Shown here one piece after another: positions 1-64,000 of a stretch of 64,000 nucleotides of DNA. The position numbers were made by a program, and so were the translations under genes. The DNA is from Candidatus Dormiibacterota bacterium (GTDB lineage Bacteria > Chloroflexota > Dormibacteria > Aeolococcales > Bog-877). The DNA is taken from NCBI GenBank assembly GCA_027313505.1, contig DAHVDN010000008.1:1-64000 (forward strand), given 5' to 3'. Each line of letters opens with the position of its first letter. Position 1 is the stretch's first letter. The notes below the pieces were generated by a model that had not been told where the DNA came from, did no database searches, and saw only the letters and a list, made by a program, of their open reading frames with translations.

Positions 1-223
1 CGGTCGTGCTGGCGGCAACTGCCACCCCGGGTTCAAGGAAGCGGCTGATGCTGCGCACCAGCCGGGCCAATCCCTCGCGGTCGACGCGGTCCGCACGACC
101 GAAGCTGTGGATGATCTCGGCTGTCGGGGCGCCGGTCACGGGGTTGCGCCGGTTATGCGCCAGCTGGAGGTAGCTGACAGGCCGGCCGTGGCGGTCCGTG
201 GCCCGGGTCTCCCGCAGATACAT
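1..223 (-). CDS. IS1634-like transposase, N-terminal part (runs off left edge of window)
   Basis: Reverse-strand translation from ATG (complement of cat 221-223), open to the window edge: MYLRETRATDRHGRPVSYLQLAHNRRNPVTGAPTAEIIHSFGRADRVDREGLARLVRSISRFLEPGVAVAAST; resembles the N-terminus of IS1634-family transposases. Absent from the ORF track because it is truncated by the edge. Confidence 0.75.
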   Translation of the reverse strand, partial: MYLRETRATDRHGRPVSYLQLAHNRRNPVTGAPTAEIIHSFGRADRVDREGLARLVRSISRFLEPGVAVAASTT

Positions 224-703
224 TGCCTACGATGTAAGCAGCTACTCACGTTCACTGCAAGAGCATGGGGCCTGCCGTCTGTGCCTACACATTTCGACTC
301 GGGAAGCACACCCTTGAAGTCAAAATAGGCCCCTCAGGGCATGTGATCTCCGATTTGCTGCGGAACCCGGGTCAGAAGGCAGTCACCGCGGTCGCTGGCG
401 AGCTCGCGGGCTTCGTCTGGTCCATCGGTCAGGTGGTGGAGGCACCTGCAGCTTGATCTCTCCTGCGATCTCGGAAGGTGCGGTCGAGGTCGGCCACTTC
501 AGCCGAGAACTGTCGATTCTTCTTTGCGGTACCCAACCTGCGCTTCAAGTCAGAGGCAGCTCGGCGACGAATCACTGTCATGCGGCTCTGGCCCTTGTCT
601 TTCGCTTCCACGGTGGGCTCCGTGCGGGGCCGAAGTGGTGCTGGCATACGTCGCGGTACGGAAGCCCCCGACTGGCGCCGCCGGCGCAGATCTTCTATCC
701 CGC

Positions 704-1087
704 TCATGCCGCCGTCTCCTTTCGAACATCTTCCACAAGCGACTGCTCGTGGTCGACCCGGAAGTGGGCTACGGTCGCGTGATCCGGCCCTCGGTTGGTG
801 CAGATCACCCGGTACGCGATGTCATTCTCGCCGAGCTGCTCGATCCGCAGCGAGGAGCGTACTCCTTCGCAATATGCGTACATCAGCAGGGTCAGCATCG
901 TCTCCGGGTCGTAGGCTGTCCGTCCCCCTCCGTCGTTGTGGTGGCGGGCGTGGAAGGCCTTCGTGTTCACCTTCCCCACCACGTCGATCAGGAACCAGGC
1001 CAGATGTCACTCGGGCAGCCGCTCCCGCATGCTGGTCGGCGGCAGGAATAGCTGATCGCGACCGCGCGGTCCGTAGCTGTATGCCAT
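704..1087 (-). pseudogene. Truncated IS1182-like (DUF772) transposase N-terminus with in-frame stop
   Basis: Reverse translation MAYSYGPRGRDQLFLPPTSMRERLPE*HLAWFLIDVVGKVNTKAFHARHHNDGGGRTAYDPETMLTLLMYAYCEGVRSSLRIEQLGENDIAYRVICTNRGPDHATVAHFRVDHEQS; TGA at 1007-1009 interrupts, and the frame ends early after HFRVDHEQ. Confidence 0.82.
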
Positions 1088-1208
1088 GCCTCCGTTTGGC
1101 ATCCCCTCCCAGCTCTCGGCCACCCTCCCGCATTTCGCGACAGCCTGCAGGGCGGTTTTTGACCACCGTCGTCCCGCGGCCGAGTCCTATCCCGGTCCCC
1201 AAGCCCAT

Positions 1209-3281
1209 TCAGCTGCCATCCAACTCCCGGACCATGATCTCGGGGTCAGTTGTGGGAAGGCGGCATGCGAACCGGCGACAGACGTGCGCTGTCGGCAGGC
1301 CGTCGCGCAGGACCCTCCCGCGTACCAGGGGCGGCCCACTTTGTGCCACCGATGCCGGTGCAGCCATGAGCCCCACGCCGATAGCGAGATTGGGGCGGTG
1401 ACGCTCTCGAGCTCGTCGGAGGAGGGCTAGGTGTGTGGGGGCCGGCGCCGCGCTGACGAGCGCCAGCTCGACCAGGCCACTGCTCAACAGCTGAGCGCTC
1501 TGGAGAAAGCCGCCGAATGCCGCGGGCACCCTGAGGCCGGCTGGACACAGCAGCGCCAGGGCCGCCTCGGCCCGTTCCCCCCAGGCGGCGACGCCTGTCA
1601 GGGCGAAGAGGCGCAGGCACAGCTCAACCATCAGCGAGTTGCCCGACCTGGTAGCCCCGTCCTCGAGAGCACGCGGACGCAGCCTCAAGAGCGGATCCTG
1701 ATCCGCTGCGACGTCGTACCAGACTGCGTCGTTGGGAGCGCGCAGCTCCCGATCGGCCTGCTCAGCCAAGTTCACGGCTCGGTCGAACCAAATTGCTTCC
1801 CCGGTTACCTCGTGCAGCCTGAGCCCCGCCAGGGCGGTGGCGGCGAGGTCCTCAAGGGTAGCGGGGAGACCGGGGCCGCTTTGACCGGCGAGGTGGGCCA
1901 GCCGCGACGTCTGCATACCACCGTTGTTCATCAGGAGTCGGCCTGCCTGCTCAGCCGCCGTGGTGTACTTGAGCTCCCCAGTCGCGGTCCCAAGTTCACA
2001 GAGGGCGACCACCATGAGGGCGTTCCAGGCGGTGACCACCTTTTCGTCGCGCGGCGGCTGAGGCCGTTTGTCCCTGAGCTCCAGCAGCCCCGCCAGGATC
2101 TCAGAGCCGGACCCCGGGCCACTCGGTTCGGTGGTCGGCCCCGGAGTTCCCCACGGCCGCAGATCTGCCGCGGCCTGGGGCACGAAGCGGCTGCCAACCA
2201 TCGCTGCGGGGTCGAGTCTCAGCAAACGGTTCAACAGCTGCCGGTCCCCGGGCGCAACCGAGTGCTCCAGCTCCTTGCGTTCCCAAAGGTAGGTAGCACC
2301 CTCTTCGCCATCCACATCCGCATCCAGGCTGGCGGCAAAGCCCCCACCTGGCAGCAGCATCCTATCCAGGGTGAAGTCGGCCGTCCTTCGAGCGACTGCC
2401 AGTGCCTGGGGAATCCCCGCTTGAAGAAACAGGTGCAGATAGCAGGAGATCAGCTGTGCCTGGTCGTAGAGCATCTTCTCGAAGTGAGGGACCGCCCAAC
2501 GATCGTCGACGGAATAGCGGTGGAAACCACCACCGACCTGGTCGTGGAGCCCTCCGCGGGCCATCGCCGAGAGAGTGAGCGCCACAGAGCGCAAGGCTCT
2601 GGTGTCATCGGCCAACGCCGCCCTGGACAGAAGAAACTCCAGCAGCGGGACCTGGGGGAACTTGGGTGCTCCGCCAAAGCCCCCGTTCAGCGGATCGACC
2701 GTGTCAAGCAGGGCGCGGGCAATCTCGGCGATCTGCTCGGCCGTGGGGGGAACACCCTCCTGGACAGCAGAGGCCGATGGGACGGCAAGCGCCGCCATGA
2801 GCTCGCCCGCCACCCCAATTGCGTCGTCACGCCTGTTCAGATAGATGTCGGCTACCGCCTTCATCACCCTGCCAAAGCCGGGCAGTCCATGTCGATCGTG
2901 GCTTGGGAAGTAGGTGCCGGCGAAAAAGGGACGACCGTCCGGCAGCAGGAACAGGGTCATCGGCCACCCCCCGGAACCGGTCAGCGCCTGGAGGGCCCCC
3001 ATGTAGATGGTGTCGATGTCCGGCCGCTCCTCGCGATCCACCTTTATGGAGACGAAGAGTCGGTTCTGAAGGTTGGCCAGGTCCACGTCCTCGAAGCATT
3101 CGTGGGCCATCACGTGACACCAATGGCACGACGAATAGCCCACGCTGAGCAGGATCGGCTTGTCCTCCGCCGCAGCCAGGGCAAATGGCTCTTCACCCCA
3201 CGGGTACCAGTTGACGGGGTTGAAGCGATGCTGCCGCAGGTAGCGGCTCGACTCCCGCTCCAGATTGTTCACCCTCCTCAC
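1209..3281 (-). CDS. DUF255 thioredoxin-domain protein (YyaL/SSP411-like)
   Basis: 690 aa; N-terminal NLERESSRYLRQHRFNPVNWYPWGEEPF and SSCHWCHVMAHECFED (CxxC), GGWPMTLFLLPDGRPFFAGTYFP; characteristic of the family. Confidence 0.95.
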   Translation of the reverse strand: MRRVNNLERESSRYLRQHRFNPVNWYPWGEEPFALAAAEDKPILLSVGYSSCHWCHVMAHECFEDVDLANLQNRLFVSIKVDREERPDIDTIYMGALQALTGSGGWPMTLFLLPDGRPFFAGTYFPSHDRHGLPGFGRVMKAVADIYLNRRDDAIGVAGELMAALAVPSASAVQEGVPPTAEQIAEIARALLDTVDPLNGGFGGAPKFPQVPLLEFLLSRAALADDTRALRSVALTLSAMARGGLHDQVGGGFHRYSVDDRWAVPHFEKMLYDQAQLISCYLHLFLQAGIPQALAVARRTADFTLDRMLLPGGGFAASLDADVDGEEGATYLWERKELEHSVAPGDRQLLNRLLRLDPAAMVGSRFVPQAAADLRPWGTPGPTTEPSGPGSGSEILAGLLELRDKRPQPPRDEKVVTAWNALMVVALCELGTATGELKYTTAAEQAGRLLMNNGGMQTSRLAHLAGQSGPGLPATLEDLAATALAGLRLHEVTGEAIWFDRAVNLAEQADRELRAPNDAVWYDVAADQDPLLRLRPRALEDGATRSGNSLMVELCLRLFALTGVAAWGERAEAALALLCPAGLRVPAAFGGFLQSAQLLSSGLVELALVSAAPAPTHLALLRRARERHRPNLAIGVGLMAAPASVAQSGPPLVRGRVLRDGLPTAHVCRRFACRLPTTDPEIMVRELDGS

Positions 3282-3331
3282 ACTAGCGAAAAGGCCGCAG
3301 TATCCACCCCAGCGCCTGCGACAATCGCGGC

Positions 3332-4219
3332 ATGGCCGAAGTGGGGATGGAGGAGCCGAACGGCGGCCTGAAGCTGGGACTCAACCTCGCAGCGGCACTG
3401 CTGCATCAGCTGGGGCCTTACCGGTACCACCTCTCTGACCCGCTGGCCAATGCGGCATTCGCCCTCAGCGGAAAGCGCCGCCAGGCCGCCATCCGGAACT
3501 ACCAGATCGTGTTCCCCAACATGGGTCGCCGCCAGGCGAGAAGGTTGGCGGCACGCAGCTTTAGAGAGTACGGTCGGACCAGCCTGGATTTCGTCTATGT
3601 CCATCGGTTGGGGCGCCCGCAGATCCTGAGCCTGTTCCGAAGTGCTGGGGTCGGGGAGGTTCGCCGAATGCAGGCCGCTGGCCAGGGGGGCATTTTCGTT
3701 CTGATTCACCTCGGTGCCTGGGATGCGGGCGGCGCCTGGGCGACGACCATGGGCTTCCCGCTGACGGCGGTGATGGCGGATGAAGGCAATGAGTCGCTGC
3801 AGAAGCTGGTGGTCTGGGCCCGGGCCGAGATGGGCATGACCGCCGTTACAGCGTCGCACGCACCGCGACCTATCCTGTCGACCCTAAGGAGGGGAGGCTG
3901 GGTCGCCCTGCTGGCCGACATACCCGGCCAAACGAGGTCCATCGAAGTCGACCTTCTGGGGCAGCGAGCTCGGTTTTCCGTCGCGCCAGCGATGCTCGCG
4001 GCCCGAACCGGATGTCCACTTTTTGCGGTGACCTCGGTGCGGACACCGGCCGGCGGATACCTTGTGGAGGTCCATCCCCCTGTCGCGGTGGACCGAGATG
4101 CCGATCCGGCGACGGCCCTGGGGCCGCTGCTGAAGGTTTTCGAGCGGGCAATTCGACGCTGGCCGGAGCAATGGTTTCCGTTTGAGGAAGATCGTCTGTC
4201 TGCGCCGGCTGGTGGCTGA
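3332..4219 (+). CDS. LpxL/HtrB-like lysophospholipid acyltransferase (PIM acyltransferase-like)
   Basis: 295 aa; HLGAWDAGG (HxxxxD/E-type acyltransferase motif), followed immediately by a GT4 gene. Confidence 0.85.
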   Translation: MAEVGMEEPNGGLKLGLNLAAALLHQLGPYRYHLSDPLANAAFALSGKRRQAAIRNYQIVFPNMGRRQARRLAARSFREYGRTSLDFVYVHRLGRPQILSLFRSAGVGEVRRMQAAGQGGIFVLIHLGAWDAGGAWATTMGFPLTAVMADEGNESLQKLVVWARAEMGMTAVTASHAPRPILSTLRRGGWVALLADIPGQTRSIEVDLLGQRARFSVAPAMLAARTGCPLFAVTSVRTPAGGYLVEVHPPVAVDRDADPATALGPLLKVFERAIRRWPEQWFPFEEDRLSAPAGG

Positions 4220-5384
4220 GCCAGTTCGCGCCGACCACCTGCAACTGTGCTGGCTGGGTCACTCACCGGGCCGACGAGCCGACGGACTCACCACCTACTC
4301 GGAGCAGGTGGTGGGAGGACTGACCGCCCGAGGGTCATCGGTTTACTTCCATCATTCCAGCACGGACGGACCCGAGACATTTGCCAAGGTCGCAGAGGAG
4401 ATCCTGTGGCCATCTCTGCGCTTCAAGACGGTCGCACTGGCCCACCCGAGTTTCCGTCGGCGAATGGGGCGTTGGTTTGAGTCCCACCGTCCTCAGGTCA
4501 CCCACTGCTCCGTGAGCTTCACCCTGGACGATGGCTGGGTGGCCCGGACCGCGTCGGCGGCCGGTAGTGCGACCGTTGCGACATTCCACCTGCCGTTCGG
4601 GCAACCGGGGACGGGGCGGGCGCTGGTGATGCGCGAGCTGCATCGCTTCTGGGCGCGACGGTTGCGAAGCTACCAGCGGGTGATCGTCTTCAGTGAAGAC
4701 CATCTGGATCGCCTGGTCAAGGTGGGATTCGTGCGGGAGAGGCTGATCGTGGTGCCCAACGCCGTGGACACGGACGTTTTCGCACCTGGCCCCGGTCACC
4801 TGCGGCAGTCGAGACTTCCCCAGGCGGACCTCGTCGTCGGCTTCGCGGGGAGGCTGGACCCGGAAAAGGGCATTCGGGAGTTGCTCGCTGGCTTTCGGGC
4901 CGCTGATCTGGGCAAGGGTGCTCGACTGCTCATAGCCGGCTCCGGGAGCCTTGAGCACCAGGTTCGAACTGCAGCGTCAGAGGACCCTCGGGTGGTCTAC
5001 CTGGGACAGCTGCGCGAACTTCCGACGAGGGTGGATTTCTGGCGGTCCGTCGACCTGTTCTGCCTGCCCTCCAGCGCCGAGGGGCTCTCGCTGGCGATGC
5101 TGGAGGCGATGGCCTGTGGCTGCGCGGTGGCGGTCACGCCGGCCGGCGGGCTCCAGGTCATGGCGGGGGCTGGCCTGGAACTCGACCCATTGCGGCTTAG
5201 AGACTCGATCTCAGATCAGCTGAGAGAGGTGGCTCACGCTCCGGAGAGGGCTCGGCTGAAAGGGCTCGCGGCGAGATCCGCTGCGGTGCGTCATCATGGT
5301 CTCAAGGAGATGCTGGACCGCTTGCTGTCGATCTACCAGGACGCCCGCGCGCAGCTGGCCTCTGAAGGGGAGAGCGAACAATAG
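4212..5384 (+). CDS. Glycosyltransferase family 4 (PimA-like)
   Basis: VVPNAVDTDVFAPGPG, VVGFAGRLDPEKGIRELLAGF, LPSSAEGLSLAMLEAMACG. GTG at 4212 overlaps the upstream stop and is a more likely start than the 4182 of the ORF track. Confidence 0.9.
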   Translation: MAEPVRADHLQLCWLGHSPGRRADGLTTYSEQVVGGLTARGSSVYFHHSSTDGPETFAKVAEEILWPSLRFKTVALAHPSFRRRMGRWFESHRPQVTHCSVSFTLDDGWVARTASAAGSATVATFHLPFGQPGTGRALVMRELHRFWARRLRSYQRVIVFSEDHLDRLVKVGFVRERLIVVPNAVDTDVFAPGPGHLRQSRLPQADLVVGFAGRLDPEKGIRELLAGFRAADLGKGARLLIAGSGSLEHQVRTAASEDPRVVYLGQLRELPTRVDFWRSVDLFCLPSSAEGLSLAMLEAMACGCAVAVTPAGGLQVMAGAGLELDPLRLRDSISDQLREVAHAPERARLKGLAARSAAVRHHGLKEMLDRLLSIYQDARAQLASEGESEQ

Positions 5385-6259
5385 TGGAGGGGGGTCGCCG
5401 GACGAGCTTGGTGGTTGACAGCGGCGCCTGCCTGGCCCACTCGTTCAGCGGTGCGCCGTGGGTGCGTGTGGTGCCGATGTCGATTGAGATCGAGGGCAGG
5501 GCCCTGAGAGACGGAATCGACATCACAGCCGACCAGTTCTACCTAAGGCTCAGTGAGGCTGGCCCGCTCCCGACCAGTAGCTCTCCGTCGCCCGGAGACT
5601 ACCTCGAGGCCTTTCGCTCCACCGTTGAGGGTGACGTCGTCTGCCTGACCATTCCGGCGCGCTTCTCAATGATGGGGCGGTCTGCCCAAATCGCGGCCGA
5701 GATGCTGGAAAAGGAACAGCCGGAACGACATGTGGAGGTGATCGATACCGGTACGGCCGCGGGGGGGTTCACCTTGGTTGCCGAAGCGGCGGCCGAAGCG
5801 TGCGCCTCGGGGCTTGGACTCGAGGCGGTGGCGGCCCATGCTCGTGCGGTCGCTGCAACCGCCCGGGTGATTGCCTCGCTTGACACGATGCGGTTCCTGG
5901 TCCGCAGCGGAAGGATCCCGGCGCTTGCCGGCATCGGCAGCGATCTACTCCACGTGCGCCCCGTGTTCGCGTTTACCGGAGGCGACGTGCACCGGTTGGC
6001 TCTGGTCCGAGGCACAAAGAAGGCGCTGCGCACTGTGGCGGAATTGCTCGCCGCCCAGATGCCAGTCGAGCTCCGCGTACGCCTGGCGGTGTTCGGAGGA
6101 GCTGCCTCCGAGGCAATCCCCGCTTTGACGGAGAACCTTCGGGAGCTGTTAGGAGACCGCCCAATAGAGACGTTGAAGTTGACCCCGGTGATAGCCCTAC
6201 ACACGGGCCCAGGGCTGGTCGGAGCCGCCGCGGTCGCAGACTTACCGCTGCCGTCCTGA
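5384..6259 (+). CDS. DegV family (FakB-like) fatty-acid-binding protein
   Basis: SLVVDSGACLAHSF..., PTSSSPSPGDYLEAF, IDTGTAAGG, FLVRSGRIP: DegV fold signatures. Confidence 0.93.
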   Translation: MEGGRRTSLVVDSGACLAHSFSGAPWVRVVPMSIEIEGRALRDGIDITADQFYLRLSEAGPLPTSSSPSPGDYLEAFRSTVEGDVVCLTIPARFSMMGRSAQIAAEMLEKEQPERHVEVIDTGTAAGGFTLVAEAAAEACASGLGLEAVAAHARAVAATARVIASLDTMRFLVRSGRIPALAGIGSDLLHVRPVFAFTGGDVHRLALVRGTKKALRTVAELLAAQMPVELRVRLAVFGGAASEAIPALTENLRELLGDRPIETLKLTPVIALHTGPGLVGAAAVADLPLPS

Positions 6260-6930
6260 TGCTGGTAGCGAGTTCGTTGCGCACCACGATCAGTGTTGGG
6301 CTGCTTTGGGTCGGCGGCTACCTGTTGGGTGGAGTTCCAATAGGCTGGCTTATCGGCAAGATGGCCGGAGTCGATTTGCGAGAGGTAGGCACTGGAAAGA
6401 TCGGGACCAGCAACCTTTTTCGATCGGTGGGAATTCTCCCTGCCGCCTTGGTCGGCCCCCTTCAATTCGGACAGGGGCTGGCGCCGGTCCTTGCCGCCGA
6501 ACTGCTGCGCCTCCCCGTCTGGGCCGTGGCGGGTGCTGGTCTCATGGCAGTCATCGGAAATGGTTGGCCGTTCTACTTCCGCTACAACGGCGGTCGTGGG
6601 GTGGCGACGGCCACCGGCGCCATCGCGCCCTGGTCCTGGCTCGGCCTGGCGTTCGTGCTCCTGCTTTTGGCTGGCGGCGGGATCATAAGGCGCAGTGGAC
6701 TGGGGGTCCTGCTGGCGTATCTTGGGCTGCCGGTGGTACTGGCCCTTTCTCGGGCCCCCGGTGCGCTCGCGGTCACCAGCGTTGGAGTTGTGATCTGTCT
6801 TTTGCTCCGCCGCTTCGAGGGGTACCAGTTCAGGGCCCATGGGGGAGCCGAGGCGCACGACGACTGGCGGCGAAGGCTGGTCGACGACTGGCGTCCGGGT
6901 CCGGAACCGCTCGATCAGAGCAGCGTTTAA
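6259..6930 (+). CDS. plsY: Glycerol-3-phosphate acyltransferase PlsY
   Basis: GVPIGWLIGKMAGVDLREVGTGKIGTSNLFRSVG and FRYNGGRGVATATGA motifs. Confidence 0.92.
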   Translation: MLVASSLRTTISVGLLWVGGYLLGGVPIGWLIGKMAGVDLREVGTGKIGTSNLFRSVGILPAALVGPLQFGQGLAPVLAAELLRLPVWAVAGAGLMAVIGNGWPFYFRYNGGRGVATATGAIAPWSWLGLAFVLLLLAGGGIIRRSGLGVLLAYLGLPVVLALSRAPGALAVTSVGVVICLLLRRFEGYQFRAHGGAEAHDDWRRRLVDDWRPGPEPLDQSSV

Positions 6931-6940
6931 ACTCGACGAC

Positions 6941-8341
<1,401 letters not shown>

Positions 8342-8434
8342 AGGCGCCCCTGGTTCAGTCGCTCCAATCTCCGTTCCGAAGGGGTAGATGACCGGAGCCT
8401 TCTTTTGGGGCGCCAAGCCTTGGCCTGGGCGCGG

Positions 8435-8959
8435 TTAGCTAGTCAGCGGCTCCGGCTCCAGAAGGGTACTCACGTACCAGCGGCCACCCACCTCCACGCT
8501 TTGGAGATTCGCGGGAAGTCCCAGCGGTTGACGCTGAAGCAGCTGGCAGCTGTAATGATCTGCCGAGGTTCGGCGATAGCACACCTCGACTGTCAGATTC
8601 ACTGTCGCCGAACTTCCCTGGAAAACCGCTCCCTGCACCGCGGGGGACACCAGAACAACGTGATCTGCACTCAGCGTCCGCAGCTCGGCACTGGCCTTGT
8701 CCCGTTCGGAGGGAGGGAGATAGGACTCAAGTTGCTGGAGATTTGCTGACCTGACGGCTGCGAGGTACCCAACAGCCGCGGCGGCCGGAGTGCTGTGTGA
8801 CGCCGATGGCTGGGGGTGGGTGGTCACCAACTTGAGGAGGATCAGGACCGCCAGCGCCGCCACGGCAATCCCCGTGAATCGCCAGTTGGCGCCACGTGGG
8901 GGCGGTGCCAATTTTGGAAGCGCTGGCTTCGCTGTGAGCGGCTCCTGCTCAGACTCCAT
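8435..8959 (-). CDS. Membrane-anchored hypothetical protein (one N-terminal TM + small soluble domain)
   Basis: ANWRFTGIAVAALAVLILLKLVTT followed by ~120 aa soluble domain; strand-consistent ORF convergent with fumC. Confidence 0.65.
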   Translation of the reverse strand: MESEQEPLTAKPALPKLAPPPRGANWRFTGIAVAALAVLILLKLVTTHPQPSASHSTPAAAAVGYLAAVRSANLQQLESYLPPSERDKASAELRTLSADHVVLVSPAVQGAVFQGSSATVNLTVEVCYRRTSADHYSCQLLQRQPLGLPANLQSVEVGGRWYVSTLLEPEPLTS

Positions 8960-9212
8960 CAGCCTCCCTTAAGAACTCGTGGTCGTTGCTCGCGGGTGGG
9001 GCGAAGCGAAGCTGGTCACCGTCGTGGTCGACGAGGAAACTCATCGTGATCCCGGGAGCCCGCTCCCCCTCAGACAGTGCGATCGAAACTAAATGCGACC
9101 CTCGAGCGTTGCTAGGGTTGGGCGCGGCGCGTGTTGTGCGCCTCCCCCGCCTGGCCGGGTCTGGGAACCAACCCGGGCCGCTGGCCCCGCGCCGCGCCCA
9201 ATCGACAATCAT
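8949..9212 (-). CDS. Short hypothetical protein upstream of the membrane protein
   Basis: Overlaps the start of the downstream minus-strand gene; C-terminal MSFLVDHDGDQLRFAPPASNDHEFLREADGV looks protein-like; start uncertain. Confidence 0.35.
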   Translation of the reverse strand: MIVDWARRGASGPGWFPDPARRGRRTTRAAPNPSNARGSHLVSIALSEGERAPGITMSFLVDHDGDQLRFAPPASNDHEFLREADGV

Positions 9213-11337
9213 GCTTCACACCAATCTACCGAAAGGCTCTAACTCAGGCGCCCACCGAAGGCGCGGCGGTCGACGCCGAGGCAACGCTGACTGGCGTCGG
9301 TGGGTCGGGATAGTGGGATTGGCCTCGGTGGCCGGAGCGGTCGTCCTGACGGTGCCCCTGACAGCTCTAGCGAGAGCATACAGCGCCCTACCAGCTGGGA
9401 ACCAGCTTCCTACGGACACTGTTGTCTACGGCCAGGGCGGGCAGGTGGTGGCAGACCTGCACCCCCCTGGTACCAGTCGGATACCGGTCCCAATCGATCA
9501 GATCGCGCCGGTTATGCGAAATGCCATAGTGGCGATCGAGGACCACAGCTTCTGGACCGCACCCAGCTTCGATGTGACTCGCATTCTGGAGGCCGGGGTC
9601 TTCGACATCATCCACCACAGCGCGGCGCAAGGGGCCAGCACCATCCCCGAGCAGGTAGCCAAGGTGCTCTACCTACACGACAACAAATCGATCAGCTACA
9701 AGATCAAGGAGATCCTCTACGGCAATGAGCTGACCAGTCGTCTCAGCAAGCCCCAGATCCTCGACGACTATCTCAATGACGTCTATTTCGGCCAGGGGGC
9801 AACGGGCGTGCAGGCAGCCGCGGAAACCTACTTCGGGGTGAGCGCCAGCCAGCTCACCGCGCCGCAGGCAACTCTCCTAGCCGGCCTCTTGCCAGCCCCA
9901 TCCTATCTGGACCCAATCACCAATCTCCCTGGGGCTCGCCTTCGCCAGCAGGAGGTGGTTGCCGCCATGGAAAAGTACCAGGGACTTGGAGCAACCCAGG
10001 CAGCGGCAATCCTGGCCAAGCCGCCGACACTCACCTCCGGCAGTGAAGCCCCGGTCGACAACGCTCCTTACTTCGTGGACCAGGTGAAGGGCTGGCTCCA
10101 GTCTCACTACGGGTCCGGATACTCGACGATGGGGCTGAGCGTGTACACCAGCCTCAATCTGGCTCTCAACGACGCTGCCCAGCAGATGGTGACCGCAGAC
10201 ATCGCCCGTCACCAAGCGATGCATATGACCGACGGAGCACTGGTCGCTGAGAACCCCGCCAACGGCCAGATTCAGGTGTGGGTGGGCGGTGCGGGCCCCT
10301 CGGTGCCTGGGGGTCAGATCGACATGGCAGCGGCCCCGAGGCAACCCGGGTCGACCTTCAAGCTCTACACCTATTCCGCGGCGCTGGCCAACCACACCAT
10401 CACCATGAACTCCCCGGTGCTCGACAGCCCGTTCTCATTACCGACGGGTGGCCCCAACGGAGGTCCCTTTGTGGTCAACGACTACGAGGGATCCTACGCC
10501 GGGGTGGTGCCGATCCAGGTGGCGCTGGGCAACTCACTGAACGTGCCCGCGGTGCGAGTCGAGCTAGCTGTTGGGATCCCAAAGGTCCTGGCCATGGCCA
10601 GGGCGATGGGAGTCACCACGCTGTCCGGACCAGCCTCCAGCTATGGCCCGAGCATGACTCTTGGAGCCTACCCCATCCCGCTTTGGGAGATCGCCCAGGC
10701 CGGGTCCGTCTTCGCCGCCCAGGGGGTGCTTCACCCGGCCTACTTCGTGCTGAAGGTGACCAACCAGAGAGGCACTGCCATATACACCCCTCAAACATCC
10801 GCCCAGCAGGTCGTGTCGACCCAGGTGGCCTACATCATGAATACCATCCTGTCGCGCAACAACAACCGGCTGCTGGCATTCGGATCGAACACGCCACTCC
10901 TGCTCAAGGGGCACGCCGCTGCTATCAAGACAGGGACTTCGAACAGCTACCGGGATAACCTCGCGGTCGGCTGGACCCCCACCCTGGTGGGGGCCGACTG
11001 GGTTGGTAACGCCAACGATGCTCCGATGTATGGAGGGGGGCTCAACGGGATTAGCGGAGCCGCGAGTCTGTGGAATCAGTTCATGGAATACGCTTTGGCC
11101 AACACCCCCAGCACCTGGTACCCCACTCCTGGGGGTCTCACCGCCCAGCAGAGCGGAGGCGAGGTCAACTATTACCTCCCGGGGACGGGGCCAACCTCCC
11201 AGATCCTTGGAGGCGGAACCGTGACCCCGTCGCCGAGCCCGGCGGTCACCCCCAGCCCCACTCCGACGACATCGCCAACTCCGACACCTTCGCCGACCCC
11301 CACGGGGAATAGTCCGCCCGTCACACCCACACCCTGA
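9211..11337 (+). CDS. Class A penicillin-binding protein (GT51 + transpeptidase)
   Basis: EDHSFWTAPSFD, GASTIPEQVAKVLY (GT51), QPGSTFKLYTY (SxxK), GNSLNVPAV (SxN), IKTGTSNSYRDN (KTGT); Pro/Thr-rich C-tail. ATG 9211 is the likely start. Confidence 0.94.
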   Translation: MLHTNLPKGSNSGAHRRRGGRRRGNADWRRWVGIVGLASVAGAVVLTVPLTALARAYSALPAGNQLPTDTVVYGQGGQVVADLHPPGTSRIPVPIDQIAPVMRNAIVAIEDHSFWTAPSFDVTRILEAGVFDIIHHSAAQGASTIPEQVAKVLYLHDNKSISYKIKEILYGNELTSRLSKPQILDDYLNDVYFGQGATGVQAAAETYFGVSASQLTAPQATLLAGLLPAPSYLDPITNLPGARLRQQEVVAAMEKYQGLGATQAAAILAKPPTLTSGSEAPVDNAPYFVDQVKGWLQSHYGSGYSTMGLSVYTSLNLALNDAAQQMVTADIARHQAMHMTDGALVAENPANGQIQVWVGGAGPSVPGGQIDMAAAPRQPGSTFKLYTYSAALANHTITMNSPVLDSPFSLPTGGPNGGPFVVNDYEGSYAGVVPIQVALGNSLNVPAVRVELAVGIPKVLAMARAMGVTTLSGPASSYGPSMTLGAYPIPLWEIAQAGSVFAAQGVLHPAYFVLKVTNQRGTAIYTPQTSAQQVVSTQVAYIMNTILSRNNNRLLAFGSNTPLLLKGHAAAIKTGTSNSYRDNLAVGWTPTLVGADWVGNANDAPMYGGGLNGISGAASLWNQFMEYALANTPSTWYPTPGGLTAQQSGGEVNYYLPGTGPTSQILGGGTVTPSPSPAVTPSPTPTTSPTPTPSPTPTGNSPPVTPTP

Positions 11338-11343
11338 CCGAAG

Positions 11344-11829
11344 TCAGCGACCGACGGCGGCCTCGGCCAGCGACAGGGCGAGCTCTCGGTTCGGCCGCAC
11401 ATTCTGCATCTCTCCGGCGCTGGCCAGGGCGTCTCCGACGCAGGCCAAGAGCTGATCCGCACGAAAGGGCTTGGCAAGGTAGTCGAAACCTCCAGCCAGC
11501 ATCTCCATGCGCACTGCCACCGGAGGTTGACGGCCACTTGTGAAGATGACCGGGGTCCACCCCCAGCCCGACTTCGCCAGCAAGCGTCGGCAAAGCTCAA
11601 AGGCACCCGTCTCCATCAGATTCAGATCAAGGATGACACAGGAGAACGGCCCCTGCCGGGCCTGGTTCAGAGCTCCACGAGAGGACTCGGCCTCAACCAC
11701 CTGGAAACTGAGTCGCCTCAGGATGGCGACGGTGGTCGTGCGGGACAGCTGATCTCGGTCGGCGACTAGGATCGTGCGGTCGGTGGAGGGCCGCCTCGGC
11801 GGTCGCTGGGTCCCCGCTGAAGCTGGCAT
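11344..11829 (-). CDS. Response regulator receiver-domain protein
   Basis: TILVADRDQLSRTTTVAILRRL..., CVILDLNLMETGAFELCRRL, VIFTSG, FDYLAKPFRADQLL. ATG at 11829 avoids overlap with the divergent coupling-protein gene. Confidence 0.8.
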   Translation of the reverse strand: MPASAGTQRPPRRPSTDRTILVADRDQLSRTTTVAILRRLSFQVVEAESSRGALNQARQGPFSCVILDLNLMETGAFELCRRLLAKSGWGWTPVIFTSGRQPPVAVRMEMLAGGFDYLAKPFRADQLLACVGDALASAGEMQNVRPNRELALSLAEAAVGR

Positions 11830-11982
11830 CCAGGTCAGTCTAGACACGTGTCCCGGCCTACTTGTGCAAGTTCCTGCACCGTTCCGGCTATGGCCTGTAA
11901 CACTCGAGCAACCGCTGAAAACAGGGCTGTCGCGCCGCCTAGGAGAGCCCGGGATGACCGCGTCAGCGGACTTGGTTAGAAG

Positions 11983-13662
11983 ATGCCAAGACCGTCGGCG
12001 ACAGGTGGGTGGGACGGAGTTGTGCTTCCGTCCGCGGTGCTGGGCGCGGCCCTGGTCGCGATGGGGCTGACCCATCTGCTACGCCCCGGCGGGTCTCACC
12101 GCGGGGGAATCGGGGACAGCGGGGTCAGGCTCGCAGGTTCGGTCATGACTCAGGTCCCAGCCGTGGTCAGCTTGGGCATGGCATCGATCCTGCTCCTCAT
12201 GTTGACGGCTCTGGAACTGAAGAGCAAACGACTCCTTCGCCCTGGGGCCCTGGGCCGTGCCCGCCAAGCAACGCGCCGTGACCTGCGGGCATTTCGACCA
12301 CGGCGCCTGCATTCCCAGGAGCCGACCAGGCTGTTTCTGGGCACCCATGGCCGCACCCCGATTCAGCTTCCGGCCGAGGACCATCTCTTGGTACTGGGGC
12401 CAACCGGGTCCGGCAAGTCCAGCGGGTTGGCGATCCCGGCGATTCTGGAGTGGGCCGGGCCTGTGGTGGTGACCGACCCCAAGGGAGAGCTCCTGAGAGC
12501 CACTATCTCAGCCCGGTCCCAACTGGGGCCAGGAGCGGTATTCGCGCCACTGATGCGCCCGTCGGACCCGTGGAACCCCATTGCGTCAGTCCGGAGCTCC
12601 GAAGATGCGCTTCGGACATCCGGCTTCCTGATGGGTCGACCTCCTGAACGCGAACCCTTCTGGCACGACCTCGCTCTGCAGCTGTTGCATGGCCTTCTGG
12701 TAGAGGCTGCGACCCACCGGCTGACGCTGGCTGACCTGTTCGGCCTGCTCCAGACCGTACCTGGCGAAGAGCTGACATCTGAGATGGTGCATCCGGTCTC
12801 GAGAAGGTTGGTGCAGGGGGCATTGAGCGGTGGAGACCGGACGGCCATGGGTGTGGTCGCGACTTTGGTCGCGAAGCTGACGCCGTTCGGAACCGACACC
12901 ATCGCCGAGGCCACGTCCAGCAGCGCCTTCGATCCAGCCGGGCTGGCCGATGGGACGCTGAAGACTCTCTACTGCCTGGTGACCCCTCACGACGCACCGC
13001 TCGTTCGGGGCGTGACCAGTGCCCTCCTCGCCTGCTGCTGGCGAGCGCTCTACGCGGCCCCTCCTCGAGTACCGGTCCTCTTTGTCTTGGACGAGTTCGC
13101 CCAATTGACGCTGCTCTCCGAGCTCCCCGCGATGGTCCAGCTTGGACGATCTCAGGGAGTTCGCATGCTGCTGATGGCACAAGACCTTGCCTCGATCTCC
13201 TCCACGTACGGCGCAGAAGCCACGGCGGCGCTCTGGGCCAACTGCCGAACCAAACTGCTTCTCCCCGGCATCTCCGAGATCGAGCTGCTGGAGAAAGTGA
13301 GCAGGTTGGCTGGGTCGACCACACTCCATCGTTCAGACTCCGCAGAGCGCAAAGATCCGGTCGCGGCTCACCCGCTCCTGGCTGCTGACGAGGTGAGAAG
13401 GTTGGCAGACAACCGGGCACTGATCCTGCGCGGAAGCGATCAACCCGCAGTGATTCGCCAGCGCCGTTGGTACAACGTCCCTGCTCTGGCCAAACAGGTG
13501 GGCCTGCCACTAGAGGCGGCCTCCATCCCAAGACCGGCGGCGGGTAGGGCGCTCTCGCAATGGGGAGGGGGTGCTAAGCGTCTTCCGTGGTCGCAGGGGT
13601 CTGCAGACTTGGTGGGGGGCCCTGGGCAGCCGGTGGAGTGCACCACCAGAGTTTCAGCCTGA
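11983..13662 (+). CDS. Type IV coupling protein, VirD4/TraG family
   Basis: Two N-terminal TM segments; RLFLGTHGRTPIQLPAEDHLLVLGPTGSGKSSGLAIPAILEWAGPVVVTDPKGELLRAT; VPVLFVLDEFAQLTLLSELPAMVQLGRSQGVRMLLMAQDL. Confidence 0.93.
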   Translation: MPRPSATGGWDGVVLPSAVLGAALVAMGLTHLLRPGGSHRGGIGDSGVRLAGSVMTQVPAVVSLGMASILLLMLTALELKSKRLLRPGALGRARQATRRDLRAFRPRRLHSQEPTRLFLGTHGRTPIQLPAEDHLLVLGPTGSGKSSGLAIPAILEWAGPVVVTDPKGELLRATISARSQLGPGAVFAPLMRPSDPWNPIASVRSSEDALRTSGFLMGRPPEREPFWHDLALQLLHGLLVEAATHRLTLADLFGLLQTVPGEELTSEMVHPVSRRLVQGALSGGDRTAMGVVATLVAKLTPFGTDTIAEATSSSAFDPAGLADGTLKTLYCLVTPHDAPLVRGVTSALLACCWRALYAAPPRVPVLFVLDEFAQLTLLSELPAMVQLGRSQGVRMLLMAQDLASISSTYGAEATAALWANCRTKLLLPGISEIELLEKVSRLAGSTTLHRSDSAERKDPVAAHPLLAADEVRRLADNRALILRGSDQPAVIRQRRWYNVPALAKQVGLPLEAASIPRPAAGRALSQWGGGAKRLPWSQGSADLVGGPGQPVECTTRVSA

Positions 13663-13946
13663 TGGTCTGGGCAACCTTCGCCACCGGGCTGAACAACATC
13701 ATCCATACAGTCACAGCGCTGGCGCTGGGGGCTGTGGCTGTGCTCTGCCTCAGCTTTGCCGCGATCAGATACATGACCTCCCTTGACAACAGCCAGCGCC
13801 GGGCCGCGGCCATTCAGGGATTGATCACAGTCCTCTTAGGGGTGCTGCTGCTGGTCAACGAAGGGGCCATTCTCAGCTTCGTCGAGGGGCTTTCCGGCAG
13901 CAGCACGGCATGTGCCACCAGCAGCTGCTCATCGACCGCCCCCTGA
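13662..13946 (+). CDS. Small two-TM VirB2/TrbC pilin-like protein
   Basis: MVWATFATGLNNIIHTVTALALGAVAVLCLSFAAIRYMTSLDNSQRRAAAIQGLITVLLGVLLLVNEGAILSFV; TGATG overlap with the coupling-protein gene; position and topology match VirB2-like proteins. Confidence 0.65.
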   Translation: MVWATFATGLNNIIHTVTALALGAVAVLCLSFAAIRYMTSLDNSQRRAAAIQGLITVLLGVLLLVNEGAILSFVEGLSGSSTACATSSCSSTAP

Positions 13947-16114
13947 GCCAGGGTCCATCCGTTCGAAGCTGGGTGATCCTGGCATCGGCCGCGGCGTCAA
14001 TCGCTTGGACGACCGGCGCCGCCCGAGGGGTCGTTGCCGCGAGCACCGGGCAGGCCTCCTCGCCGAGCCCCCCCTCAGCTGCAGCGTCAGCAGGGGCGAG
14101 CAATTCCAGCCAGCAGTGCGGTGGAATCACCGACCCCTTCTGCTACATCATCGATGCCTTCATCTCTGGCCCGGTCGCCATCATGGGCAGCCTCGACGGC
14201 AGCCCCGATCCCTCAAGCATCAACCCTGTCACCGGAGCCGTCACCAAGGGTCCTTGGCGGTTGATTACGACACTGGTAGGCACCAACCCGGTGGTGGACA
14301 ACTACGACGGCAGCCTTGGAGAGCCAGGGCACCAATGCGGCGTCAGGGGCTGCATCCCCTGGGTGCAGCAATTGAACTCGATCTTGACTCCGCTGACGCT
14401 GAGCCTGCTGGTCTTGGCCTTCGCGGTTCAGGCGTCCCTATTTATGGTAGGGCAGGAGTTCAACCTCAAAGCGGGGATCGTGCCGTGCCTCGTGGCGGCT
14501 GGGGTCCTGGGAGCCGGCCTGCCCTTGCACCTGGCGGGCCGGGTCATCGACGCGGGCAGCTGGCTCTCACAGGGGCTCCTACAGACCTCGTTCCGCCAGC
14601 TGGGTGCCCACTCTCCGCAACCTCTCGACATGATGACGGTTCTGGCCATGACCGCCTACTGTCCGGAGGACAGCCCGATCCTGCACCCGGGAATCCACAT
14701 CTCGATGCCAGGGCCAGCACCGAGGCAACAGGTGCTCGTGGACCCTTGGATGGATCCACATTTCACGCAATCCCACTGCATAAGCTCAAACAGCGCTGAC
14801 TTCACCAAAGAGGTGCTCGACCGAAGTGAGAACTTCTTCGGGCCGCCATTGCATGACGCCAATTGCGATCGGGGAGGGCAAAGTCCCGGCCAGCCGCTCT
14901 GCACCAACACGGATAACCAGGTCAACAACAACCAGAACCAGGACTGCCTGGAAGGAAGTGGGAGCCCGGATATCGGTTCCGAGCAACTCAACTTGCTGCC
15001 GCTCCCTGGTGAGCCGCGCGCCGGTAACGGGCAGAGCCCAGCCGACTGTCGATACGCCGACATCTACTGGGGGACCTCGCCTACGTTCACCGACCTCTGG
15101 AGCGGGGTCGGCCCACATGGCCGAAACGGATACGACGCTCCTGATGGAATCCAGGGGATGGTGGCGTTCACTGCTCTGACCTTGCTGGGCCTATGGCTGG
15201 CCTTGACCTATCTCGCCCGCTACATCGTTCTCTCGCTCTTGGCGGGTTGCTCTAGCCTGGCGTTCCTGTTCCTGGCCCTTCCTGGCGGCCGGTCGCTCTT
15301 CAACCGCTACTGGCGGACTGTTGCGGAGCTCTCGGCGGTAGTGCTAGTCCAAACCCTCATCTTCCTGGTGTTTGTCGCTGTCGTCTCGACCGTCTCGGGG
15401 CTGGCCCCCCTTAGCCCAACCTCCACCTGCCCTCTGATCTCGCAAACTATGGCTCACAACTGCTCCGCCGCCACTCACGGCATCTTGGCCGAGGTCGGCA
15501 GCGGCGACCCGGGTGACCAGTTCGCCAAGTGTCTGCTGGCGATCGTGACTGTCTGGCTGATGCTTGAGGTCCCAAGACGAATAAGTCGCGGCGAGATGTC
15601 CACGTCTCACAGCGTGCGGACGCTGGTATCTGCTTCTGGCGGCCTCATGCTGGGTGGCGCTCTGCTAGCCCGGTCCCAGGTGTCCCCCAGAGCCGCCCGC
15701 TTCGGAGCCCAGTTCGGTCCGGTACTGAGATCGGCTGTCGGGCTTCCGACTGAAGCGGATCAACGCCGGGCCGAGATGCTGGAGACCATCGAGATGACCC
15801 AGCCCGCAAGCTGGCCCGCGCTGCCTGGCCGGGAGTCCAGGGAGCAGTTCATCGGTCGGGCCGTGGTGACAAGGCCAGCCAACGAGGACGAACTGGCGCG
15901 AGTGCTCAGTCTGGGAGGACCGATGCTGGCTCGGCTCCGCGCGCAGGCGAGAGCGGGTGAGGGAGGGGAGGAACTGACCCGCGTCGGTGGGGACTATGTT
16001 CGCGCTCACGGACGTTCAGTTCACCAGCTCGATGTCGCGTACCTCAATGCCGTTCGTCGAGGGCGCCTTCGACCTGAGCCGGGGTCGAGACCGGACTCTA
16101 GAGCTGATGGATGA
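13910..16114 (+). CDS. VirB6/TrbL-like polytopic T4SS channel protein
   Basis: 734 aa with several TM blocks (LTLSLLVLAFAVQASLFMVG, LLGLWLALTYLARYIVLSLLAG, VVLVQTLIFLVFVAVVSTVSGL) and a large Cys-containing soluble insert; lies between pilin-like and PrgI-like genes. Confidence 0.72.
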   Translation: MCHQQLLIDRPLSQGPSVRSWVILASAAASIAWTTGAARGVVAASTGQASSPSPPSAAASAGASNSSQQCGGITDPFCYIIDAFISGPVAIMGSLDGSPDPSSINPVTGAVTKGPWRLITTLVGTNPVVDNYDGSLGEPGHQCGVRGCIPWVQQLNSILTPLTLSLLVLAFAVQASLFMVGQEFNLKAGIVPCLVAAGVLGAGLPLHLAGRVIDAGSWLSQGLLQTSFRQLGAHSPQPLDMMTVLAMTAYCPEDSPILHPGIHISMPGPAPRQQVLVDPWMDPHFTQSHCISSNSADFTKEVLDRSENFFGPPLHDANCDRGGQSPGQPLCTNTDNQVNNNQNQDCLEGSGSPDIGSEQLNLLPLPGEPRAGNGQSPADCRYADIYWGTSPTFTDLWSGVGPHGRNGYDAPDGIQGMVAFTALTLLGLWLALTYLARYIVLSLLAGCSSLAFLFLALPGGRSLFNRYWRTVAELSAVVLVQTLIFLVFVAVVSTVSGLAPLSPTSTCPLISQTMAHNCSAATHGILAEVGSGDPGDQFAKCLLAIVTVWLMLEVPRRISRGEMSTSHSVRTLVSASGGLMLGGALLARSQVSPRAARFGAQFGPVLRSAVGLPTEADQRRAEMLETIEMTQPASWPALPGRESREQFIGRAVVTRPANEDELARVLSLGGPMLARLRAQARAGEGGEELTRVGGDYVRAHGRSVHQLDVAYLNAVRRGRLRPEPGSRPDSRADG

Positions 16115-16470
16115 CGCAAGCTGAAGTTCCGCAGCCGATCTCCGCGATCCCTGCGCGCTGGGGACGGTTCACGGCTGCCCAACTGGGCTGGATGGTGATA
16201 GCGGTCTGCCCCCTGTACCTCTCGATCCGCGGCCATCTCCCGGCCCTGCCGATGCTCCTCGCCACTTCTCCGTGGATAACAACCGCCACCGCAATGGCAT
16301 TCGGCCGACTTCAGGGTCGGCGACTGGACGCCTTCACCGCCGACTGGGTGTTGTACCGGTTGCAAAGTAAGCGCCTCGACCACCCGGACTCCGGACAAAA
16401 CATCTCGGACCGCAGTTTTGTGGTTGTGGATCGGGCCCGGTGTCGTCCAATCCCCTGGGATCGGTCATGA
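16111..16470 (+). CDS. PrgI/VirB3-like membrane protein
   Basis: VPQPISAIPARWGRFTAAQLGWMVIAVCPLYL and RRLDAFTADWVLYRLQSKRL match PrgI layout; directly upstream of virB4-like gene. Confidence 0.72.
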   Translation: MTQAEVPQPISAIPARWGRFTAAQLGWMVIAVCPLYLSIRGHLPALPMLLATSPWITTATAMAFGRLQGRRLDAFTADWVLYRLQSKRLDHPDSGQNISDRSFVVVDRARCRPIPWDRS

Positions 16471-18743
16471 GATCAGTCTCCGAGTCCAGGAGATCGACAG
16501 CTAGCCTCGTGGACGTCATCTCTATTGATGGAGGGGTGGCAACCCTGCGATCTGGGGAGCTGCGCGCGGCCGTCGAAATTGACCCGGTCAACCTGGCGCT
16601 CCAACCTGAGAGCGTGAAGACCGACATATGGCGAAAGTATCGCCAGGTGCTGGTTGGCTTGGGCGGACCTGTGTCCCTTCACACAATCTCCCAGCCCCTG
16701 ACCACCACGGGGCGCCCACCCGCCACGACTGGGGCCCTGGCCGAGACTGAGGTCGAATTTCGATCCAGCCTGGTCCAGGGCAGGCGCATCCAATCGCAGC
16801 GACATTTGGCAGTCGTTTGGGGCCCGGGCGAAACTCCTGGAAGAGGCCGGATGGAGCGTCTGGGGTTGCGCGGGACTGGCGCATACCGTCCGGCAACAGT
16901 GAGCCTCGAGCACCGGTGCCAGGCGCTCATCGGAGGACTCGCAAGAGTTGGGCTGTCGTCCCGGCGGCTGGATGACGGCGCCTGGTTTTCAATCCTGCAG
17001 AGCTGCACGGGAGGGCGCAGTGGTCGGATGCCTCCTGACTTCCCAAGTTGGCTCGCACCGGGACACGTGGTCCTTAGACCCCAAGTACTTGAGGTCGACC
17101 GGCACTTCTGTAAGACCTTGGTCATTGCTGGGCTGCCGCGGCGGTTGACAACCGGTTGGCTGGCACCGCTTGTACTGACGCCTCCCTGCACACTCCGCCT
17201 GGTCCAGCACATCCATCCGGTCGGCAAGCTCGCCAGCCTTGCGCACCTGCGTCGTCGCATCCGCACCTTTGAGACCAGCCTCCAGGTCGATCGTCTGCGC
17301 GGCCAGCGCCCAGATCGCGGGACGGAGGCGGCGCTGGGAGACGCCATGGAACTGGAGGAGCGCGTGCTTCTCGAAGAGGAGCGGTTGTTCCGTCTGGGGA
17401 TCGCGGTCACCCTCGAATCCGATTCGCGGACTGAGTTGGAGGACAGCTGGAATCAGATCCTGGCGACTTTGGCGGAGATGGGAAGTGGAGTAACGCCGCT
17501 GACTCACCGACAGCCCGATGGATGGAGGACGACGCTCCCCGCCGGCGTCGATCCGGTGGGGTGGAGCCGGGACATGACGGGAAGCGCCCTGGCCACCTGC
17601 CTTCCGTTCATTCGCGCCGGCTTGTCCGGGAGCGACGGCGTCCTCCTGGGACCGAGCCTGGTATCCCGCGAGTTGATATTGGTGGACCTGTTCTCCGCCC
17701 AGAATCCAAACTTCAACCTGATTGTCCTCGGCACTTCCGGCGCCGGGAAGTCCTTCACGGCCAAGTTGCTGACCGCTCGGCTGGCACTTCAGGGTGCTCG
17801 CGTGCGCTGCCTGGACCCGGCGGGCGAATACCAGGCCATCACCTCCCTGCTGCGGGGGCGGTCAACGCTCCTGGGTAGACGGCCGCGGTCTGGGCTGAAT
17901 GCCATGGGCCCACCCTGCGGCCCGGCTCCGCAGATGGCCGAGCTCCGCGCCGCATTGGTGCTTCCGGTCATCGAGAAATTGGTCGTGGGCCCGAGGACCC
18001 GCGGGGTACTCCCAGATGCCGATGCTGAGCGGTTAGAGAGAGCGGTGGTGCGGGTCATCGGACAGGACCCCGAACGATGCGACCTTAACGACCTGGTCGG
18101 AGAGCTTGAGCGAGCAGGAGACCAGCAGATCGCCGCCAGGCTCAGCCGCTTCACAACGGGCGTAGACCTCGGCTTCTTCGATGGCGGTCCCTCGGTGGGA
18201 CAACCTCAGGTCGCCACCATCTCGCTCCGGAACCTTCAACGAGATCGCGAGCACCTTTTGGCGGCGCTGATGCAGCTGGTCTTGGTCCACCTAGAGGCGG
18301 AGCTGGCGGCCGCAGCTGGCGTGCCCCACCTCCTCGTGGTTGACGAGGCTGAGGTCCTCTTGGCCTCAGCCGCAGCGGCAACCGCGCTCGAGAGACTCAC
18401 GCGACGGCTGCGAAAGTTGGGCGCCGGGTTGATGGTGATCTCCCAAGTGGTGGAAGACTTCCTCACCTCCCCGGTCGGCAACGTGATCATCCGCAACTGC
18501 CATACCAAGGTGCTGCTTCGCCAGGAGGCTGTGGCGATCCCGGCAGTTCAGAAGGCCTTTGACCTTTCGGAGGTTGAGTGCGAGCTGCTGGTGTCGGCTC
18601 AGCCCGGGTGTGGTCTCATCCTGGTCGGACGAGAGCGGGCGGCCTTCTCCGGCGCCGCGCCACCCGAGTGGTTGGGGGCTCTGGGGACCAGCGCGCTAGG
18701 CCCGGAACAGCCCTCGGCGAACGGTACTGCGACGGCCCGCTGA
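16467..18743 (+). CDS. VirB4/TraE-like T4SS ATPase
   Basis: NLIVLGTSGAGKSFTAKLLTARLALQGARVRCLDPAGEYQAI (Walker A), HLLVVDEAEVLLAS (Walker B); N-terminus IDGGVATLRSGELRAAVEIDPVNLALQPESVK typical of VirB4 partners of PrgI. ATGA overlap with the PrgI-like gene. Confidence 0.92.
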   Translation: MRSVSESRRSTASLVDVISIDGGVATLRSGELRAAVEIDPVNLALQPESVKTDIWRKYRQVLVGLGGPVSLHTISQPLTTTGRPPATTGALAETEVEFRSSLVQGRRIQSQRHLAVVWGPGETPGRGRMERLGLRGTGAYRPATVSLEHRCQALIGGLARVGLSSRRLDDGAWFSILQSCTGGRSGRMPPDFPSWLAPGHVVLRPQVLEVDRHFCKTLVIAGLPRRLTTGWLAPLVLTPPCTLRLVQHIHPVGKLASLAHLRRRIRTFETSLQVDRLRGQRPDRGTEAALGDAMELEERVLLEEERLFRLGIAVTLESDSRTELEDSWNQILATLAEMGSGVTPLTHRQPDGWRTTLPAGVDPVGWSRDMTGSALATCLPFIRAGLSGSDGVLLGPSLVSRELILVDLFSAQNPNFNLIVLGTSGAGKSFTAKLLTARLALQGARVRCLDPAGEYQAITSLLRGRSTLLGRRPRSGLNAMGPPCGPAPQMAELRAALVLPVIEKLVVGPRTRGVLPDADAERLERAVVRVIGQDPERCDLNDLVGELERAGDQQIAARLSRFTTGVDLGFFDGGPSVGQPQVATISLRNLQRDREHLLAALMQLVLVHLEAELAAAAGVPHLLVVDEAEVLLASAAAATALERLTRRLRKLGAGLMVISQVVEDFLTSPVGNVIIRNCHTKVLLRQEAVAIPAVQKAFDLSEVECELLVSAQPGCGLILVGRERAAFSGAAPPEWLGALGTSALGPEQPSANGTATAR

Positions 18744-18745
18744 GG

Positions 18746-19411
18746 GTGTTCAGATCCCTGGCAACCCTGATGGTGGCCGGTTGCGCCCTGCCACTAATCG
18801 TCACCCTCTCCTTGGTGGGGATGTTGGCGGCGGGAGCGGCCGCCGCGGGGTGGCCGGCGTTCGGGGGTTTGCTACCCAGCCCGGGAGGCATCGTGCTTCA
18901 GGTCGGACAGACAGTCCTGGCTGGCAGCGCGAGCTTTCCGATCTGGGCCGCCCCTTGCGGTCCGGAGCCAGGAGCGCTGGCAATGGACCCATCGTCATGC
19001 ACCGGGCACCCGAGTCCTTACCCCTTCGCCTACCAGGGGTTCGAGACCGGACAGTGCACCTGGTATGTCGCCACCAGGCGACTGATCACCTGGCGGACGC
19101 CCCAGGGCTCGCTGGGCGGGAACGCGGGACAGTGGCTGGAGCTGGCGGCCCAAGCCGGGTATGCGGTGGGACCCGCGCCAGAGGTCGGGGCGATCGCTGT
19201 GTACACGGACTCAGGACCCGGTCATGTGGCCTTTGTCGTGGGGGTCGCGGCTGATGGAGACTACACCGTGGCGGAGTCGAACTGGGCCCTATCCGGGCCT
19301 ATCTCACCATACGTCGACCTGCGTGGCGTTGGTGCCGGGTCCACCGGGTCTTCAAGGGAGGTGCTGGCGGGGTTCATCTACGCTCCGGCTGGGTCTCCCG
19401 CCACGGGGTAG
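18746..19411 (+). CDS. CHAP-domain peptidoglycan hydrolase with N-terminal TM/signal (VirB1-like role)
   Basis: FETGQCTWYVATRRLITW...GNAGQWLELAAQAGYAVGPAPEVGAIAVYTDSGPGHVAFVVGV; immediately follows virB4-like gene. GTG 18746 likely start. Confidence 0.85.
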   Translation: MFRSLATLMVAGCALPLIVTLSLVGMLAAGAAAAGWPAFGGLLPSPGGIVLQVGQTVLAGSASFPIWAAPCGPEPGALAMDPSSCTGHPSPYPFAYQGFETGQCTWYVATRRLITWRTPQGSLGGNAGQWLELAAQAGYAVGPAPEVGAIAVYTDSGPGHVAFVVGVAADGDYTVAESNWALSGPISPYVDLRGVGAGSTGSSREVLAGFIYAPAGSPATG

Positions 19412-19420
19412 GGCCCCCCT

Positions 19421-20662
19421 ATGCTCTTATCTGTGGAAGCTGGCTCTGGGCTGGGCGCGCGCCCGATCAAGCGCAAGCGGGCCCTCGGTCTGGTGGCGGC
19501 CTCGCATGCGGGCCAGCACATGTATTCAGGGCTGCTGCCGCTCACCTATCCAGCGATCCTTCTGGCATTCCATCTCAATTACGCAACCCTGGGTCTCGCG
19601 GTCGGTCTCATTGGCGTCGTCGGTGGCCTCACCCAGGCCACGGCCGGATACGTGGGACGCCGTGTCGCGGCGCGCTGGATCCTCGGCTCCCAGAACGTGG
19701 TTGTGGGCCTCTGCGCCATCGTGAGCGCCCTGTCTCCGACATATCTTCTCTTCGCCACCGGCCAGGGGCTGGCAACACTGAGTTCGAGCCAGCAGCACCC
19801 GGTCGGCAGCTCGGTGGCCGCTCGTACCTATCCGGAAAGGCGCGGCACGGCTCTGAGCCTGACCACGATCGGAGGCAGTGTCGGATCTTTGGTCATCCCC
19901 ATCCCGGGGGCGCTGATGATTGCCGATTTAGGGTGGCGGCCAGCGCTCCTCATCTTGTCAGCACCGCTTTTCCTAATGGGCGCAATCCTCCTGTTCACCT
20001 TCCCACCGGTTCCCGGCGAAGAAGGACCGCGAAGCTCTTTTCTCCAGCGCCCTCGCCTGCCGCGATTCGACCGAAGCCAGATCATCAATCCACGGGTGGC
20101 CGCTTTTGCGATCCTCGCCGGGACGGTGGCGGCCGGAGGCCGGGGGTTGGGGACTTTGAATGCCTTCATCCCAGTCTTCTTGCGAAATCAAGTTCACCTC
20201 TCGGAGGTGGGGACCGGGGCAATCTTCAACCTGGTCCTGTTGGGAGCAGTGCTCGGCCCTCTGCTCGGTGGATACCTGTCTGACCGCCTGGGCAGGATCC
20301 CGGTGCTTTGGTGCGCCTATGGGCTCTCTGCGGTTGCGGTCTTCCTGTTCGGGTTGGCGACGCACCTGCCCACCCCGTTACTGGCTGCCCTAGCCCTGGC
20401 AGTGGGGCTTGTCGCGTACGTCGAAAACCCCCTGCTCCAGGCTCTTCTAAGTGATAGCGTCACCGCTGCCGGGCAGTCCTCGCTCTTCGGCCTTTACTTC
20501 TCGGTCTCCTACGGAGTTGGGTCTCTCTGGATCATCGGTTTGGGCGAGGCGATCCAGCACCTAGGGTTCGCGGTCGGCTTCGCCATTATGGCGGGCTCCT
20601 ACCTCGGAGCTGCTGCGCTGCTCATCCCCTGCTATCGAGCTCTGAAGGCCAGCCGTGCCTGA
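19421..20662 (+). CDS. MFS transporter
   Basis: ~12 TM; GPLLGGYLSDRLGRIPVLW and GYVGRRVAARWILG MFS-type loop motifs. Confidence 0.88.
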   Translation: MLLSVEAGSGLGARPIKRKRALGLVAASHAGQHMYSGLLPLTYPAILLAFHLNYATLGLAVGLIGVVGGLTQATAGYVGRRVAARWILGSQNVVVGLCAIVSALSPTYLLFATGQGLATLSSSQQHPVGSSVAARTYPERRGTALSLTTIGGSVGSLVIPIPGALMIADLGWRPALLILSAPLFLMGAILLFTFPPVPGEEGPRSSFLQRPRLPRFDRSQIINPRVAAFAILAGTVAAGGRGLGTLNAFIPVFLRNQVHLSEVGTGAIFNLVLLGAVLGPLLGGYLSDRLGRIPVLWCAYGLSAVAVFLFGLATHLPTPLLAALALAVGLVAYVENPLLQALLSDSVTAAGQSSLFGLYFSVSYGVGSLWIIGLGEAIQHLGFAVGFAIMAGSYLGAAALLIPCYRALKASRA

Positions 20663-20909
20663 GCTCCCATTCACTCACGCAGCCGGGAGTCTCCGGGCCC
20701 TTGACACAGCTGCCACCGACGCCAGGTCACTGCTGCGCCGGGCCCACAGGCTCGCTGAGCTGGTGGGCCAGTTAGGTCGGGAGACGGCTGAAGGGCAGGC
20801 GCAGGAGGTGGTGGAAGCGCTTGAACGCATCCTCGCCACCCTTGATGAGAGCCGAGCGGCGGAAAGGCAACGTCTTCGGGGAAGGTTGCGCGGTTCCGAT
20901 GAGCCGTAG
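20655..20909 (+). CDS. Small helical/coiled-coil hypothetical protein
   Basis: GTG start overlaps the MFS stop; heptad-like RRAHRLAELVGQLGRETAEGQAQEVVEALERILATLDESRAAERQRL. Confidence 0.5.
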   Translation: MPELPFTHAAGSLRALDTAATDARSLLRRAHRLAELVGQLGRETAEGQAQEVVEALERILATLDESRAAERQRLRGRLRGSDEP

Positions 20910-21019
20910 GCCGAGTTCCAGGGGCTCAGGCTGACCGCGGAGAGGAGGGAGTTCGGGCTGGTTCGCCACGGCGGGCGGTGGTGGCGGTCATACCCGGACC
21001 AAAGGTGAGCTCACCCTTC

Positions 21020-21658
21020 TCATTCGGAAGAGTCCTCAACAACGCCCTCGGCCGTGGTGTCGGTCAGTCCCGCCCCAGGGCGGCTGGAGGTGGCCCACTG
21101 CTGTAGCCCGTCGAGGCCCGGCCTTCGCTCGGCGATCAGCTCCACCAGCGAATCCGCACTCGCCCGGTCGAGACGCAGTTCCAATCCGTCAGGCACGTTC
21201 TTGGTCATGGCAATCGCCGCACGAGAGCGTCCCCTGGAGAGCTTCTTGATGAGTAGCTCGGAGGCTTCGAGTCGGAAGACCACGATGCGGTGGCCGGGAA
21301 CCGAGACCTGGATTGCGGTCAACGCCGCCCATGGCGCGATCACCGAACAGCCGCGAGAGATCCGGCGAACCCCGTTATCGCCTACATAGACCGCGTTGTG
21401 GGACTGTCCGAAGTAAGAGAGCACTCCAGCCAAAACTGCCCACAACTCGACGACCAAAACCCACACCAAAGATCTGGTCAGCACCGCCATGACCAACCCA
21501 ACCGGAAGCGATAGAAGCGCCAGGGCTCGAGCCGCTAGAGCTGCGGCGCGAGCTCGCTCTCGGGCCGACGGCCTGATCCGATACTCCGGTCCGTCGCCAC
21601 CGTAGTCTCGCGGCCCGACCGCACCTCCAACGTTGGCGCCTGAGGTCATGCGGTTCAT
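21020..21658 (-). CDS. Membrane protein with PH-like C-terminal domain, hypothetical
   Basis: Two adjacent TM helices (ALALLSLPVGLVMAVLTRSLVWVLVVELWAVLAGVLSYF) then a beta-rich domain. Confidence 0.6.
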   Translation of the reverse strand: MNRMTSGANVGGAVGPRDYGGDGPEYRIRPSARERARAAALAARALALLSLPVGLVMAVLTRSLVWVLVVELWAVLAGVLSYFGQSHNAVYVGDNGVRRISRGCSVIAPWAALTAIQVSVPGHRIVVFRLEASELLIKKLSRGRSRAAIAMTKNVPDGLELRLDRASADSLVELIAERRPGLDGLQQWATSSRPGAGLTDTTAEGVVEDSSE

Positions 21659-21749
21659 CCTATTCGTAATGCTGGCCCTTCGACCGGCCCGCACGGGCAG
21701 ACTTGCGGTCGACCGAACTTTATCGGCGGAAGGCGGCCCCACAGCGGGC

Positions 21750-22700
21750 CTACAAGTGAACTGCACCAATTGCCTTGGAGCGATCGCTAGCACCGGAGGG
21801 CTGGCTGCGGCGGGCCGCTCCGGCGAGCCAGCCGGCGGAGAGCAACCCCGTGGCGAGCACCGGTAGGACGAAGGGATGACCGCCATCCGTCCTGCGAAAG
21901 CTATTTAGGCGCCGGTCCATACCCAAAAGCGCGAGGCAGCCGATAGCACCTGTACGAGCCAACGACCGCCCCTCCTTGGGGGTGGTCACCACCACGAGAA
22001 CCATCCCGGCCGCAAGGGAGAGGTGGGTCCCGTTCCGGGTAGCTCTGAGACCTAGAATCACAGGGAGGTTGCGGCGGCCGGCGACTTTGTCACGGGCTAT
22101 GTCCGGTCCAGAGTTCGCAAGATGGAGCCCGAAGCCCAGGAGCCCGGCGATTGCGGTCATCCACACACCCCGCTCGGCCCTCGCCCGCACCGCGGTGGTC
22201 CCAGTCCAGGGCACTGTCATGATCCCCGACACGAAGGGGAGCCAGGAGAGCGGAGTCCGACTGAGGCCGGCGTCGTAGCTCCAGCCGCTCGCCAGTCCCA
22301 GGCCCATCACCGAGAGGGTGGAACGGCCACATCGTTTCGCTACCGCCAGAGCCGCGAACCCCGTCGCAAGCGCGAAAACCAGTGCGGCCGAAGGGGATAC
22401 CTGACGGCGAACTATCGGTTTGTAAGTCTGATGGACGGAGTCCGCTCCACGATCGAAGTAGTCGTTCAGGCTGCCCGTGCTGATCTGGGCCAAGAACATT
22501 GCGGCCGCGGCGCGAGCCAGACGAACCCGGGTCTCGCCCTGGGACAACCCCTGCCTGCTGGCGGCACTCCATCCTGCCATCACCGTGAGCGCAGTGCACG
22601 CCGCAGCCGGCCCTAGGTGGGCGAGCCGCAAAAGGCCTCCGAAAAACCTGGCCCCCCTCCGGTTTGTCATGCTCATGGGGTGACCCGAAATTCCAACCAA
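21750..22700 (-). CDS. UbiA-family prenyltransferase
   Basis: NDYFDRGADSVHQTYKPIVRRQVSP (NDxxDxxxD-type motif), multiple TM, SGPDIARDKVAGRRNLPVILGLRAT second Asp motif. Confidence 0.88.
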   Translation of the reverse strand: MVGISGHPMSMTNRRGARFFGGLLRLAHLGPAAACTALTVMAGWSAASRQGLSQGETRVRLARAAAAMFLAQISTGSLNDYFDRGADSVHQTYKPIVRRQVSPSAALVFALATGFAALAVAKRCGRSTLSVMGLGLASGWSYDAGLSRTPLSWLPFVSGIMTVPWTGTTAVRARAERGVWMTAIAGLLGFGLHLANSGPDIARDKVAGRRNLPVILGLRATRNGTHLSLAAGMVLVVVTTPKEGRSLARTGAIGCLALLGMDRRLNSFRRTDGGHPFVLPVLATGLLSAGWLAGAARRSQPSGASDRSKAIGAVHL

Positions 22701-22711
22701 AGAGCTCCTCG

Positions 22712-23779
22712 ATGAACCCGTCGGCCACGCGCATCATGGCCGCCACCCGCAAGGAACTCTCCGACGCCGCACCGGTGTGGTTCATGAGACAGGCGGGGAG
22801 GTCCCTGTCTCAGTACCGCTTGCTGCGCCAACGTATGACCCTCCTGGAGATGGTCCGAGATCCTGCGGTGTGCTGCGAGGTCACCTGCATGCCGGTCGAT
22901 CTATTGGGTGTGGATGCGGCGGTCCTGTTCGCGGATATCATGCTGCCCCTTGAGGGGATGGGGGTCCCTTTCCAAATGGAGGATGGAGTCGGCCCTGTGG
23001 TCACCGACCCCCTACGGACGCAACTCCAGATCGATCGACTTCGGGTGGTGTCGCCAGAGGAGGCGACACCATATCTGTTCGAAGCCATCGGTCTGGCGCG
23101 ACGGGCGCTGGGACAAAGGGCTGCCCTCATCGGGTTTGGGCCCTCCCCTTTCACCTTGGCCTGCTATCTGGTTGAGGGCAAAGGTTCCCGCGACTTCCCC
23201 CACGTCAGGGCACTCATGTATGGGCAACCAAGGCTCTGGCACCAGCTGATGGGCACGCTTACTGAGGTGCTGGCCAGGTATCTCGTCGCCCAGATCGAAG
23301 CCGGTGCGCAGCTGGTTCAGGTCTTCGACAGTTGGGCGGGCATTCTGGACGCACAGGCGTATCGAGACTCGGTTGCGCCCCACCTTCGGCGGCTGTTCGC
23401 AAGGTTGGAGCCATCGGCGCCGGCAATCTATTTCTCCACCGGATCGACCCACCTTTTGGGCGCAATCGCTGAGGTGGGCGCCGCCGGGATCTCCGTGGAT
23501 TGGAGGCTGTCCTTGGCCGAGGCATGGAGCCAGATCGGACCGGATTTCTTCTTGCAGGGCAATCTCGATCCCGCCCTGGTCCTTGGCCCCTGGGAAGTGC
23601 TGGAGCGCGGCGCTATGGCCGTGCTCGAAGGTGCCGCTGGGCGACCGGGTCACATTTTCAACCTCGGACACGGGGTCCTTCCAGAGTCGGATCCCGGCCA
23701 ACTCCGGCGGCTTGTCGAATTCGTCCACGAATTCGACCCCAAGTTGGTCCAACCGCTCAGGGACCGAGGTCAGGGTTGA
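22712..23779 (+). CDS. hemE: Uroporphyrinogen decarboxylase
   Basis: APVWFMRQAGRSLSQYRLLRQ; GFGPSPFTLACYLVEG; QVFDSWAG; FNLGHGVLPESDP. Confidence 0.96.
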   Translation: MNPSATRIMAATRKELSDAAPVWFMRQAGRSLSQYRLLRQRMTLLEMVRDPAVCCEVTCMPVDLLGVDAAVLFADIMLPLEGMGVPFQMEDGVGPVVTDPLRTQLQIDRLRVVSPEEATPYLFEAIGLARRALGQRAALIGFGPSPFTLACYLVEGKGSRDFPHVRALMYGQPRLWHQLMGTLTEVLARYLVAQIEAGAQLVQVFDSWAGILDAQAYRDSVAPHLRRLFARLEPSAPAIYFSTGSTHLLGAIAEVGAAGISVDWRLSLAEAWSQIGPDFFLQGNLDPALVLGPWEVLERGAMAVLEGAAGRPGHIFNLGHGVLPESDPGQLRRLVEFVHEFDPKLVQPLRDRGQG

Positions 23780-23841
23780 CCGCCAAGCCCTAAATGGGTT
23801 ACCTTCGCCGCTCGTAACGGTCGCGCTATGTGGGAGGACGT

Positions 23842-24819
23842 ATGCGCGGAGCCCGATTAATTGGGCGTGTCTGGCTTGCGGCTGCGATGGCGGGTGTGGT
23901 TTGGGTATCGGCAGTTGCCGGACCCGGGCCGTTGGCGTCCGCCAAGCAGGGCATGTCGGTCGACCAGGCCAAGCTGACCGCCCTACTCAACCAGCTGCAG
24001 GCCCAGGGGGATCTGGCGGCCAGGAGCAAGGTGATGGCCCTGCTGGTGAAGATTGAAGCTGAACAGACCTATGTCAATCAGCTGAATCACACCCTGGCGG
24101 CAGATCAGGCAACAGCCTCAGCCCTTAATGAGCAGATGGTTGGAGATCGCAACGCTCTGGTCAGCCTGGTGAGCACAGCGTATGTCGACGGCAACGGAAG
24201 TCAAGCAGTCGCGGAGGCCCTGGCAGCGCCGAACATCTCTCAGTTCCTCAGCAGCTCAACGCTTCCTGCCGCCATCGCTTCCCAAGTTGGGAACCTGGTT
24301 GGCAGCATTCAGCACGACCAACAGGTCGTGGCGGCCGACACCAGCCAGCTCACAGCGGATGAGAACCAGGCGATGTCCGCCCAGCAGCAGTTGGGAGCAC
24401 AATCCCAGCAACTGCTATCAGAGCTGACCACCCCTCGACCCGTTTTCGCCGCGGCAGTTGGAGCTGGCAGTGGCGGGAGTTGGTCCTTCGCGTTCGGGGA
24501 TTGCACCTGGTACGTGGCGACCCAGCGCAAGGTCACCTGGGGTGGAAATGCGGACCAATGGTGGGCTGGCGCGGCCGCCGCTGGGTACCTGGAGGGTCAG
24601 GTTCCAACGGTGGGGTCGATCGTTGTCTGGGGACCGTACGTTCCCGGTGAGAGCTACGGATACGGCCACGTCGCCTATGTCGAGGCGGTACAGGGCACCC
24701 AGTTCGAGGTTTCGGAGATGAACTTCAGTGGCGTCCCGGGGGGCGGGTGGGACAGAGTCGATTACAGATGGGTCCAAGATGGCGCAGGGTACCTGGGTTT
24801 CATATACGGCCCGGGTTGA
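23842..24819 (+). CDS. Secreted coiled-coil + CHAP-domain peptidoglycan hydrolase
   Basis: Signal peptide, coiled coil, then FGDCTWYVATQRKVTWGGNADQWW...GHVAYVEAV. Confidence 0.86.
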   Translation: MRGARLIGRVWLAAAMAGVVWVSAVAGPGPLASAKQGMSVDQAKLTALLNQLQAQGDLAARSKVMALLVKIEAEQTYVNQLNHTLAADQATASALNEQMVGDRNALVSLVSTAYVDGNGSQAVAEALAAPNISQFLSSSTLPAAIASQVGNLVGSIQHDQQVVAADTSQLTADENQAMSAQQQLGAQSQQLLSELTTPRPVFAAAVGAGSGGSWSFAFGDCTWYVATQRKVTWGGNADQWWAGAAAAGYLEGQVPTVGSIVVWGPYVPGESYGYGHVAYVEAVQGTQFEVSEMNFSGVPGGGWDRVDYRWVQDGAGYLGFIYGPG

Positions 24820-25414
24820 GCTGAGCCTGAGGCCTGAGGCCTCAGCTCAGCCCGCCTCGCTGCCGTTGCTAGCCAGCCGCCTCAGGTGGATACTTGCCGC
24901 CTTTGTGGTCCTATTGGTGGCCCCTATCCTCAGTGTTGTCGCCACTCAGAGCACCCAGGGCCCCACCCCCGCAGCTCCGGCAGCGATCAGCCTCCTCGCG
25001 GGGCAGGCGCGCAACATCCTGTCCCCCACGAGCTACGAGGTCACGATGCCTCTTCAGGAGGCGCAGGTGACCCCCCCGCCGACCCCTGTACCGGCCGCGG
25101 CGAGCTCGCCGTATGGGAGCTCGTTTTGGAAGCCCGTGGCGGAGCCGCCCGTCGGAACGATCAAGCAGATCATCTGGGCGGCAGGACAGAAATACAATGT
25201 CTCCTACACTTGGCTGCTCTCCGTGGCCCAGTGTGAATCGGGGCTGAACCCGACCGATGTCAATCGCTCATCGGGGGCCAGCGGGCTCTTTCAGTTCATG
25301 CCGGCTACCTTCTATGGTCACGGGGGGACCGACATATGGGACCCCACGCAGCAGGCCAACATCGCAGCCAAGATGTTCTCGATTGGTGAGTCATCGGAGT
25401 GGGTCTGCAAGTAG
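24779..25414 (+). CDS. Lytic transglycosylase-like (SLT-domain) protein
   Basis: TM then IKQIIWAAGQKYNVSYTWLLSVAQCESGLNPTDVNRSSGASGLFQFMPATF; catalytic-type Glu in QCESGLNP. Start uncertain. Confidence 0.83.
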   Translation: MAQGTWVSYTARVELSLRPEASAQPASLPLLASRLRWILAAFVVLLVAPILSVVATQSTQGPTPAAPAAISLLAGQARNILSPTSYEVTMPLQEAQVTPPPTPVPAAASSPYGSSFWKPVAEPPVGTIKQIIWAAGQKYNVSYTWLLSVAQCESGLNPTDVNRSSGASGLFQFMPATFYGHGGTDIWDPTQQANIAAKMFSIGESSEWVCK

Positions 25415-25653
25415 ACTGAGCTGAGGTGGAATTCCTCGCCCGGCTCTTGCTCAGCCGCCGTTGGCAGGACTCCCGGCTACGACACGAGGCAGCCGGGGTA
25501 ATGATGCTGGTTGGGTCATTTTTTGGGCACCAGCCACCCCATATCGAGCCGCTACCCACGGTGATCGGTACTGCTCTGGACAAGGAGCCTGACCTCGATG
25601 GTCCGAAGGTCTCACCGCCAGGCGACGCCTGACCAGTCACTTAGAATCGATCT

Positions 25654-26829
25654 GTGAGCACTGCGGTCGGAGATCCGGATGGGCCTGACCTGCTGGCCTG
25701 GCTGCGCCAGCGTCGCCAAACCTGGGAGGAGGCTCTTGAGGAGTTGGTGCGCATTGAGTCCCCGAGCGGGGACTCAGAGCGGATTGGCGCCTGTGACAGC
25801 TGGGTGGCGGACCGTGCCCGGGAGTGGTTGGCCCCAGATCAAACCGAGTTCCTCTGGGGGGATGGGGTACCCCAGCTGAGAGCACGGGTCCGAGGGAGTG
25901 GAGGAGCTACCGTGCTCCTCCTTTGTCACCTCGACACCGTCTGGTCGCTCGGCTCCTACCAGCCGCTTTTCTCAGTTGGGGATGGTGTTGCCCGAGGCCC
26001 CGGAGTCTTCGATATGAAGGGCGGAGTTGTGATCGGTCTGGCGGCCCTGGCCGCGCTCCGAGCTCTCGGAGGTCCGCACCCAAACGTCACCCTCTTGTGT
26101 ACCGGGGATGAGGAGGTGGGGAGTGCCGCTTCCCGGCCGCTGATCGAGGCCGAAGCGCTCGGCAGCTCAGCGGTTCTGGTGCTGGAGGCTCCCTCCGGCG
26201 CCGCGGTCAAGGTGGCTCGCAAGGGCGTCGGAACCTACTCCCTGCACCTCCAAGGAAGGGCCGCGCACGCTGGTCTGGAGCCTGAACGTGGGGTCAACTC
26301 CGTAGTCGAGCTAGCCGCCTTGGTTGGTCGCGTCGCCGAGCTAGCCCGCCCTGAGGTCGGAACCACAGTTACCCCGACGGTCTTCATCGGCGGAGAACGG
26401 ACCAATGTGGTCCCGGCCACGGCTGAGTTGCGCATCGACGTGCGCTTCGGCACCAAGGCCGAGGCGGACCGGGTGGACCTTGGAATTCGTGCGCTGAGAC
26501 CATCACATCCGGATGCGACATTGAGAGTCGAGGGCGGCCCGAATCGCCCACCGCTTGAGGACGCAGCGTCCGCGGCACTCTTCTCCCTGGCCCGCTCCGT
26601 GGCTGAGAGCATAGGAATGGGGCCGCTTCAAGGCGCCTCGGTGGGAGGCGGCAGCGATGGAAACTTCACGGCCGCGTTGGGCATCCCGACCCTGGACGGA
26701 TTGGGAATCGTCGGAGGAAATGCCCACGCCGCGGGTGAATGGGCGGACTTGACTTCCATACCCGATCGGGCAGCGCTGCTAGCAGGCTGCCTGCAATCAC
26801 TTGTTTCAGGAGTGCCGAATGAGACTTGA
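25654..26829 (+). CDS. M20 family metallopeptidase (carboxypeptidase-like)
   Basis: LLLCHLDTVW, GPGVFDMKGGV, CTGDEEVGSAASRPLIE, GRAAHAGLEPERGVNSV. Confidence 0.93.
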   Translation: MSTAVGDPDGPDLLAWLRQRRQTWEEALEELVRIESPSGDSERIGACDSWVADRAREWLAPDQTEFLWGDGVPQLRARVRGSGGATVLLLCHLDTVWSLGSYQPLFSVGDGVARGPGVFDMKGGVVIGLAALAALRALGGPHPNVTLLCTGDEEVGSAASRPLIEAEALGSSAVLVLEAPSGAAVKVARKGVGTYSLHLQGRAAHAGLEPERGVNSVVELAALVGRVAELARPEVGTTVTPTVFIGGERTNVVPATAELRIDVRFGTKAEADRVDLGIRALRPSHPDATLRVEGGPNRPPLEDAASAALFSLARSVAESIGMGPLQGASVGGGSDGNFTAALGIPTLDGLGIVGGNAHAAGEWADLTSIPDRAALLAGCLQSLVSGVPNET

Positions 26830-27952
26830 GGCGTTGCCGTCTACTCGTATCGAGCGGGCCCGACTGCGGGTGGTGTCCCTGCCTTTGGTCTCCCCGTTCA
26901 CGACCAGCTTCGGTACGCAAACGGAACGCCGAGCGTTGATGGTCGAGCTCTTCGGAGAGGGCCTGATTGGGATTGGCGAATGCGCCGCCGGTGTCGACCC
27001 TGGCTACTCGTCGGAGACCTACCTCACTGCCATGGAGGCGCTACGCCGGCACATCCTGCCTTCAATCCTGGGCCGTGAGAAGGCCGACCTCCTCGCCCAG
27101 GTCAAACGCTGGGAGTGGGTGAGGGGGCACAACATGGCCAAGGCAGCGGTTGAGATGGCCCTTTTGGATAAATTGGGTCAGGCTGCCGATCTCAGCCTGA
27201 GCGTCATTCTGGGTGGGGAAAAGGAAAGAATCGCGTGTGGGGTCAGTATCGGGATCCAGACTTCGGTAGAGGCTACCCTCGACGTCATCGAGGGCTACCT
27301 GACCCGGGGCTATCAGAGGATCAAGCTCAAGTGCAAGCCTGGGTACGACCTACAGCTCGCGGAGGCGGTGCGCTCAAGATTCCCGAGTACTCCGGTGATG
27401 TTGGACGCCAATAGTGCCTACAGCCTCGACGACCTCCCGCGGCTGCGTGAGCTGGATCGGTTCAATCTGATGATGATTGAGCAGCCACTTGCCCACGACG
27501 ACCTAATCGACCACGCGGCGCTGCAAGCTCAGATCGAGACTCCGGTGTGCCTCGACGAGAGCGTGGAGTCTCTGGCGGATCTTCGGGCCGCGCTCCGGCT
27601 GCAATCGGGCCGCATCCTCAACATCAAGGCAGGGAGGGTTGCAGGTCTCATCCCCGCCGTCGAGATCCACGATCACTGTCTGGCGGCCGGCTGGCCGGTC
27701 TGGTGCGGCGGGATGCTGGAGACGGGCGTGGGTCGGGCGGCCAATCTGGCACTTGCCTCACTGCCGGGCTTCACACTGCCGGGCGATACCTCAGCCAGTG
27801 ACCGGTACTTCAGCAGGGACCTGCTAACCGAGCCATTCACCCTTGCGGCCGACGGCACCATGGCAGTCCCCACCGGTCCGGGGCTCGGAGTGAACCTGGA
27901 CCGCGATCGACTGGACGAGGCGACCATCCACCTTGAAGAGGTCAGCCTTTGA
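26819..27952 (+). CDS. menC: o-Succinylbenzoate synthase / enolase superfamily
   Basis: PFTTSFGTQTERRALMVEL, KLKCKPGYD, MLDANSAYSLDDLPRL, IEQPLAHDDLIDHAALQ, CLDESVESL, NIKAGRVAG. ATGA overlap with upstream gene. Confidence 0.92.
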   Translation: MRLEALPSTRIERARLRVVSLPLVSPFTTSFGTQTERRALMVELFGEGLIGIGECAAGVDPGYSSETYLTAMEALRRHILPSILGREKADLLAQVKRWEWVRGHNMAKAAVEMALLDKLGQAADLSLSVILGGEKERIACGVSIGIQTSVEATLDVIEGYLTRGYQRIKLKCKPGYDLQLAEAVRSRFPSTPVMLDANSAYSLDDLPRLRELDRFNLMMIEQPLAHDDLIDHAALQAQIETPVCLDESVESLADLRAALRLQSGRILNIKAGRVAGLIPAVEIHDHCLAAGWPVWCGGMLETGVGRAANLALASLPGFTLPGDTSASDRYFSRDLLTEPFTLAADGTMAVPTGPGLGVNLDRDRLDEATIHLEEVSL

Positions 27953-28034
27953 GGGAGGTGTACAGGAGTAGGGCGAAGCGCTGCTCTCCTACGACTCGTA
28001 GGCATATGCGCTCGATGCGCCACCGTTGTCCGCG

Positions 28035-28676
28035 ATGAGCAGCGTGGTGGTGGTCGGCGATCCTGACTTCGTCCTCCGGACTCGACAGCTCTTGCCGAAC
28101 TTCCAGGTGCTCGGGATCACCGACGACGCGGAATTGGGTGATCCTGTGACGAGCATCACCACGATCCGGCGGCTCATAGAGACCTCCCGCCCGCCTGAGG
28201 CCGTGGTGTGCTCGGGCGCTCCGGGATTCACCCTACTCAGTCAGTTAACCCACTTCTCCGCCAGCAGATGCTTCGTCTGCCCCACTCCTGCGGCGGGCTG
28301 GCCGCCGGCCACCCTCCAATGGATCACAGAGGCGACCGGGATGACCCTGATCTCCTCCCTCGACTCACTTCCGGCGGCGATGCTCGGGCGGGGGACGGTT
28401 TCCCCAGCAGGCGCGTCCGACCCGCCGGGCCAGGCGTCCACCGCCTTAGCCCCAGCGGCGCAGCCCGACTCCGTGAGCGCCCCGAGGGGCGACCGCAGCT
28501 ACGAGTGGGCGGAAGCGACTCCTGTCCAGGTACCGCCACCGCCGGTCTCTCTGGACCGGGAACCTGCGCCCACCTTGCCGCAAATCATTGATGCAGGGCC
28601 GGGTCCCGCGCAACCCCAGACGGCCTACCTGCCCACCGACATTCTCAGGCCGCTGCGGCCTCGTTCGGGCTCATAG
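28035..28676 (+). CDS. Hypothetical protein with receiver-like N-terminal fold and Pro-rich C-tail
   Basis: SSVVVVGDPDFVLRTRQLLPNFQVLGITDDAELG... then a Pro-rich region; ends 3 nt before next ORF. Confidence 0.5.
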   Translation: MSSVVVVGDPDFVLRTRQLLPNFQVLGITDDAELGDPVTSITTIRRLIETSRPPEAVVCSGAPGFTLLSQLTHFSASRCFVCPTPAAGWPPATLQWITEATGMTLISSLDSLPAAMLGRGTVSPAGASDPPGQASTALAPAAQPDSVSAPRGDRSYEWAEATPVQVPPPPVSLDREPAPTLPQIIDAGPGPAQPQTAYLPTDILRPLRPRSGS

Positions 28677-28679
28677 GCC

Positions 28680-29087
28680 GTGCCCAGCATGCCTCTCCGG
28701 CGCCGGTCATCCCATTCGGAGCTCCTGAGTCGCGCCCGATCCGAGGTACAGCGAGCGCTGTCGGTGCTCGATGACGCGGCCATGACGGGGAACCTGGCTC
28801 GCCTGGGACAAGCGTTTGCCGGTGACGCCCTGAGTGAGGTGAGGTCTCGATTCAGCGCCTACCAGATGGCAGGGATACAGGTGAGCCCGTTTCGAGAGTC
28901 CCTGCATCTTGAGATGCTCCAGGACAAGAGCTCTGGCTCGACGCGCGCGCGGGTGAGGTATCGTGATCGGACGAGCTTCCTTTGCGCCGGTGCCCAACCG
29001 ACGACCGCGAACGACCCCGTCCAGCTCGTGGTGTCGCTGGACACCACCCAAGACCCGTGGAAAGTGGTGTCGGTGTTGGAGGAGTGA
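28680..29087 (+). CDS. Hypothetical protein, NTF2/Tim44-like size and layout
   Basis: 135 aa, strand-consistent; RARVRYRDRTSFLCAG...LVVSLDTTQDPWKVVSVLEE beta-rich ending. Confidence 0.5.
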   Translation: MPSMPLRRRSSHSELLSRARSEVQRALSVLDDAAMTGNLARLGQAFAGDALSEVRSRFSAYQMAGIQVSPFRESLHLEMLQDKSSGSTRARVRYRDRTSFLCAGAQPTTANDPVQLVVSLDTTQDPWKVVSVLEE

Positions 29088-29149
29088 GAGATTGAGGCGG
29101 CTCATTCCAGCGTGCTACGCTGGAAGTCGGATAGGGACCGACCGAGGAC

Positions 29150-29641
29150 ATGAGGGGGCTCGACGGATTTGATCAGGATGTTGTATTGAGTCAGACGCCA
29201 CCAGTAGACCCCGGCGATGGCGGCCCTGCCGAGGAGGAGTCCATCTCCCAGGCCGAATCGGCAGATGAGGAGATCATCCTGGTTGAGGAGGGAGATCTCG
29301 ATGACGAGATCCCCGAGGCGGAGGTGGTAGTGGCGGCGCGTCCGGCTCCCAGATCCTCCCCGCCACGACCGTGGGGCGGTAACCGAGGCAACGTGTCTCA
29401 GGAGGACCTCTCCCCTGAGGAATTGACTCCCGAGATGCGGTGGCCACCGGGCACCTGGGTCAAGGTCAACGACATAATCCGTCACAGTACCGGAGAGCCG
29501 ATTGGGTCTTTGGCCGTTGGCGACATTGGTCAGGTGACGGCCGCGCTGTCCCAGACCCTGGTGGTGCTCTTTCCCACCCGTGACAATCGCCGCGAGGTGG
29601 TCCACATCGACTCCATTGAGGCGGTCGACCCACCCGGCTAG
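29150..29641 (+). CDS. Hypothetical acidic protein
   Basis: Acidic N-terminal half; C-terminal domain WPPGTWVKVNDIIRHSTGEPIGSLAVGDIGQVTAALSQTLVVLFPT. Confidence 0.5.
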   Translation: MRGLDGFDQDVVLSQTPPVDPGDGGPAEEESISQAESADEEIILVEEGDLDDEIPEAEVVVAARPAPRSSPPRPWGGNRGNVSQEDLSPEELTPEMRWPPGTWVKVNDIIRHSTGEPIGSLAVGDIGQVTAALSQTLVVLFPTRDNRREVVHIDSIEAVDPPG

Positions 29642-29682
29642 CTCCCTCGAGCCCAGGCGCCGGTGCCGCTATCCTCTTCATC

Positions 29683-30078
29683 GTGAGTGAGAATGTGATA
29701 GAGGGCTCAGAGCCGCCGACTTCTGTCCGGGGTCGTCTGCTCCTGCACGGACTGCGCTTTTTTGGCCACCACGGTTGTCGCGCTGAGGAACGCACGCTGG
29801 GCTCCCACTTCGTAGTGGATGTGGAGCTCAGAACCGATATCGGATCCGCGGCGGCCTCAGACCAACTCGATTCAACGGTCAACTACTCGGAGGTCTATCG
29901 CCAGGTCCGCACCCTAACGGAAGAGACGGCGTTCAACCTTCTGGAGACGCTGGCCACCCGGATTGCCCAGACCCTGCTGCGAATGTCGGGGGTTCTTGAG
30001 GTGACCGTCAGAGTGACCAAGCAGCCAAGACTTCCGGGCCAAACGGCCGGCTTCGCGGTAGAGGTGACGTTGTCCTAG
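29683..30078 (+). CDS. folB: Dihydroneopterin aldolase
   Basis: LHGLRFFGHHGCRAEERTLGSHFVVDVELRTDI... TVNYSEVYRQV... FNLLETLATRIA. Confidence 0.94.
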   Translation: MSENVIEGSEPPTSVRGRLLLHGLRFFGHHGCRAEERTLGSHFVVDVELRTDIGSAAASDQLDSTVNYSEVYRQVRTLTEETAFNLLETLATRIAQTLLRMSGVLEVTVRVTKQPRLPGQTAGFAVEVTLS

Positions 30079-30700
30079 CGGGACTTTCAGAAGTTGGTGG
30101 TGCCAGGCGCCGGTTCAGGCGGCGCTGTCGCAGCTGGCGGGGGATCCGGATCCGGTCGCTTCCATCGGACCGCCGCTTCCCCAAAATCAGTGGGCACCTG
30201 CTTGGTCCTGGCCGCCACCATCCGAGTGGTACGGAACAACGGAACTGCGCCGCATCTTCGGGATATCTCCCGGCCAACTGCGCCGCCAGGCCCTCTGGCA
30301 GGCAATGAACGGGTACCCGAGGCTGGCTCGAGAGCAATCATGGGCGAGGCGTTGCAGAAGGCACGGCGCAACTGCCGCTGGGCCATGAGGTGGTCGCCCT
30401 CGACTTCACCAACCGCTTCGCCGAGATCGACAGCGGCACGGGCCAGCCCCAGATGCACCGTCGAGGTCATAACCAGGCGCATCGCTACGACCAGCGCCGG
30501 GTGGACAAGGGCGGTATCAGCTGTGTGAGCTCGGGGCCTCCGAGCCAGCCGGCCCCGCACCGCTGCCGTTTTCTATTTCAGAGCACCGCGGGCGTTGCTC
30601 GCCGACCTGGACCAGGGCACCGAGTCCCTTTTTTCTACCCTGCGGCCGGCAGCGGTCATCAGTGGAACCCCTCTCGCCAGCAAAGCCTGCTCGAGGCTAC

Positions 30701-30785
30701 CCGGGCCATGGGCTCGCAGGTACGACGGCTGCCCATGCCTCTCCCGAGTTCATGTTGGCCACTGCGCCCGACAACTCTCTGAAGG
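30701..30785. repeat. Dispersed ~85 bp repeat, copy A
   Basis: About 80% identical by eye to 35057-35140; shared cores gcaggtacgac and cccgagttca..ttggccactg.gcccgacaact.tctgaagg. Confidence 0.75.
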
Positions 30786-31271
30786 CTCGACCGCCGGCCT
30801 GTGAGGGCCCCCGGGCCCGGCGAGATCACTGGCGGAAGCTGCCAGTCAGCTGGGCCGGATAGGTGTCGGGACTGGTGGCAGCTCCGGCGGGGACCTCCCC
30901 GTGGCTCGTGCCCACACCGCCTGCGGTCGCGAAGGGCCGGACGACTGGGGGCCTGCGCCGGATCGCGGGCCACCGGCTGCTGCTGCCCTGAGGAACCGCT
31001 CCAGTCGACCCAGGAAACAACTGCTTCTGGGCGGATCTTAGGGCCACTACAGTGGTCCATATGATGGCCCTCATTGAAGCTCTTCGCGTGTGCCATCATT
31101 GATCCCACCCACTCTGGCGGGGCGGCCAGCCACCCCCTCTGCTGACCCGAGCCCATCCGGGCGACTTGGCCCGGCGACCGAGCGGGCGAGGGGCCTGGCG
31201 GCGCCTGCGGTGGGATGCGCTCCAAAGACTGGCCGTAGCGCCAGCCGCCGGCGGTTACGGGAGGTCTGAGC

Positions 31272-33008
31272 GTGGCCCTGATCCGGATGATGCGCGAGCG
31301 CCTGGCTCGATACCGGGGTCCGGTGGCGTTGGTGGTGGTACTCACGGCGCTCCAGACCGCGGTCGGGCTGTACCTTCCCAATCTCACCGCAAACATCATC
31401 AACGACGGCATCGCCAAGGGCAATATCAGCTACATCTGGGATACCGGTGGACTGATGCTCGGGCTGACCCTCGTCCAAGGCGTGGTCGCCGTAGTCGCCG
31501 TGTTTTGGGCCTCGAGGATCTCGATGGGGGTGGGCCGCGATCTCCGTGACGCCATCTTTCGTCGGGTCCTGCTGTTCTCAGCTCGAGAGATGAATCACTT
31601 CGGGACGCCCTCGCTGATCACCCGCAACACCAATGACGTGCAACAGATCCAGCTATTTCTACAGATGGCCCTGACCATCATGGTGGGGGCCCCGATCATG
31701 ATGGTTGGGGGCATCATCATGGCGCTCACCGAAGACGCGACCCTCTCTTTGCTGCTGGTGGTCGCGGTCCCTCTGATGGCCATCGTAGTCGGGACGATGC
31801 TTTTTGTGGCCGTCCCTCAGTTCCAGGCCATGCAGGTCAAGATCGACCGGATCAACCAGGTGCTGCGCGAGCAGATCACCGGGGTACGTGTGATCCGGGC
31901 TTTCGTCCGATCCGGATATGAGACCGACCGCTTCGCGGTGGCCAACGCCAACCTCACCCACACCGGCCTGAGAGTCAACCGGATCTTCGTGCTCGCCTTT
32001 CCCACCTTGATGGGGATCATGAACCTCACCAGCGTGGCCGTGCTCTGGTTCGGTGGGGGATTGATTGGCCGGGGACAAATGCCCATCGGGAACATGACCG
32101 CTTTCCTGGCTTACATCCTGCAGATCCTGATGTCAGTCCTGATGGCGGTGATGATGGTGATCCTGGTCCCCCGAGCCGAGGCCAGTGCGGAACGGGTTAA
32201 CGCAGTGATCGCCACGGTGCCAGCTATCGCCTCCCCACCCGACCCCGCGTCCCCGCCCGCCTCCTCGGGCCGCATTGAACTGCGCAACGTGGGCTTCGCC
32301 TACCCCGGGGGGGAGCATCCGGTGCTGGAGGGGCTTTCGTTCGAACTCATGCCCGGTCAGACCAGCGCCATCATCGGTGGCACTGGGGTTGGCAAGACCA
32401 CCCTTCTGGGTCTGATCATGCGTTCCTTCGATGTCACCTCCGGCGGGTTGCTGGTCGACGGCGTGGACGTCCGCGAGTGGGCGCTGGACGACCTTTGGGC
32501 CCAGATCGGGCTGGTGCCCCAGCAGGCGTACCTCTTCAGTGGAACCGTGGGTGACAACCTTCGGTTTGGCAGGGACGGCGCCTCGGACGCCGAGCTGTGG
32601 CACGCCCTAGAGGTGGCCCAAGCCAGCGACTTCGTGGCCGCCATGGGGGGGCAGCTGGAGGCCACCATCGATCAGGGCGGGACCAATGTCTCTGGAGGTC
32701 AGCGCCAGCGGCTCTCGATCGCCCGAGCTCTGGTGAAGCAACCGCGGATCTACCTCTTCGACGACTGCTTCTCGGCTCTCGACGCGGCCACCGACGCCCG
32801 GCTGCGAGCGGCGCTGAAAGCCGAGACCCGCCAGAGCAGCGTGGTCATCGTGGCCCAGAGGGTGAGCACCATCCTCAGCGCTGAACAGATCATAGTTCTC
32901 GACGGGGGAAGGGTGGTGGGCAGCGGCACCCACGCGGAGCTTTTGACCAGCTGCACCGCTTACCGGGAGATCGTGGCGTCCCAGCTGGGAGAGGAGGCGG
33001 CCGCATGA
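31272..33008 (+). CDS. ABC exporter half-transporter (heterodimer subunit 1, degenerate ATPase site)
   Basis: TM domain + GGTGVGKTTLL Walker A, NVSGGQRQRLSIARAL signature, IYLFDDCFSALD Walker B, AQRVSTI in place of AHR H-loop. Confidence 0.95.
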   Translation: MALIRMMRERLARYRGPVALVVVLTALQTAVGLYLPNLTANIINDGIAKGNISYIWDTGGLMLGLTLVQGVVAVVAVFWASRISMGVGRDLRDAIFRRVLLFSAREMNHFGTPSLITRNTNDVQQIQLFLQMALTIMVGAPIMMVGGIIMALTEDATLSLLLVVAVPLMAIVVGTMLFVAVPQFQAMQVKIDRINQVLREQITGVRVIRAFVRSGYETDRFAVANANLTHTGLRVNRIFVLAFPTLMGIMNLTSVAVLWFGGGLIGRGQMPIGNMTAFLAYILQILMSVLMAVMMVILVPRAEASAERVNAVIATVPAIASPPDPASPPASSGRIELRNVGFAYPGGEHPVLEGLSFELMPGQTSAIIGGTGVGKTTLLGLIMRSFDVTSGGLLVDGVDVREWALDDLWAQIGLVPQQAYLFSGTVGDNLRFGRDGASDAELWHALEVAQASDFVAAMGGQLEATIDQGGTNVSGGQRQRLSIARALVKQPRIYLFDDCFSALDAATDARLRAALKAETRQSSVVIVAQRVSTILSAEQIIVLDGGRVVGSGTHAELLTSCTAYREIVASQLGEEAAA

Positions 33009-34945
33009 TGCGGGGGCCGGGGGCCGGTCCCCGAGTGGGACCAGGCGGTGGCATTTCGCCACCGCAGGCGGCCAAGGATCTCCGCGCCACCCTGCGCCAA
33101 CTGGTAGGACGACTTCGTCCCGAATGGGGCGCCATCGTTGCCTCGGTATTGCTGGCTGCCACCGGAATCGCTCTGGTTGTGATCGCTCCTCGCATCATCG
33201 GGACCGCCACCAATGTGATATTCAACGGGGTGCTGGGCAAGACCCTCCCCGCCGGACTGACCAAGGCTCAGGCGGTGGCGTACCTGCGCGCCCACGGGGA
33301 GGGACAGGTGGCCCAGCTTGTCTCCGGGAGCGGTGTGGTGCCGGGCAAAGGCATTGACCTAACCCGGTTGGGCGAGCTGCTGGGCGTGGTCGCCCTGCTC
33401 TACCTAGTGGGCGCGGTTTTCTCCTGGATGCAGGGCTTCATCATGGCCGGGGTCGCCCAGCGCACCGTCCAGCGCATGCGCCGGGACGTGGAGGACAAGC
33501 TCTCCCGGTTGCCTTTGCGCTACTTCGACAGCCATCCGCATGGCGATGTTCTGAGCCGGGTCACCAATGACATAGACAACATCACCACCACCATCCAGCA
33601 GGGCCTCAGCCAGCTACTCACCTCGCTGCTGACCATCATCGGAGTCCTCGCCATGATGCTGCTGCTGAGCCCGGTTCTGGCGGTCATTTCGTTGATCACG
33701 GTGCCGCTGTCGATGGGGGTGACCTTGCTGGTGGCGCGCCGATCTCAGGTCCAGTTCGGGGCCCAGTGGCAGCGCACGGGGTCGGTGAATTCCCTAGTCG
33801 AGCAGACCCACACTGGGCACGCTCTGGTTCAGGTCTACGGCCGCAGCCGCAAGGTCATGGAGGACTTCGAGAAGGAGAACCAGGGTCTTTACGAACCCAG
33901 CTTCCGGGCCCAGTTCCTTTCCGGAATCATCCAGCCGGCGATGCTCTTCTTGGCCAACCTCAACTACGTGGCGATCGCCGCGCTGGGAGGCTATTGGGTG
34001 GTGTCCGGGTCCATGACCCTGGGCGACATCCAGGCGTTCATCCAGTACTCCCGCCAGTTCACCAATCCAATCACCCAGATCGCCAGCCAGATGAACATGT
34101 TGCAGTCCGGGCTGGCTTCGGCGGAGCGTGTCTTCGAGTTCCTCGGCTCCGAGGAGGAGGCGCCAGACCTGGCACAGTCGGTCGTGGCGCCGGCGCCGAT
34201 CGGGCACGTCCTGCTCGACCACGTCTACTTCAGCTATCAGCCGGACCGACCCCTGATCGAAGGCTTCACCCTGGAGGTAGAGCCCGGGCAGACGGTCGCC
34301 ATCGTGGGCCCGACCGGAGCAGGGAAGACCACGGTGGTCAACCTTCTGATGCGCTTCTACGAGATCGACTCCGGCCACATCTACCTGGATGGGGTCGACT
34401 CCCAGCAGCTCACCAGGGAAGAGGTTCGCAGCCGCTTTGGCATGGTGCTTCAGGACACCTGGCTATTCGCAGGCAGCATTCTAGACAACATCGCCTACGG
34501 CAAGGTGGGAGCCGACCCCGAGGATGTGCTCCGGGCGGCCCAGGCCGCCTTTGTGGACCAGTTCGTGCGCACCCTGCCGGAGGGCTACGAAACTCTCCTG
34601 GACGGGGACGCGTCCAACATCTCTTCGGGCCAGCGCCAGCTGCTCACGATCGCCAGGGCATTCCTGGCCGACCCCGCGATTCTGATCCTGGACGAGGCCA
34701 CCAGCAATGTCGACACCCGCACCGAGGTCCTGATCCAAGAGGCGATGGCCCGCCTGCGCCACGGTAGGACCAGCTTCGTGATCGCCCATCGGCTCTCCAC
34801 CATCCGCAACGCCGACTCGATCGTGGTCATGGACCAGGGCAGGATCATCGAGCAGGGTAGCCATCCCCAGCTGATGGAGCGCCGGGGCTTCTATTACGAC
34901 CTGTACCAGAGTCAATTCACAGCTGCACTGGACGTGGCCAGCTAG
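33005..34945 (+). CDS. ABC exporter half-transporter (heterodimer subunit 2)
   Basis: GPTGAGKTTVVN, NISSGQRQLLTIARAF, ILILDEATSNVD, IAHRLSTI; ATGA overlap with subunit 1. Confidence 0.95.
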   Translation: MMRGPGAGPRVGPGGGISPPQAAKDLRATLRQLVGRLRPEWGAIVASVLLAATGIALVVIAPRIIGTATNVIFNGVLGKTLPAGLTKAQAVAYLRAHGEGQVAQLVSGSGVVPGKGIDLTRLGELLGVVALLYLVGAVFSWMQGFIMAGVAQRTVQRMRRDVEDKLSRLPLRYFDSHPHGDVLSRVTNDIDNITTTIQQGLSQLLTSLLTIIGVLAMMLLLSPVLAVISLITVPLSMGVTLLVARRSQVQFGAQWQRTGSVNSLVEQTHTGHALVQVYGRSRKVMEDFEKENQGLYEPSFRAQFLSGIIQPAMLFLANLNYVAIAALGGYWVVSGSMTLGDIQAFIQYSRQFTNPITQIASQMNMLQSGLASAERVFEFLGSEEEAPDLAQSVVAPAPIGHVLLDHVYFSYQPDRPLIEGFTLEVEPGQTVAIVGPTGAGKTTVVNLLMRFYEIDSGHIYLDGVDSQQLTREEVRSRFGMVLQDTWLFAGSILDNIAYGKVGADPEDVLRAAQAAFVDQFVRTLPEGYETLLDGDASNISSGQRQLLTIARAFLADPAILILDEATSNVDTRTEVLIQEAMARLRHGRTSFVIAHRLSTIRNADSIVVMDQGRIIEQGSHPQLMERRGFYYDLYQSQFTAALDVAS

Positions 34946-35056
34946 GGAGAGCCGGCGTCGCAGGTCGGCAGCTTGGAAATCGGAGCAGCCTTCTGGTGGA
35001 CACCGCTGCTGAGTGCATCGCTGCTTTAGCCTCGCACCCGGAATGGCTCCCCGGGC

Positions 35057-35140
35057 CCGGGCCATCGGAACGCAGGTACGACCCGGCCGAAGCCTCCCCC
35101 GAGTTCAATTTGGCCACTGGGCCCGACAACTATCTGAAGG
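35057..35140. repeat. Dispersed ~85 bp repeat, copy B
   Basis: See copy A at 30701-30785. Confidence 0.75.
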
Positions 35141-35199
35141 TCCCACTGAGAGGCCCCAGACGGCACCGCGAGGGGACTCTTCGATGGGGATCTGCCCCG

Positions 35200-35547
35200 A
35201 TGAAACCGCTTCCGAGGCCACCTTTGACCACGGTCAAATTCACCGATCTCCCCCCGCGAGACGAGGTCCTGGCGCTGGGCCTTCCGGCACCGCGACTGGC
35301 CCTGGTGCTCGGAGGGTTGGTCGGCACGGTCTCTGTCCTCCATCTCGCCTGGCCAGAGCCGTTGCGGCTGAGCGCGACCGGCGGCTTGGACGGGCTGGTG
35401 GCAGCTCTGGCCTGGGTGCAGTTCGGGGGTCTGCCGTTGAGCGCCTGGGCGTTGAGGGTCATAGGTCTTTGGCGGCGGCGATGTAGCTGCGCAAGGGGAC
35501 CCGAGCACACCTGGTCTCCCATCGATGGGATCACGGAGCCGAATTGA
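35200..35547 (+). CDS. PrgI/VirB3-like small membrane protein (T4SS locus B)
   Basis: Two TM segments; GLPLSAWALRVIGLWRRR resembles PrgI C-terminal layout; overlaps start of second VirB4-like gene. Confidence 0.58.
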   Translation: MKPLPRPPLTTVKFTDLPPRDEVLALGLPAPRLALVLGGLVGTVSVLHLAWPEPLRLSATGGLDGLVAALAWVQFGGLPLSAWALRVIGLWRRRCSCARGPEHTWSPIDGITEPN

Positions 35548-37547
35548 ATAAGACGATCTGGCGCACCGTCGGGCCGGACCTGCTGGACCTGGAGTGGAGG
35601 GAGCGGAGTCGCCTCACCAATGGCTTTTCGGCCTGGCTTGACGAACTGACCACCGGGGTGACCTTCGTGGTGTGCTCGCGTCCAGTTCCGGTCCCTGCTC
35701 CTCAAGGAAGTTCAACCCTTGACCAAGCGCGCCACGATCATGTCGCGTCCAAGCTGAAGGGTAACGCTGCATTCCAGCGGGTCACTCACCTGGTGGTCCC
35801 GTACCTGGCCCCGGAGGCCGCCCTCTCCCTGGTCGCATCGCTCAGGGGCACTTGCGACGTCGAGAGCGAACTGGTGGAGATTCTCCCACCTCTGGCCGAG
35901 GGAACGTGGGCCGAAAAGCCCCGCACCATCAAGGTCGGTGGCCTATGGCTCTCGTCGGTGAGGCTCGAGCGGCCTCCGGCGGTGGCGGTCGAACCGGGAT
36001 GGCTCTCTACATTGACTGGTATCGGCGCCGCCTACGACCTTGCCGTCCGGATTGTGCCGAGAGCAGCAGAGACGGCTGACCGCGGGCTGCGCAGACGCCT
36101 ACGCAATCTTAGGGCGCAGGAGCTGGCCATCTCCACTCTCCGCGGTGACCCGAGGGTGGACGTGGCGATGGCGGCTACCCAGCGCCTCCGACATCTGCTT
36201 GCTACCAGGAAGGGCAATCTGTTTGAGATTGGCGCGACCATGACCCTTGTAGCTCGATCTGAAGTGGAGGCTGCCGCCCTGGTCAAAGAGGCTCGTGGCC
36301 GGGGCGCGCTACTGCATTCGCGGTGGGCTCCCACATGGCTGGACGAGGTACCAGCTCGCCTGGAGACGCTCGCCCACCCCAACCAGCTTGTCGCCTCTCG
36401 GCTTCTGGTTCAGACGGTGGAGTTGGCCACCATGTGGCCGTGGAGCACGATCTGGGAGTATCCACCGGAAAATCGGAGCCTGCTGGGCCGACACCAGCGG
36501 ACCGGAGATTGGGTCACCGTGGATCCGCAATCCGATGCAGACCTTCCCAACGGCAACCTGGCAGTCGTTGCCGCATCTGGTGGGGGCAAATCGTTCCTAG
36601 GTGGGCTCCTCGGGATCGAGGCCGTTCGACGCGGCCAGTCGGTGGTGGTGCTGGATCCCGAAAACGAGCACCGCCGGTGGTGCGCGGCGGTTGGCGGTAC
36701 CTATGTCGACCTGGCTGTCGGCGACGGCCCGGGATTCAACATCCTGGAGCTGGGTTCGTACCAGGAATCGGTGATGGGTGCTGTTGAACTGTTGGGGCTG
36801 CTGGTGGGAACCCTAACTGGTGGCGAGAAGGCTTCCTTTCTCGAAGCGCTGGAACAGTCGCGGAAGCGCCAGCCCGACACCCGCCCGTTGCTGGGTGACT
36901 GCGTCGACCTTCTGATGACGTCTGGGCGCGCTCAGGCACTGGGACGACGACTATCGCCGTGGATCACCGGAGACCCCGGGCTCCTGTTCAACCGGCGGGG
37001 AAGTGGTCCTGAGGTACGCCCGCTGGTCTGCATTGGCGTTCGAGACCTTCCCTCGGAGTGGGTGCCCGCGGCCACCCTTCTCATCTCCTGTTGGCTTTGG
37101 GACTGGATACGCAGGCACAACGGGCCGAAGTTGGTGATGGTGGACGAGGCCGGATTGCTGGCCGACAATGCCCATCTTCGACGACTTATGGCGCACCTCT
37201 CAAGGCGGATTCGCAAGTACCGGGGGGCGCTATTGCTCCTGACCCAAACCGGCGCCGACCTGACGCAGACCGAATTCGGAGAGGTGGTGGCGGTCAACTC
37301 CGCCACGCTGCTGCTCGGAGGCCAGAATCAGGCTGGTGCCCGGCGCCTGCAGGAGGCTGTGAGCCTCGACAACCCATACAGTAAGTGGCTTCAGGAAGTC
37401 GGCCGGGGAAGCTTTTTGTTGGTCTCTGGACCCAGACGGATCCCGGTGGTGGTGGAAGCTCCCGGGTTGTACCGGGAGTGGCTCGGAGGCGACTCAGGGG
37501 CGGGCGAGGCGCGTTCTCTGGAGGGTCCTCTCGCCGGGCATGGCTAA
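35544..37547 (+). CDS. VirB4/TraC-like T4SS ATPase, second copy
   Basis: GNLAVVAASGGGKSFLGGLLGIEAVRRGQSVVVLDPENEHRRWCAAVGG; KLVMVDEAGLLADN; LTQTGADLTQTEFGEVVAVNSATLLLGGQ. Confidence 0.9.
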   Translation: MNKTIWRTVGPDLLDLEWRERSRLTNGFSAWLDELTTGVTFVVCSRPVPVPAPQGSSTLDQARHDHVASKLKGNAAFQRVTHLVVPYLAPEAALSLVASLRGTCDVESELVEILPPLAEGTWAEKPRTIKVGGLWLSSVRLERPPAVAVEPGWLSTLTGIGAAYDLAVRIVPRAAETADRGLRRRLRNLRAQELAISTLRGDPRVDVAMAATQRLRHLLATRKGNLFEIGATMTLVARSEVEAAALVKEARGRGALLHSRWAPTWLDEVPARLETLAHPNQLVASRLLVQTVELATMWPWSTIWEYPPENRSLLGRHQRTGDWVTVDPQSDADLPNGNLAVVAASGGGKSFLGGLLGIEAVRRGQSVVVLDPENEHRRWCAAVGGTYVDLAVGDGPGFNILELGSYQESVMGAVELLGLLVGTLTGGEKASFLEALEQSRKRQPDTRPLLGDCVDLLMTSGRAQALGRRLSPWITGDPGLLFNRRGSGPEVRPLVCIGVRDLPSEWVPAATLLISCWLWDWIRRHNGPKLVMVDEAGLLADNAHLRRLMAHLSRRIRKYRGALLLLTQTGADLTQTEFGEVVAVNSATLLLGGQNQAGARRLQEAVSLDNPYSKWLQEVGRGSFLLVSGPRRIPVVVEAPGLYREWLGGDSGAGEARSLEGPLAGHG

Positions 37548-38154
37548 AATCAGGAAGATGGGTCGGGTCATCTACTACCGTCTTCTCAATCTCGGTCACG
37601 GCGATGCGGAGGCCTGGGAGCAGATGGTGTCCCGCCTGGCGGCCGCCCGGGAGTGGCGCTCCGAGCCGATGTGGTTGGCGACCGACAGCTCGCGGGGGGT
37701 CTTCGAGTCGGAGTACCTGCGGCACCTGCGGCTGGACAGGCGGGAGCAGGTGCTTGGCGCTGGATTCGTACGGCTGGCGGGCGACGAGACCGACGCGCTG
37801 GCTGTCTCCTACGGCCTTCTCCAGGCCTGCTTTGAGCTCGGGGGGAAGGTGGTGTTGGAGGATCCTGACAACCCGATTGGAAAGCAGCGCCAGCTTGAGA
37901 TGATTGAAGGCAGCGTGACCGGTCCCCGGTCGATCGATGACCTCATGGTGTCTGGGCCGATCTTCAAGCGACTCCCGTTAGCGACGATCACCTTCTATCC
38001 ACCGCGCTATCACAGCCGAACCATGCCCGGTCCCGCAGGGCCTCCCGGCTGGTGGAGCTTCGCCATACAGGGGATGAGGGCTCAGGCGCAGGGCTTCCTC
38101 GAAGCCGAGGCCGAGGCGATGCGGATCTATCGGGGCCTGCGGGCCATCGGCTGA
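37540..38154 (+). CDS. Hypothetical protein in T4SS locus B
   Basis: 204 aa ORF overlapping virB4-like stop by 8 nt; strand and spacing consistent with an operon. Confidence 0.65.
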   Translation: MAKIRKMGRVIYYRLLNLGHGDAEAWEQMVSRLAAAREWRSEPMWLATDSSRGVFESEYLRHLRLDRREQVLGAGFVRLAGDETDALAVSYGLLQACFELGGKVVLEDPDNPIGKQRQLEMIEGSVTGPRSIDDLMVSGPIFKRLPLATITFYPPRYHSRTMPGPAGPPGWWSFAIQGMRAQAQGFLEAEAEAMRIYRGLRAIG

Positions 38155-38158
38155 CGCC

Positions 38159-38629
38159 TTGAGGGCAGTTGTCCAACGGGTGAGCCGCGCGCGCGTGACT
38201 GACTCAGAAGGTCTGATCGCTGAGATCGGCCAAGGGCTGCTTATCTATCTAGGCATTGGCCCAGCTGACGATGAGGCTGCCGCCTACCACCTGGCAGGGC
38301 GGTTGGCCAACATGCGCATCTTCTCGGACTCCGTGGGACGGATGAACCGCTCTCTCCTCGATGTCTCGGCGGCCGCGCTGGTGGTGAGTCAGTTCACCCT
38401 GTTCGCTGACCTATCCCATGGGCACAGACCGTCGTTCAGCGCTGCCGGGGGACCGGAACGTGCCCGCGAGCTCTGCTCGCTGACCGTCTCGGCGCTGCGC
38501 CTGGCCGGGGTCAACCAGGTGTCGGAGGGCCGCTTCGGTAGCCACATGCAGGTGGAATCGAACAACGATGGGCCGGTGACCATCGTCGTCAGCAGCGCAG
38601 AGGGTCCCTGGCAGGCCAACTGCGGCTGA
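38159..38629 (+). CDS. dtd: D-aminoacyl-tRNA deacylase
   Basis: MRAVVQRVSRARVTDSEGLIAEIGQGLLIYLGI, SQFTLFADLSHGHRPSF, GRFGSHMQVESNNDGPVTIVV. Confidence 0.95.
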   Translation: MRAVVQRVSRARVTDSEGLIAEIGQGLLIYLGIGPADDEAAAYHLAGRLANMRIFSDSVGRMNRSLLDVSAAALVVSQFTLFADLSHGHRPSFSAAGGPERARELCSLTVSALRLAGVNQVSEGRFGSHMQVESNNDGPVTIVVSSAEGPWQANCG

Positions 38630-38693
38630 CCCTCCCTCTACGATCCCGCTGAGCGGACCTAGAGGGGTGTGACCGAACACCGGGGGGCGGATC

Positions 38694-38933
38694 GTGGCTG
38701 AGTTGAATTCCCTGCTGAACTCGTGGGTTCTGTTGGCACAGGGGCTTATCGGAAGCTTGGGCACCCTGGCTTTCGCCTGCGCTTTTGTCTGGAGGGTCGT
38801 AGCCCCGAGCCCGCACAGCGCGATGGAAGCCCAGCGCTGGCTGGGACGCATCGCAATTGGTACGTTGGGCGTGGAACTTGCGGGGGTGCTGACCCACGTT
38901 CTGCTGTCCGCGGTCCCGCACAGCCTTGGCTGA
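38694..38933 (+). CDS. Small two-TM VirB2/TrbC pilin-like protein (locus B)
   Basis: AQGLIGSLGTLAFACAFVWRVVAP and LGRIAIGTLGVELAGVLTHVLLSAV; directly upstream of VirB6-like gene. Confidence 0.58.
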   Translation: MAELNSLLNSWVLLAQGLIGSLGTLAFACAFVWRVVAPSPHSAMEAQRWLGRIAIGTLGVELAGVLTHVLLSAVPHSLG

Positions 38934-38935
38934 CA

Positions 38936-39850
38936 ATGACCCCGGTCGCGCTTCTGACGCTTCCTCCTTTCACCCTCAATCCGCTCTCACTTCTGAACGG
39001 CCTTCTGAGCTCGGCGCTGAGTCAGTTTGTGGCCAGCGCCCGAACCGCCCTCGACTCCGACCTTCAGCGCTACCTGTTCTCGACCCACGATGTGTCAGGA
39101 GCTGGTGGTGGAGAGCAGTTTGTGAACACCCCTGGGCTGGTCTCGCTGAATCACCTGCTGGGCCTAGCTACGGGGGCGTTGCTGGTGGCGATCCTGCTAT
39201 ACAGCGGCTTGCGAACCGTAACCGACGCCGGTGGTGAGAGGCGCCATCAGCTACAGGTGGTGCTGCCTCGGGCGATGGCGGCGCTCGCGCTGGGGGTGTT
39301 CAGCCTGCCCCTCATCCAGCAGCTGATTGACCTAAACAACGCACTCTGTCAGGTGGTGGTGGGAGGGGCCGCGGTGAGCCTCAGCGACCTTCCGTGGAGC
39401 AGCCCCCTGAGCGGGCCAGCGATCGCCTCCGCCTCGAACAACATCTTCCTGCTGCTTTTCGCAGCGGCACTGGTGTTGGCGGTCGTCATTCTCGCGCTGG
39501 CCTATGTGGTTCGCTACACCCTACTTGCGGTGCTCTGCGCCTCGGCACCCCTCGCCGCGGCAGCTTGGATTCTTCCTGAGACAAGAGGATTCGCCCGCCA
39601 GTGGGGGCGGCTTCTAATCGTCTCGCTCTTCATGCAGTTCGTGCAACTCGTGGTCCTGCGAGTCGCGGTGGCGCTGGCCTTCGCCCGTGGGCAGGGGGTC
39701 GGGGGCATGCTGTTCGCCTTCGCCAGCCTGTACCTGATGCTGCGGGTGCCCGGGGCGATGAACGTGGCCGCTCATTACCAGACCAGCGCGGAGTCAGCGG
39801 GTCGTCGCTGGAGTCGTGCCGTACGCAAGCTCGCCGCGACCGAGGTCTGA
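38936..39850 (+). CDS. VirB6/TrbL-like T4SS channel protein (locus B)
   Basis: ~5-6 TM, LALAYVVRYTLLAVLCASAPLAAAAWILPETRGFARQWGRLLIVSLFMQFVQLVVLRVAVAL; ATG 38936 right after pilin-like stop. Confidence 0.75.
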   Translation: MTPVALLTLPPFTLNPLSLLNGLLSSALSQFVASARTALDSDLQRYLFSTHDVSGAGGGEQFVNTPGLVSLNHLLGLATGALLVAILLYSGLRTVTDAGGERRHQLQVVLPRAMAALALGVFSLPLIQQLIDLNNALCQVVVGGAAVSLSDLPWSSPLSGPAIASASNNIFLLLFAAALVLAVVILALAYVVRYTLLAVLCASAPLAAAAWILPETRGFARQWGRLLIVSLFMQFVQLVVLRVAVALAFARGQGVGGMLFAFASLYLMLRVPGAMNVAAHYQTSAESAGRRWSRAVRKLAATEV

Positions 39851-39857
39851 TAACCCC

Positions 39858-40484
39858 TCAGAGGGAGACGTGGGTTTCCTCAAGAGGGGTCCCGAGCGCA
39901 AGCTCCAGCTCGCGGAAGATCGGATGCTGTCTCAGGCTGGGCCGGCAGTCGAGGTCGCCGAAGGTGATCTCCATCCGCCCGACGGCCAGCTTCGGTGTCC
40001 ACTGCAGCTCCAGCACCCGCGCCTTGGCATCACATTGAGGACAGGCCATGGCGAACGGATCCGGGTAGGGGAATCGAAGGGTGAAGAAGTCCAACAATTC
40101 TCCGCATGACCAGCAGGGAGCCAGGTAGCGGGTGACCGGATCCGAGTCGAACCCCTCCGGCCCCGGGTCGGGATAGCAGCGCCAGACTCCCGCCTCCAGC
40201 CGCACCTCCCCTCGCGTTACCGAGGTTGCCATAGGCAGAGCGGCCGGGCCTGCCCTGGTCAGCCACCGAGCGAACTCCGGCCCCGGATGTAGCCCGTCAT
40301 CGCCACCTTCCACGGCCAGGCGGTGAGCCAAGAGCTGTTCTCGAGCGCGGGCCAAACCGCCAGCCGGGGGAAGGAACTGCGGGTCTACCGACAGCAGGTG
40401 GAGCCAACTGCGATGAGGGTGAGGACCTAAGCCATGGTCGGGTCGTAGTCGGCCGGTCACCCGACAATGATGCCACCAGCCCAC
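39858..40484 (-). CDS. Hypothetical protein with zinc-ribbon-like CxxC...CxxC
   Basis: APCWSCGELLDFFTLRFPYPDPFAMACPQCDAKARVLELQW. Confidence 0.62.
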   Translation of the reverse strand: MGWWHHCRVTGRLRPDHGLGPHPHRSWLHLLSVDPQFLPPAGGLARAREQLLAHRLAVEGGDDGLHPGPEFARWLTRAGPAALPMATSVTRGEVRLEAGVWRCYPDPGPEGFDSDPVTRYLAPCWSCGELLDFFTLRFPYPDPFAMACPQCDAKARVLELQWTPKLAVGRMEITFGDLDCRPSLRQHPIFRELELALGTPLEETHVSL

Positions 40485-40516
40485 AGGAGCTGCCCCGAGG
40501 GGACAGCCTCCATCAG

Positions 40517-40894
40517 ATGGGGGGTTGGCAGAGATTCAAGACCGGGCTCGCAGTGGTTGGCGGGTGTGCAGCCCTCTCGGTGCTGCTGCCCCCGCTTGGC
40601 GCCCTATTCAACGCTGTCGGCTCAGTCACACTACTCGCTCTGGCCGCCTACGCGGCTTTCAGGGGCTGGGCGTTCATGGAGTCGGTGGTCGAGGCCTCAA
40701 GACGGCCCACGACCGTCAGGAGGAATCTCAAAGGGGCGCCGGAGAGGCCGGTCACCCGCAACCAGGAAATAGAGCGGAGCGACCATCCGTCGCAGGGGGC
40801 CGAGCTCTCGGCCGATCAAAGAAGTCGCCGCCTGAAGGTCTGGCCGGAAACGGAGCGCCATAGCCGCTTGGGCCTCCCGTTCAGAGGCCGGTGA
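40517..40894 (+). CDS. Small membrane protein, hypothetical
   Basis: TGLAVVGGCAALSVLLPPLGALFNAVGSVTLLALAAYAAFRGW hydrophobic; charged C-tail. Confidence 0.48.
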   Translation: MGGWQRFKTGLAVVGGCAALSVLLPPLGALFNAVGSVTLLALAAYAAFRGWAFMESVVEASRRPTTVRRNLKGAPERPVTRNQEIERSDHPSQGAELSADQRSRRLKVWPETERHSRLGLPFRGR

Positions 40895-41654
40895 GCCGTT
40901 TGGCCAGCTGCACGTAGACCCTCTCGACCAACGCCACCGGGTCGTTCGAGGGCCCCCATTCCGCCAGCGCAACTCCAGCACGGGAAGCGAGCGCGCCAAG
41001 CAGCTCTGTGGCCACGCGTGCCCTCCGATCGGGGGTCAAGCCCCCTCGGCTCAAAAACTCCTGGACCAGCTCCAACTCGAATCTTCCGCAGCGCTCCAGC
41101 GCCGGCAGCGGCGGACCGGAGTCCGCTGTCAAGGTCGGTGAAACCCGGGGCGGTGGTTCGGTGGGTAACCGACGAAGCCCGTGATCGTGGACGACCACCG
41201 TGCCCGCTGCCAGGTCGCCCAGGCGGCGAGGTTGTGTTCCGGCGAACATCGAGACGACCCCGATTCCATAAAGGAGGGGGAGGAAGTCAACGATCCTGAC
41301 AAGGTTGCGGACCAGCGAGTCGGACAGCCCGACCGGGACACCGTCTAGGTCCACCACCCTCAGTCCGAAGATCAACTTGCCCAGCGACCGGCCCCCGGTC
41401 GCCATCTCGAAGGCGACGTAATAGAGCACGGGGACGACCGAGGCCACGACCACAACGGCAATCACCGCCGGACCGAGCGCCTTGGCTGTGACGGAGACCA
41501 AAGAGAGGGCCAGGGCACCAAAGACCATCGCGAGGATGATGATTATGGCGATGAGTGAGTCCACCAGCGCCGCCAAACCGCGGGACCCGATCCCCGCAAC
41601 CTGCTGGGAGAGCACGACGCTCTCCGGCGTTCGATACCCGAATCCGTCCGTCAT
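40881..41654 (-). CDS. RDD-family membrane protein
   Basis: GIGSRGLAALVDSLIAIIIILA..., GGRSLGKLIFGLRVVDLDG, RRLGDLAAGTVVV. Confidence 0.9.
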   Translation of the reverse strand: MTDGFGYRTPESVVLSQQVAGIGSRGLAALVDSLIAIIIILAMVFGALALSLVSVTAKALGPAVIAVVVVASVVPVLYYVAFEMATGGRSLGKLIFGLRVVDLDGVPVGLSDSLVRNLVRIVDFLPLLYGIGVVSMFAGTQPRRLGDLAAGTVVVHDHGLRRLPTEPPPRVSPTLTADSGPPLPALERCGRFELELVQEFLSRGGLTPDRRARVATELLGALASRAGVALAEWGPSNDPVALVERVYVQLAKRLTGL

Positions 41655-41720
41655 GGCTCAGCGGAATGGTAGCTCCCCAACGGGTGAGGCCCTCCTCAGG
41701 GCGGGGTCCGGCGAGTTCAG

Positions 41721-42731
41721 GTGAAGCCGCTAGATCAGTTTGTGGCAGAGCGCCAGCCGAGCTGGAACGAGCTGGTTGATCTGTCCCGGAAGGTCAGAGG
41801 GCACAAGATAAGGCGAGCCGCATCTGGGGAGGTGGATCGGCTGGCCGCCTTGCTTCGTCAGACTAGCGGAGATCTGGCCGCCGCTCGACGGGACTATCCC
41901 GGGTCTGGCGTGGTCGAGTACCTGCAGGCCACCTTGGCAGCAGCCCAGTCACTTCTCTACCGAGGCAGTTCGCCAGGAATCGCGGGGTTGCCAGGGTTCC
42001 TCGCGGTCGGAGTACCGCGTCGATTCCGCGAGTTTGGACCGTACATAGCCTTCGCCGGACTCTGTCTCGCGTGCGGGACCGCAGCCGGGTGGGCGGCCAT
42101 CGCTCTCCGGCCCAATCTGGTTGGGCTGCTGCCCAACGGCTATGAGGCGAGTCTCGCCGCCCACCATCTCGGCAACTCGATAGCGCTCAGCGGCCAGTTC
42201 AGCTCCCAACTCTCCGCCTTCATCATTCAAAACAACATCCGCGTAGCTGCGCTCGCCTGCGTGTTGGGGATCTTCCTCGGCGTGCCGACGGTGGCGCTCC
42301 TTCTGACCAACGGATTCCAGCTCGGAGTGTTGGCCAGCGCCAGCCACTCGGCCGGGTTGGACCTGCAATTCTGGGCGCTGATCGTCCCGCACGGAGTGAT
42401 AGAGCTCACCGTGATCTGCACAGCGGCCGGCGCGGGGCTGAGGCTGGGCGATGCAGTCCTGCGCCCTGGCCTGCTGACCATAGGGGCGTCGCTCACTGCC
42501 GCCGCCCGACCCGCGGTCGAGCTTGCACTTGGAGCCGCCTGCCTACTGATCGTCGCCGGCTTGATCGAGGGGTTCGTCACCCCGTCGACACTGCCCGACC
42601 CATTGAAGCTGCTGGTGGGGCTGGGGACCGGAGTTGCGCTCTACTCCTGGCTCCTTTTGGCAGGTCGGCCCGCGCCCCACAAGCTCCAGGGGCCGACCCG
42701 GCTGAAGGGCTCCCTTTTTGACGACTGGTAG
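41721..42731 (+). CDS. SpoIIM-family (stage II sporulation protein M) membrane protein
   Basis: FVAERQPSWNELVDLSRKVRG..., IQNNIRVAALACVLGIFLGVPTVALLLTNGFQLGV, PHGVIELTVICTAAGAGLRLG. Confidence 0.92.
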   Translation: MKPLDQFVAERQPSWNELVDLSRKVRGHKIRRAASGEVDRLAALLRQTSGDLAAARRDYPGSGVVEYLQATLAAAQSLLYRGSSPGIAGLPGFLAVGVPRRFREFGPYIAFAGLCLACGTAAGWAAIALRPNLVGLLPNGYEASLAAHHLGNSIALSGQFSSQLSAFIIQNNIRVAALACVLGIFLGVPTVALLLTNGFQLGVLASASHSAGLDLQFWALIVPHGVIELTVICTAAGAGLRLGDAVLRPGLLTIGASLTAAARPAVELALGAACLLIVAGLIEGFVTPSTLPDPLKLLVGLGTGVALYSWLLLAGRPAPHKLQGPTRLKGSLFDDW

Positions 42732-42740
42732 GATCAGGTC

Positions 42741-43655
42741 ATGGAGGTGGTGAAGATCACACCTCGGGGCTACTGCCACGGGGTGGTTGAGGCGATCCGA
42801 GCGCTTCGCATCGCCTCGGAGGAACATCCCGGCGAGCCCGTTGCGATGTTGGGTTACCTGGTGCACAACGAACACGTGACCCGCGAGTTCTTTGATCGGG
42901 GCGTCCGCTTGGTGGATGCCCCCTCCCGGCTCGCGGCGCTGGACATGGTCGATAGCGGCACGGTGGTCCTGACAGCGCACGGAGTATCGCCCGAGGTGAA
43001 GCAGCGGGCTCACGACAAGGGCCTCAACGTGGTGGATGCGACCTGCACAGATGTGATCCGCACCCACGACCTGGTCCGACGGCTGAGCTCCGAGGGCTAC
43101 GACATCGTGTACATCGGGCGTTCTGGGCATCCGGAGCCGGAAGGGGTGCTGGGCGAGGCGCCCACCAAACTGCATCTGGTCGAGACCGTGGACGACGTGG
43201 ACCTGCTCGAGATCACCAATGAGCGGCTGGCGGTAACCACCCAGACCACCTTGTCCGTGTGGGATACCAAGGCGATCATCGAGAGGCTGCGCGAGCGGTT
43301 CCCCCACATCGAGGTCCACAACGAGATCTGCAACGCGACCCAGGAGCGCCAGCAGGCTGCGGTGGAGACCGCGGCCTCGTGCGATGTGGTGGTGGTCGTG
43401 GGCAGCTCAAGGAGCAGCAACACCCTCCGCCTGGTCCAGGTGGTAAAGGAGCTGGCCCACCGGCCGGCGTACCTGGTAGACACCGCCGCGGACCTCCAGA
43501 CGGAGTGGTTTCGCGGGGTCGACCGGGTTGGCGTCACTTCCGGGGCCTCCACACCGTCACAGATCACCCGGCAGGTGATTCAGACGCTGGAACTCATGGA
43601 GCCGGACCAACTTGTCACAGCAACCCCCGACCCTTCAGTTCGAGGTAGCGATTGA
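42741..43655 (+). CDS. ispH: 4-hydroxy-3-methylbut-2-enyl diphosphate reductase
   Basis: PRGYCHGVVEAIR, VHNEHVTREF, AHGVSPEVKQRA, DATCTDVIRTH, GHPEPEGVLGE, SSRSSNTLRL, GASTPSQITRQVI. Confidence 0.97.
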   Translation: MEVVKITPRGYCHGVVEAIRALRIASEEHPGEPVAMLGYLVHNEHVTREFFDRGVRLVDAPSRLAALDMVDSGTVVLTAHGVSPEVKQRAHDKGLNVVDATCTDVIRTHDLVRRLSSEGYDIVYIGRSGHPEPEGVLGEAPTKLHLVETVDDVDLLEITNERLAVTTQTTLSVWDTKAIIERLRERFPHIEVHNEICNATQERQQAAVETAASCDVVVVVGSSRSSNTLRLVQVVKELAHRPAYLVDTAADLQTEWFRGVDRVGVTSGASTPSQITRQVIQTLELMEPDQLVTATPDPSVRGSD

Positions 43656-44919
43656 GCACGCTCGGACTGATCCCCTCAGGGCCACTGTCCACGGTAAGTA
43701 CGCCGAGTCGTCTCAGGTTCTGAAGCGCTCGCTCGCGCTCCTCAAGAACCGACAGCGCGGCTGCACGGCGGTACATCGAAAGATCATCCACGGGTCGTAG
43801 AACACTGGCGGCCTTGAGGGCGGAGTCCTGCTGAGTGACCACGAGAGGCAGGTGCCTGGGCCGAAGTGCGGCCGCGGCACTAGCTACCTGCTGAGCGACT
43901 CTTGAATCGCTGAGGTCGGTGAAGATGACCACCAGCGCACGTGGACCCTGGCGCCTTCGGAGCTGGGTGACAACAAGCTCCCAATCAGGGTCCACCAGCT
44001 CGGGGTGGAGGGAGTAGAGCCCGTCGAGAAGACGCGGATAGTGGCTGCGGCCGGCCCTCATGGCGATTGAAGCGGTGAGATCCCCCGCCACCGCCAGGGC
44101 GCCGACGCGGTCACCGCGAAAGAGTGCGACCCACGCCAGGAGCAGGGCGGCGCTCATTGCCGCATCCAGTTTCGTGATCTCCTCAGAGCCGCCCGCCATC
44201 AGGCGACCACAGTCGAGTACCAGCCAGACGGGCCGAGACCTCTCGGGCTCGCGCTCAGAAGTCATCGGCCGGACCATTCGAGCGGTTGCCGGCCAGTTGA
44301 TCTGCCTGACGTCATCACCGTGGATGTAGTCCCGCACCCCGGCAAACTCGGTTCCCTCTCCGAAGCGACGCCAGCTCCTGACTCCCATCTCTTGGAGCGC
44401 CCCCCGGCGGACCAGGCCCTCCCACCTGCCGATCGCGGCCAGCGCCGGATAGACGGGAATGTCCTCCTCCGCCGCTACCGCCGAAGCCCTCTTCCAAAGT
44501 CGAAAGGGTCCCTCGGCTCTCACCACGATTCGGCCGAACCGGTGCCGGCCGCGAGTCCTCGGACGAGCCCGGTATGACACCGTGTTCTGCACTCCGGTTT
44601 CGAGGCTGACGACTTGAATGACGGGATGGCAGAGAATATCGGGAGGTGTTTCGTCGCGCACCTCCACCCGGCTGGGCCGCCGCAGTCGGGCTCGGAGCTG
44701 AATGCGAACCTGGTTCTCCGCGCCGAGGGCCAACGCTGGTGAATGGATGCGGTGGACATCCCAGTCGACCGGCCCGGGAGCCAGCCACCAGTCAGCCAAA
44801 CACAGGCCCGCAAAGACCGCGAGGAACGCCAGGCCGATCTGGAAGAGTGGCCCGAACGCCGAACCGGCGAGCACCACTCCGAGACAGGCCATTCCGACCC
44901 AGAGGGCTCGAGTGGTCAA
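43615..44919 (-). CDS. DUF58-domain protein
   Basis: GTEFAGVRDYIHGDDVRQINWPATARM; vWA-like LVLDCGRLM. Confidence 0.93.
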   Translation of the reverse strand: MTTRALWVGMACLGVVLAGSAFGPLFQIGLAFLAVFAGLCLADWWLAPGPVDWDVHRIHSPALALGAENQVRIQLRARLRRPSRVEVRDETPPDILCHPVIQVVSLETGVQNTVSYRARPRTRGRHRFGRIVVRAEGPFRLWKRASAVAAEEDIPVYPALAAIGRWEGLVRRGALQEMGVRSWRRFGEGTEFAGVRDYIHGDDVRQINWPATARMVRPMTSEREPERSRPVWLVLDCGRLMAGGSEEITKLDAAMSAALLLAWVALFRGDRVGALAVAGDLTASIAMRAGRSHYPRLLDGLYSLHPELVDPDWELVVTQLRRRQGPRALVVIFTDLSDSRVAQQVASAAAALRPRHLPLVVTQQDSALKAASVLRPVDDLSMYRRAAALSVLEERERALQNLRRLGVLTVDSGPEGISPSVLNRYLELKGRGLL

Positions 44920-44928
44920 GCCGCGGCC

Positions 44929-45879
44929 CTACCTGGGTACCGCGACCCGGGCCAGGATCCGCTCGATGACCTCCCGCTCCCCGATCCCCTGCATCTCCGC
45001 CTCCGGTCTCCTCTGAACCCGGTGGCGCAGCACCGGCACGCCGAGCTCCTTGACATCGTCGGGTTCAGCGTAGTCCCGACCCAGAGAGGCTGCTCTGGCC
45101 TTCGAGAGATGCACCAGGGCCACCGTGGCCCGTGAGCTCGCACCGACGGAAAGCTCTGGGGCCATTCGTGTCGCCTGCACGACCTCAGTGATGTAGGAGA
45201 CCACCTCGTCCGACAGGACGACCCTGGAGACCTCTGCTCGCAGCTCGAGAAGCGAGCTGGCCGTTATCAGCGGCCCACCCAACCGCTGGTCCGGCGCGTG
45301 GGCGTCGAAGCCCGCATCGACCATTCGCGCGAGCCGGGACTCTCCCTCGGGGCCAAGGTATTCAACCTCGAGCTTCATCAGGAATCGGTCAAGCTCAGCT
45401 TCGGGGAGGGGGAAGGTGCCCTCCAGTTCGATTGGGTTCTGGGTCGCCAGGACGGTGAAGCGACCCCCGAGCGGGCGAGACTGGCCATCTAGCGTCACCT
45501 GCCGCTCCTCCATGGCCTCAAGCAGGGCTGCCTGGGTCTTGGCCGGGCTGCGGTTGACCTCATCCGCCAGCAGAAGGTCGGTGAAGACCGGACCTGGCCT
45601 GACCTCGAAGTCTCCCCGCATCTGGTTGTAAATCACAGTCCCCACGATGTCTGCGGGAAGAAGATCCGGGGTGAACTGGACCCTCCCGAAGCGGGCGTCG
45701 GTCAGCCGGGCCAGGGTCTTCGCCAACAGCGTCTTGGCGGTGCCGGGGAATCCCTCCAGAAGGACGTGCCCCCCCACGATCATGGCGAGCAGGCAGAGCT
45801 CGAGGTTCTCGGTCGGTCCAACCAACACTTTAGCTGCCGCCTCGAGAACCTCCCGCCTCGTTTCGAACAACGTGGTCAT
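44929..45879 (-). CDS. MoxR-family AAA+ ATPase
   Basis: [82 protein letters not shown]. Confidence 0.96.
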   Translation of the reverse strand: [316 protein letters not shown]

Positions 45880-47027
45880 CTCACCTGTACCTCCTCGGGG
45901 CCGGGGTCGGCACCTTGGAACTCCCGTTCGAGCTGATCTGCCTCCTGAGCCAAGGACATAAGTCTGCCTGGTGCATCTGACCCTCCAACAGCCAGTTCAA
46001 GTTTTTTACAGATGGCCTCAAAGCGGGACTGCAGACTGGCTGGTGCGAGTTCGCGAGATGGCCCGTGGAGTTGGAGGGCGCCAGCGGTGGCGCGGAGCTG
46101 CTGGAGGTATCGAGCCGCAACCGCTCTTCGGTCCCGGGCCCGCTCGTACAGCTGCGCCAAGGCGTCCAAGTGATCGGTCGTGCTGCGCACCGAAACCAAC
46201 GCCCTCGGTGGTAGAGGGGCGCCCAGCCGGCGACCACTGGTGAGGAGGAAGGTGAGCAAGAGAACGGTGCAGAGAGCAGTGACCAGCCCCAGTGGGGTCC
46301 CGAGCAGGAGCGCCGCAGCCCCGTCACCGAGGGTGTACCCATGGTGGATCTCGTCGAACAGGATCGGCCGTCCGGCGACCAGACCGAGAGCGGACACCGC
46401 GAACTCCGCGTTCTGCTGCTCCCGGAGATCGGTGTTCGAGACCGGAGCGCCGGAGTTGAGCACCACCGCCGTACCGAGGCCGACCCTCTCCACCAGCGCC
46501 ACCGGCCGGGTCGCCGACCCCAGAAGCGGAAGCGCCTGTGGACCGGCGGGCGAGAGAGACGGACCAGAACCGAACTGAACCGTCAAAAGGGTGGACCCGC
46601 GAAGGGGATGGAGCTCTCTGGATACCCCAGCCGGTGCCGCACGACCGGCGGTGACCTGGAGGGAGGCCAGGACCGGAGCATCTACGGATCTACTTCCCAG
46701 CGCATAGACCAAAGTGCCGCCGGCTTCGAGAAAGCGCCGGATTTGACGCAGCTGCAACTTGCTGAAGGGTGTCGTGGGAGACACCTCGACCAGTGTGCCG
46801 CCCGGGCTCAGCGCTGCACCGAAGCCGCTTCCGGTTAGTCGCTCTGCGTTGGCCCCAAGCCGCGCTGCCAGTTGAAAGAGCGCCCAGGTCCCGGCACGGC
46901 CGGTGGCGTAGCTCGAAGGATCACCGTTGTCAGGGGCGGGGGCGGGGGCCAAGGCGACAGTCAGCCCACAGCCCAGCAGAACCACCCCCATCGGGAGGGC
47001 CCACGCTCGCCAGCGGAGCCACCTCAT
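45876..47027 (-). CDS. DUF4350-domain protein
   Basis: PSSYATGRAGTWALFQLAARLGANAERL..., FDEIHHGY; in MoxR/DUF58 cluster. Confidence 0.83.
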   Translation of the reverse strand: MRWLRWRAWALPMGVVLLGCGLTVALAPAPAPDNGDPSSYATGRAGTWALFQLAARLGANAERLTGSGFGAALSPGGTLVEVSPTTPFSKLQLRQIRRFLEAGGTLVYALGSRSVDAPVLASLQVTAGRAAPAGVSRELHPLRGSTLLTVQFGSGPSLSPAGPQALPLLGSATRPVALVERVGLGTAVVLNSGAPVSNTDLREQQNAEFAVSALGLVAGRPILFDEIHHGYTLGDGAAALLLGTPLGLVTALCTVLLLTFLLTSGRRLGAPLPPRALVSVRSTTDHLDALAQLYERARDRRAVAARYLQQLRATAGALQLHGPSRELAPASLQSRFEAICKKLELAVGGSDAPGRLMSLAQEADQLEREFQGADPGPEEVQVR

Positions 47028-47932
47028 CGGCCCGTGAGCCCGGCCGCTGCCCTGCAGGCGGCGGTGAACCGGGTGCAGCCCTCGTCCACCAGTTCCCGAC
47101 CTCCGTAGACGACCGCGTTGAACTGACTTACCAGGGGCTGCAGTTGAGGCTCGAGGTCGGACACCTTGCGCGCTGCCCGCAACAAATCGGTGTTGGTCCA
47201 GCTTGGTTCAACTTCCAAGACCCGACGATTGGTCACACTCAGCAGCAGAGCCTGGAACGACAGCCGCACCGCGTCGCGGAATCGACCCTCTTCGCGGAGG
47301 GCCTCTGCCCGTGCGAAAAGGTGCTCAGGGCGCACCGCTGCTCCGGGCGCAGGGGCTCCAGTTGGAGCCGGAGTCGGCCGAACCAACACCCGCCGAGTTC
47401 GGTGCAACGTCACGGCCAGCGCGGCCGCCCCGATGAGCAGCAGCCCCAGCCCGATGACGATCCAGACTCTGGTCCCCACCAGGCTGAACAGCGCCGCCAG
47501 GAGCTGCTGGACATCGGTCGCAAGAGCTGACAGGAGAGACTGTCCCGGCGGAGTCCGACGGCTGAGCGCTGCAAGGTCAGGGCTCTGATAGATAGAACGA
47601 ACCGTCGACCGAATCGTCTGGCTGGTGGGCGCTCTGCGAACGGGAGCAAAGGCGGAGACCAGCCACGACAAATCGGCCCCGGCCTGTGTCAGCTGACCCC
47701 TCTTCAGTTCTCCGCTGACAACCGTGGCGACTGGAACCGCGCTGGCCACTCCGAGCAGGTCACGCTCCGCGAGACCCGGTCCACCGGCCACCAGGGCGCT
47801 TCGAGCCGCGCCGACCACCGAGATCAGATTGGCAGGGTTGGCGCCTGCGGCGGCCGATACCTGGGAAGTTAGCAGCCATGGCCCGATCAGGAGGATGAGA
47901 AAAAGGCGGCTCCGTCTGCCGCGGCAGATCAA
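47024..47932 (-). CDS. DUF4129-domain membrane protein
   Basis: LFARAEALREEGRFRDAVRLSFQALLLSVTNRRVLEVEPSWTNTDLLR; cluster context. Confidence 0.76.
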   Translation of the reverse strand: MICRGRRSRLFLILLIGPWLLTSQVSAAAGANPANLISVVGAARSALVAGGPGLAERDLLGVASAVPVATVVSGELKRGQLTQAGADLSWLVSAFAPVRRAPTSQTIRSTVRSIYQSPDLAALSRRTPPGQSLLSALATDVQQLLAALFSLVGTRVWIVIGLGLLLIGAAALAVTLHRTRRVLVRPTPAPTGAPAPGAAVRPEHLFARAEALREEGRFRDAVRLSFQALLLSVTNRRVLEVEPSWTNTDLLRAARKVSDLEPQLQPLVSQFNAVVYGGRELVDEGCTRFTAACRAAAGLTGR

Positions 47933-48864
47933 GTCGGGGTCTGCCCCTGGGTCATCTGCTGAGTGAGCAACTCAAGGTCAAACGCCTCCTTGCGAACGCG
48001 AAGGTCGAAGTAGAGCAGGGTGATCCCGGCCGCAAGAATTGGGGCCACCAGTACCCCAATCACCAGGGTGCCGACATCCCGGATGGCGATTCCGGCGCCG
48101 CTCGTGATTCCAACCAGCCCGGCAGGAACGCCAACCACAACTCCGAGGAGAATCGTGATGAGAATCTCGACCAGGAAGAGAGACACCAGCACTCCGAAGG
48201 CACGGCCGGCGTGTCCTTGAGTCAAGCTCCAGCTGCGGCGGATCGCCTCCCAAGGCGACGCCCCCTCAAGGACCAGCGCCGGGCTGGCGACAAGCAACCG
48301 CACGTAGACCAGGAAACCGACCACCAGAAGAGCCAGCCCCAGCAGGACTCCGAGCGCCGCGCCCGCACCTCCGAGAAGAAGGAGGAGCAGAACGACCAGT
48401 ATGAACAAGACCATGAGTGCGCCTACGGCCAGGCCCAGATAGATCAACCCCAACACCACCAACGCGGCCCAACGCCTGACCGCGAAGCGATAGCACTCAG
48501 CTGCTGTGGTTTGCCGATCAAGGAATCGATCGGAGACGGCTTTCGTGAACGACGCCGTCTGGAGCGGCACAACCAACGCCACCACCAGGATCAGGAGAAT
48601 CGCGGCCACCAGAAGCTCCAGGGTGACGTCATGCAGACTCACCTTGGTCTGTGCGCTGGTCAGCGGGTGCCCGACGGTCGCCACCGGAACCGTGTGGGGC
48701 AATGTCAGGGAGAGTAGATCGTCAAGGACCTGGTAGGGGACCTGAACGATAGCGACGATTGCCACGAATAACCAGAAGTTGCGGCGGTACAGGCTGAAGA
48801 CAGTATCCAGGAGTTCGGTGACCCGCAGTGGGCGTAGCCTGATTGTGGTAGTAGAGATCTGCAT
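47929..48864 (-). CDS. Polytopic membrane protein (glycerophosphodiester phosphodiesterase membrane-domain-like)
   Basis: IRLRPLRVTELLDTVFSLYRRNFWLFVAIVAIVQVP..., SPWEAIRRSWSLTQGHAGRAFGV. Confidence 0.78.
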   Translation of the reverse strand: MQISTTTIRLRPLRVTELLDTVFSLYRRNFWLFVAIVAIVQVPYQVLDDLLSLTLPHTVPVATVGHPLTSAQTKVSLHDVTLELLVAAILLILVVALVVPLQTASFTKAVSDRFLDRQTTAAECYRFAVRRWAALVVLGLIYLGLAVGALMVLFILVVLLLLLLGGAGAALGVLLGLALLVVGFLVYVRLLVASPALVLEGASPWEAIRRSWSLTQGHAGRAFGVLVSLFLVEILITILLGVVVGVPAGLVGITSGAGIAIRDVGTLVIGVLVAPILAAGITLLYFDLRVRKEAFDLELLTQQMTQGQTPT

Positions 48865-49759
48865 CGGCGCAAGAGTACACGAGTGAGAGGCTGGCGCTGC
48901 TATCGTCACCTGAAGTGGAACCGTCCTTGCGCCCAGCGGTTAGAGCCGAACTGGTACCGGCTGACCCCAGACAGGTTTCGCGGCGGCAGCTGACGGCGCT
49001 GCTGGTTGCGGTAGCACCAGTGGTGATCCGGGCCGCATGGTGGTGGCGGAGTCAACCCAGGGGGAGTCGAAACCGACAAGCTGTCCTGGAGCCAGAGCGG
49101 GGAAGCTGGGAACACACGGAGCTGCACATGACCAAGCGACTTCTCGGACGGTGGAAGGTCAGTGTCAAAAGTACCAAGTGGAGCCCTGGGCCCAGACAGG
49201 CAAAGCCCGCAGCGCCCATGATTGGCCTTCGATCAGCGCCGGTGGTTAGGGCCGCCCTGGTCGGCTTGGAGTGGCTTGGAGCCGCGCACAGCAGGAGCCC
49301 CCAGGGCCCTCCGAGGCTAACCCAAGGGAAGCGTCGCCCCAACTGAGGCGAGCGTTCTCCCGGCACTCCCCCCGAAGGGGGATGGGGGGATACCGTTTGC
49401 CAACCCGGAGCGGGTGAGAGGAGCCGTCTGGCCGGTCGTGATGCTCCCGACCCCTGGGCGGCCAGGGCCGGGACGGTAAAGCGCTACGGTCACAGACAGC
49501 GGCTCCGGTCTCGGCACCACACCTGCGAGTCGGCGCCGGCCCGCGATTCATGGGGGGGCTCCCGTAGGTCGGAGCGCTGGCCGCGAAGGACTGGCCCATC
49601 CGTGCCGCTACTCGAGGTGCTCGTGTCGCCACCGCAAAGGGTGCCGCGGATACCCCTTGCCCGGTCTCGTCCTAAGTGGAGACCACCAGGAGGTCACCAG
49701 TCTCCGCTTACAGCGCGGTGGCAGCCGACCAGCGACTGTGCAGGGTCCACTTGTACACC

Positions 49760-49793
49760 TTATCCACAGGTAAAGGTCCGGCTCAGTGGATAA
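49760..49793. promoter_or_regulatory. Inverted pair of DnaA-box-like 9-mers
   Basis: TTATCCACA (49760-49768) facing AGTGGATAA (49785-49793); 8 bp arms TTATCCAC/GTGGATAA. Confidence 0.4.
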
Positions 49794-49877
49794 GTAGGTT
49801 CGCCGATATAGCGGTCAGCAGGCTGGTCCGCCCCTCACCCTGGGAGACCGGGCCCGGGTTTTACCGGCTGCCCAATC

Positions 49878-51521
49878 TCAGGCAGCATCCATCTCACCCA
49901 GTGCGCGCTCTTCTGAAGCGGCCATAACAAGTGGTGATGGGTCAAGCGAAGACGCGTTGCCGTTAAGGTGCTGATGGGCTCCGTACTCGCTGCCCATGCT
50001 TACGGGCCGGGCCTTCGCCGCGGTAACCCCGACGGCGGGGCTTTCTCTATCCGCCCGCAGCATGAATACCGCTACCAGCAGCGCCCCAAGGACCGCGCCT
50101 GCCGCCACCAGGAAGCCCAGATGGTAACCTCCGGTGAGAGCTTCTCTCGAGCCTTGGCCTTGCGCGAGCAACCCCTTGGTCACTGTGCTGGAGAGTCCGG
50201 CCACGACTGCCACCCCAAGGGCTGCGCCCAACTGCAGGGTAACGTTGGCCAGACCGGAGGCCAGACCAGAGTCAGTGGTGTTGGTGTGGGACATCGCCAA
50301 AGATACGCTGGGCATGAAGAACAGGCCGGCTCCTATGCCCAAGAGCACCATGGCGGGTAGGATCCCCACCCCATAGGCGGAATGAACAGGGACCCGTGCC
50401 ATCAGGAGTAGGGCCGCCCCCAGCAGCACGAGGCCCGTCACAACCATCGCCTGAGCACCCCAGCGGGCCATCAATCTACTGGTCACAAACAGCGAGAAGA
50501 CGGCCATGCCCAGGTTGGCCGGGAGAAACGCCAGTCCCGTCTGGACCGCTCCGTATCCCTGGACCTGCTCAAGGAAGAGCGCTCCTAGAAAGAAAGTCCC
50601 AAACATCCCGACTGGAAATAGGAGGCGCGCGAGATTGGCGCCGGTGCGAAGCCTGGATCGGAAGATGCGCAGCGGCACCAGCGGATTGGCGACTTTGCTC
50701 TCGACCACTAATAGCAGAGCCGCGGCTGCCAGGGCCATGCCGGCCGTCAGGACCGTTGGAACTGCGGTCCACCCGTTCTGGCTTCCAGAAACGATGGCGT
50801 ATACCAACAGGGAAGGGGTCGCTGTGACCAAGAGTGCTCCGGCCAGATCCAGCCCGTGGCTGAGGCCGAGGCCAGGCTGGCGAGGGATGAGAGCTGATGC
50901 CAGCACCAGGGTCGTCACGCCGATCGGAACGTTGATGAAGAAGATCCAGTGCCAGCTGACGACCTGGGTGAGGACCCCCCCAACCAGGAGCCCGATCGAA
51001 CCTCCCGCGGACGCCACGAAAGCGTACACGCTCATCGCCTTCAGCCGCTCACGAGGTTCCGGGAAGAGGGTGACCAGAAGGCTCAACACCATCGCCGCCA
51101 TGACGGCCGCGCCGGCGCCCTGGACGAACCTGGATCCGATGAGAAGCGCCTGGGTATTGGACATCCCGCAGAGGAACGAGCTGACGGTGAAGATGGCCAC
51201 ACCGGCGAGGAAGATGAACTTGCGCCCCAGAAGATCCCCCAACCGCCCTGCCAGCAGAAGCAAGCCCCCAAAGGTGATCAGGTAGGCGTCGATCACCCAG
51301 GCCACGCCGGACAGGGAAAAGTGAAGATCGTGCTGGAGGACCGGCAGAGCCACGTTCACCACGGTGGAATCCAAGACGATCATTAGCTGACCCACGCAGA
51401 GCACGGTGAGGGCCAACCAGCGGTGTCCGCCGCCACGGGCGAGAACGCCCTTCTCGGAGCCCACAGAGGTGTGAAGGCGCTGTCGAGTTTTCGAGGATTG
51501 CAAAGCACCGAGAAAGTTCAA
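49878..51521 (-). CDS. DHA2-type (EmrB/QacA-like) MFS drug transporter
   Basis: LIVLDSTVVNVALPVLQHDL, GGLLLLAGRLGDLLGRKFIFLAGV, 14-TM length (547 aa). Confidence 0.93.
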   Translation of the reverse strand: MNFLGALQSSKTRQRLHTSVGSEKGVLARGGGHRWLALTVLCVGQLMIVLDSTVVNVALPVLQHDLHFSLSGVAWVIDAYLITFGGLLLLAGRLGDLLGRKFIFLAGVAIFTVSSFLCGMSNTQALLIGSRFVQGAGAAVMAAMVLSLLVTLFPEPRERLKAMSVYAFVASAGGSIGLLVGGVLTQVVSWHWIFFINVPIGVTTLVLASALIPRQPGLGLSHGLDLAGALLVTATPSLLVYAIVSGSQNGWTAVPTVLTAGMALAAAALLLVVESKVANPLVPLRIFRSRLRTGANLARLLFPVGMFGTFFLGALFLEQVQGYGAVQTGLAFLPANLGMAVFSLFVTSRLMARWGAQAMVVTGLVLLGAALLLMARVPVHSAYGVGILPAMVLLGIGAGLFFMPSVSLAMSHTNTTDSGLASGLANVTLQLGAALGVAVVAGLSSTVTKGLLAQGQGSREALTGGYHLGFLVAAGAVLGALLVAVFMLRADRESPAVGVTAAKARPVSMGSEYGAHQHLNGNASSLDPSPLVMAASEERALGEMDAA

Positions 51522-51534
51522 ACGGGCCTCCTGT

Positions 51535-51595
51535 GTGTTAATGTTTGATCAACATCGTACTAGATTGTTTGATGGTTGTCAAACTATGGATCAAA
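51535..51595 (+). promoter_or_regulatory. Candidate operator/divergent promoter region of ArsR-like regulator and MFS exporter
   Basis: Near-palindrome ATGTTTGATCAACAT and inverted TTTGA..TCAAA in ttgtttgatggttgtcaaactatggatcaaat between divergent genes; overlaps the upstream part of the regulator ORF. Confidence 0.5.
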
Positions 51596-51972
51596 TGTGC
51601 ACTTATCCCCGAGTCGGGGAGACCCAAGCTCCGATCGCCGTGGCGGAGCTGACCAAGTTGCTCCAGGCTCTTGGAGATCCTGTTCGTCTCGAGTTGATCC
51701 GGGCCTTGGCCTCTGCGGAGGAGCCGATCCCCTGCGGCGGCTTCGAAACCCAGGTGACGAAGTCGACCCTCAGCCACCACTTCCGCGTACTGCGCGAAGC
51801 TGGGGTCATCAACCAGAGTTGCGCTGGAGTAAGAAAGTTGACGACCCTGAGAAGAGGGGATGTGGACGCGGCCTATCCGGGGCTGTTGGACAGCATTCTG
51901 CGGGCGTCGTCGGACTCACCCAGACCGTCGGGGCGAGCTCCGGTGCAGGCGCTTCCAACTGAGGTGGCCTGA
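51535..51972 (+). CDS. ArsR-type winged-helix transcriptional regulator
   Basis: VAELTKLLQALGDPVRLELIRALAS...TKSTLSHHFRVLREAGVI; real start probably the internal ATG of MDQMCTYPRVG. Confidence 0.92.
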   Translation: MLMFDQHRTRLFDGCQTMDQMCTYPRVGETQAPIAVAELTKLLQALGDPVRLELIRALASAEEPIPCGGFETQVTKSTLSHHFRVLREAGVINQSCAGVRKLTTLRRGDVDAAYPGLLDSILRASSDSPRPSGRAPVQALPTEVA

Positions 51973-52120
51973 TCGCTGGCCCGGATTGGCCCACCGATTC
52001 CTTCGGGTAACTGAGGGTTCCGAGCCGACCCGGGTGTCAGAACTCGCACAGCTGGGGGAGCTCCTCGGCACGCGGCACCCGCGCCCTCAGGCTCCTGAGG
52101 ACCCAAGCTGGGCCTACGAG

Positions 52121-52711
52121 TCATCTAGCGTCGGCGCTACGGGCTGAGGCCTCCACTCGATCGCGGTAGCTCTGCCACCAGGCCAGATCGATCGATGGCA
52201 GGCTGTCGTCGTCCGCTCTCCAACCTACTGCGCCGTCGACCAGTTCACGAACGATGTCGGCATGACCGGCGTGTCGGTTGGTCTCGGAGATCACATGCAC
52301 CAGAATCCGGCTGAGGGTCACCTCACGGTGGGCCAGCTGCCACCAAGGCACCTGGCCCACGGAGTCCAGGTGCAGCGTTTCAATGGTGCGGTCGGAGTGC
52401 TCGCACACGCGCCGATACAGAGCGACCAGCTGGTCTCGCGACTCGTCGGCTGTGGCCCACATGTCCGAGTTCGGCTCAGCCTCAGGATCTGACCAGGGCA
52501 AGGGGTCTGGCCAGGGGCGCCCAAACGTCTCCCCAAAATATCCCGCTTCGACGCTGGCCAGATGCTTCACCAGCCCCAGCAGGTTGGTCCCGGTTGGCAC
52601 CATGGGGCGACGTACCTGGTACTCAGAAAGGCCGTCCAGCTTCCAGATCAGGTCCTTCCGGGCCTGTTGCAAATACATCTGAAGATCGCGCTTTTGATCC
52701 GATTCGCCCAC
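52121..52711 (-). CDS. DinB/DUF664-family protein
   Basis: MYLQQARKDLIWKLDGLSEYQVRRPMVPTGTNLLGLVKHLASVEAGYFGETFGRP...VISETNRHAGHADIVRELVDG. Confidence 0.93.
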   Translation of the reverse strand: MGESDQKRDLQMYLQQARKDLIWKLDGLSEYQVRRPMVPTGTNLLGLVKHLASVEAGYFGETFGRPWPDPLPWSDPEAEPNSDMWATADESRDQLVALYRRVCEHSDRTIETLHLDSVGQVPWWQLAHREVTLSRILVHVISETNRHAGHADIVRELVDGAVGWRADDDSLPSIDLAWWQSYRDRVEASARSADAR

Positions 52712-53008
52712 AGCTCAAAGTATGTCACCGAGCTGCATCCATCCGGCGCTTCGGGTTGGATTCCACTCCTGCGTAGCATTGGCCGGGAGGCCCACCAAGC
52801 CTGCTGGGTCACCGGCCCTGGCGGTCTTGTCCGCAGACCGCCAGGACCAACTGGTCGCTCCGCCCTGGCTTCCCTCTATCAACTCTGGTCCGCCCCCAAG
52901 CAGCTTGAGCGGATGGCACGCGGCGAACCCCCTCCCGTCCACCATCGCGTTCTCACCGAAATCGCAGCAGCCGGTCCCAAAACGACCTCGGCAGCGGGCG
53001 CGACGGGA

Positions 53009-53629
53009 TCAGACCGCCTCCCCTCGGGGTCGCAGTCCGGCCAGGAGGCGGGCCCTTCCGGTGACGTGCACGCCGGCGCCCAGCGCTTCAGCCTGGCTGA
53101 TCCGCCCCAACAGCAGGCCGACCACGGACTCTGGGGGCCCGGCGAGGACCACATCGGGGTCAGCCACCGGGCCCTGATGGAGGTGGACCCGTCCAGCGGC
53201 GGATATCAGGGTCAGCGGATCGTCACCGGTGCGCAGCTCCACCACCAGATCGCGACGGCGCGAATCCACTCCCTCAAAGCGCGCGATGACCATATGGCGC
53301 ATCCAGTTCGATCGGAAGGCGTCGCGGCCCCGGGGTTTGGCCATGAGCGGTCCCGCCCAGCGCCCCAGCGCGTAGACCGCCTCATGGAGTCCCTGCCCCC
53401 ATGGGCTCAACCGATAGCGACCGTCGTCGAGGCGCCCCACGACTCCCGATTCCTCCATCCGCCGTAGGCGATCCACCAGGAGGTTGCTGGGGATGCCGGG
53501 AAGGCCCTCTAGCAGTTGACCGTAGCGCCGCGGTCCGTCCAGAAGCTCGCGGACGATAAGCAGCGTCCACCGCTCACCAACCACGTCCAGAGCCCTAGCC
53601 AACCCACAGTACTGTCCGTAAGAGCGCAT
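53009..53629 (-). CDS. HxlR-family winged-helix regulator
   Basis: YCGLARALDVVGERWTLLIVRELLDGPRRYGQLLEGLPGIPSNLLVDRLRRMEESGVV. Confidence 0.93.
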   Translation of the reverse strand: MRSYGQYCGLARALDVVGERWTLLIVRELLDGPRRYGQLLEGLPGIPSNLLVDRLRRMEESGVVGRLDDGRYRLSPWGQGLHEAVYALGRWAGPLMAKPRGRDAFRSNWMRHMVIARFEGVDSRRRDLVVELRTGDDPLTLISAAGRVHLHQGPVADPDVVLAGPPESVVGLLLGRISQAEALGAGVHVTGRARLLAGLRPRGEAV

Positions 53630-53645
53630 GTCAGGAGCATAACAC

Positions 53646-53675
53646 TTGACATAAACAAGTACTTCACTTGATAAT
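53646..53675 (+). promoter_or_regulatory. Sigma70-type promoter (TTGACA-N18-GATAAT) overlapping candidate HxlR operator
   Basis: TTGACA 53646-53651, GATAAT 53670-53675; inverted ACTTG-N7-CAAGT at 53644-53660 and a further ACTTG at 53666-53670. Confidence 0.6.
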
Positions 53676-53713
53676 CTGCACCTACGTCAATAGCCATGAG
53701 CAGGAGGATCGCG

Positions 53714-54112
53714 ATGGAGACCAGGGAGCTGGTGATGGAGTACAACAGGGCCTTCGGTGAAGGCAACCTGGATAGGGTCGCGGACTTGCTGCACCCTGGG
53801 TTGGTCTTCGGTGGCGCAACAGCGCAGCAGGTGGTGGGCTCAGATAAGTACGTGGCTGCTCTCCGACGTCTCGCCCCGGTCGTGGTCCGAAACGAGATCA
53901 AGGAAATCGTGGTCGAGGGCGAAAGGGCGGCGATCCTCTATGACTTCGTTACCGACTCGGGGGCGGGTGCTGTGCTCTCTGCCGAATTCCTCACCGTCGA
54001 GGCGGGCCTAATCCGCACCATCACCTTGCTCTTCGACTGGCGTCGGTGGCCAGAGGTACTGGCCGAAGTCGCTAGTCGAGCAGGTGAGTCGCCCTCAGGG
54101 GGACACTCCTGA
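53714..54112 (+). CDS. SnoaL/NTF2-like protein
   Basis: ETRELVMEYNRAFGEGNLDRVADLLHPGLVF; AGGAGG at 53702-53707 supports ATG 53714. Confidence 0.88.
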   Translation: METRELVMEYNRAFGEGNLDRVADLLHPGLVFGGATAQQVVGSDKYVAALRRLAPVVVRNEIKEIVVEGERAAILYDFVTDSGAGAVLSAEFLTVEAGLIRTITLLFDWRRWPEVLAEVASRAGESPSGGHS

Positions 54113-54244
54113 CTCCGCCAGATGGAGCGCTTTTTCCGGTAGAGGCCTCTGGCTGACCGAGGGATTCGATGTCGTAGGCAGGGCCCGTTGCCTCGCGGCC
54201 TACCGCGCCGGTGCGGCCACCCAAGTGATGCAACCTGCCTCGGT

Positions 54245-54799
54245 TCAGCCGGTCGAGCCGGCACCGGGACTGAGTGCGTCGGCGATGCGCTCGACCTGCC
54301 TCCAGTGCGAGCGCTCGTGACCAGCGAGCCACCTCCCGTAGAACAACGGGGTGCGCTCCAGCGCCTTGCCGGCGCCGGTGACGGTCGAAGCCCGGCCCCA
54401 GGCGTCCAAAGAGAGCTGTTCGAGACCGTGTAATAGCTCCGCGCGCTGCTCCGAAAAGGAGCGGAACGAGGAGGAAAACGGAAGTTCGAGATAGTCGGTG
54501 CTCTTGATCCAGGTGAGCGGGTTGATCGCGCGAAGGACCGGCTGACCCTCAACGCCGATCGCAAGAATGGCTCCGCCCCAAACATCCGCACAGGATCGGA
54601 GATGGGCCAGCACTTGGTTCAAGGACCACTCGCCCAGTCTCGGGGCCGTGGCGAACTGCGATGGCATCAGCTCTGAAACGCCGGCTTCAATCCTCGGCAC
54701 GGTCTCCGCGAGGAGCTTTAGGACCTCCGTGGTGGTCAGAAAGTTACGCGGCATCCGACTCAGTGATTGTGCGGCGGACCAGGCAGCAGGGAATTCCAC
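54245..54799 (-). CDS. DinB-family protein
   Basis: LLAETVPRIEAGVSELMPSQFATAPRLGEWSLNQVLAHLRSCADVWGG...FYGRWLAGHERSHWRQVERI. Confidence 0.86.
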   Translation of the reverse strand: MEFPAAWSAAQSLSRMPRNFLTTTEVLKLLAETVPRIEAGVSELMPSQFATAPRLGEWSLNQVLAHLRSCADVWGGAILAIGVEGQPVLRAINPLTWIKSTDYLELPFSSSFRSFSEQRAELLHGLEQLSLDAWGRASTVTGAGKALERTPLFYGRWLAGHERSHWRQVERIADALSPGAGSTG

Positions 54800-55659
54800 C
54801 TTCTGGGGATGCCGAGAAAGGAGGAGAGGTCACCGGTCGCACCTTGTCACCAGAATAGCCGGTGTTGGGCCAGGTCAGCGGCCCGACACCTAGCAGGATG
54901 ACCCCGGAGGCCCTGAAAAATGAGGCTCGCGGCCGAACCGGCGGAGTGATGCAGGAAAAAGGAATGGATGGTTGGGACCGGCTGCCCCCAAGAGCCGGCG
55001 CGCTACCTAGGCTGTCAGCCGGGGTCAGCCCGTCGGCGGGCTTGGCTTCCTGCAGTTCAGGGTTTCTAAGATATTCGGCGCACCAGCCAGCGGCAGGACA
55101 TCGACGGTGGGGCTGGACAGCCCGGGGTTCAGCCGGTCCGGCTCGGAGAGGGCGAGCTGGAGGGAACCAGGGTCTCGGATCACGAACCGCGCCGCAATTT
55201 GGTTCCTGGGCGCGGGCCGAAGCTGGCGACCAATCAACGAATGCCAGGGCGGGTCGGTAGCCGCCCCTGTCTGTCGTTTGCCAGACCAGTCCTCCGCCAC
55301 GCTACACCAGGTATCCGCGCACCTGGAGAGTGGTCCAGCATCCTCCTGAGCCTCCCCGGAGACGCGTCGTCGGCCCTTCCTATGGGGCCGTGTTAAATTG
55401 CGCTCGACCAGTCGTCGTCCGGAGGCGGAACGGGTGTTTCGCCCGGCGACCAGACTTCACCCGCCTCGACTGCGGTGACTCTTGACGTCGGGCCGCGTCA
55501 GCAGGGTACTCACTGCTTCCGCGCATCGCCCTGAATCTACTGCGGCCGAGCGGGGTTGTCGCTTGCGGTGGCTTGGAGGCGGACGGGGCCTCGCGCTTGA
55601 TCGCCACTGCGCCGTGTCGGCGCCGCCGCCGCCCGTGAGTCACGGACGTCCTGGCTGGC

Positions 55660-55926
55660 TTAGGGCGCTGCCCGAGTCTCGGGGGCGGCTCCTGTGGCCA
55701 GCACCTCCCACAATCGCCGGTACTCTTCGGTGTCTATCTCACCTCGAGCGAGCCGCCGTTGCAGGATCAGCTGCGGTTCATCGCCCCGCTGCCGAGGGCT
55801 GGCCGAGCGGTTGCTTGCGACAACCAGGGCGTACACCGCCCAGATCAAAAGCGACAGGAAGGCGATCATTCCAAGAGTCATCAGCGCGACCTGCCAAAGG
55901 GCCCAACCGCCGCCGTACCAGAACAT
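55660..55926 (-). CDS. SHOCT-domain membrane protein
   Basis: One TM plus LILQRRLARGEIDTEEYRRLWEVL. Confidence 0.87.
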   Translation of the reverse strand: MFWYGGGWALWQVALMTLGMIAFLSLLIWAVYALVVASNRSASPRQRGDEPQLILQRRLARGEIDTEEYRRLWEVLATGAAPETRAAP

Positions 55927-56437
55927 CACGGGGTCCACCTCCTTTAGGTCGGATCCGAAGCGGTCCGGATCTCTTAATCCATGGTCTGGCCAGGTACCCC
56001 TAGGAGGTTAGGACGGCTTCACCTACCCCCCGTGGGTGAATTCCACCGAGCCGCCACCGACCCGTCCTTGACATCCTCGAGCCGTTGAGTCTGAGCCACT
56101 GGCTCCGCCGCCCGGAGTCATGAAGAGATCTCGCCGGCACGCAGCCGGATGCGTGCCGGGCCTCCCGTCGTAGCTCAACGATGCTTTGCGAGTCGACGTC
56201 GGCCTGAGGTGTACGATGGATGCCACCAAAATTGGCTGCGGGGCTTTCGCAGTCCGGTAGACCCCCTCGGGGCCTAGGTACCCACCGAATCCGGAAACAG
56301 GGTAAAGCGGGCCCAGCACCGAATCGTTGGTAGTGGGTCAGTTTGAGATTCCCTCTGGCCTCGCCACTCACCATCTGACCGCCACCTGTCCCCTCTGCCC
56401 GCTCCTGAGGGCAAGGCGCGTCCTTCGGGACCGTGAA

Positions 56438-57148
56438 ATGGTAGCGTCTCACCCAGTGTTCGACGGCCATCCTGGGCGCGGGGAGCGACAAACCACGCCC
56501 AACGCAGTCTGGTCGGGGCTGGACCACGCCTGGCAGGTAGCCTTCCGCCAAGCTTGGGAGGCATTCCGCACCGGGAACATAGCTGTCGGGGCTTGCGCCA
56601 CCACCCCCGCCGGGGCGGTGGTTCACGCGGCCCGCAACCGCGTTGCCGACAGCCACGCTCCTGTCGGCGAGGTCTTCGGCTCTTCATTGGCCCACGCCGA
56701 AGTCAATGTGGTGGCCCGGCTCAGCTTAGGCAGGCGGAAAGAGCTTGTCCTCACGACTACGCTAGAGCCCTGCCTGCAATGCTCAGCGGTTGTCCGTCTG
56801 GGGCCGATAGCCACCGTCCGTTTCGCGGGTGCGGACCCCCTCTGGGAGGGGTGTCACGACTTCAGCCCGCTATCGCGGCGCGAGGCGGCTCGCACCCACG
56901 TGAAAATGATCGGCCCGCGCGGTGATGAGGTGGGTGTGTTCGGTACCCTGATCTCCCGCTTCTGGGACCATGGCCCCACAGTGCAAGCGTTCTTGAGGGC
57001 GAGTGGCGAGGCGGAAAGCCTCGACCTGGTCCGAGAGCTGAAAGCCAGCGGAACGATGCCGAAGCTTGCGGCCATGGAAGTCGATGAGGCCTTCGCCTAC
57101 CTGTGGCCCCAACTGAGAGCACTCAGACCTAGTTCGAAGCCGATCTGA
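56438..57148 (+). CDS. CMP/dCMP-deaminase-fold zinc-dependent deaminase
   Basis: SLAHAEVNVVARL (HAE) and TLEPCLQCSAVVRLG (PCxxC); long C-terminal extension. Confidence 0.85.
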   Translation: MVASHPVFDGHPGRGERQTTPNAVWSGLDHAWQVAFRQAWEAFRTGNIAVGACATTPAGAVVHAARNRVADSHAPVGEVFGSSLAHAEVNVVARLSLGRRKELVLTTTLEPCLQCSAVVRLGPIATVRFAGADPLWEGCHDFSPLSRREAARTHVKMIGPRGDEVGVFGTLISRFWDHGPTVQAFLRASGEAESLDLVRELKASGTMPKLAAMEVDEAFAYLWPQLRALRPSSKPI

Positions 57149-57236
57149 CCCACCACCGAATCGTTACATCACTTGCATTGGACTGCGACGGGTGTTAGTG
57201 TGCCGAGTCGAGACACTCTTGATCTCGTCCTTGCTC

Positions 57237-58391
57237 ATGTCTCGCAGTACATTTTCGCGACCTGTGCGCCTGATGGCCCGCGTGGGCATATTTGGACTTG
57301 TCCTCGGCGCGGGTTCACTGCTGGCAACCGGAGATGTCGGCGCCACCGGCCTGGCCTCTCAAATCCAGCAACTCCAGTCACAGGAGGCGTCCCTCAGCGC
57401 TCAGCTCTCGTCGCTCAAGGGCCAGGCTTCTCAGGCTGGACAGCAGGCTGCCGCCACTCAGCAGCTCGTGGCCCAGGCGGAGACTGAGCTCGCCCAGGCG
57501 CAGCAGCAATTGAACGCCGCCGACGTCAGGCTCGCCAATACCAACGATCAGATCGCAGCCGCACAGGCTCAGATCACCGTCGATCGGGTGCAGCTGGCTG
57601 GTCTCATCACTCAGCTCTACCAGCACGGCAGCGGGAACAACCTCAGCAGTGCCATCGCAAACAGCTCCGGCATCTCCCAATTCGTAGACAACACCTTGCA
57701 GATGCAATCAGTGGGCCAGGAATTTTCACAGCTCACCAGCCACCTGTTGTCCGAGGAGGACTCCCTGCAGACGCTGAAGGTGGGCCAGGTCCGGCAGCAG
57801 AAGCAGGTTGCAGCCCTGGTTTCCGCATTCCAGGGCAAGTCTGACCAGCTCCAGTCCGAGGAAGCCTCTTTCAACGCCCAAGCCTCATCGCTCAGCGGCC
57901 AAGCTGGCCAGATTGCCGCGCAAATTCAGCAGATAGCGGGGCAGATCGTGACCCTCCAGGCTGAAGAGGCGGCTATCAGCTACTACGGAGGGTCCGCCGG
58001 AGCCGAGGGGGGTTCGATTCTCAGCACGTCTCCAGCTCCGTTGCCACCCTACGCGACCCCCGGGGACGGATATCCCTGGGGCCAGTGCACCTGGTACGTG
58101 GCCACCCAGACCTACGTGCCCTGGGCTCCGATGGGCAACGCCGACCAATGGGTGGCGTTGGACTATCAGTCGGGTGCCTATGCGGTGGGGATGACCCCTA
58201 GAGTCGGCTCGATAGTTGTCTTCCGCCCTGGCGGCGCCTATGACCCCCTCTACGGACACGTGGCGTGGGTTGTCAGCGTACTCAGCCCGACCAGCTTCGT
58301 CGTCCGGGAGGCCAACTACCTGGGGCTGGGCGAAGTTGACACAAGAGCGATCTACACCGTGCAGGGTGTCGAAGGGTTCATCTACGGTTAG
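57237..58391 (+). CDS. Secreted coiled-coil + CHAP-domain peptidoglycan hydrolase (PcsB/RipC-like layout)
   Basis: Signal peptide, ~200 aa Gln/Ala-rich coiled coil, then YPWGQCTWYVATQTYVPWAPMGNADQWVALDY...GHVAWVVSV. Confidence 0.88.
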   Translation: MSRSTFSRPVRLMARVGIFGLVLGAGSLLATGDVGATGLASQIQQLQSQEASLSAQLSSLKGQASQAGQQAAATQQLVAQAETELAQAQQQLNAADVRLANTNDQIAAAQAQITVDRVQLAGLITQLYQHGSGNNLSSAIANSSGISQFVDNTLQMQSVGQEFSQLTSHLLSEEDSLQTLKVGQVRQQKQVAALVSAFQGKSDQLQSEEASFNAQASSLSGQAGQIAAQIQQIAGQIVTLQAEEAAISYYGGSAGAEGGSILSTSPAPLPPYATPGDGYPWGQCTWYVATQTYVPWAPMGNADQWVALDYQSGAYAVGMTPRVGSIVVFRPGGAYDPLYGHVAWVVSVLSPTSFVVREANYLGLGEVDTRAIYTVQGVEGFIYG

Positions 58392-58394
58392 CGC

Positions 58395-59273
58395 TTGAGC
58401 ACAACTGTTCCGGCCGAGGAGCGCGCCGTCGCACCCCATGAGCCCACCAAGCCGATCGACCCAGCACGCCCCTTGGTTGTATATCACGGGGACTGTCCAG
58501 ATGGTTTCGGAGCTGCCTTCGCGGCTTGGAAGGTGTACGGGGATGGAGCTGACTATGTCCCCGTCAGCCATGGCGACGCCCCTCCCAAATTCGCTGGACG
58601 CGACGTTCTCATGGCGGATTTCGCCTACGACAGGGCTACGACCATGGCCCTCAAAGAGCAGGCGGCCGACCTGGTGGTGCTGGATCATCACCGCTCGGCA
58701 GAGGGAGAGATCGGAGATCTGTCCTATTGCGTCTTTGACATGAACCGAAGTGGAGCGGTGATGGCCTGGGAGCACCTCCACGATGAGCCCGCTCCGCTGC
58801 TCCTGCAGTACGTCCAGGATCGAGATCTGTGGCGCAACTCCCTACCTGAGAGCGAAGAGGTCTCCGCGGCGCTGCGGGGCAAGCCATTTGACTTCCAGGT
58901 ATGGGACTCTCTGGATGTAGGGCAGCTGCGTGCGGAGGGGCGGACCTTGCTCGCGTATCAGCGCCGGATGGTTGAGAGGGTTGCGGCCCACGCCAGCCCG
59001 GTGGAGATTTTGGGGGTCAAGGTCCCAACTGTGAACTGCCCTGTCCTCCAAAGTGAGCTGGGGGACAGGCTGGCCAAGGGGCATCCGTTTGCTGCCGTTT
59101 GGTGGCAGGGGGCCAAGGAGGTCGCTCGCTGGTCGCTCAGGTCCACGCCCGAGGGGATGGATGTCAGCGAGATAGCCACCCGCTACGGCGGCGGTGGACA
59201 CCGGACCGCCGCTGGCTTCAAGGGGTCCCCTCCCGTGAATGGGAAGGTTCCGCTGCCGGCGGAGGAGGGCTAG
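58395..59273 (+). CDS. DHH-family phosphoesterase
   Basis: VVYHGDCPDGFGAAFAAWK, DFAYDR, VVLDHHRSA, RYGGGGHRTAAGF (DHHA1-like). Confidence 0.92.
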   Translation: MSTTVPAEERAVAPHEPTKPIDPARPLVVYHGDCPDGFGAAFAAWKVYGDGADYVPVSHGDAPPKFAGRDVLMADFAYDRATTMALKEQAADLVVLDHHRSAEGEIGDLSYCVFDMNRSGAVMAWEHLHDEPAPLLLQYVQDRDLWRNSLPESEEVSAALRGKPFDFQVWDSLDVGQLRAEGRTLLAYQRRMVERVAAHASPVEILGVKVPTVNCPVLQSELGDRLAKGHPFAAVWWQGAKEVARWSLRSTPEGMDVSEIATRYGGGGHRTAAGFKGSPPVNGKVPLPAEEG

Positions 59274-59292
59274 CGCAGCTAGCGCAACCAGC

Positions 59293-59862
59293 TCAGGGGA
59301 GGTCGGCCGCCCCGACGAGTTCCCCGTCAGTCAGAGGCGGCTGCTGAGCGATGGCCAGCTCATCGGTCGGGTCCAGGTCGATGAGGAATTGGCGGCACCG
59401 AAGGTTCTCCTCGCCATCACCAATGGCGGCGCTGGCCACCATCAGCAGATGAAGGGCGCGGAGGAACCCCTTGTTTCCAGCCTCACTCCACCGGACCTGC
59501 CCGGTCCCTCCCCAGCCGTTGCGCCTTAGCCTGTCGAGGCCCCTGTGGTAGCCAACTCGGGCAAACGCATAGGCGCTCAGATGATCACCTTCCAGGTAGA
59601 CCGCCTGGCCCAATCGCGCCCATCCGTCGAGGAACTGGGGATGGGCGGCGCAGATCGTCCGCAGTTCCGAGACGCTACTTGGTAAGTGGCCGGAGGAGTC
59701 GTTGGACAGGAGTAAGGCCAAGGCTTCCGTGGCCTCTGCGGGCTCGTCGGGCAGAACGGTTTGATGCCTGTCCTGGATCTGGTGGCCATGCGCGGCGACA
59801 GGCACCTGGGCCAGTGGTCGGGGGTTGGATGGGTCACGATGCACTGGGAAGTCCCTCCACAT
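59293..59862 (-). CDS. DUF3151-family protein
   Basis: AYAFARVGYHRGLDRLRRNGWGGTGQVRWSEAGNKGFLRALHLLMVASAAIGD...RCRQFLIDLDP. Confidence 0.88.
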   Translation of the reverse strand: MWRDFPVHRDPSNPRPLAQVPVAAHGHQIQDRHQTVLPDEPAEATEALALLLSNDSSGHLPSSVSELRTICAAHPQFLDGWARLGQAVYLEGDHLSAYAFARVGYHRGLDRLRRNGWGGTGQVRWSEAGNKGFLRALHLLMVASAAIGDGEENLRCRQFLIDLDPTDELAIAQQPPLTDGELVGAADLP

Positions 59863-59879
59863 GACAGCTGGGTAACCTG

Positions 59880-59956
59880 TGGTACCCCGTAGCGGATTCG
59901 AACCGCTGATCTCCGCCTTGAGAGGGCGGTGTCCTTGGCCACTAGACGAACGGGGC
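59880..59956 (-). tRNA. tRNA-Glu (CTC anticodon), 3' CCA encoded
   Basis: Reverse strand GCCCCGTTCGTCTAGTGGCCAAGGACACCGCCCTCTCAAGGCGGAGATCAGCGGTTCGAATCCGCTACGGGGTACCA; stem CCGCC-CTCTCAA-GGCGG, TpsiC loop GGTTCGAATCC. Confidence 0.95.
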
Positions 59957-60026
59957 GCTCAGGAGTGTCGGGTCGCGAATACCCCCGGTCGCCAGTATAG
60001 AAGCGGCCGCCGCGACCGAGAATCGG

Positions 60027-61844
60027 TCATCGATTGCCGAAGAGCTCGAGAATCGCTTCGACCACCGCGGCGTGACTCTGAATCTGGGGATAGTTGCCCA
60101 GCATGGCGAACTCCGCCGGCTGGGCGACCTCGGATAGCTGTCCCGCACCTCCAGCCAATCCCAATATCGATCTCAGTCGGGCCACCGATTCCTCCCCGCG
60201 GCCCAACCTGGCCTCCGCAACCGCCGCCCACAACGCCGGGAAAATGAAGGGAGCGCAGGGCACATCAAACTGATCTCGCTCCGGCCGATGTCGGGCCAAC
60301 AGGAACTGATCTCCGAGCTCCTGAAGAACGAAGTCGAGAGTCGCCGGGGCGCTCGGGCCGAGGTACCCGACCATGTATGCGGCCAGCGTGGATGCGTCGG
60401 CCGAGGGGTCATCAAAGGCCATCACCAGGCGGCCCCCCGGATCGGTCCCGCGCAGGCGAATCGCCTCCGCTAGCTCATCGCGTGCGCGCAGCCAGAGTTG
60501 CTCAGCTGGGGCCGCGATTCGGCCCCGGGCTGCCAGTCGAAGCGCCCCTTCCAATGCCGCCCATGCCAGAACCTTGCTGTGCACATAGTGGCGAGGCACA
60601 CCCCTGACCTCCCAGATGCCATGGTCAGGGTCCATCCACCTCCGGGCCGCCTGATCCGTCAGCGTCGGCAGTCGGTTGAGCAGACTGGTTGGACATCCTC
60701 CCACCAGATCGAGTGCCTCCGCGAACCTGATGACTTCGCCCAGGGTGTCGACCTGAACCTGTCCAGCGGCGCCGTTTCCAATGCGCACCATCCCACCTCC
60801 GTAACCCTCGAGGTGTGTCAAGACATGCTCCACAGGGAGTGCCGATCCGTCGAGGCGGGAGACCGGGGGGGCCTTTTCCCCATCGAGTAAGGTCGCCACT
60901 CCCTCCCCTAATCGGGCCGCTTCCTCCACGGCGCCCGCTCGACAGAGTGCGAGCCCAGCGTCGGCACAGTCTCGTAGCCAGGCGTAGCGGTAGTCCCAGG
61001 AGCGCTCGCTCCTAGGCCACTGCGGGATCGAGGTGAGTGGGGAGGCGACCACCAGGCCAGACTCCCAATCTTGGAGGCCCCGAATGGTAAGTAGCGACCG
61101 AGCGAGCGCTGCTCGTGCCCACCGCGGCGCCCTGTCCATCGGCCCTTCCAGACTGGGCCCGGCGAGCAGCCCCGCCACCCAGTGCTCGCTTTCGGCAGCC
61201 GATCGCTCGAACGACTCGCGCGACTCAGCCACAGCCGCGGCCCCACCCAACCGCATTCTGCGAAGCAGCGGAGAAGGTGGATCGCTGGCAAAACCATGGC
61301 GGACCCAGATCACCAAGCCATGGGCAGGCAGGGTCAGCTTGAGGGCAGTCTGGCCGGCTGGAAGCGGTTCAGAGGCGATCAGCTCCAAGGGCCCCCCGGG
61401 ACCATCCGGGAAGGCCGGCTGCGGCAGCACGGCACCACTCGAGATAACCTCCCACCCGACCCCTGCCGCGGAGGCCGCCTGGAGTTCCAATTCGACAGGA
61501 AGCCCGGGAGTGCCCTCCACCAACCAGCAGAGGGCACTTCCCCCCTCGCCATCACCAAGGAGGGCGCAGTGAACAGTCGCCACAGTCCCCCACTCAACAC
61601 TAAGGATGCTTGAGTCCCCCACCCAACCGGACTGGGGTCGCTGGCCGGTGGTGCAGGTGACGCCCACCGACCCACCCCCACGGGCGTCAAGGATTCGCGC
61701 CAGCCGGAGCGGGGAGTCAAACCGGGGAGCGCACCAGAAGTGGCACTCCCCACGCTTGGTCAGCAGAGCAGCGGTGCGCCCGTCCGCAAGGCAGAAGTAA
61801 TCCCGGAGGGGGACTGGAGTTTCACCGAAGTGCTCTGAGGTCAC
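60027..61844 (-). CDS. Glycoside hydrolase family 15 (glucoamylase/trehalase-like)
   Basis: PLRDYFCLADGRTAALLTKRGECHFWCAPRFDSP, RSWDYRYAWLRDCADAGLAL. Confidence 0.92.
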   Translation of the reverse strand: MTSEHFGETPVPLRDYFCLADGRTAALLTKRGECHFWCAPRFDSPLRLARILDARGGGSVGVTCTTGQRPQSGWVGDSSILSVEWGTVATVHCALLGDGEGGSALCWLVEGTPGLPVELELQAASAAGVGWEVISSGAVLPQPAFPDGPGGPLELIASEPLPAGQTALKLTLPAHGLVIWVRHGFASDPPSPLLRRMRLGGAAAVAESRESFERSAAESEHWVAGLLAGPSLEGPMDRAPRWARAALARSLLTIRGLQDWESGLVVASPLTSIPQWPRSERSWDYRYAWLRDCADAGLALCRAGAVEEAARLGEGVATLLDGEKAPPVSRLDGSALPVEHVLTHLEGYGGGMVRIGNGAAGQVQVDTLGEVIRFAEALDLVGGCPTSLLNRLPTLTDQAARRWMDPDHGIWEVRGVPRHYVHSKVLAWAALEGALRLAARGRIAAPAEQLWLRARDELAEAIRLRGTDPGGRLVMAFDDPSADASTLAAYMVGYLGPSAPATLDFVLQELGDQFLLARHRPERDQFDVPCAPFIFPALWAAVAEARLGRGEESVARLRSILGLAGGAGQLSEVAQPAEFAMLGNYPQIQSHAAVVEAILELFGNR

Positions 61845-61883
61845 ACCGCCACGGTAGTCGCCGACCCAGTGGGTCCGCTTGAA

Positions 61884-63155
61884 TCAGCCCGGAGTCGACT
61901 GAAGCAGGTCTCCGATTTCGGCGATCTTGGTCGCCCACAGGGGGTCGCTGGCGTAATCCACGTTCATCCCGGTAGGGGTGGGGCCGTTGTAGTACTGGCC
62001 GGTGGGCACCTGCCCCGATTGGCCAGGGTAGTTGGCCACCTGGTATCCAGGCGGGGTCAGGTAATTCACTGAGACAAACCAGGAGACGTAGCTGATGCAG
62101 GCCTGGTCGCTGGGGAAGGTGGCTCCGTCGCCGAATGGGTTGAGGTCATACGCCTCAAATCCGAACAGGTTGTGCTTCACCAGGTACAGCTGAGAGGTTC
62201 CCCATCCGGTTTCCAGCACTGCGTCGGAGATCAGATAGATGGCGCTGACGTGGCTGGTGGCCTGGGCGGTCATGAAGTAGCTCGAGTCGGCCTCCAGCGG
62301 CGTTCCCTGCAGGAATTGTTGAATCTGTGAGACCGTTATCCCACTCGGCTGGGTCAAATTGGTGTTCACCGAGAACTGGCCCACCGCGGGGCTGGGATTG
62401 GGCGAGGGGGGTGGAGTGGTGGGTGTCGGAGACGGCGCCGGCCGGGATGGGGTCGGCTGCGATGAGGGAGATGGTGCCGGCGGTGTGGATGTCGCGGTGG
62501 CTCCAGCTCTTGGGGAGGCGGCCGCTTGGGAAGCGCCGCCGGTGGTGGAGGTTGCTGAGGAAGGTGCGGATGGAGGGGGGTTGGCGGCTTCGAAGGCGGC
62601 GACGATCTCCTCAGCCTGAAGCCTCTTCTCGGTAACGGTCGCAGCCTGTTGCGCCACCACGAGAGCCTTCTCAGTGCCCCGCTCTGCCGCTACGCTGGCA
62701 CCCAGCTGCTGCAGGGCACTCTTCTCCGCCGCGGTCAGCCTCGACAGAGTGATCTGAGTGTTGAGTGCCTGGTCAAGGGAATTGCTGGCCAACAGCTCCA
62801 GGAGGCCGCTCGATGCTCCCGTGTATTCGGCCGAGATCAGCGAGGCGAGCTGAGAGCGCGCCTGCTGAATCTCGGCCCGCTCCGCGGCCAGCGTCTTCCT
62901 GGCTGTCTGCACCTGATCCAGCAGGGAGAGCTCCTTGGCCTTGGCGTGAGCGACCAGAGTGGAAAGGTTGCTCACCGCGGTGGACGCAGGGGGAGTGGTT
63001 GCGGGCGGAGCGCTCGCGGACGCGGCGGTCAAGCCTGTGCCGGCCAGCACCCCCACCGCGCCTGCGGTGGCGGCGAGCAGGGCAAGCGCTGAGGCAAGCA
63101 ACCTCCGTTTCCCTTCCACGAGCGCCAAGTCTTGGACCTGGTCGTCGATATGCAT
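61884..63155 (-). CDS. Membrane-anchored coiled-coil + glucosaminidase-domain protein
   Basis: ISDAVLETGWGTSQLYLVKHNLFGFEAYDLNPF; Pro/Ser/Thr-rich linker; N-terminal TM. ATG 63155 likely start. Confidence 0.87.
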   Translation of the reverse strand: MHIDDQVQDLALVEGKRRLLASALALLAATAGAVGVLAGTGLTAASASAPPATTPPASTAVSNLSTLVAHAKAKELSLLDQVQTARKTLAAERAEIQQARSQLASLISAEYTGASSGLLELLASNSLDQALNTQITLSRLTAAEKSALQQLGASVAAERGTEKALVVAQQAATVTEKRLQAEEIVAAFEAANPPPSAPSSATSTTGGASQAAASPRAGATATSTPPAPSPSSQPTPSRPAPSPTPTTPPPSPNPSPAVGQFSVNTNLTQPSGITVSQIQQFLQGTPLEADSSYFMTAQATSHVSAIYLISDAVLETGWGTSQLYLVKHNLFGFEAYDLNPFGDGATFPSDQACISYVSWFVSVNYLTPPGYQVANYPGQSGQVPTGQYYNGPTPTGMNVDYASDPLWATKIAEIGDLLQSTPG

Positions 63156-63562
63156 CCCGCCGTCGCAGAGCCGATGCGAAACTGCGACGGTGGTCGCAGC
63201 TCGATCAAGGGACCCGTCCCAGTCACAAGAGGTCGCACCGGGCAGCGTGAGCAGTAGCGGCCGGCGACGTTGTAGCATCGGGAGCCGACCTCACCGCCAG
63301 GTAGCCGAGATGCTGACTGGGGAGGTCGATCCCCTGAGGGCCCGCCTTGATAGCTGAACAGGTGGAATTGGCGCGGGACCGGGCTTTCTCCACCGCCAGA
63401 CTCATTTCTCGGATGACTGAGAGCACCCTGATCGCACCGGCCGTCCAGGGGTACAGCTCCGAGGCGGCCCTCAATATCGCGCCCTCCGGCCGCGTCCCCT
63501 TGGCGAATTAGTTTTGACGGTCATGGAGGGGAGGTTGGAGCCGTGCCCGGTACACTCCGACG

Positions 63563-63946
63563 ATGGAGGAGGCAGAGAGCGCCCACATCGTCTTGGCTGA
63601 GGACGAGCCGATGATCGGCCGGATCCTCGACTTCAAGCTCGGCATGGAGGGGCACCGGGTCACCTGGGTGAGGACGGCTGCGGAGGCCGAGAGACTATGC
63701 CTTGGTGGCGGAGTCGACCTGCTGCTGTGCGATGTGACCCTGGAGGAAGATGGGCGCACCCTCTGTCGTCGCCTCATCGAGTCCGGTGAGGCCCCTCGTG
63801 CCGGGGTGGTGCTGATGCCGGAGCAACGCGATCCCGAGGGAGAGCGCCTGGCTCTGGACGCCGGTGCCAGGGATGTGGTCATCAAGCCGTTTAAGCCGAC
63901 CTTGGTCGCCGCCAAGGTGCGCCGGCTTCTTGAGGAGCAGTCTTAG
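63563..63946 (+). CDS. Single-domain response regulator (receiver)
   Basis: HIVLAEDEPMIGRILDFKL, DLLLCDVTLEEDGRTL, DVVIKPFKPTLVAAKVRRLL. Confidence 0.88.
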   Translation: MEEAESAHIVLAEDEPMIGRILDFKLGMEGHRVTWVRTAAEAERLCLGGGVDLLLCDVTLEEDGRTLCRRLIESGEAPRAGVVLMPEQRDPEGERLALDAGARDVVIKPFKPTLVAAKVRRLLEEQS

Positions 63947-63999
63947 CCGGAGGGCCGGCTCCCCAGCTCCCGCAGGTGCTCGTAACGGTAGATTCCGGT
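63943..63999 (-). CDS. C-terminal end of a minus-strand CDS running off the right edge
   Basis: Reverse frame TGIYRYEHLRELGSRPSG*; convergent with the receiver gene, stops overlap. Confidence 0.3.
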   Translation of the reverse strand, partial: TGIYRYEHLRELGSRPSG

Positions 64000-64000
64000 G

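What the first reader, a model, noticed from the sequence alone, without database searches (positions are those of the whole stretch)
35200..39850. Second VirB4/VirB6 module is a divergent paralogous set, not a fragment
The two VirB4-like ATPases (759 and 667 aa) both keep Walker A (GTSGAGKS / AASGGGKS) and Walker B (VVDEAEVLL / MVDEAGLLA) but look strongly divergent elsewhere. Each is preceded by a small two-TM PrgI-like protein, and each locus has a small two-TM protein before a VirB6-like protein. This suggests either two machines or a hetero-ATPase machine.
Basis: partly seen in the sequence, partly recalled or inferred. Interest (0 to 1): 0.62.

Follow-up and report, generated by a model that had tools for sequence, protein, structure and literature searches.

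The report
VirB4 motor inherited from Tad-pilus operon
The second VirB4 locus is real and intact, but it is not a duplicate of the first: it is an older secretion motor found across the whole bacterial class, which relatives keep inside a Tad-pilus operon with its membrane anchor fused to the pilus-positioning protein TadZ, whereas the first locus is a separate, complete transporter found only in this family.

Summary
Locus B (35224-39850) encodes a PrgI-like protein, an intact VirB4, a two-TM VirB2-like protein and a TrbL/VirB6-like protein, plus two non-T4SS genes. Locus A (12022-19411) is a complete minimal monoderm T4SS: VirD4, pilin, VirB6, PrgI, VirB4, CHAP. VirB4b is a true VirB4 by profile and by predicted fold, not HerA/FtsK.

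A and B are two old lineages, not a duplicated set. VirB4b forms one clade across all four class families sampled (match in 89/101 genomes), often without a VirD4. The VirB4a lineage is confined to the window's family (15/16 genomes).

New result: in sister families and basal genera of the window's own family, the PrgI before VirB4b is fused to the Tad protein TadZ. In about ten genomes of two families VirB4b is the last gene of a Tad operon, and one genome has lost Tad and VirB4b together. The window carries a TadZ-stripped descendant beside VirB2b/VirB6b, which elsewhere sit with an M23 hydrolase and a dedicated SSB. ComEC is undetected in all 18 family genomes. Function (VirD4-independent, possibly DNA handling) is inference.

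The parts
35224..35547 (+). PrgIb (VirB3-like), 107 aa, two hydrophobic segments; TadZ-less form of the PrgI-TadZ fusion found in relatives; overlaps the VirB4b start by 4 bp
35544..37547 (+). VirB4b ATPase, 667 aa, Walker A AASGGGKS, Walker B MVDEAGLLA; class-wide lineage
37540..38154 (+). conserved unknown protein (204 aa), 85/101 class genomes, linked to VirB4b in families f1, f3 (several) and f4; overlaps the VirB4b stop by 8 bp; no Pfam or PDB match
38159..38629 (+). D-Tyr-tRNA(Tyr) deacylase, housekeeping gene, a synteny anchor of the locus
38694..38933 (+). VirB2-like small two-TM protein (B2b, 79 aa), 85-95% identical within the family
38936..39850 (+). VirB6b / TrbL_4 polytopic membrane protein, 304 aa; homologues in 90/101 class genomes
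29815..30078 (+). FolB (dihydroneopterin aldolase), flanking synteny anchor in several relatives
12022..13662 (+). locus A: VirD4a coupling protein
13638..13946 (+). locus A: VirB2-like pilin (T4SS_pilin), two TM
13910..16114 (+). locus A: large VirB6-like protein (734 aa), matches VirB6b by profile only over about 66 columns
16111..16470 (+). locus A: PrgIa (VirB3-like)
16440..18743 (+). locus A: VirB4a ATPase, Walker A GTSGAGKS, Walker B VVDEAEVLL; lineage confined to the window's family
18746..19411 (+). locus A: CHAP hydrolase (VirB1-like role inferred)

Best explanation
Locus A and locus B are two separate machines of different age. Locus B carries the PrgI/VirB4 motor of an old, chromosomal, vertically inherited system of this bacterial class that does not need a VirD4 coupling protein. 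In ancestral form (inferred) the motor belonged to a Tad (Flp, type IVc) pilus operon: the PrgI membrane anchor is fused to the positioning ATPase TadZ and VirB4 is the last gene after TadA-B-C, Flp, TadE, CpaB. A TadZ-fused anchor would hold the VirB4 hexamer at the pilus base (inferred). In the window's genus and its close relatives the Tad genes and TadZ domain are gone, and PrgI-VirB4 now stands beside VirB2b and VirB6b, which in other families lie elsewhere with an M23 wall hydrolase and a dedicated SSB. Most likely working form in the window (inferred): PrgIb anchors a VirB4b homohexamer that drives a VirB2b/VirB6b channel or short pilus, independent of VirD4, with DNA handling as the most likely cargo role. 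Locus A is a family-specific complete minimal monoderm T4SS with its own VirD4, pilin, VirB6, PrgI, VirB4 and CHAP hydrolase. Shown: gene content, separate lineages, distribution, vertical inheritance, PrgI-TadZ fusions, Tad-VirB4 operons and one case of joint loss. Inferred: direction of change, homohexamer, tethering, substrate.
For: VirB4 identity: A1 profile hits VirB4 4ag5 at 3.5e-54 and TrwK at 3.6e-22, HerA-type helicase only 0.003; AlphaFold model (pLDDT 89) matches R388 TrwK/VirB4 first (E 7e-28, TM 0.69), HerA far lower. Two lineages: VirB4b from families f1-f4 is one clade (SH-aLRT 100) ordered ((f3,f4),(f1,f2)); family f1 VirB4a is another clade (100); both show the same main sub-groups inside f1. 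Distribution: VirB4b match in 89/101 class genomes; VirB4a at high score only in f1, 15/16; VirD4 undetected in many VirB4b genomes, only 15 of 37 high-quality genomes positive. Both loci syntenic in f1 among housekeeping genes. Tad origin: PrgI-MinD fusion, T2SSE, T2SSF, TadE and RcpC domains by Pfam; VirB4b directly after CpaB in about ten genomes of f2 and f3; in f3 genomes L224 and L225 the operon runs on to the 37540-type gene and DTD, the order of window locus B; basal f1 genomes G279, G309 and G281 still have a PrgI-TadZ or TadZ reading frame upstream of VirB4b. Co-loss in f3: G017, G183, G255, G273 lack both; G017 keeps the flanking 68-aa gene at 97% identity with neither gene beside it; exceptions G199, G256, G254, G270 lie at contig ends. 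VirB2b-VirB6b-M23-SSB gene group recurs in f2, f3, f4, its SSB being a second copy in most genomes; basal f1 G279 still has SSB beside VirB6b.
Against: Five f4 genomes (G036, G071, G111, G282, G298) have no TadA at E<1e-30 yet keep VirB4b and VirB6b, so Tad is dispensable. Most f2 genomes keep only the PrgI-TadZ/VirB4b pair. VirB6b persists in genomes without VirB4b (G017, G271), so the two halves are not strictly co-dependent. Gain of Tad by transfer into f2 and f3 is not excluded; no separate Tad-gene tree was built. The cargo is not shown; SSB and M23 are no longer beside VirB6b in the window.
Confidence: 0.7

Rival explanations
1. Two fully independent T4SSs that merely coexist; the Tad neighbourhood in f2/f3 is coincidental co-location and PrgI-TadZ is a chance fusion.
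For: Locus A has a complete set of its own; VirB4b and VirB6b persist in genomes without any TadA.
Against: The fusion is seen in three families including basal f1; the same gene order recurs in f2 and f3; Tad and VirB4b are lost together in G017.
Confidence: 0.17
2. Hetero-ATPase: VirB4a and VirB4b form mixed hexamers in one machine.
For: The two co-occur in 15 of 16 f1 genomes, both vertical.
Against: VirB4b occurs across the class without VirB4a; each has its own PrgI partner next door; 26% identity; the lineages are old and separate.
Confidence: 0.05
3. Locus B is a decaying remnant of a lost Tad-linked or conjugative system in the window's lineage.
For: TadZ and Tad genes are gone; VirB4b and PrgIb are the least conserved genes of the locus (32-48%).
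Against: Open frames, intact Walker motifs and conserved VirB4 motifs in the aligned relatives, compact gene spacing, VirB2b 85-95% and VirB6b 65-71% identical, VirB4b present in all 16 f1 genomes sampled.
Confidence: 0.06
4. Locus A or B is part of an integrative conjugative element.
For: VirD4, VirB4, VirB6, PrgI and CHAP are a conjugation-type gene set.
Against: Fixed place among housekeeping genes across the family; no mobile-element gene among the window proteins scanned (not every gene was scanned); no VirD4 detected in many genomes that carry B.
Confidence: 0.04

Closest known systems
Monoderm (MPF-FATA type) minimal T4SS, e.g. pCF10 Prg and Tn916
   Same: PrgI directly before VirB4, VirB6-like, CHAP hydrolase, VirD4 in locus A; PrgI overlapping the VirB4 gene as described for pCF10 (PMC12857230)
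   Different: Chromosomal and vertical, no relaxase seen; locus B lacks VirD4, hydrolase and an identified VirB8
Chromosomal relaxase-less T4SS of Patescibacteria (PMC12102498)
   Same: Chromosomal, non-conjugative, VirB4 with VirB2-like pilins, VirD4 rarely adjacent
   Different: No Tad linkage or PrgI-TadZ fusion in the passages read; here the system is in another lineage
Tad/Flp (type IVc) pilus
   Same: TadZ, TadA, TadB, TadC, Flp, TadE, CpaB in the orthologous locus of f3 and part of f2
   Different: An additional VirB4 and a PrgI domain fused to TadZ; all Tad genes absent from the window locus
Micrococcus luteus Flp-pilus-dependent transformation (PMC4322843)
   Same: Tad genes used for DNA uptake
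   Different: No VirB4 mentioned; ComEC essential there, whereas ComEC is undetected in the window's family
Cutibacterium acnes linear plasmid (PMC5696575)
   Same: tad locus and a VirB4-family ATPase on one replicon
   Different: There VirB4 lies in a separate conjugation locus upstream of tad, not as a gene of the tad operon
Helicobacter ComB DNA-uptake T4SS (own knowledge)
   Same: T4SS parts working without VirD4
   Different: Diderm system with VirB7-10; no homologues of those were found here

Membership tests
VirB4 ATPase | VirB4 C-terminal RecA domain with Walker A/B and VirB4-specific motifs | tested here: met
   (4ag5 3.5e-54)
VirB4 ATPase | VirB4 N-terminal domain (TrwK-like) rather than HerA/FtsK | tested here: met
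   TrwK full-length best fold match, HerA much lower
Complete (conjugative) T4SS, locus B | VirD4 coupling protein encoded with the system | tested here: not met
   none in locus B; none detected in many VirB4b genomes
Complete minimal T4SS, locus A | VirD4, VirB2, VirB3/PrgI, VirB4, VirB6, hydrolase | tested here: met
   a VirB8 was not identified
Integrative conjugative element | relaxase, integrase, sporadic distribution | tested here: inconclusive
   distribution is vertical and syntenic; no relaxase or integrase among proteins scanned, but the window was not scanned in full
Tad pilus system, orthologous loci in f2/f3 | TadZ, TadA, TadB, TadC, Flp, TadE, CpaB in one operon | tested here: met
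   (TadB and Flp by position and similarity, not by a Pfam hit)
Tad pilus system, window locus B | same gene set | tested here: not met
   only PrgIb and VirB4b remain; the genome has a separate ordinary Tad locus on C166
Natural competence system | ComEC channel in the genome | tested here: not met
   0 of 18 family genomes; 41 of 50 sampled genomes of other families
Heteromeric VirB4a/VirB4b ATPase | obligate co-occurrence | tested here: not met
Heteromeric VirB4a/VirB4b ATPase | mixed hexamer interface | not testable with these tools
   no multimer prediction available; needs AlphaFold-Multimer or co-purification

The most novel reading that the evidence does not exclude
This bacterial class has a hybrid nanomachine in which a T4SS VirB3/VirB4 motor is physically tied to a Tad pilus through a PrgI-TadZ fusion and works with a VirB2/VirB6 channel and a dedicated SSB on single-stranded DNA; the window's family has stripped off the pilus, consolidated motor and channel, and uses this T4SS-type route in place of the ComEC channel it lacks.
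Probability: 0.12. Interest if true: 0.85.

Novelty: new variant of a known kind. Interest (0 to 1): 0.6.

Why it matters
VirB4 is used as the signature of type IV secretion, and Tad pili are normally thought to run on one ATPase, TadA/CpaF. A vertically kept VirB4 at the end of a Tad operon, with its VirB3-like anchor fused to the Tad positioning protein, links the two machine families in one gene product and gives a testable physical tether. It also warns against calling chromosomal VirB4 loci conjugative or duplicated. Two intact VirB4 machines in a family with no detectable ComEC raise a concrete question about how these bacteria move DNA.

Tried and rejected
Duplication of A into B: rejected by the VirB4 tree and unequal partner proteins. 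HerA/FtsK identity for VirB4b: rejected. Hetero-ATPase: disfavoured by distribution. Mobile element: disfavoured by synteny. VirB2a/VirB2b homology: no profile support, each tied to T4SS_pilin separately and weakly. Fold search with the unknown protein 37540-38154: good model (pLDDT 87) but no PDB match below E 0.001. Literature: papers with VirB4 plus Tad or Flp pilus terms were listed and two were read in passages; none seen describes VirB4 as a Tad-operon gene, and a search for Dormibacter with Tad pili gave none. Only open-licence papers are held, so this is not proof of absence. An attempt to align VirB4a orthologues by rough coordinates failed and was not repeated.
Full report
OBSERVATION. 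VirB4a lies at 16440-18743 and VirB4b at 35544-37547, both on +, with the stated Walker A and B motifs. They are 26% identical over 482 residues. A PrgI-like gene precedes each, and a small protein with two hydrophobic stretches precedes each VirB6-like gene. Genes were called with a simple codon-score script, so start codons are approximate. Locus B is compact: PrgIb and VirB4b overlap by 4 bp, VirB4b and the next gene by 8 bp, VirB2b and VirB6b are 2 bp apart. Between VirB4b and VirB2b lie an unknown protein and a D-Tyr-tRNA deacylase (DTD). Locus A adds VirD4 and a CHAP hydrolase; locus B has neither.

WHAT VirB4b IS. A profile of 25 class-wide orthologues hits the solved VirB4 of Thermoanaerobacter (4ag5) at 3.5e-54 and TrwK at 3.6e-22, while a HerA-type helicase scores only 0.003. 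The AlphaFold model (mean pLDDT 89) matches full-length R388 TrwK/VirB4 first (E 7e-28, TM-score 0.69), ahead of HerA.

ORIGIN AND DISTRIBUTION. The window lies in a MAG of 3.18 Mb; the nearest named relatives are Candidatus Dormiibacterota MAGs. Within the class, genomes fall into four family groups (f1 = window's family). VirB4b gives a match in 89 of 101 genomes; a minority of those matches (for instance G063, G275, G297, G311, G251) are weak and are probably other VirB4s. The high-scoring VirB4a lineage is confined to f1, 15 of 16; the missing one, G239, is an 84% complete MAG. VirD4a orthologues are likewise f1-specific, and many VirB4b genomes have no VirD4 match. In a 77-protein tree VirB4b of f1-f4 is one clade with the order ((f3,f4),(f1,f2)), and f1 VirB4a is a separate clade (quick method, SH-aLRT only). 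The main sub-groups inside f1 agree between the A and B clades. Both loci sit between the same housekeeping genes across f1. So B is old and vertical, A is younger or retained only in f1, and neither is a copy of the other.

THE TAD CONNECTION. In f2, the PrgI gene before VirB4b continues into a MinD/TadZ-type ATPase; Pfam finds CbiA and PrgI domains in one protein (the PrgI hits, E 0.002-0.004, are below Pfam's cut-off, and rest on the alignment as well). In f3 and in some f2 genomes (G045, G231) the locus is PrgI-TadZ, TadA, TadB, TadC, Flp, TadE, TadG-like, (PKD protein), CpaB, VirB4b (in G231 some of these genes were not called cleanly). In f3 genomes G253 and G252 it continues to the 37540-type gene and DTD, the same order as window locus B, with FolB nearby in G253. 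In basal f1 genomes G279 and G309 the PrgI is still fused to a TadZ domain (396 and 393 aa; the G309 copy has no Pfam hit and an altered P-loop), and in G281 a TadZ reading frame precedes VirB4b. The window and its close relatives have PrgI alone (94-127 aa). By parsimony the fusion was ancestral and TadZ was lost in the window's line; transfer remains possible.

CO-LOSS. In f3, nine genomes have both the Tad-type TadA and VirB4b (G103, G167, G191, G252, G253, G258, G261, G264, G267). G017, G183, G255 and G273 have neither; G251 lacks the TadA and has only a different VirB4. G199, G256, G254 and G270 have one of the two, and in each the contig ends inside or beside the operon. G017 keeps the 68-aa gene that normally follows VirB4b (97% identical) with no VirB4b or TadA within the 17 kb fetched. 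These counts are not phylogenetically independent. Against a general need for Tad: five f4 genomes have VirB4b and VirB6b without any TadA.

THE CHANNEL HALF. VirB6b homologues occur in 90 of 101 genomes, outside f1 mostly away from VirB4b, in a recurring gene group VirB2b, VirB6b, M23 peptidase, SSB. Most genomes carry this SSB in addition to another one. In f1, VirB2b-VirB6b stand beside the VirB4b locus; basal f1 G279 still has an SSB next to VirB6b. VirB6b persists in some genomes without VirB4b (G017, G271), so the halves can be separated.

ComEC. PF03772 is detected in 41 of 50 sampled genomes of other families and in none of the window's family: 0 of 11 and 0 of 18. MAG incompleteness cannot easily explain 0 of 18, seven of them high quality. 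This is a correlation only.

MECHANISM. Most likely, PrgIb anchors a VirB4b homohexamer that energises a VirB2b/VirB6b channel or short pilus without a coupling protein; in Tad-type relatives TadZ would place this motor at the pilus base. DNA handling is suggested by the SSB and wall-hydrolase neighbours and by Tad-dependent transformation in Micrococcus luteus (PMC4322843), but is not shown. Locus A is a second, complete, VirD4-equipped minimal T4SS.

AN ODDITY. In both loci the ATPase and its PrgI are the least conserved parts (VirB4a 48-58%, VirB4b 42-48%, PrgIa 38-45%, PrgIb 32-35%), while the VirB2-like proteins (80-95%) are the most conserved and the VirB6 proteins reach 65-71%. I have no tested explanation.

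KNOWN WORK. A 2025 study describes relaxase-less chromosomal T4SS in Patescibacteria (PMC12102498). A 2025 review gives PrgI as the VirB3 of monoderm systems, next to VirB4 (PMC12857230). Denise et al. use VirB4 as an outgroup of the type IV filament ATPases and describe TadZ as a recruiting hub at the pole (PMC6668835). The C. acnes plasmid has tad and VirB4 in separate loci (PMC5696575). No paper seen here describes VirB4 as a Tad-operon gene or a PrgI-TadZ fusion; the search covered open-licence papers only.

Noticed in passing
window family f1 (18 genomes): ComEC (PF03772) is undetected in all 18 genomes of the family, while 41 of 50 sampled genomes of other families in the class have it.
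   Followed up: partly
L114 (G004:C45) 2539-8827 and L113 (G063:C54): A further T4SS with a split VirB4 (PrgI plus N-terminal part about 495 aa, ATPase part about 420-434 aa), its own VirB6-like and pilin-like genes; in G004 it lies beside VirB6b, VirB2b, M23 and SSB.
   Followed up: no
window 37540-38154: Unknown 204-aa protein, in 85/101 class genomes, confident AlphaFold model without a PDB match; separate from VirB4b in f2 but beside DTD there in two genomes checked.
   Followed up: partly
window 23887-25414: A CHAP protein with a long helical-looking N-terminal part and an SLT lytic transglycosylase lie between the two loci; possible wall hydrolases for either machine.
   Followed up: no
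window 31272-34945: Two ABC exporters stand between FolB and PrgIb in the window; they are absent at this place in the other f1 loci examined.
   Followed up: no
L239 (G000:C166:22000-36000): The window's own genome has a separate ordinary Tad locus (CpaB, CpaE-like, TadA, TadB, TadC and a second TadA-like).
   Followed up: no
window loci A and B: VirB4 and PrgI are the fastest-changing parts while the VirB2-like proteins are the most conserved, in both loci.
   Followed up: partly
L101 5584-9936: The ribonucleotide-reductase-like protein next to VirB4b in G223 is 1450 aa against 939 aa in L078, with an apparent insert (possibly an intein).
   Followed up: no
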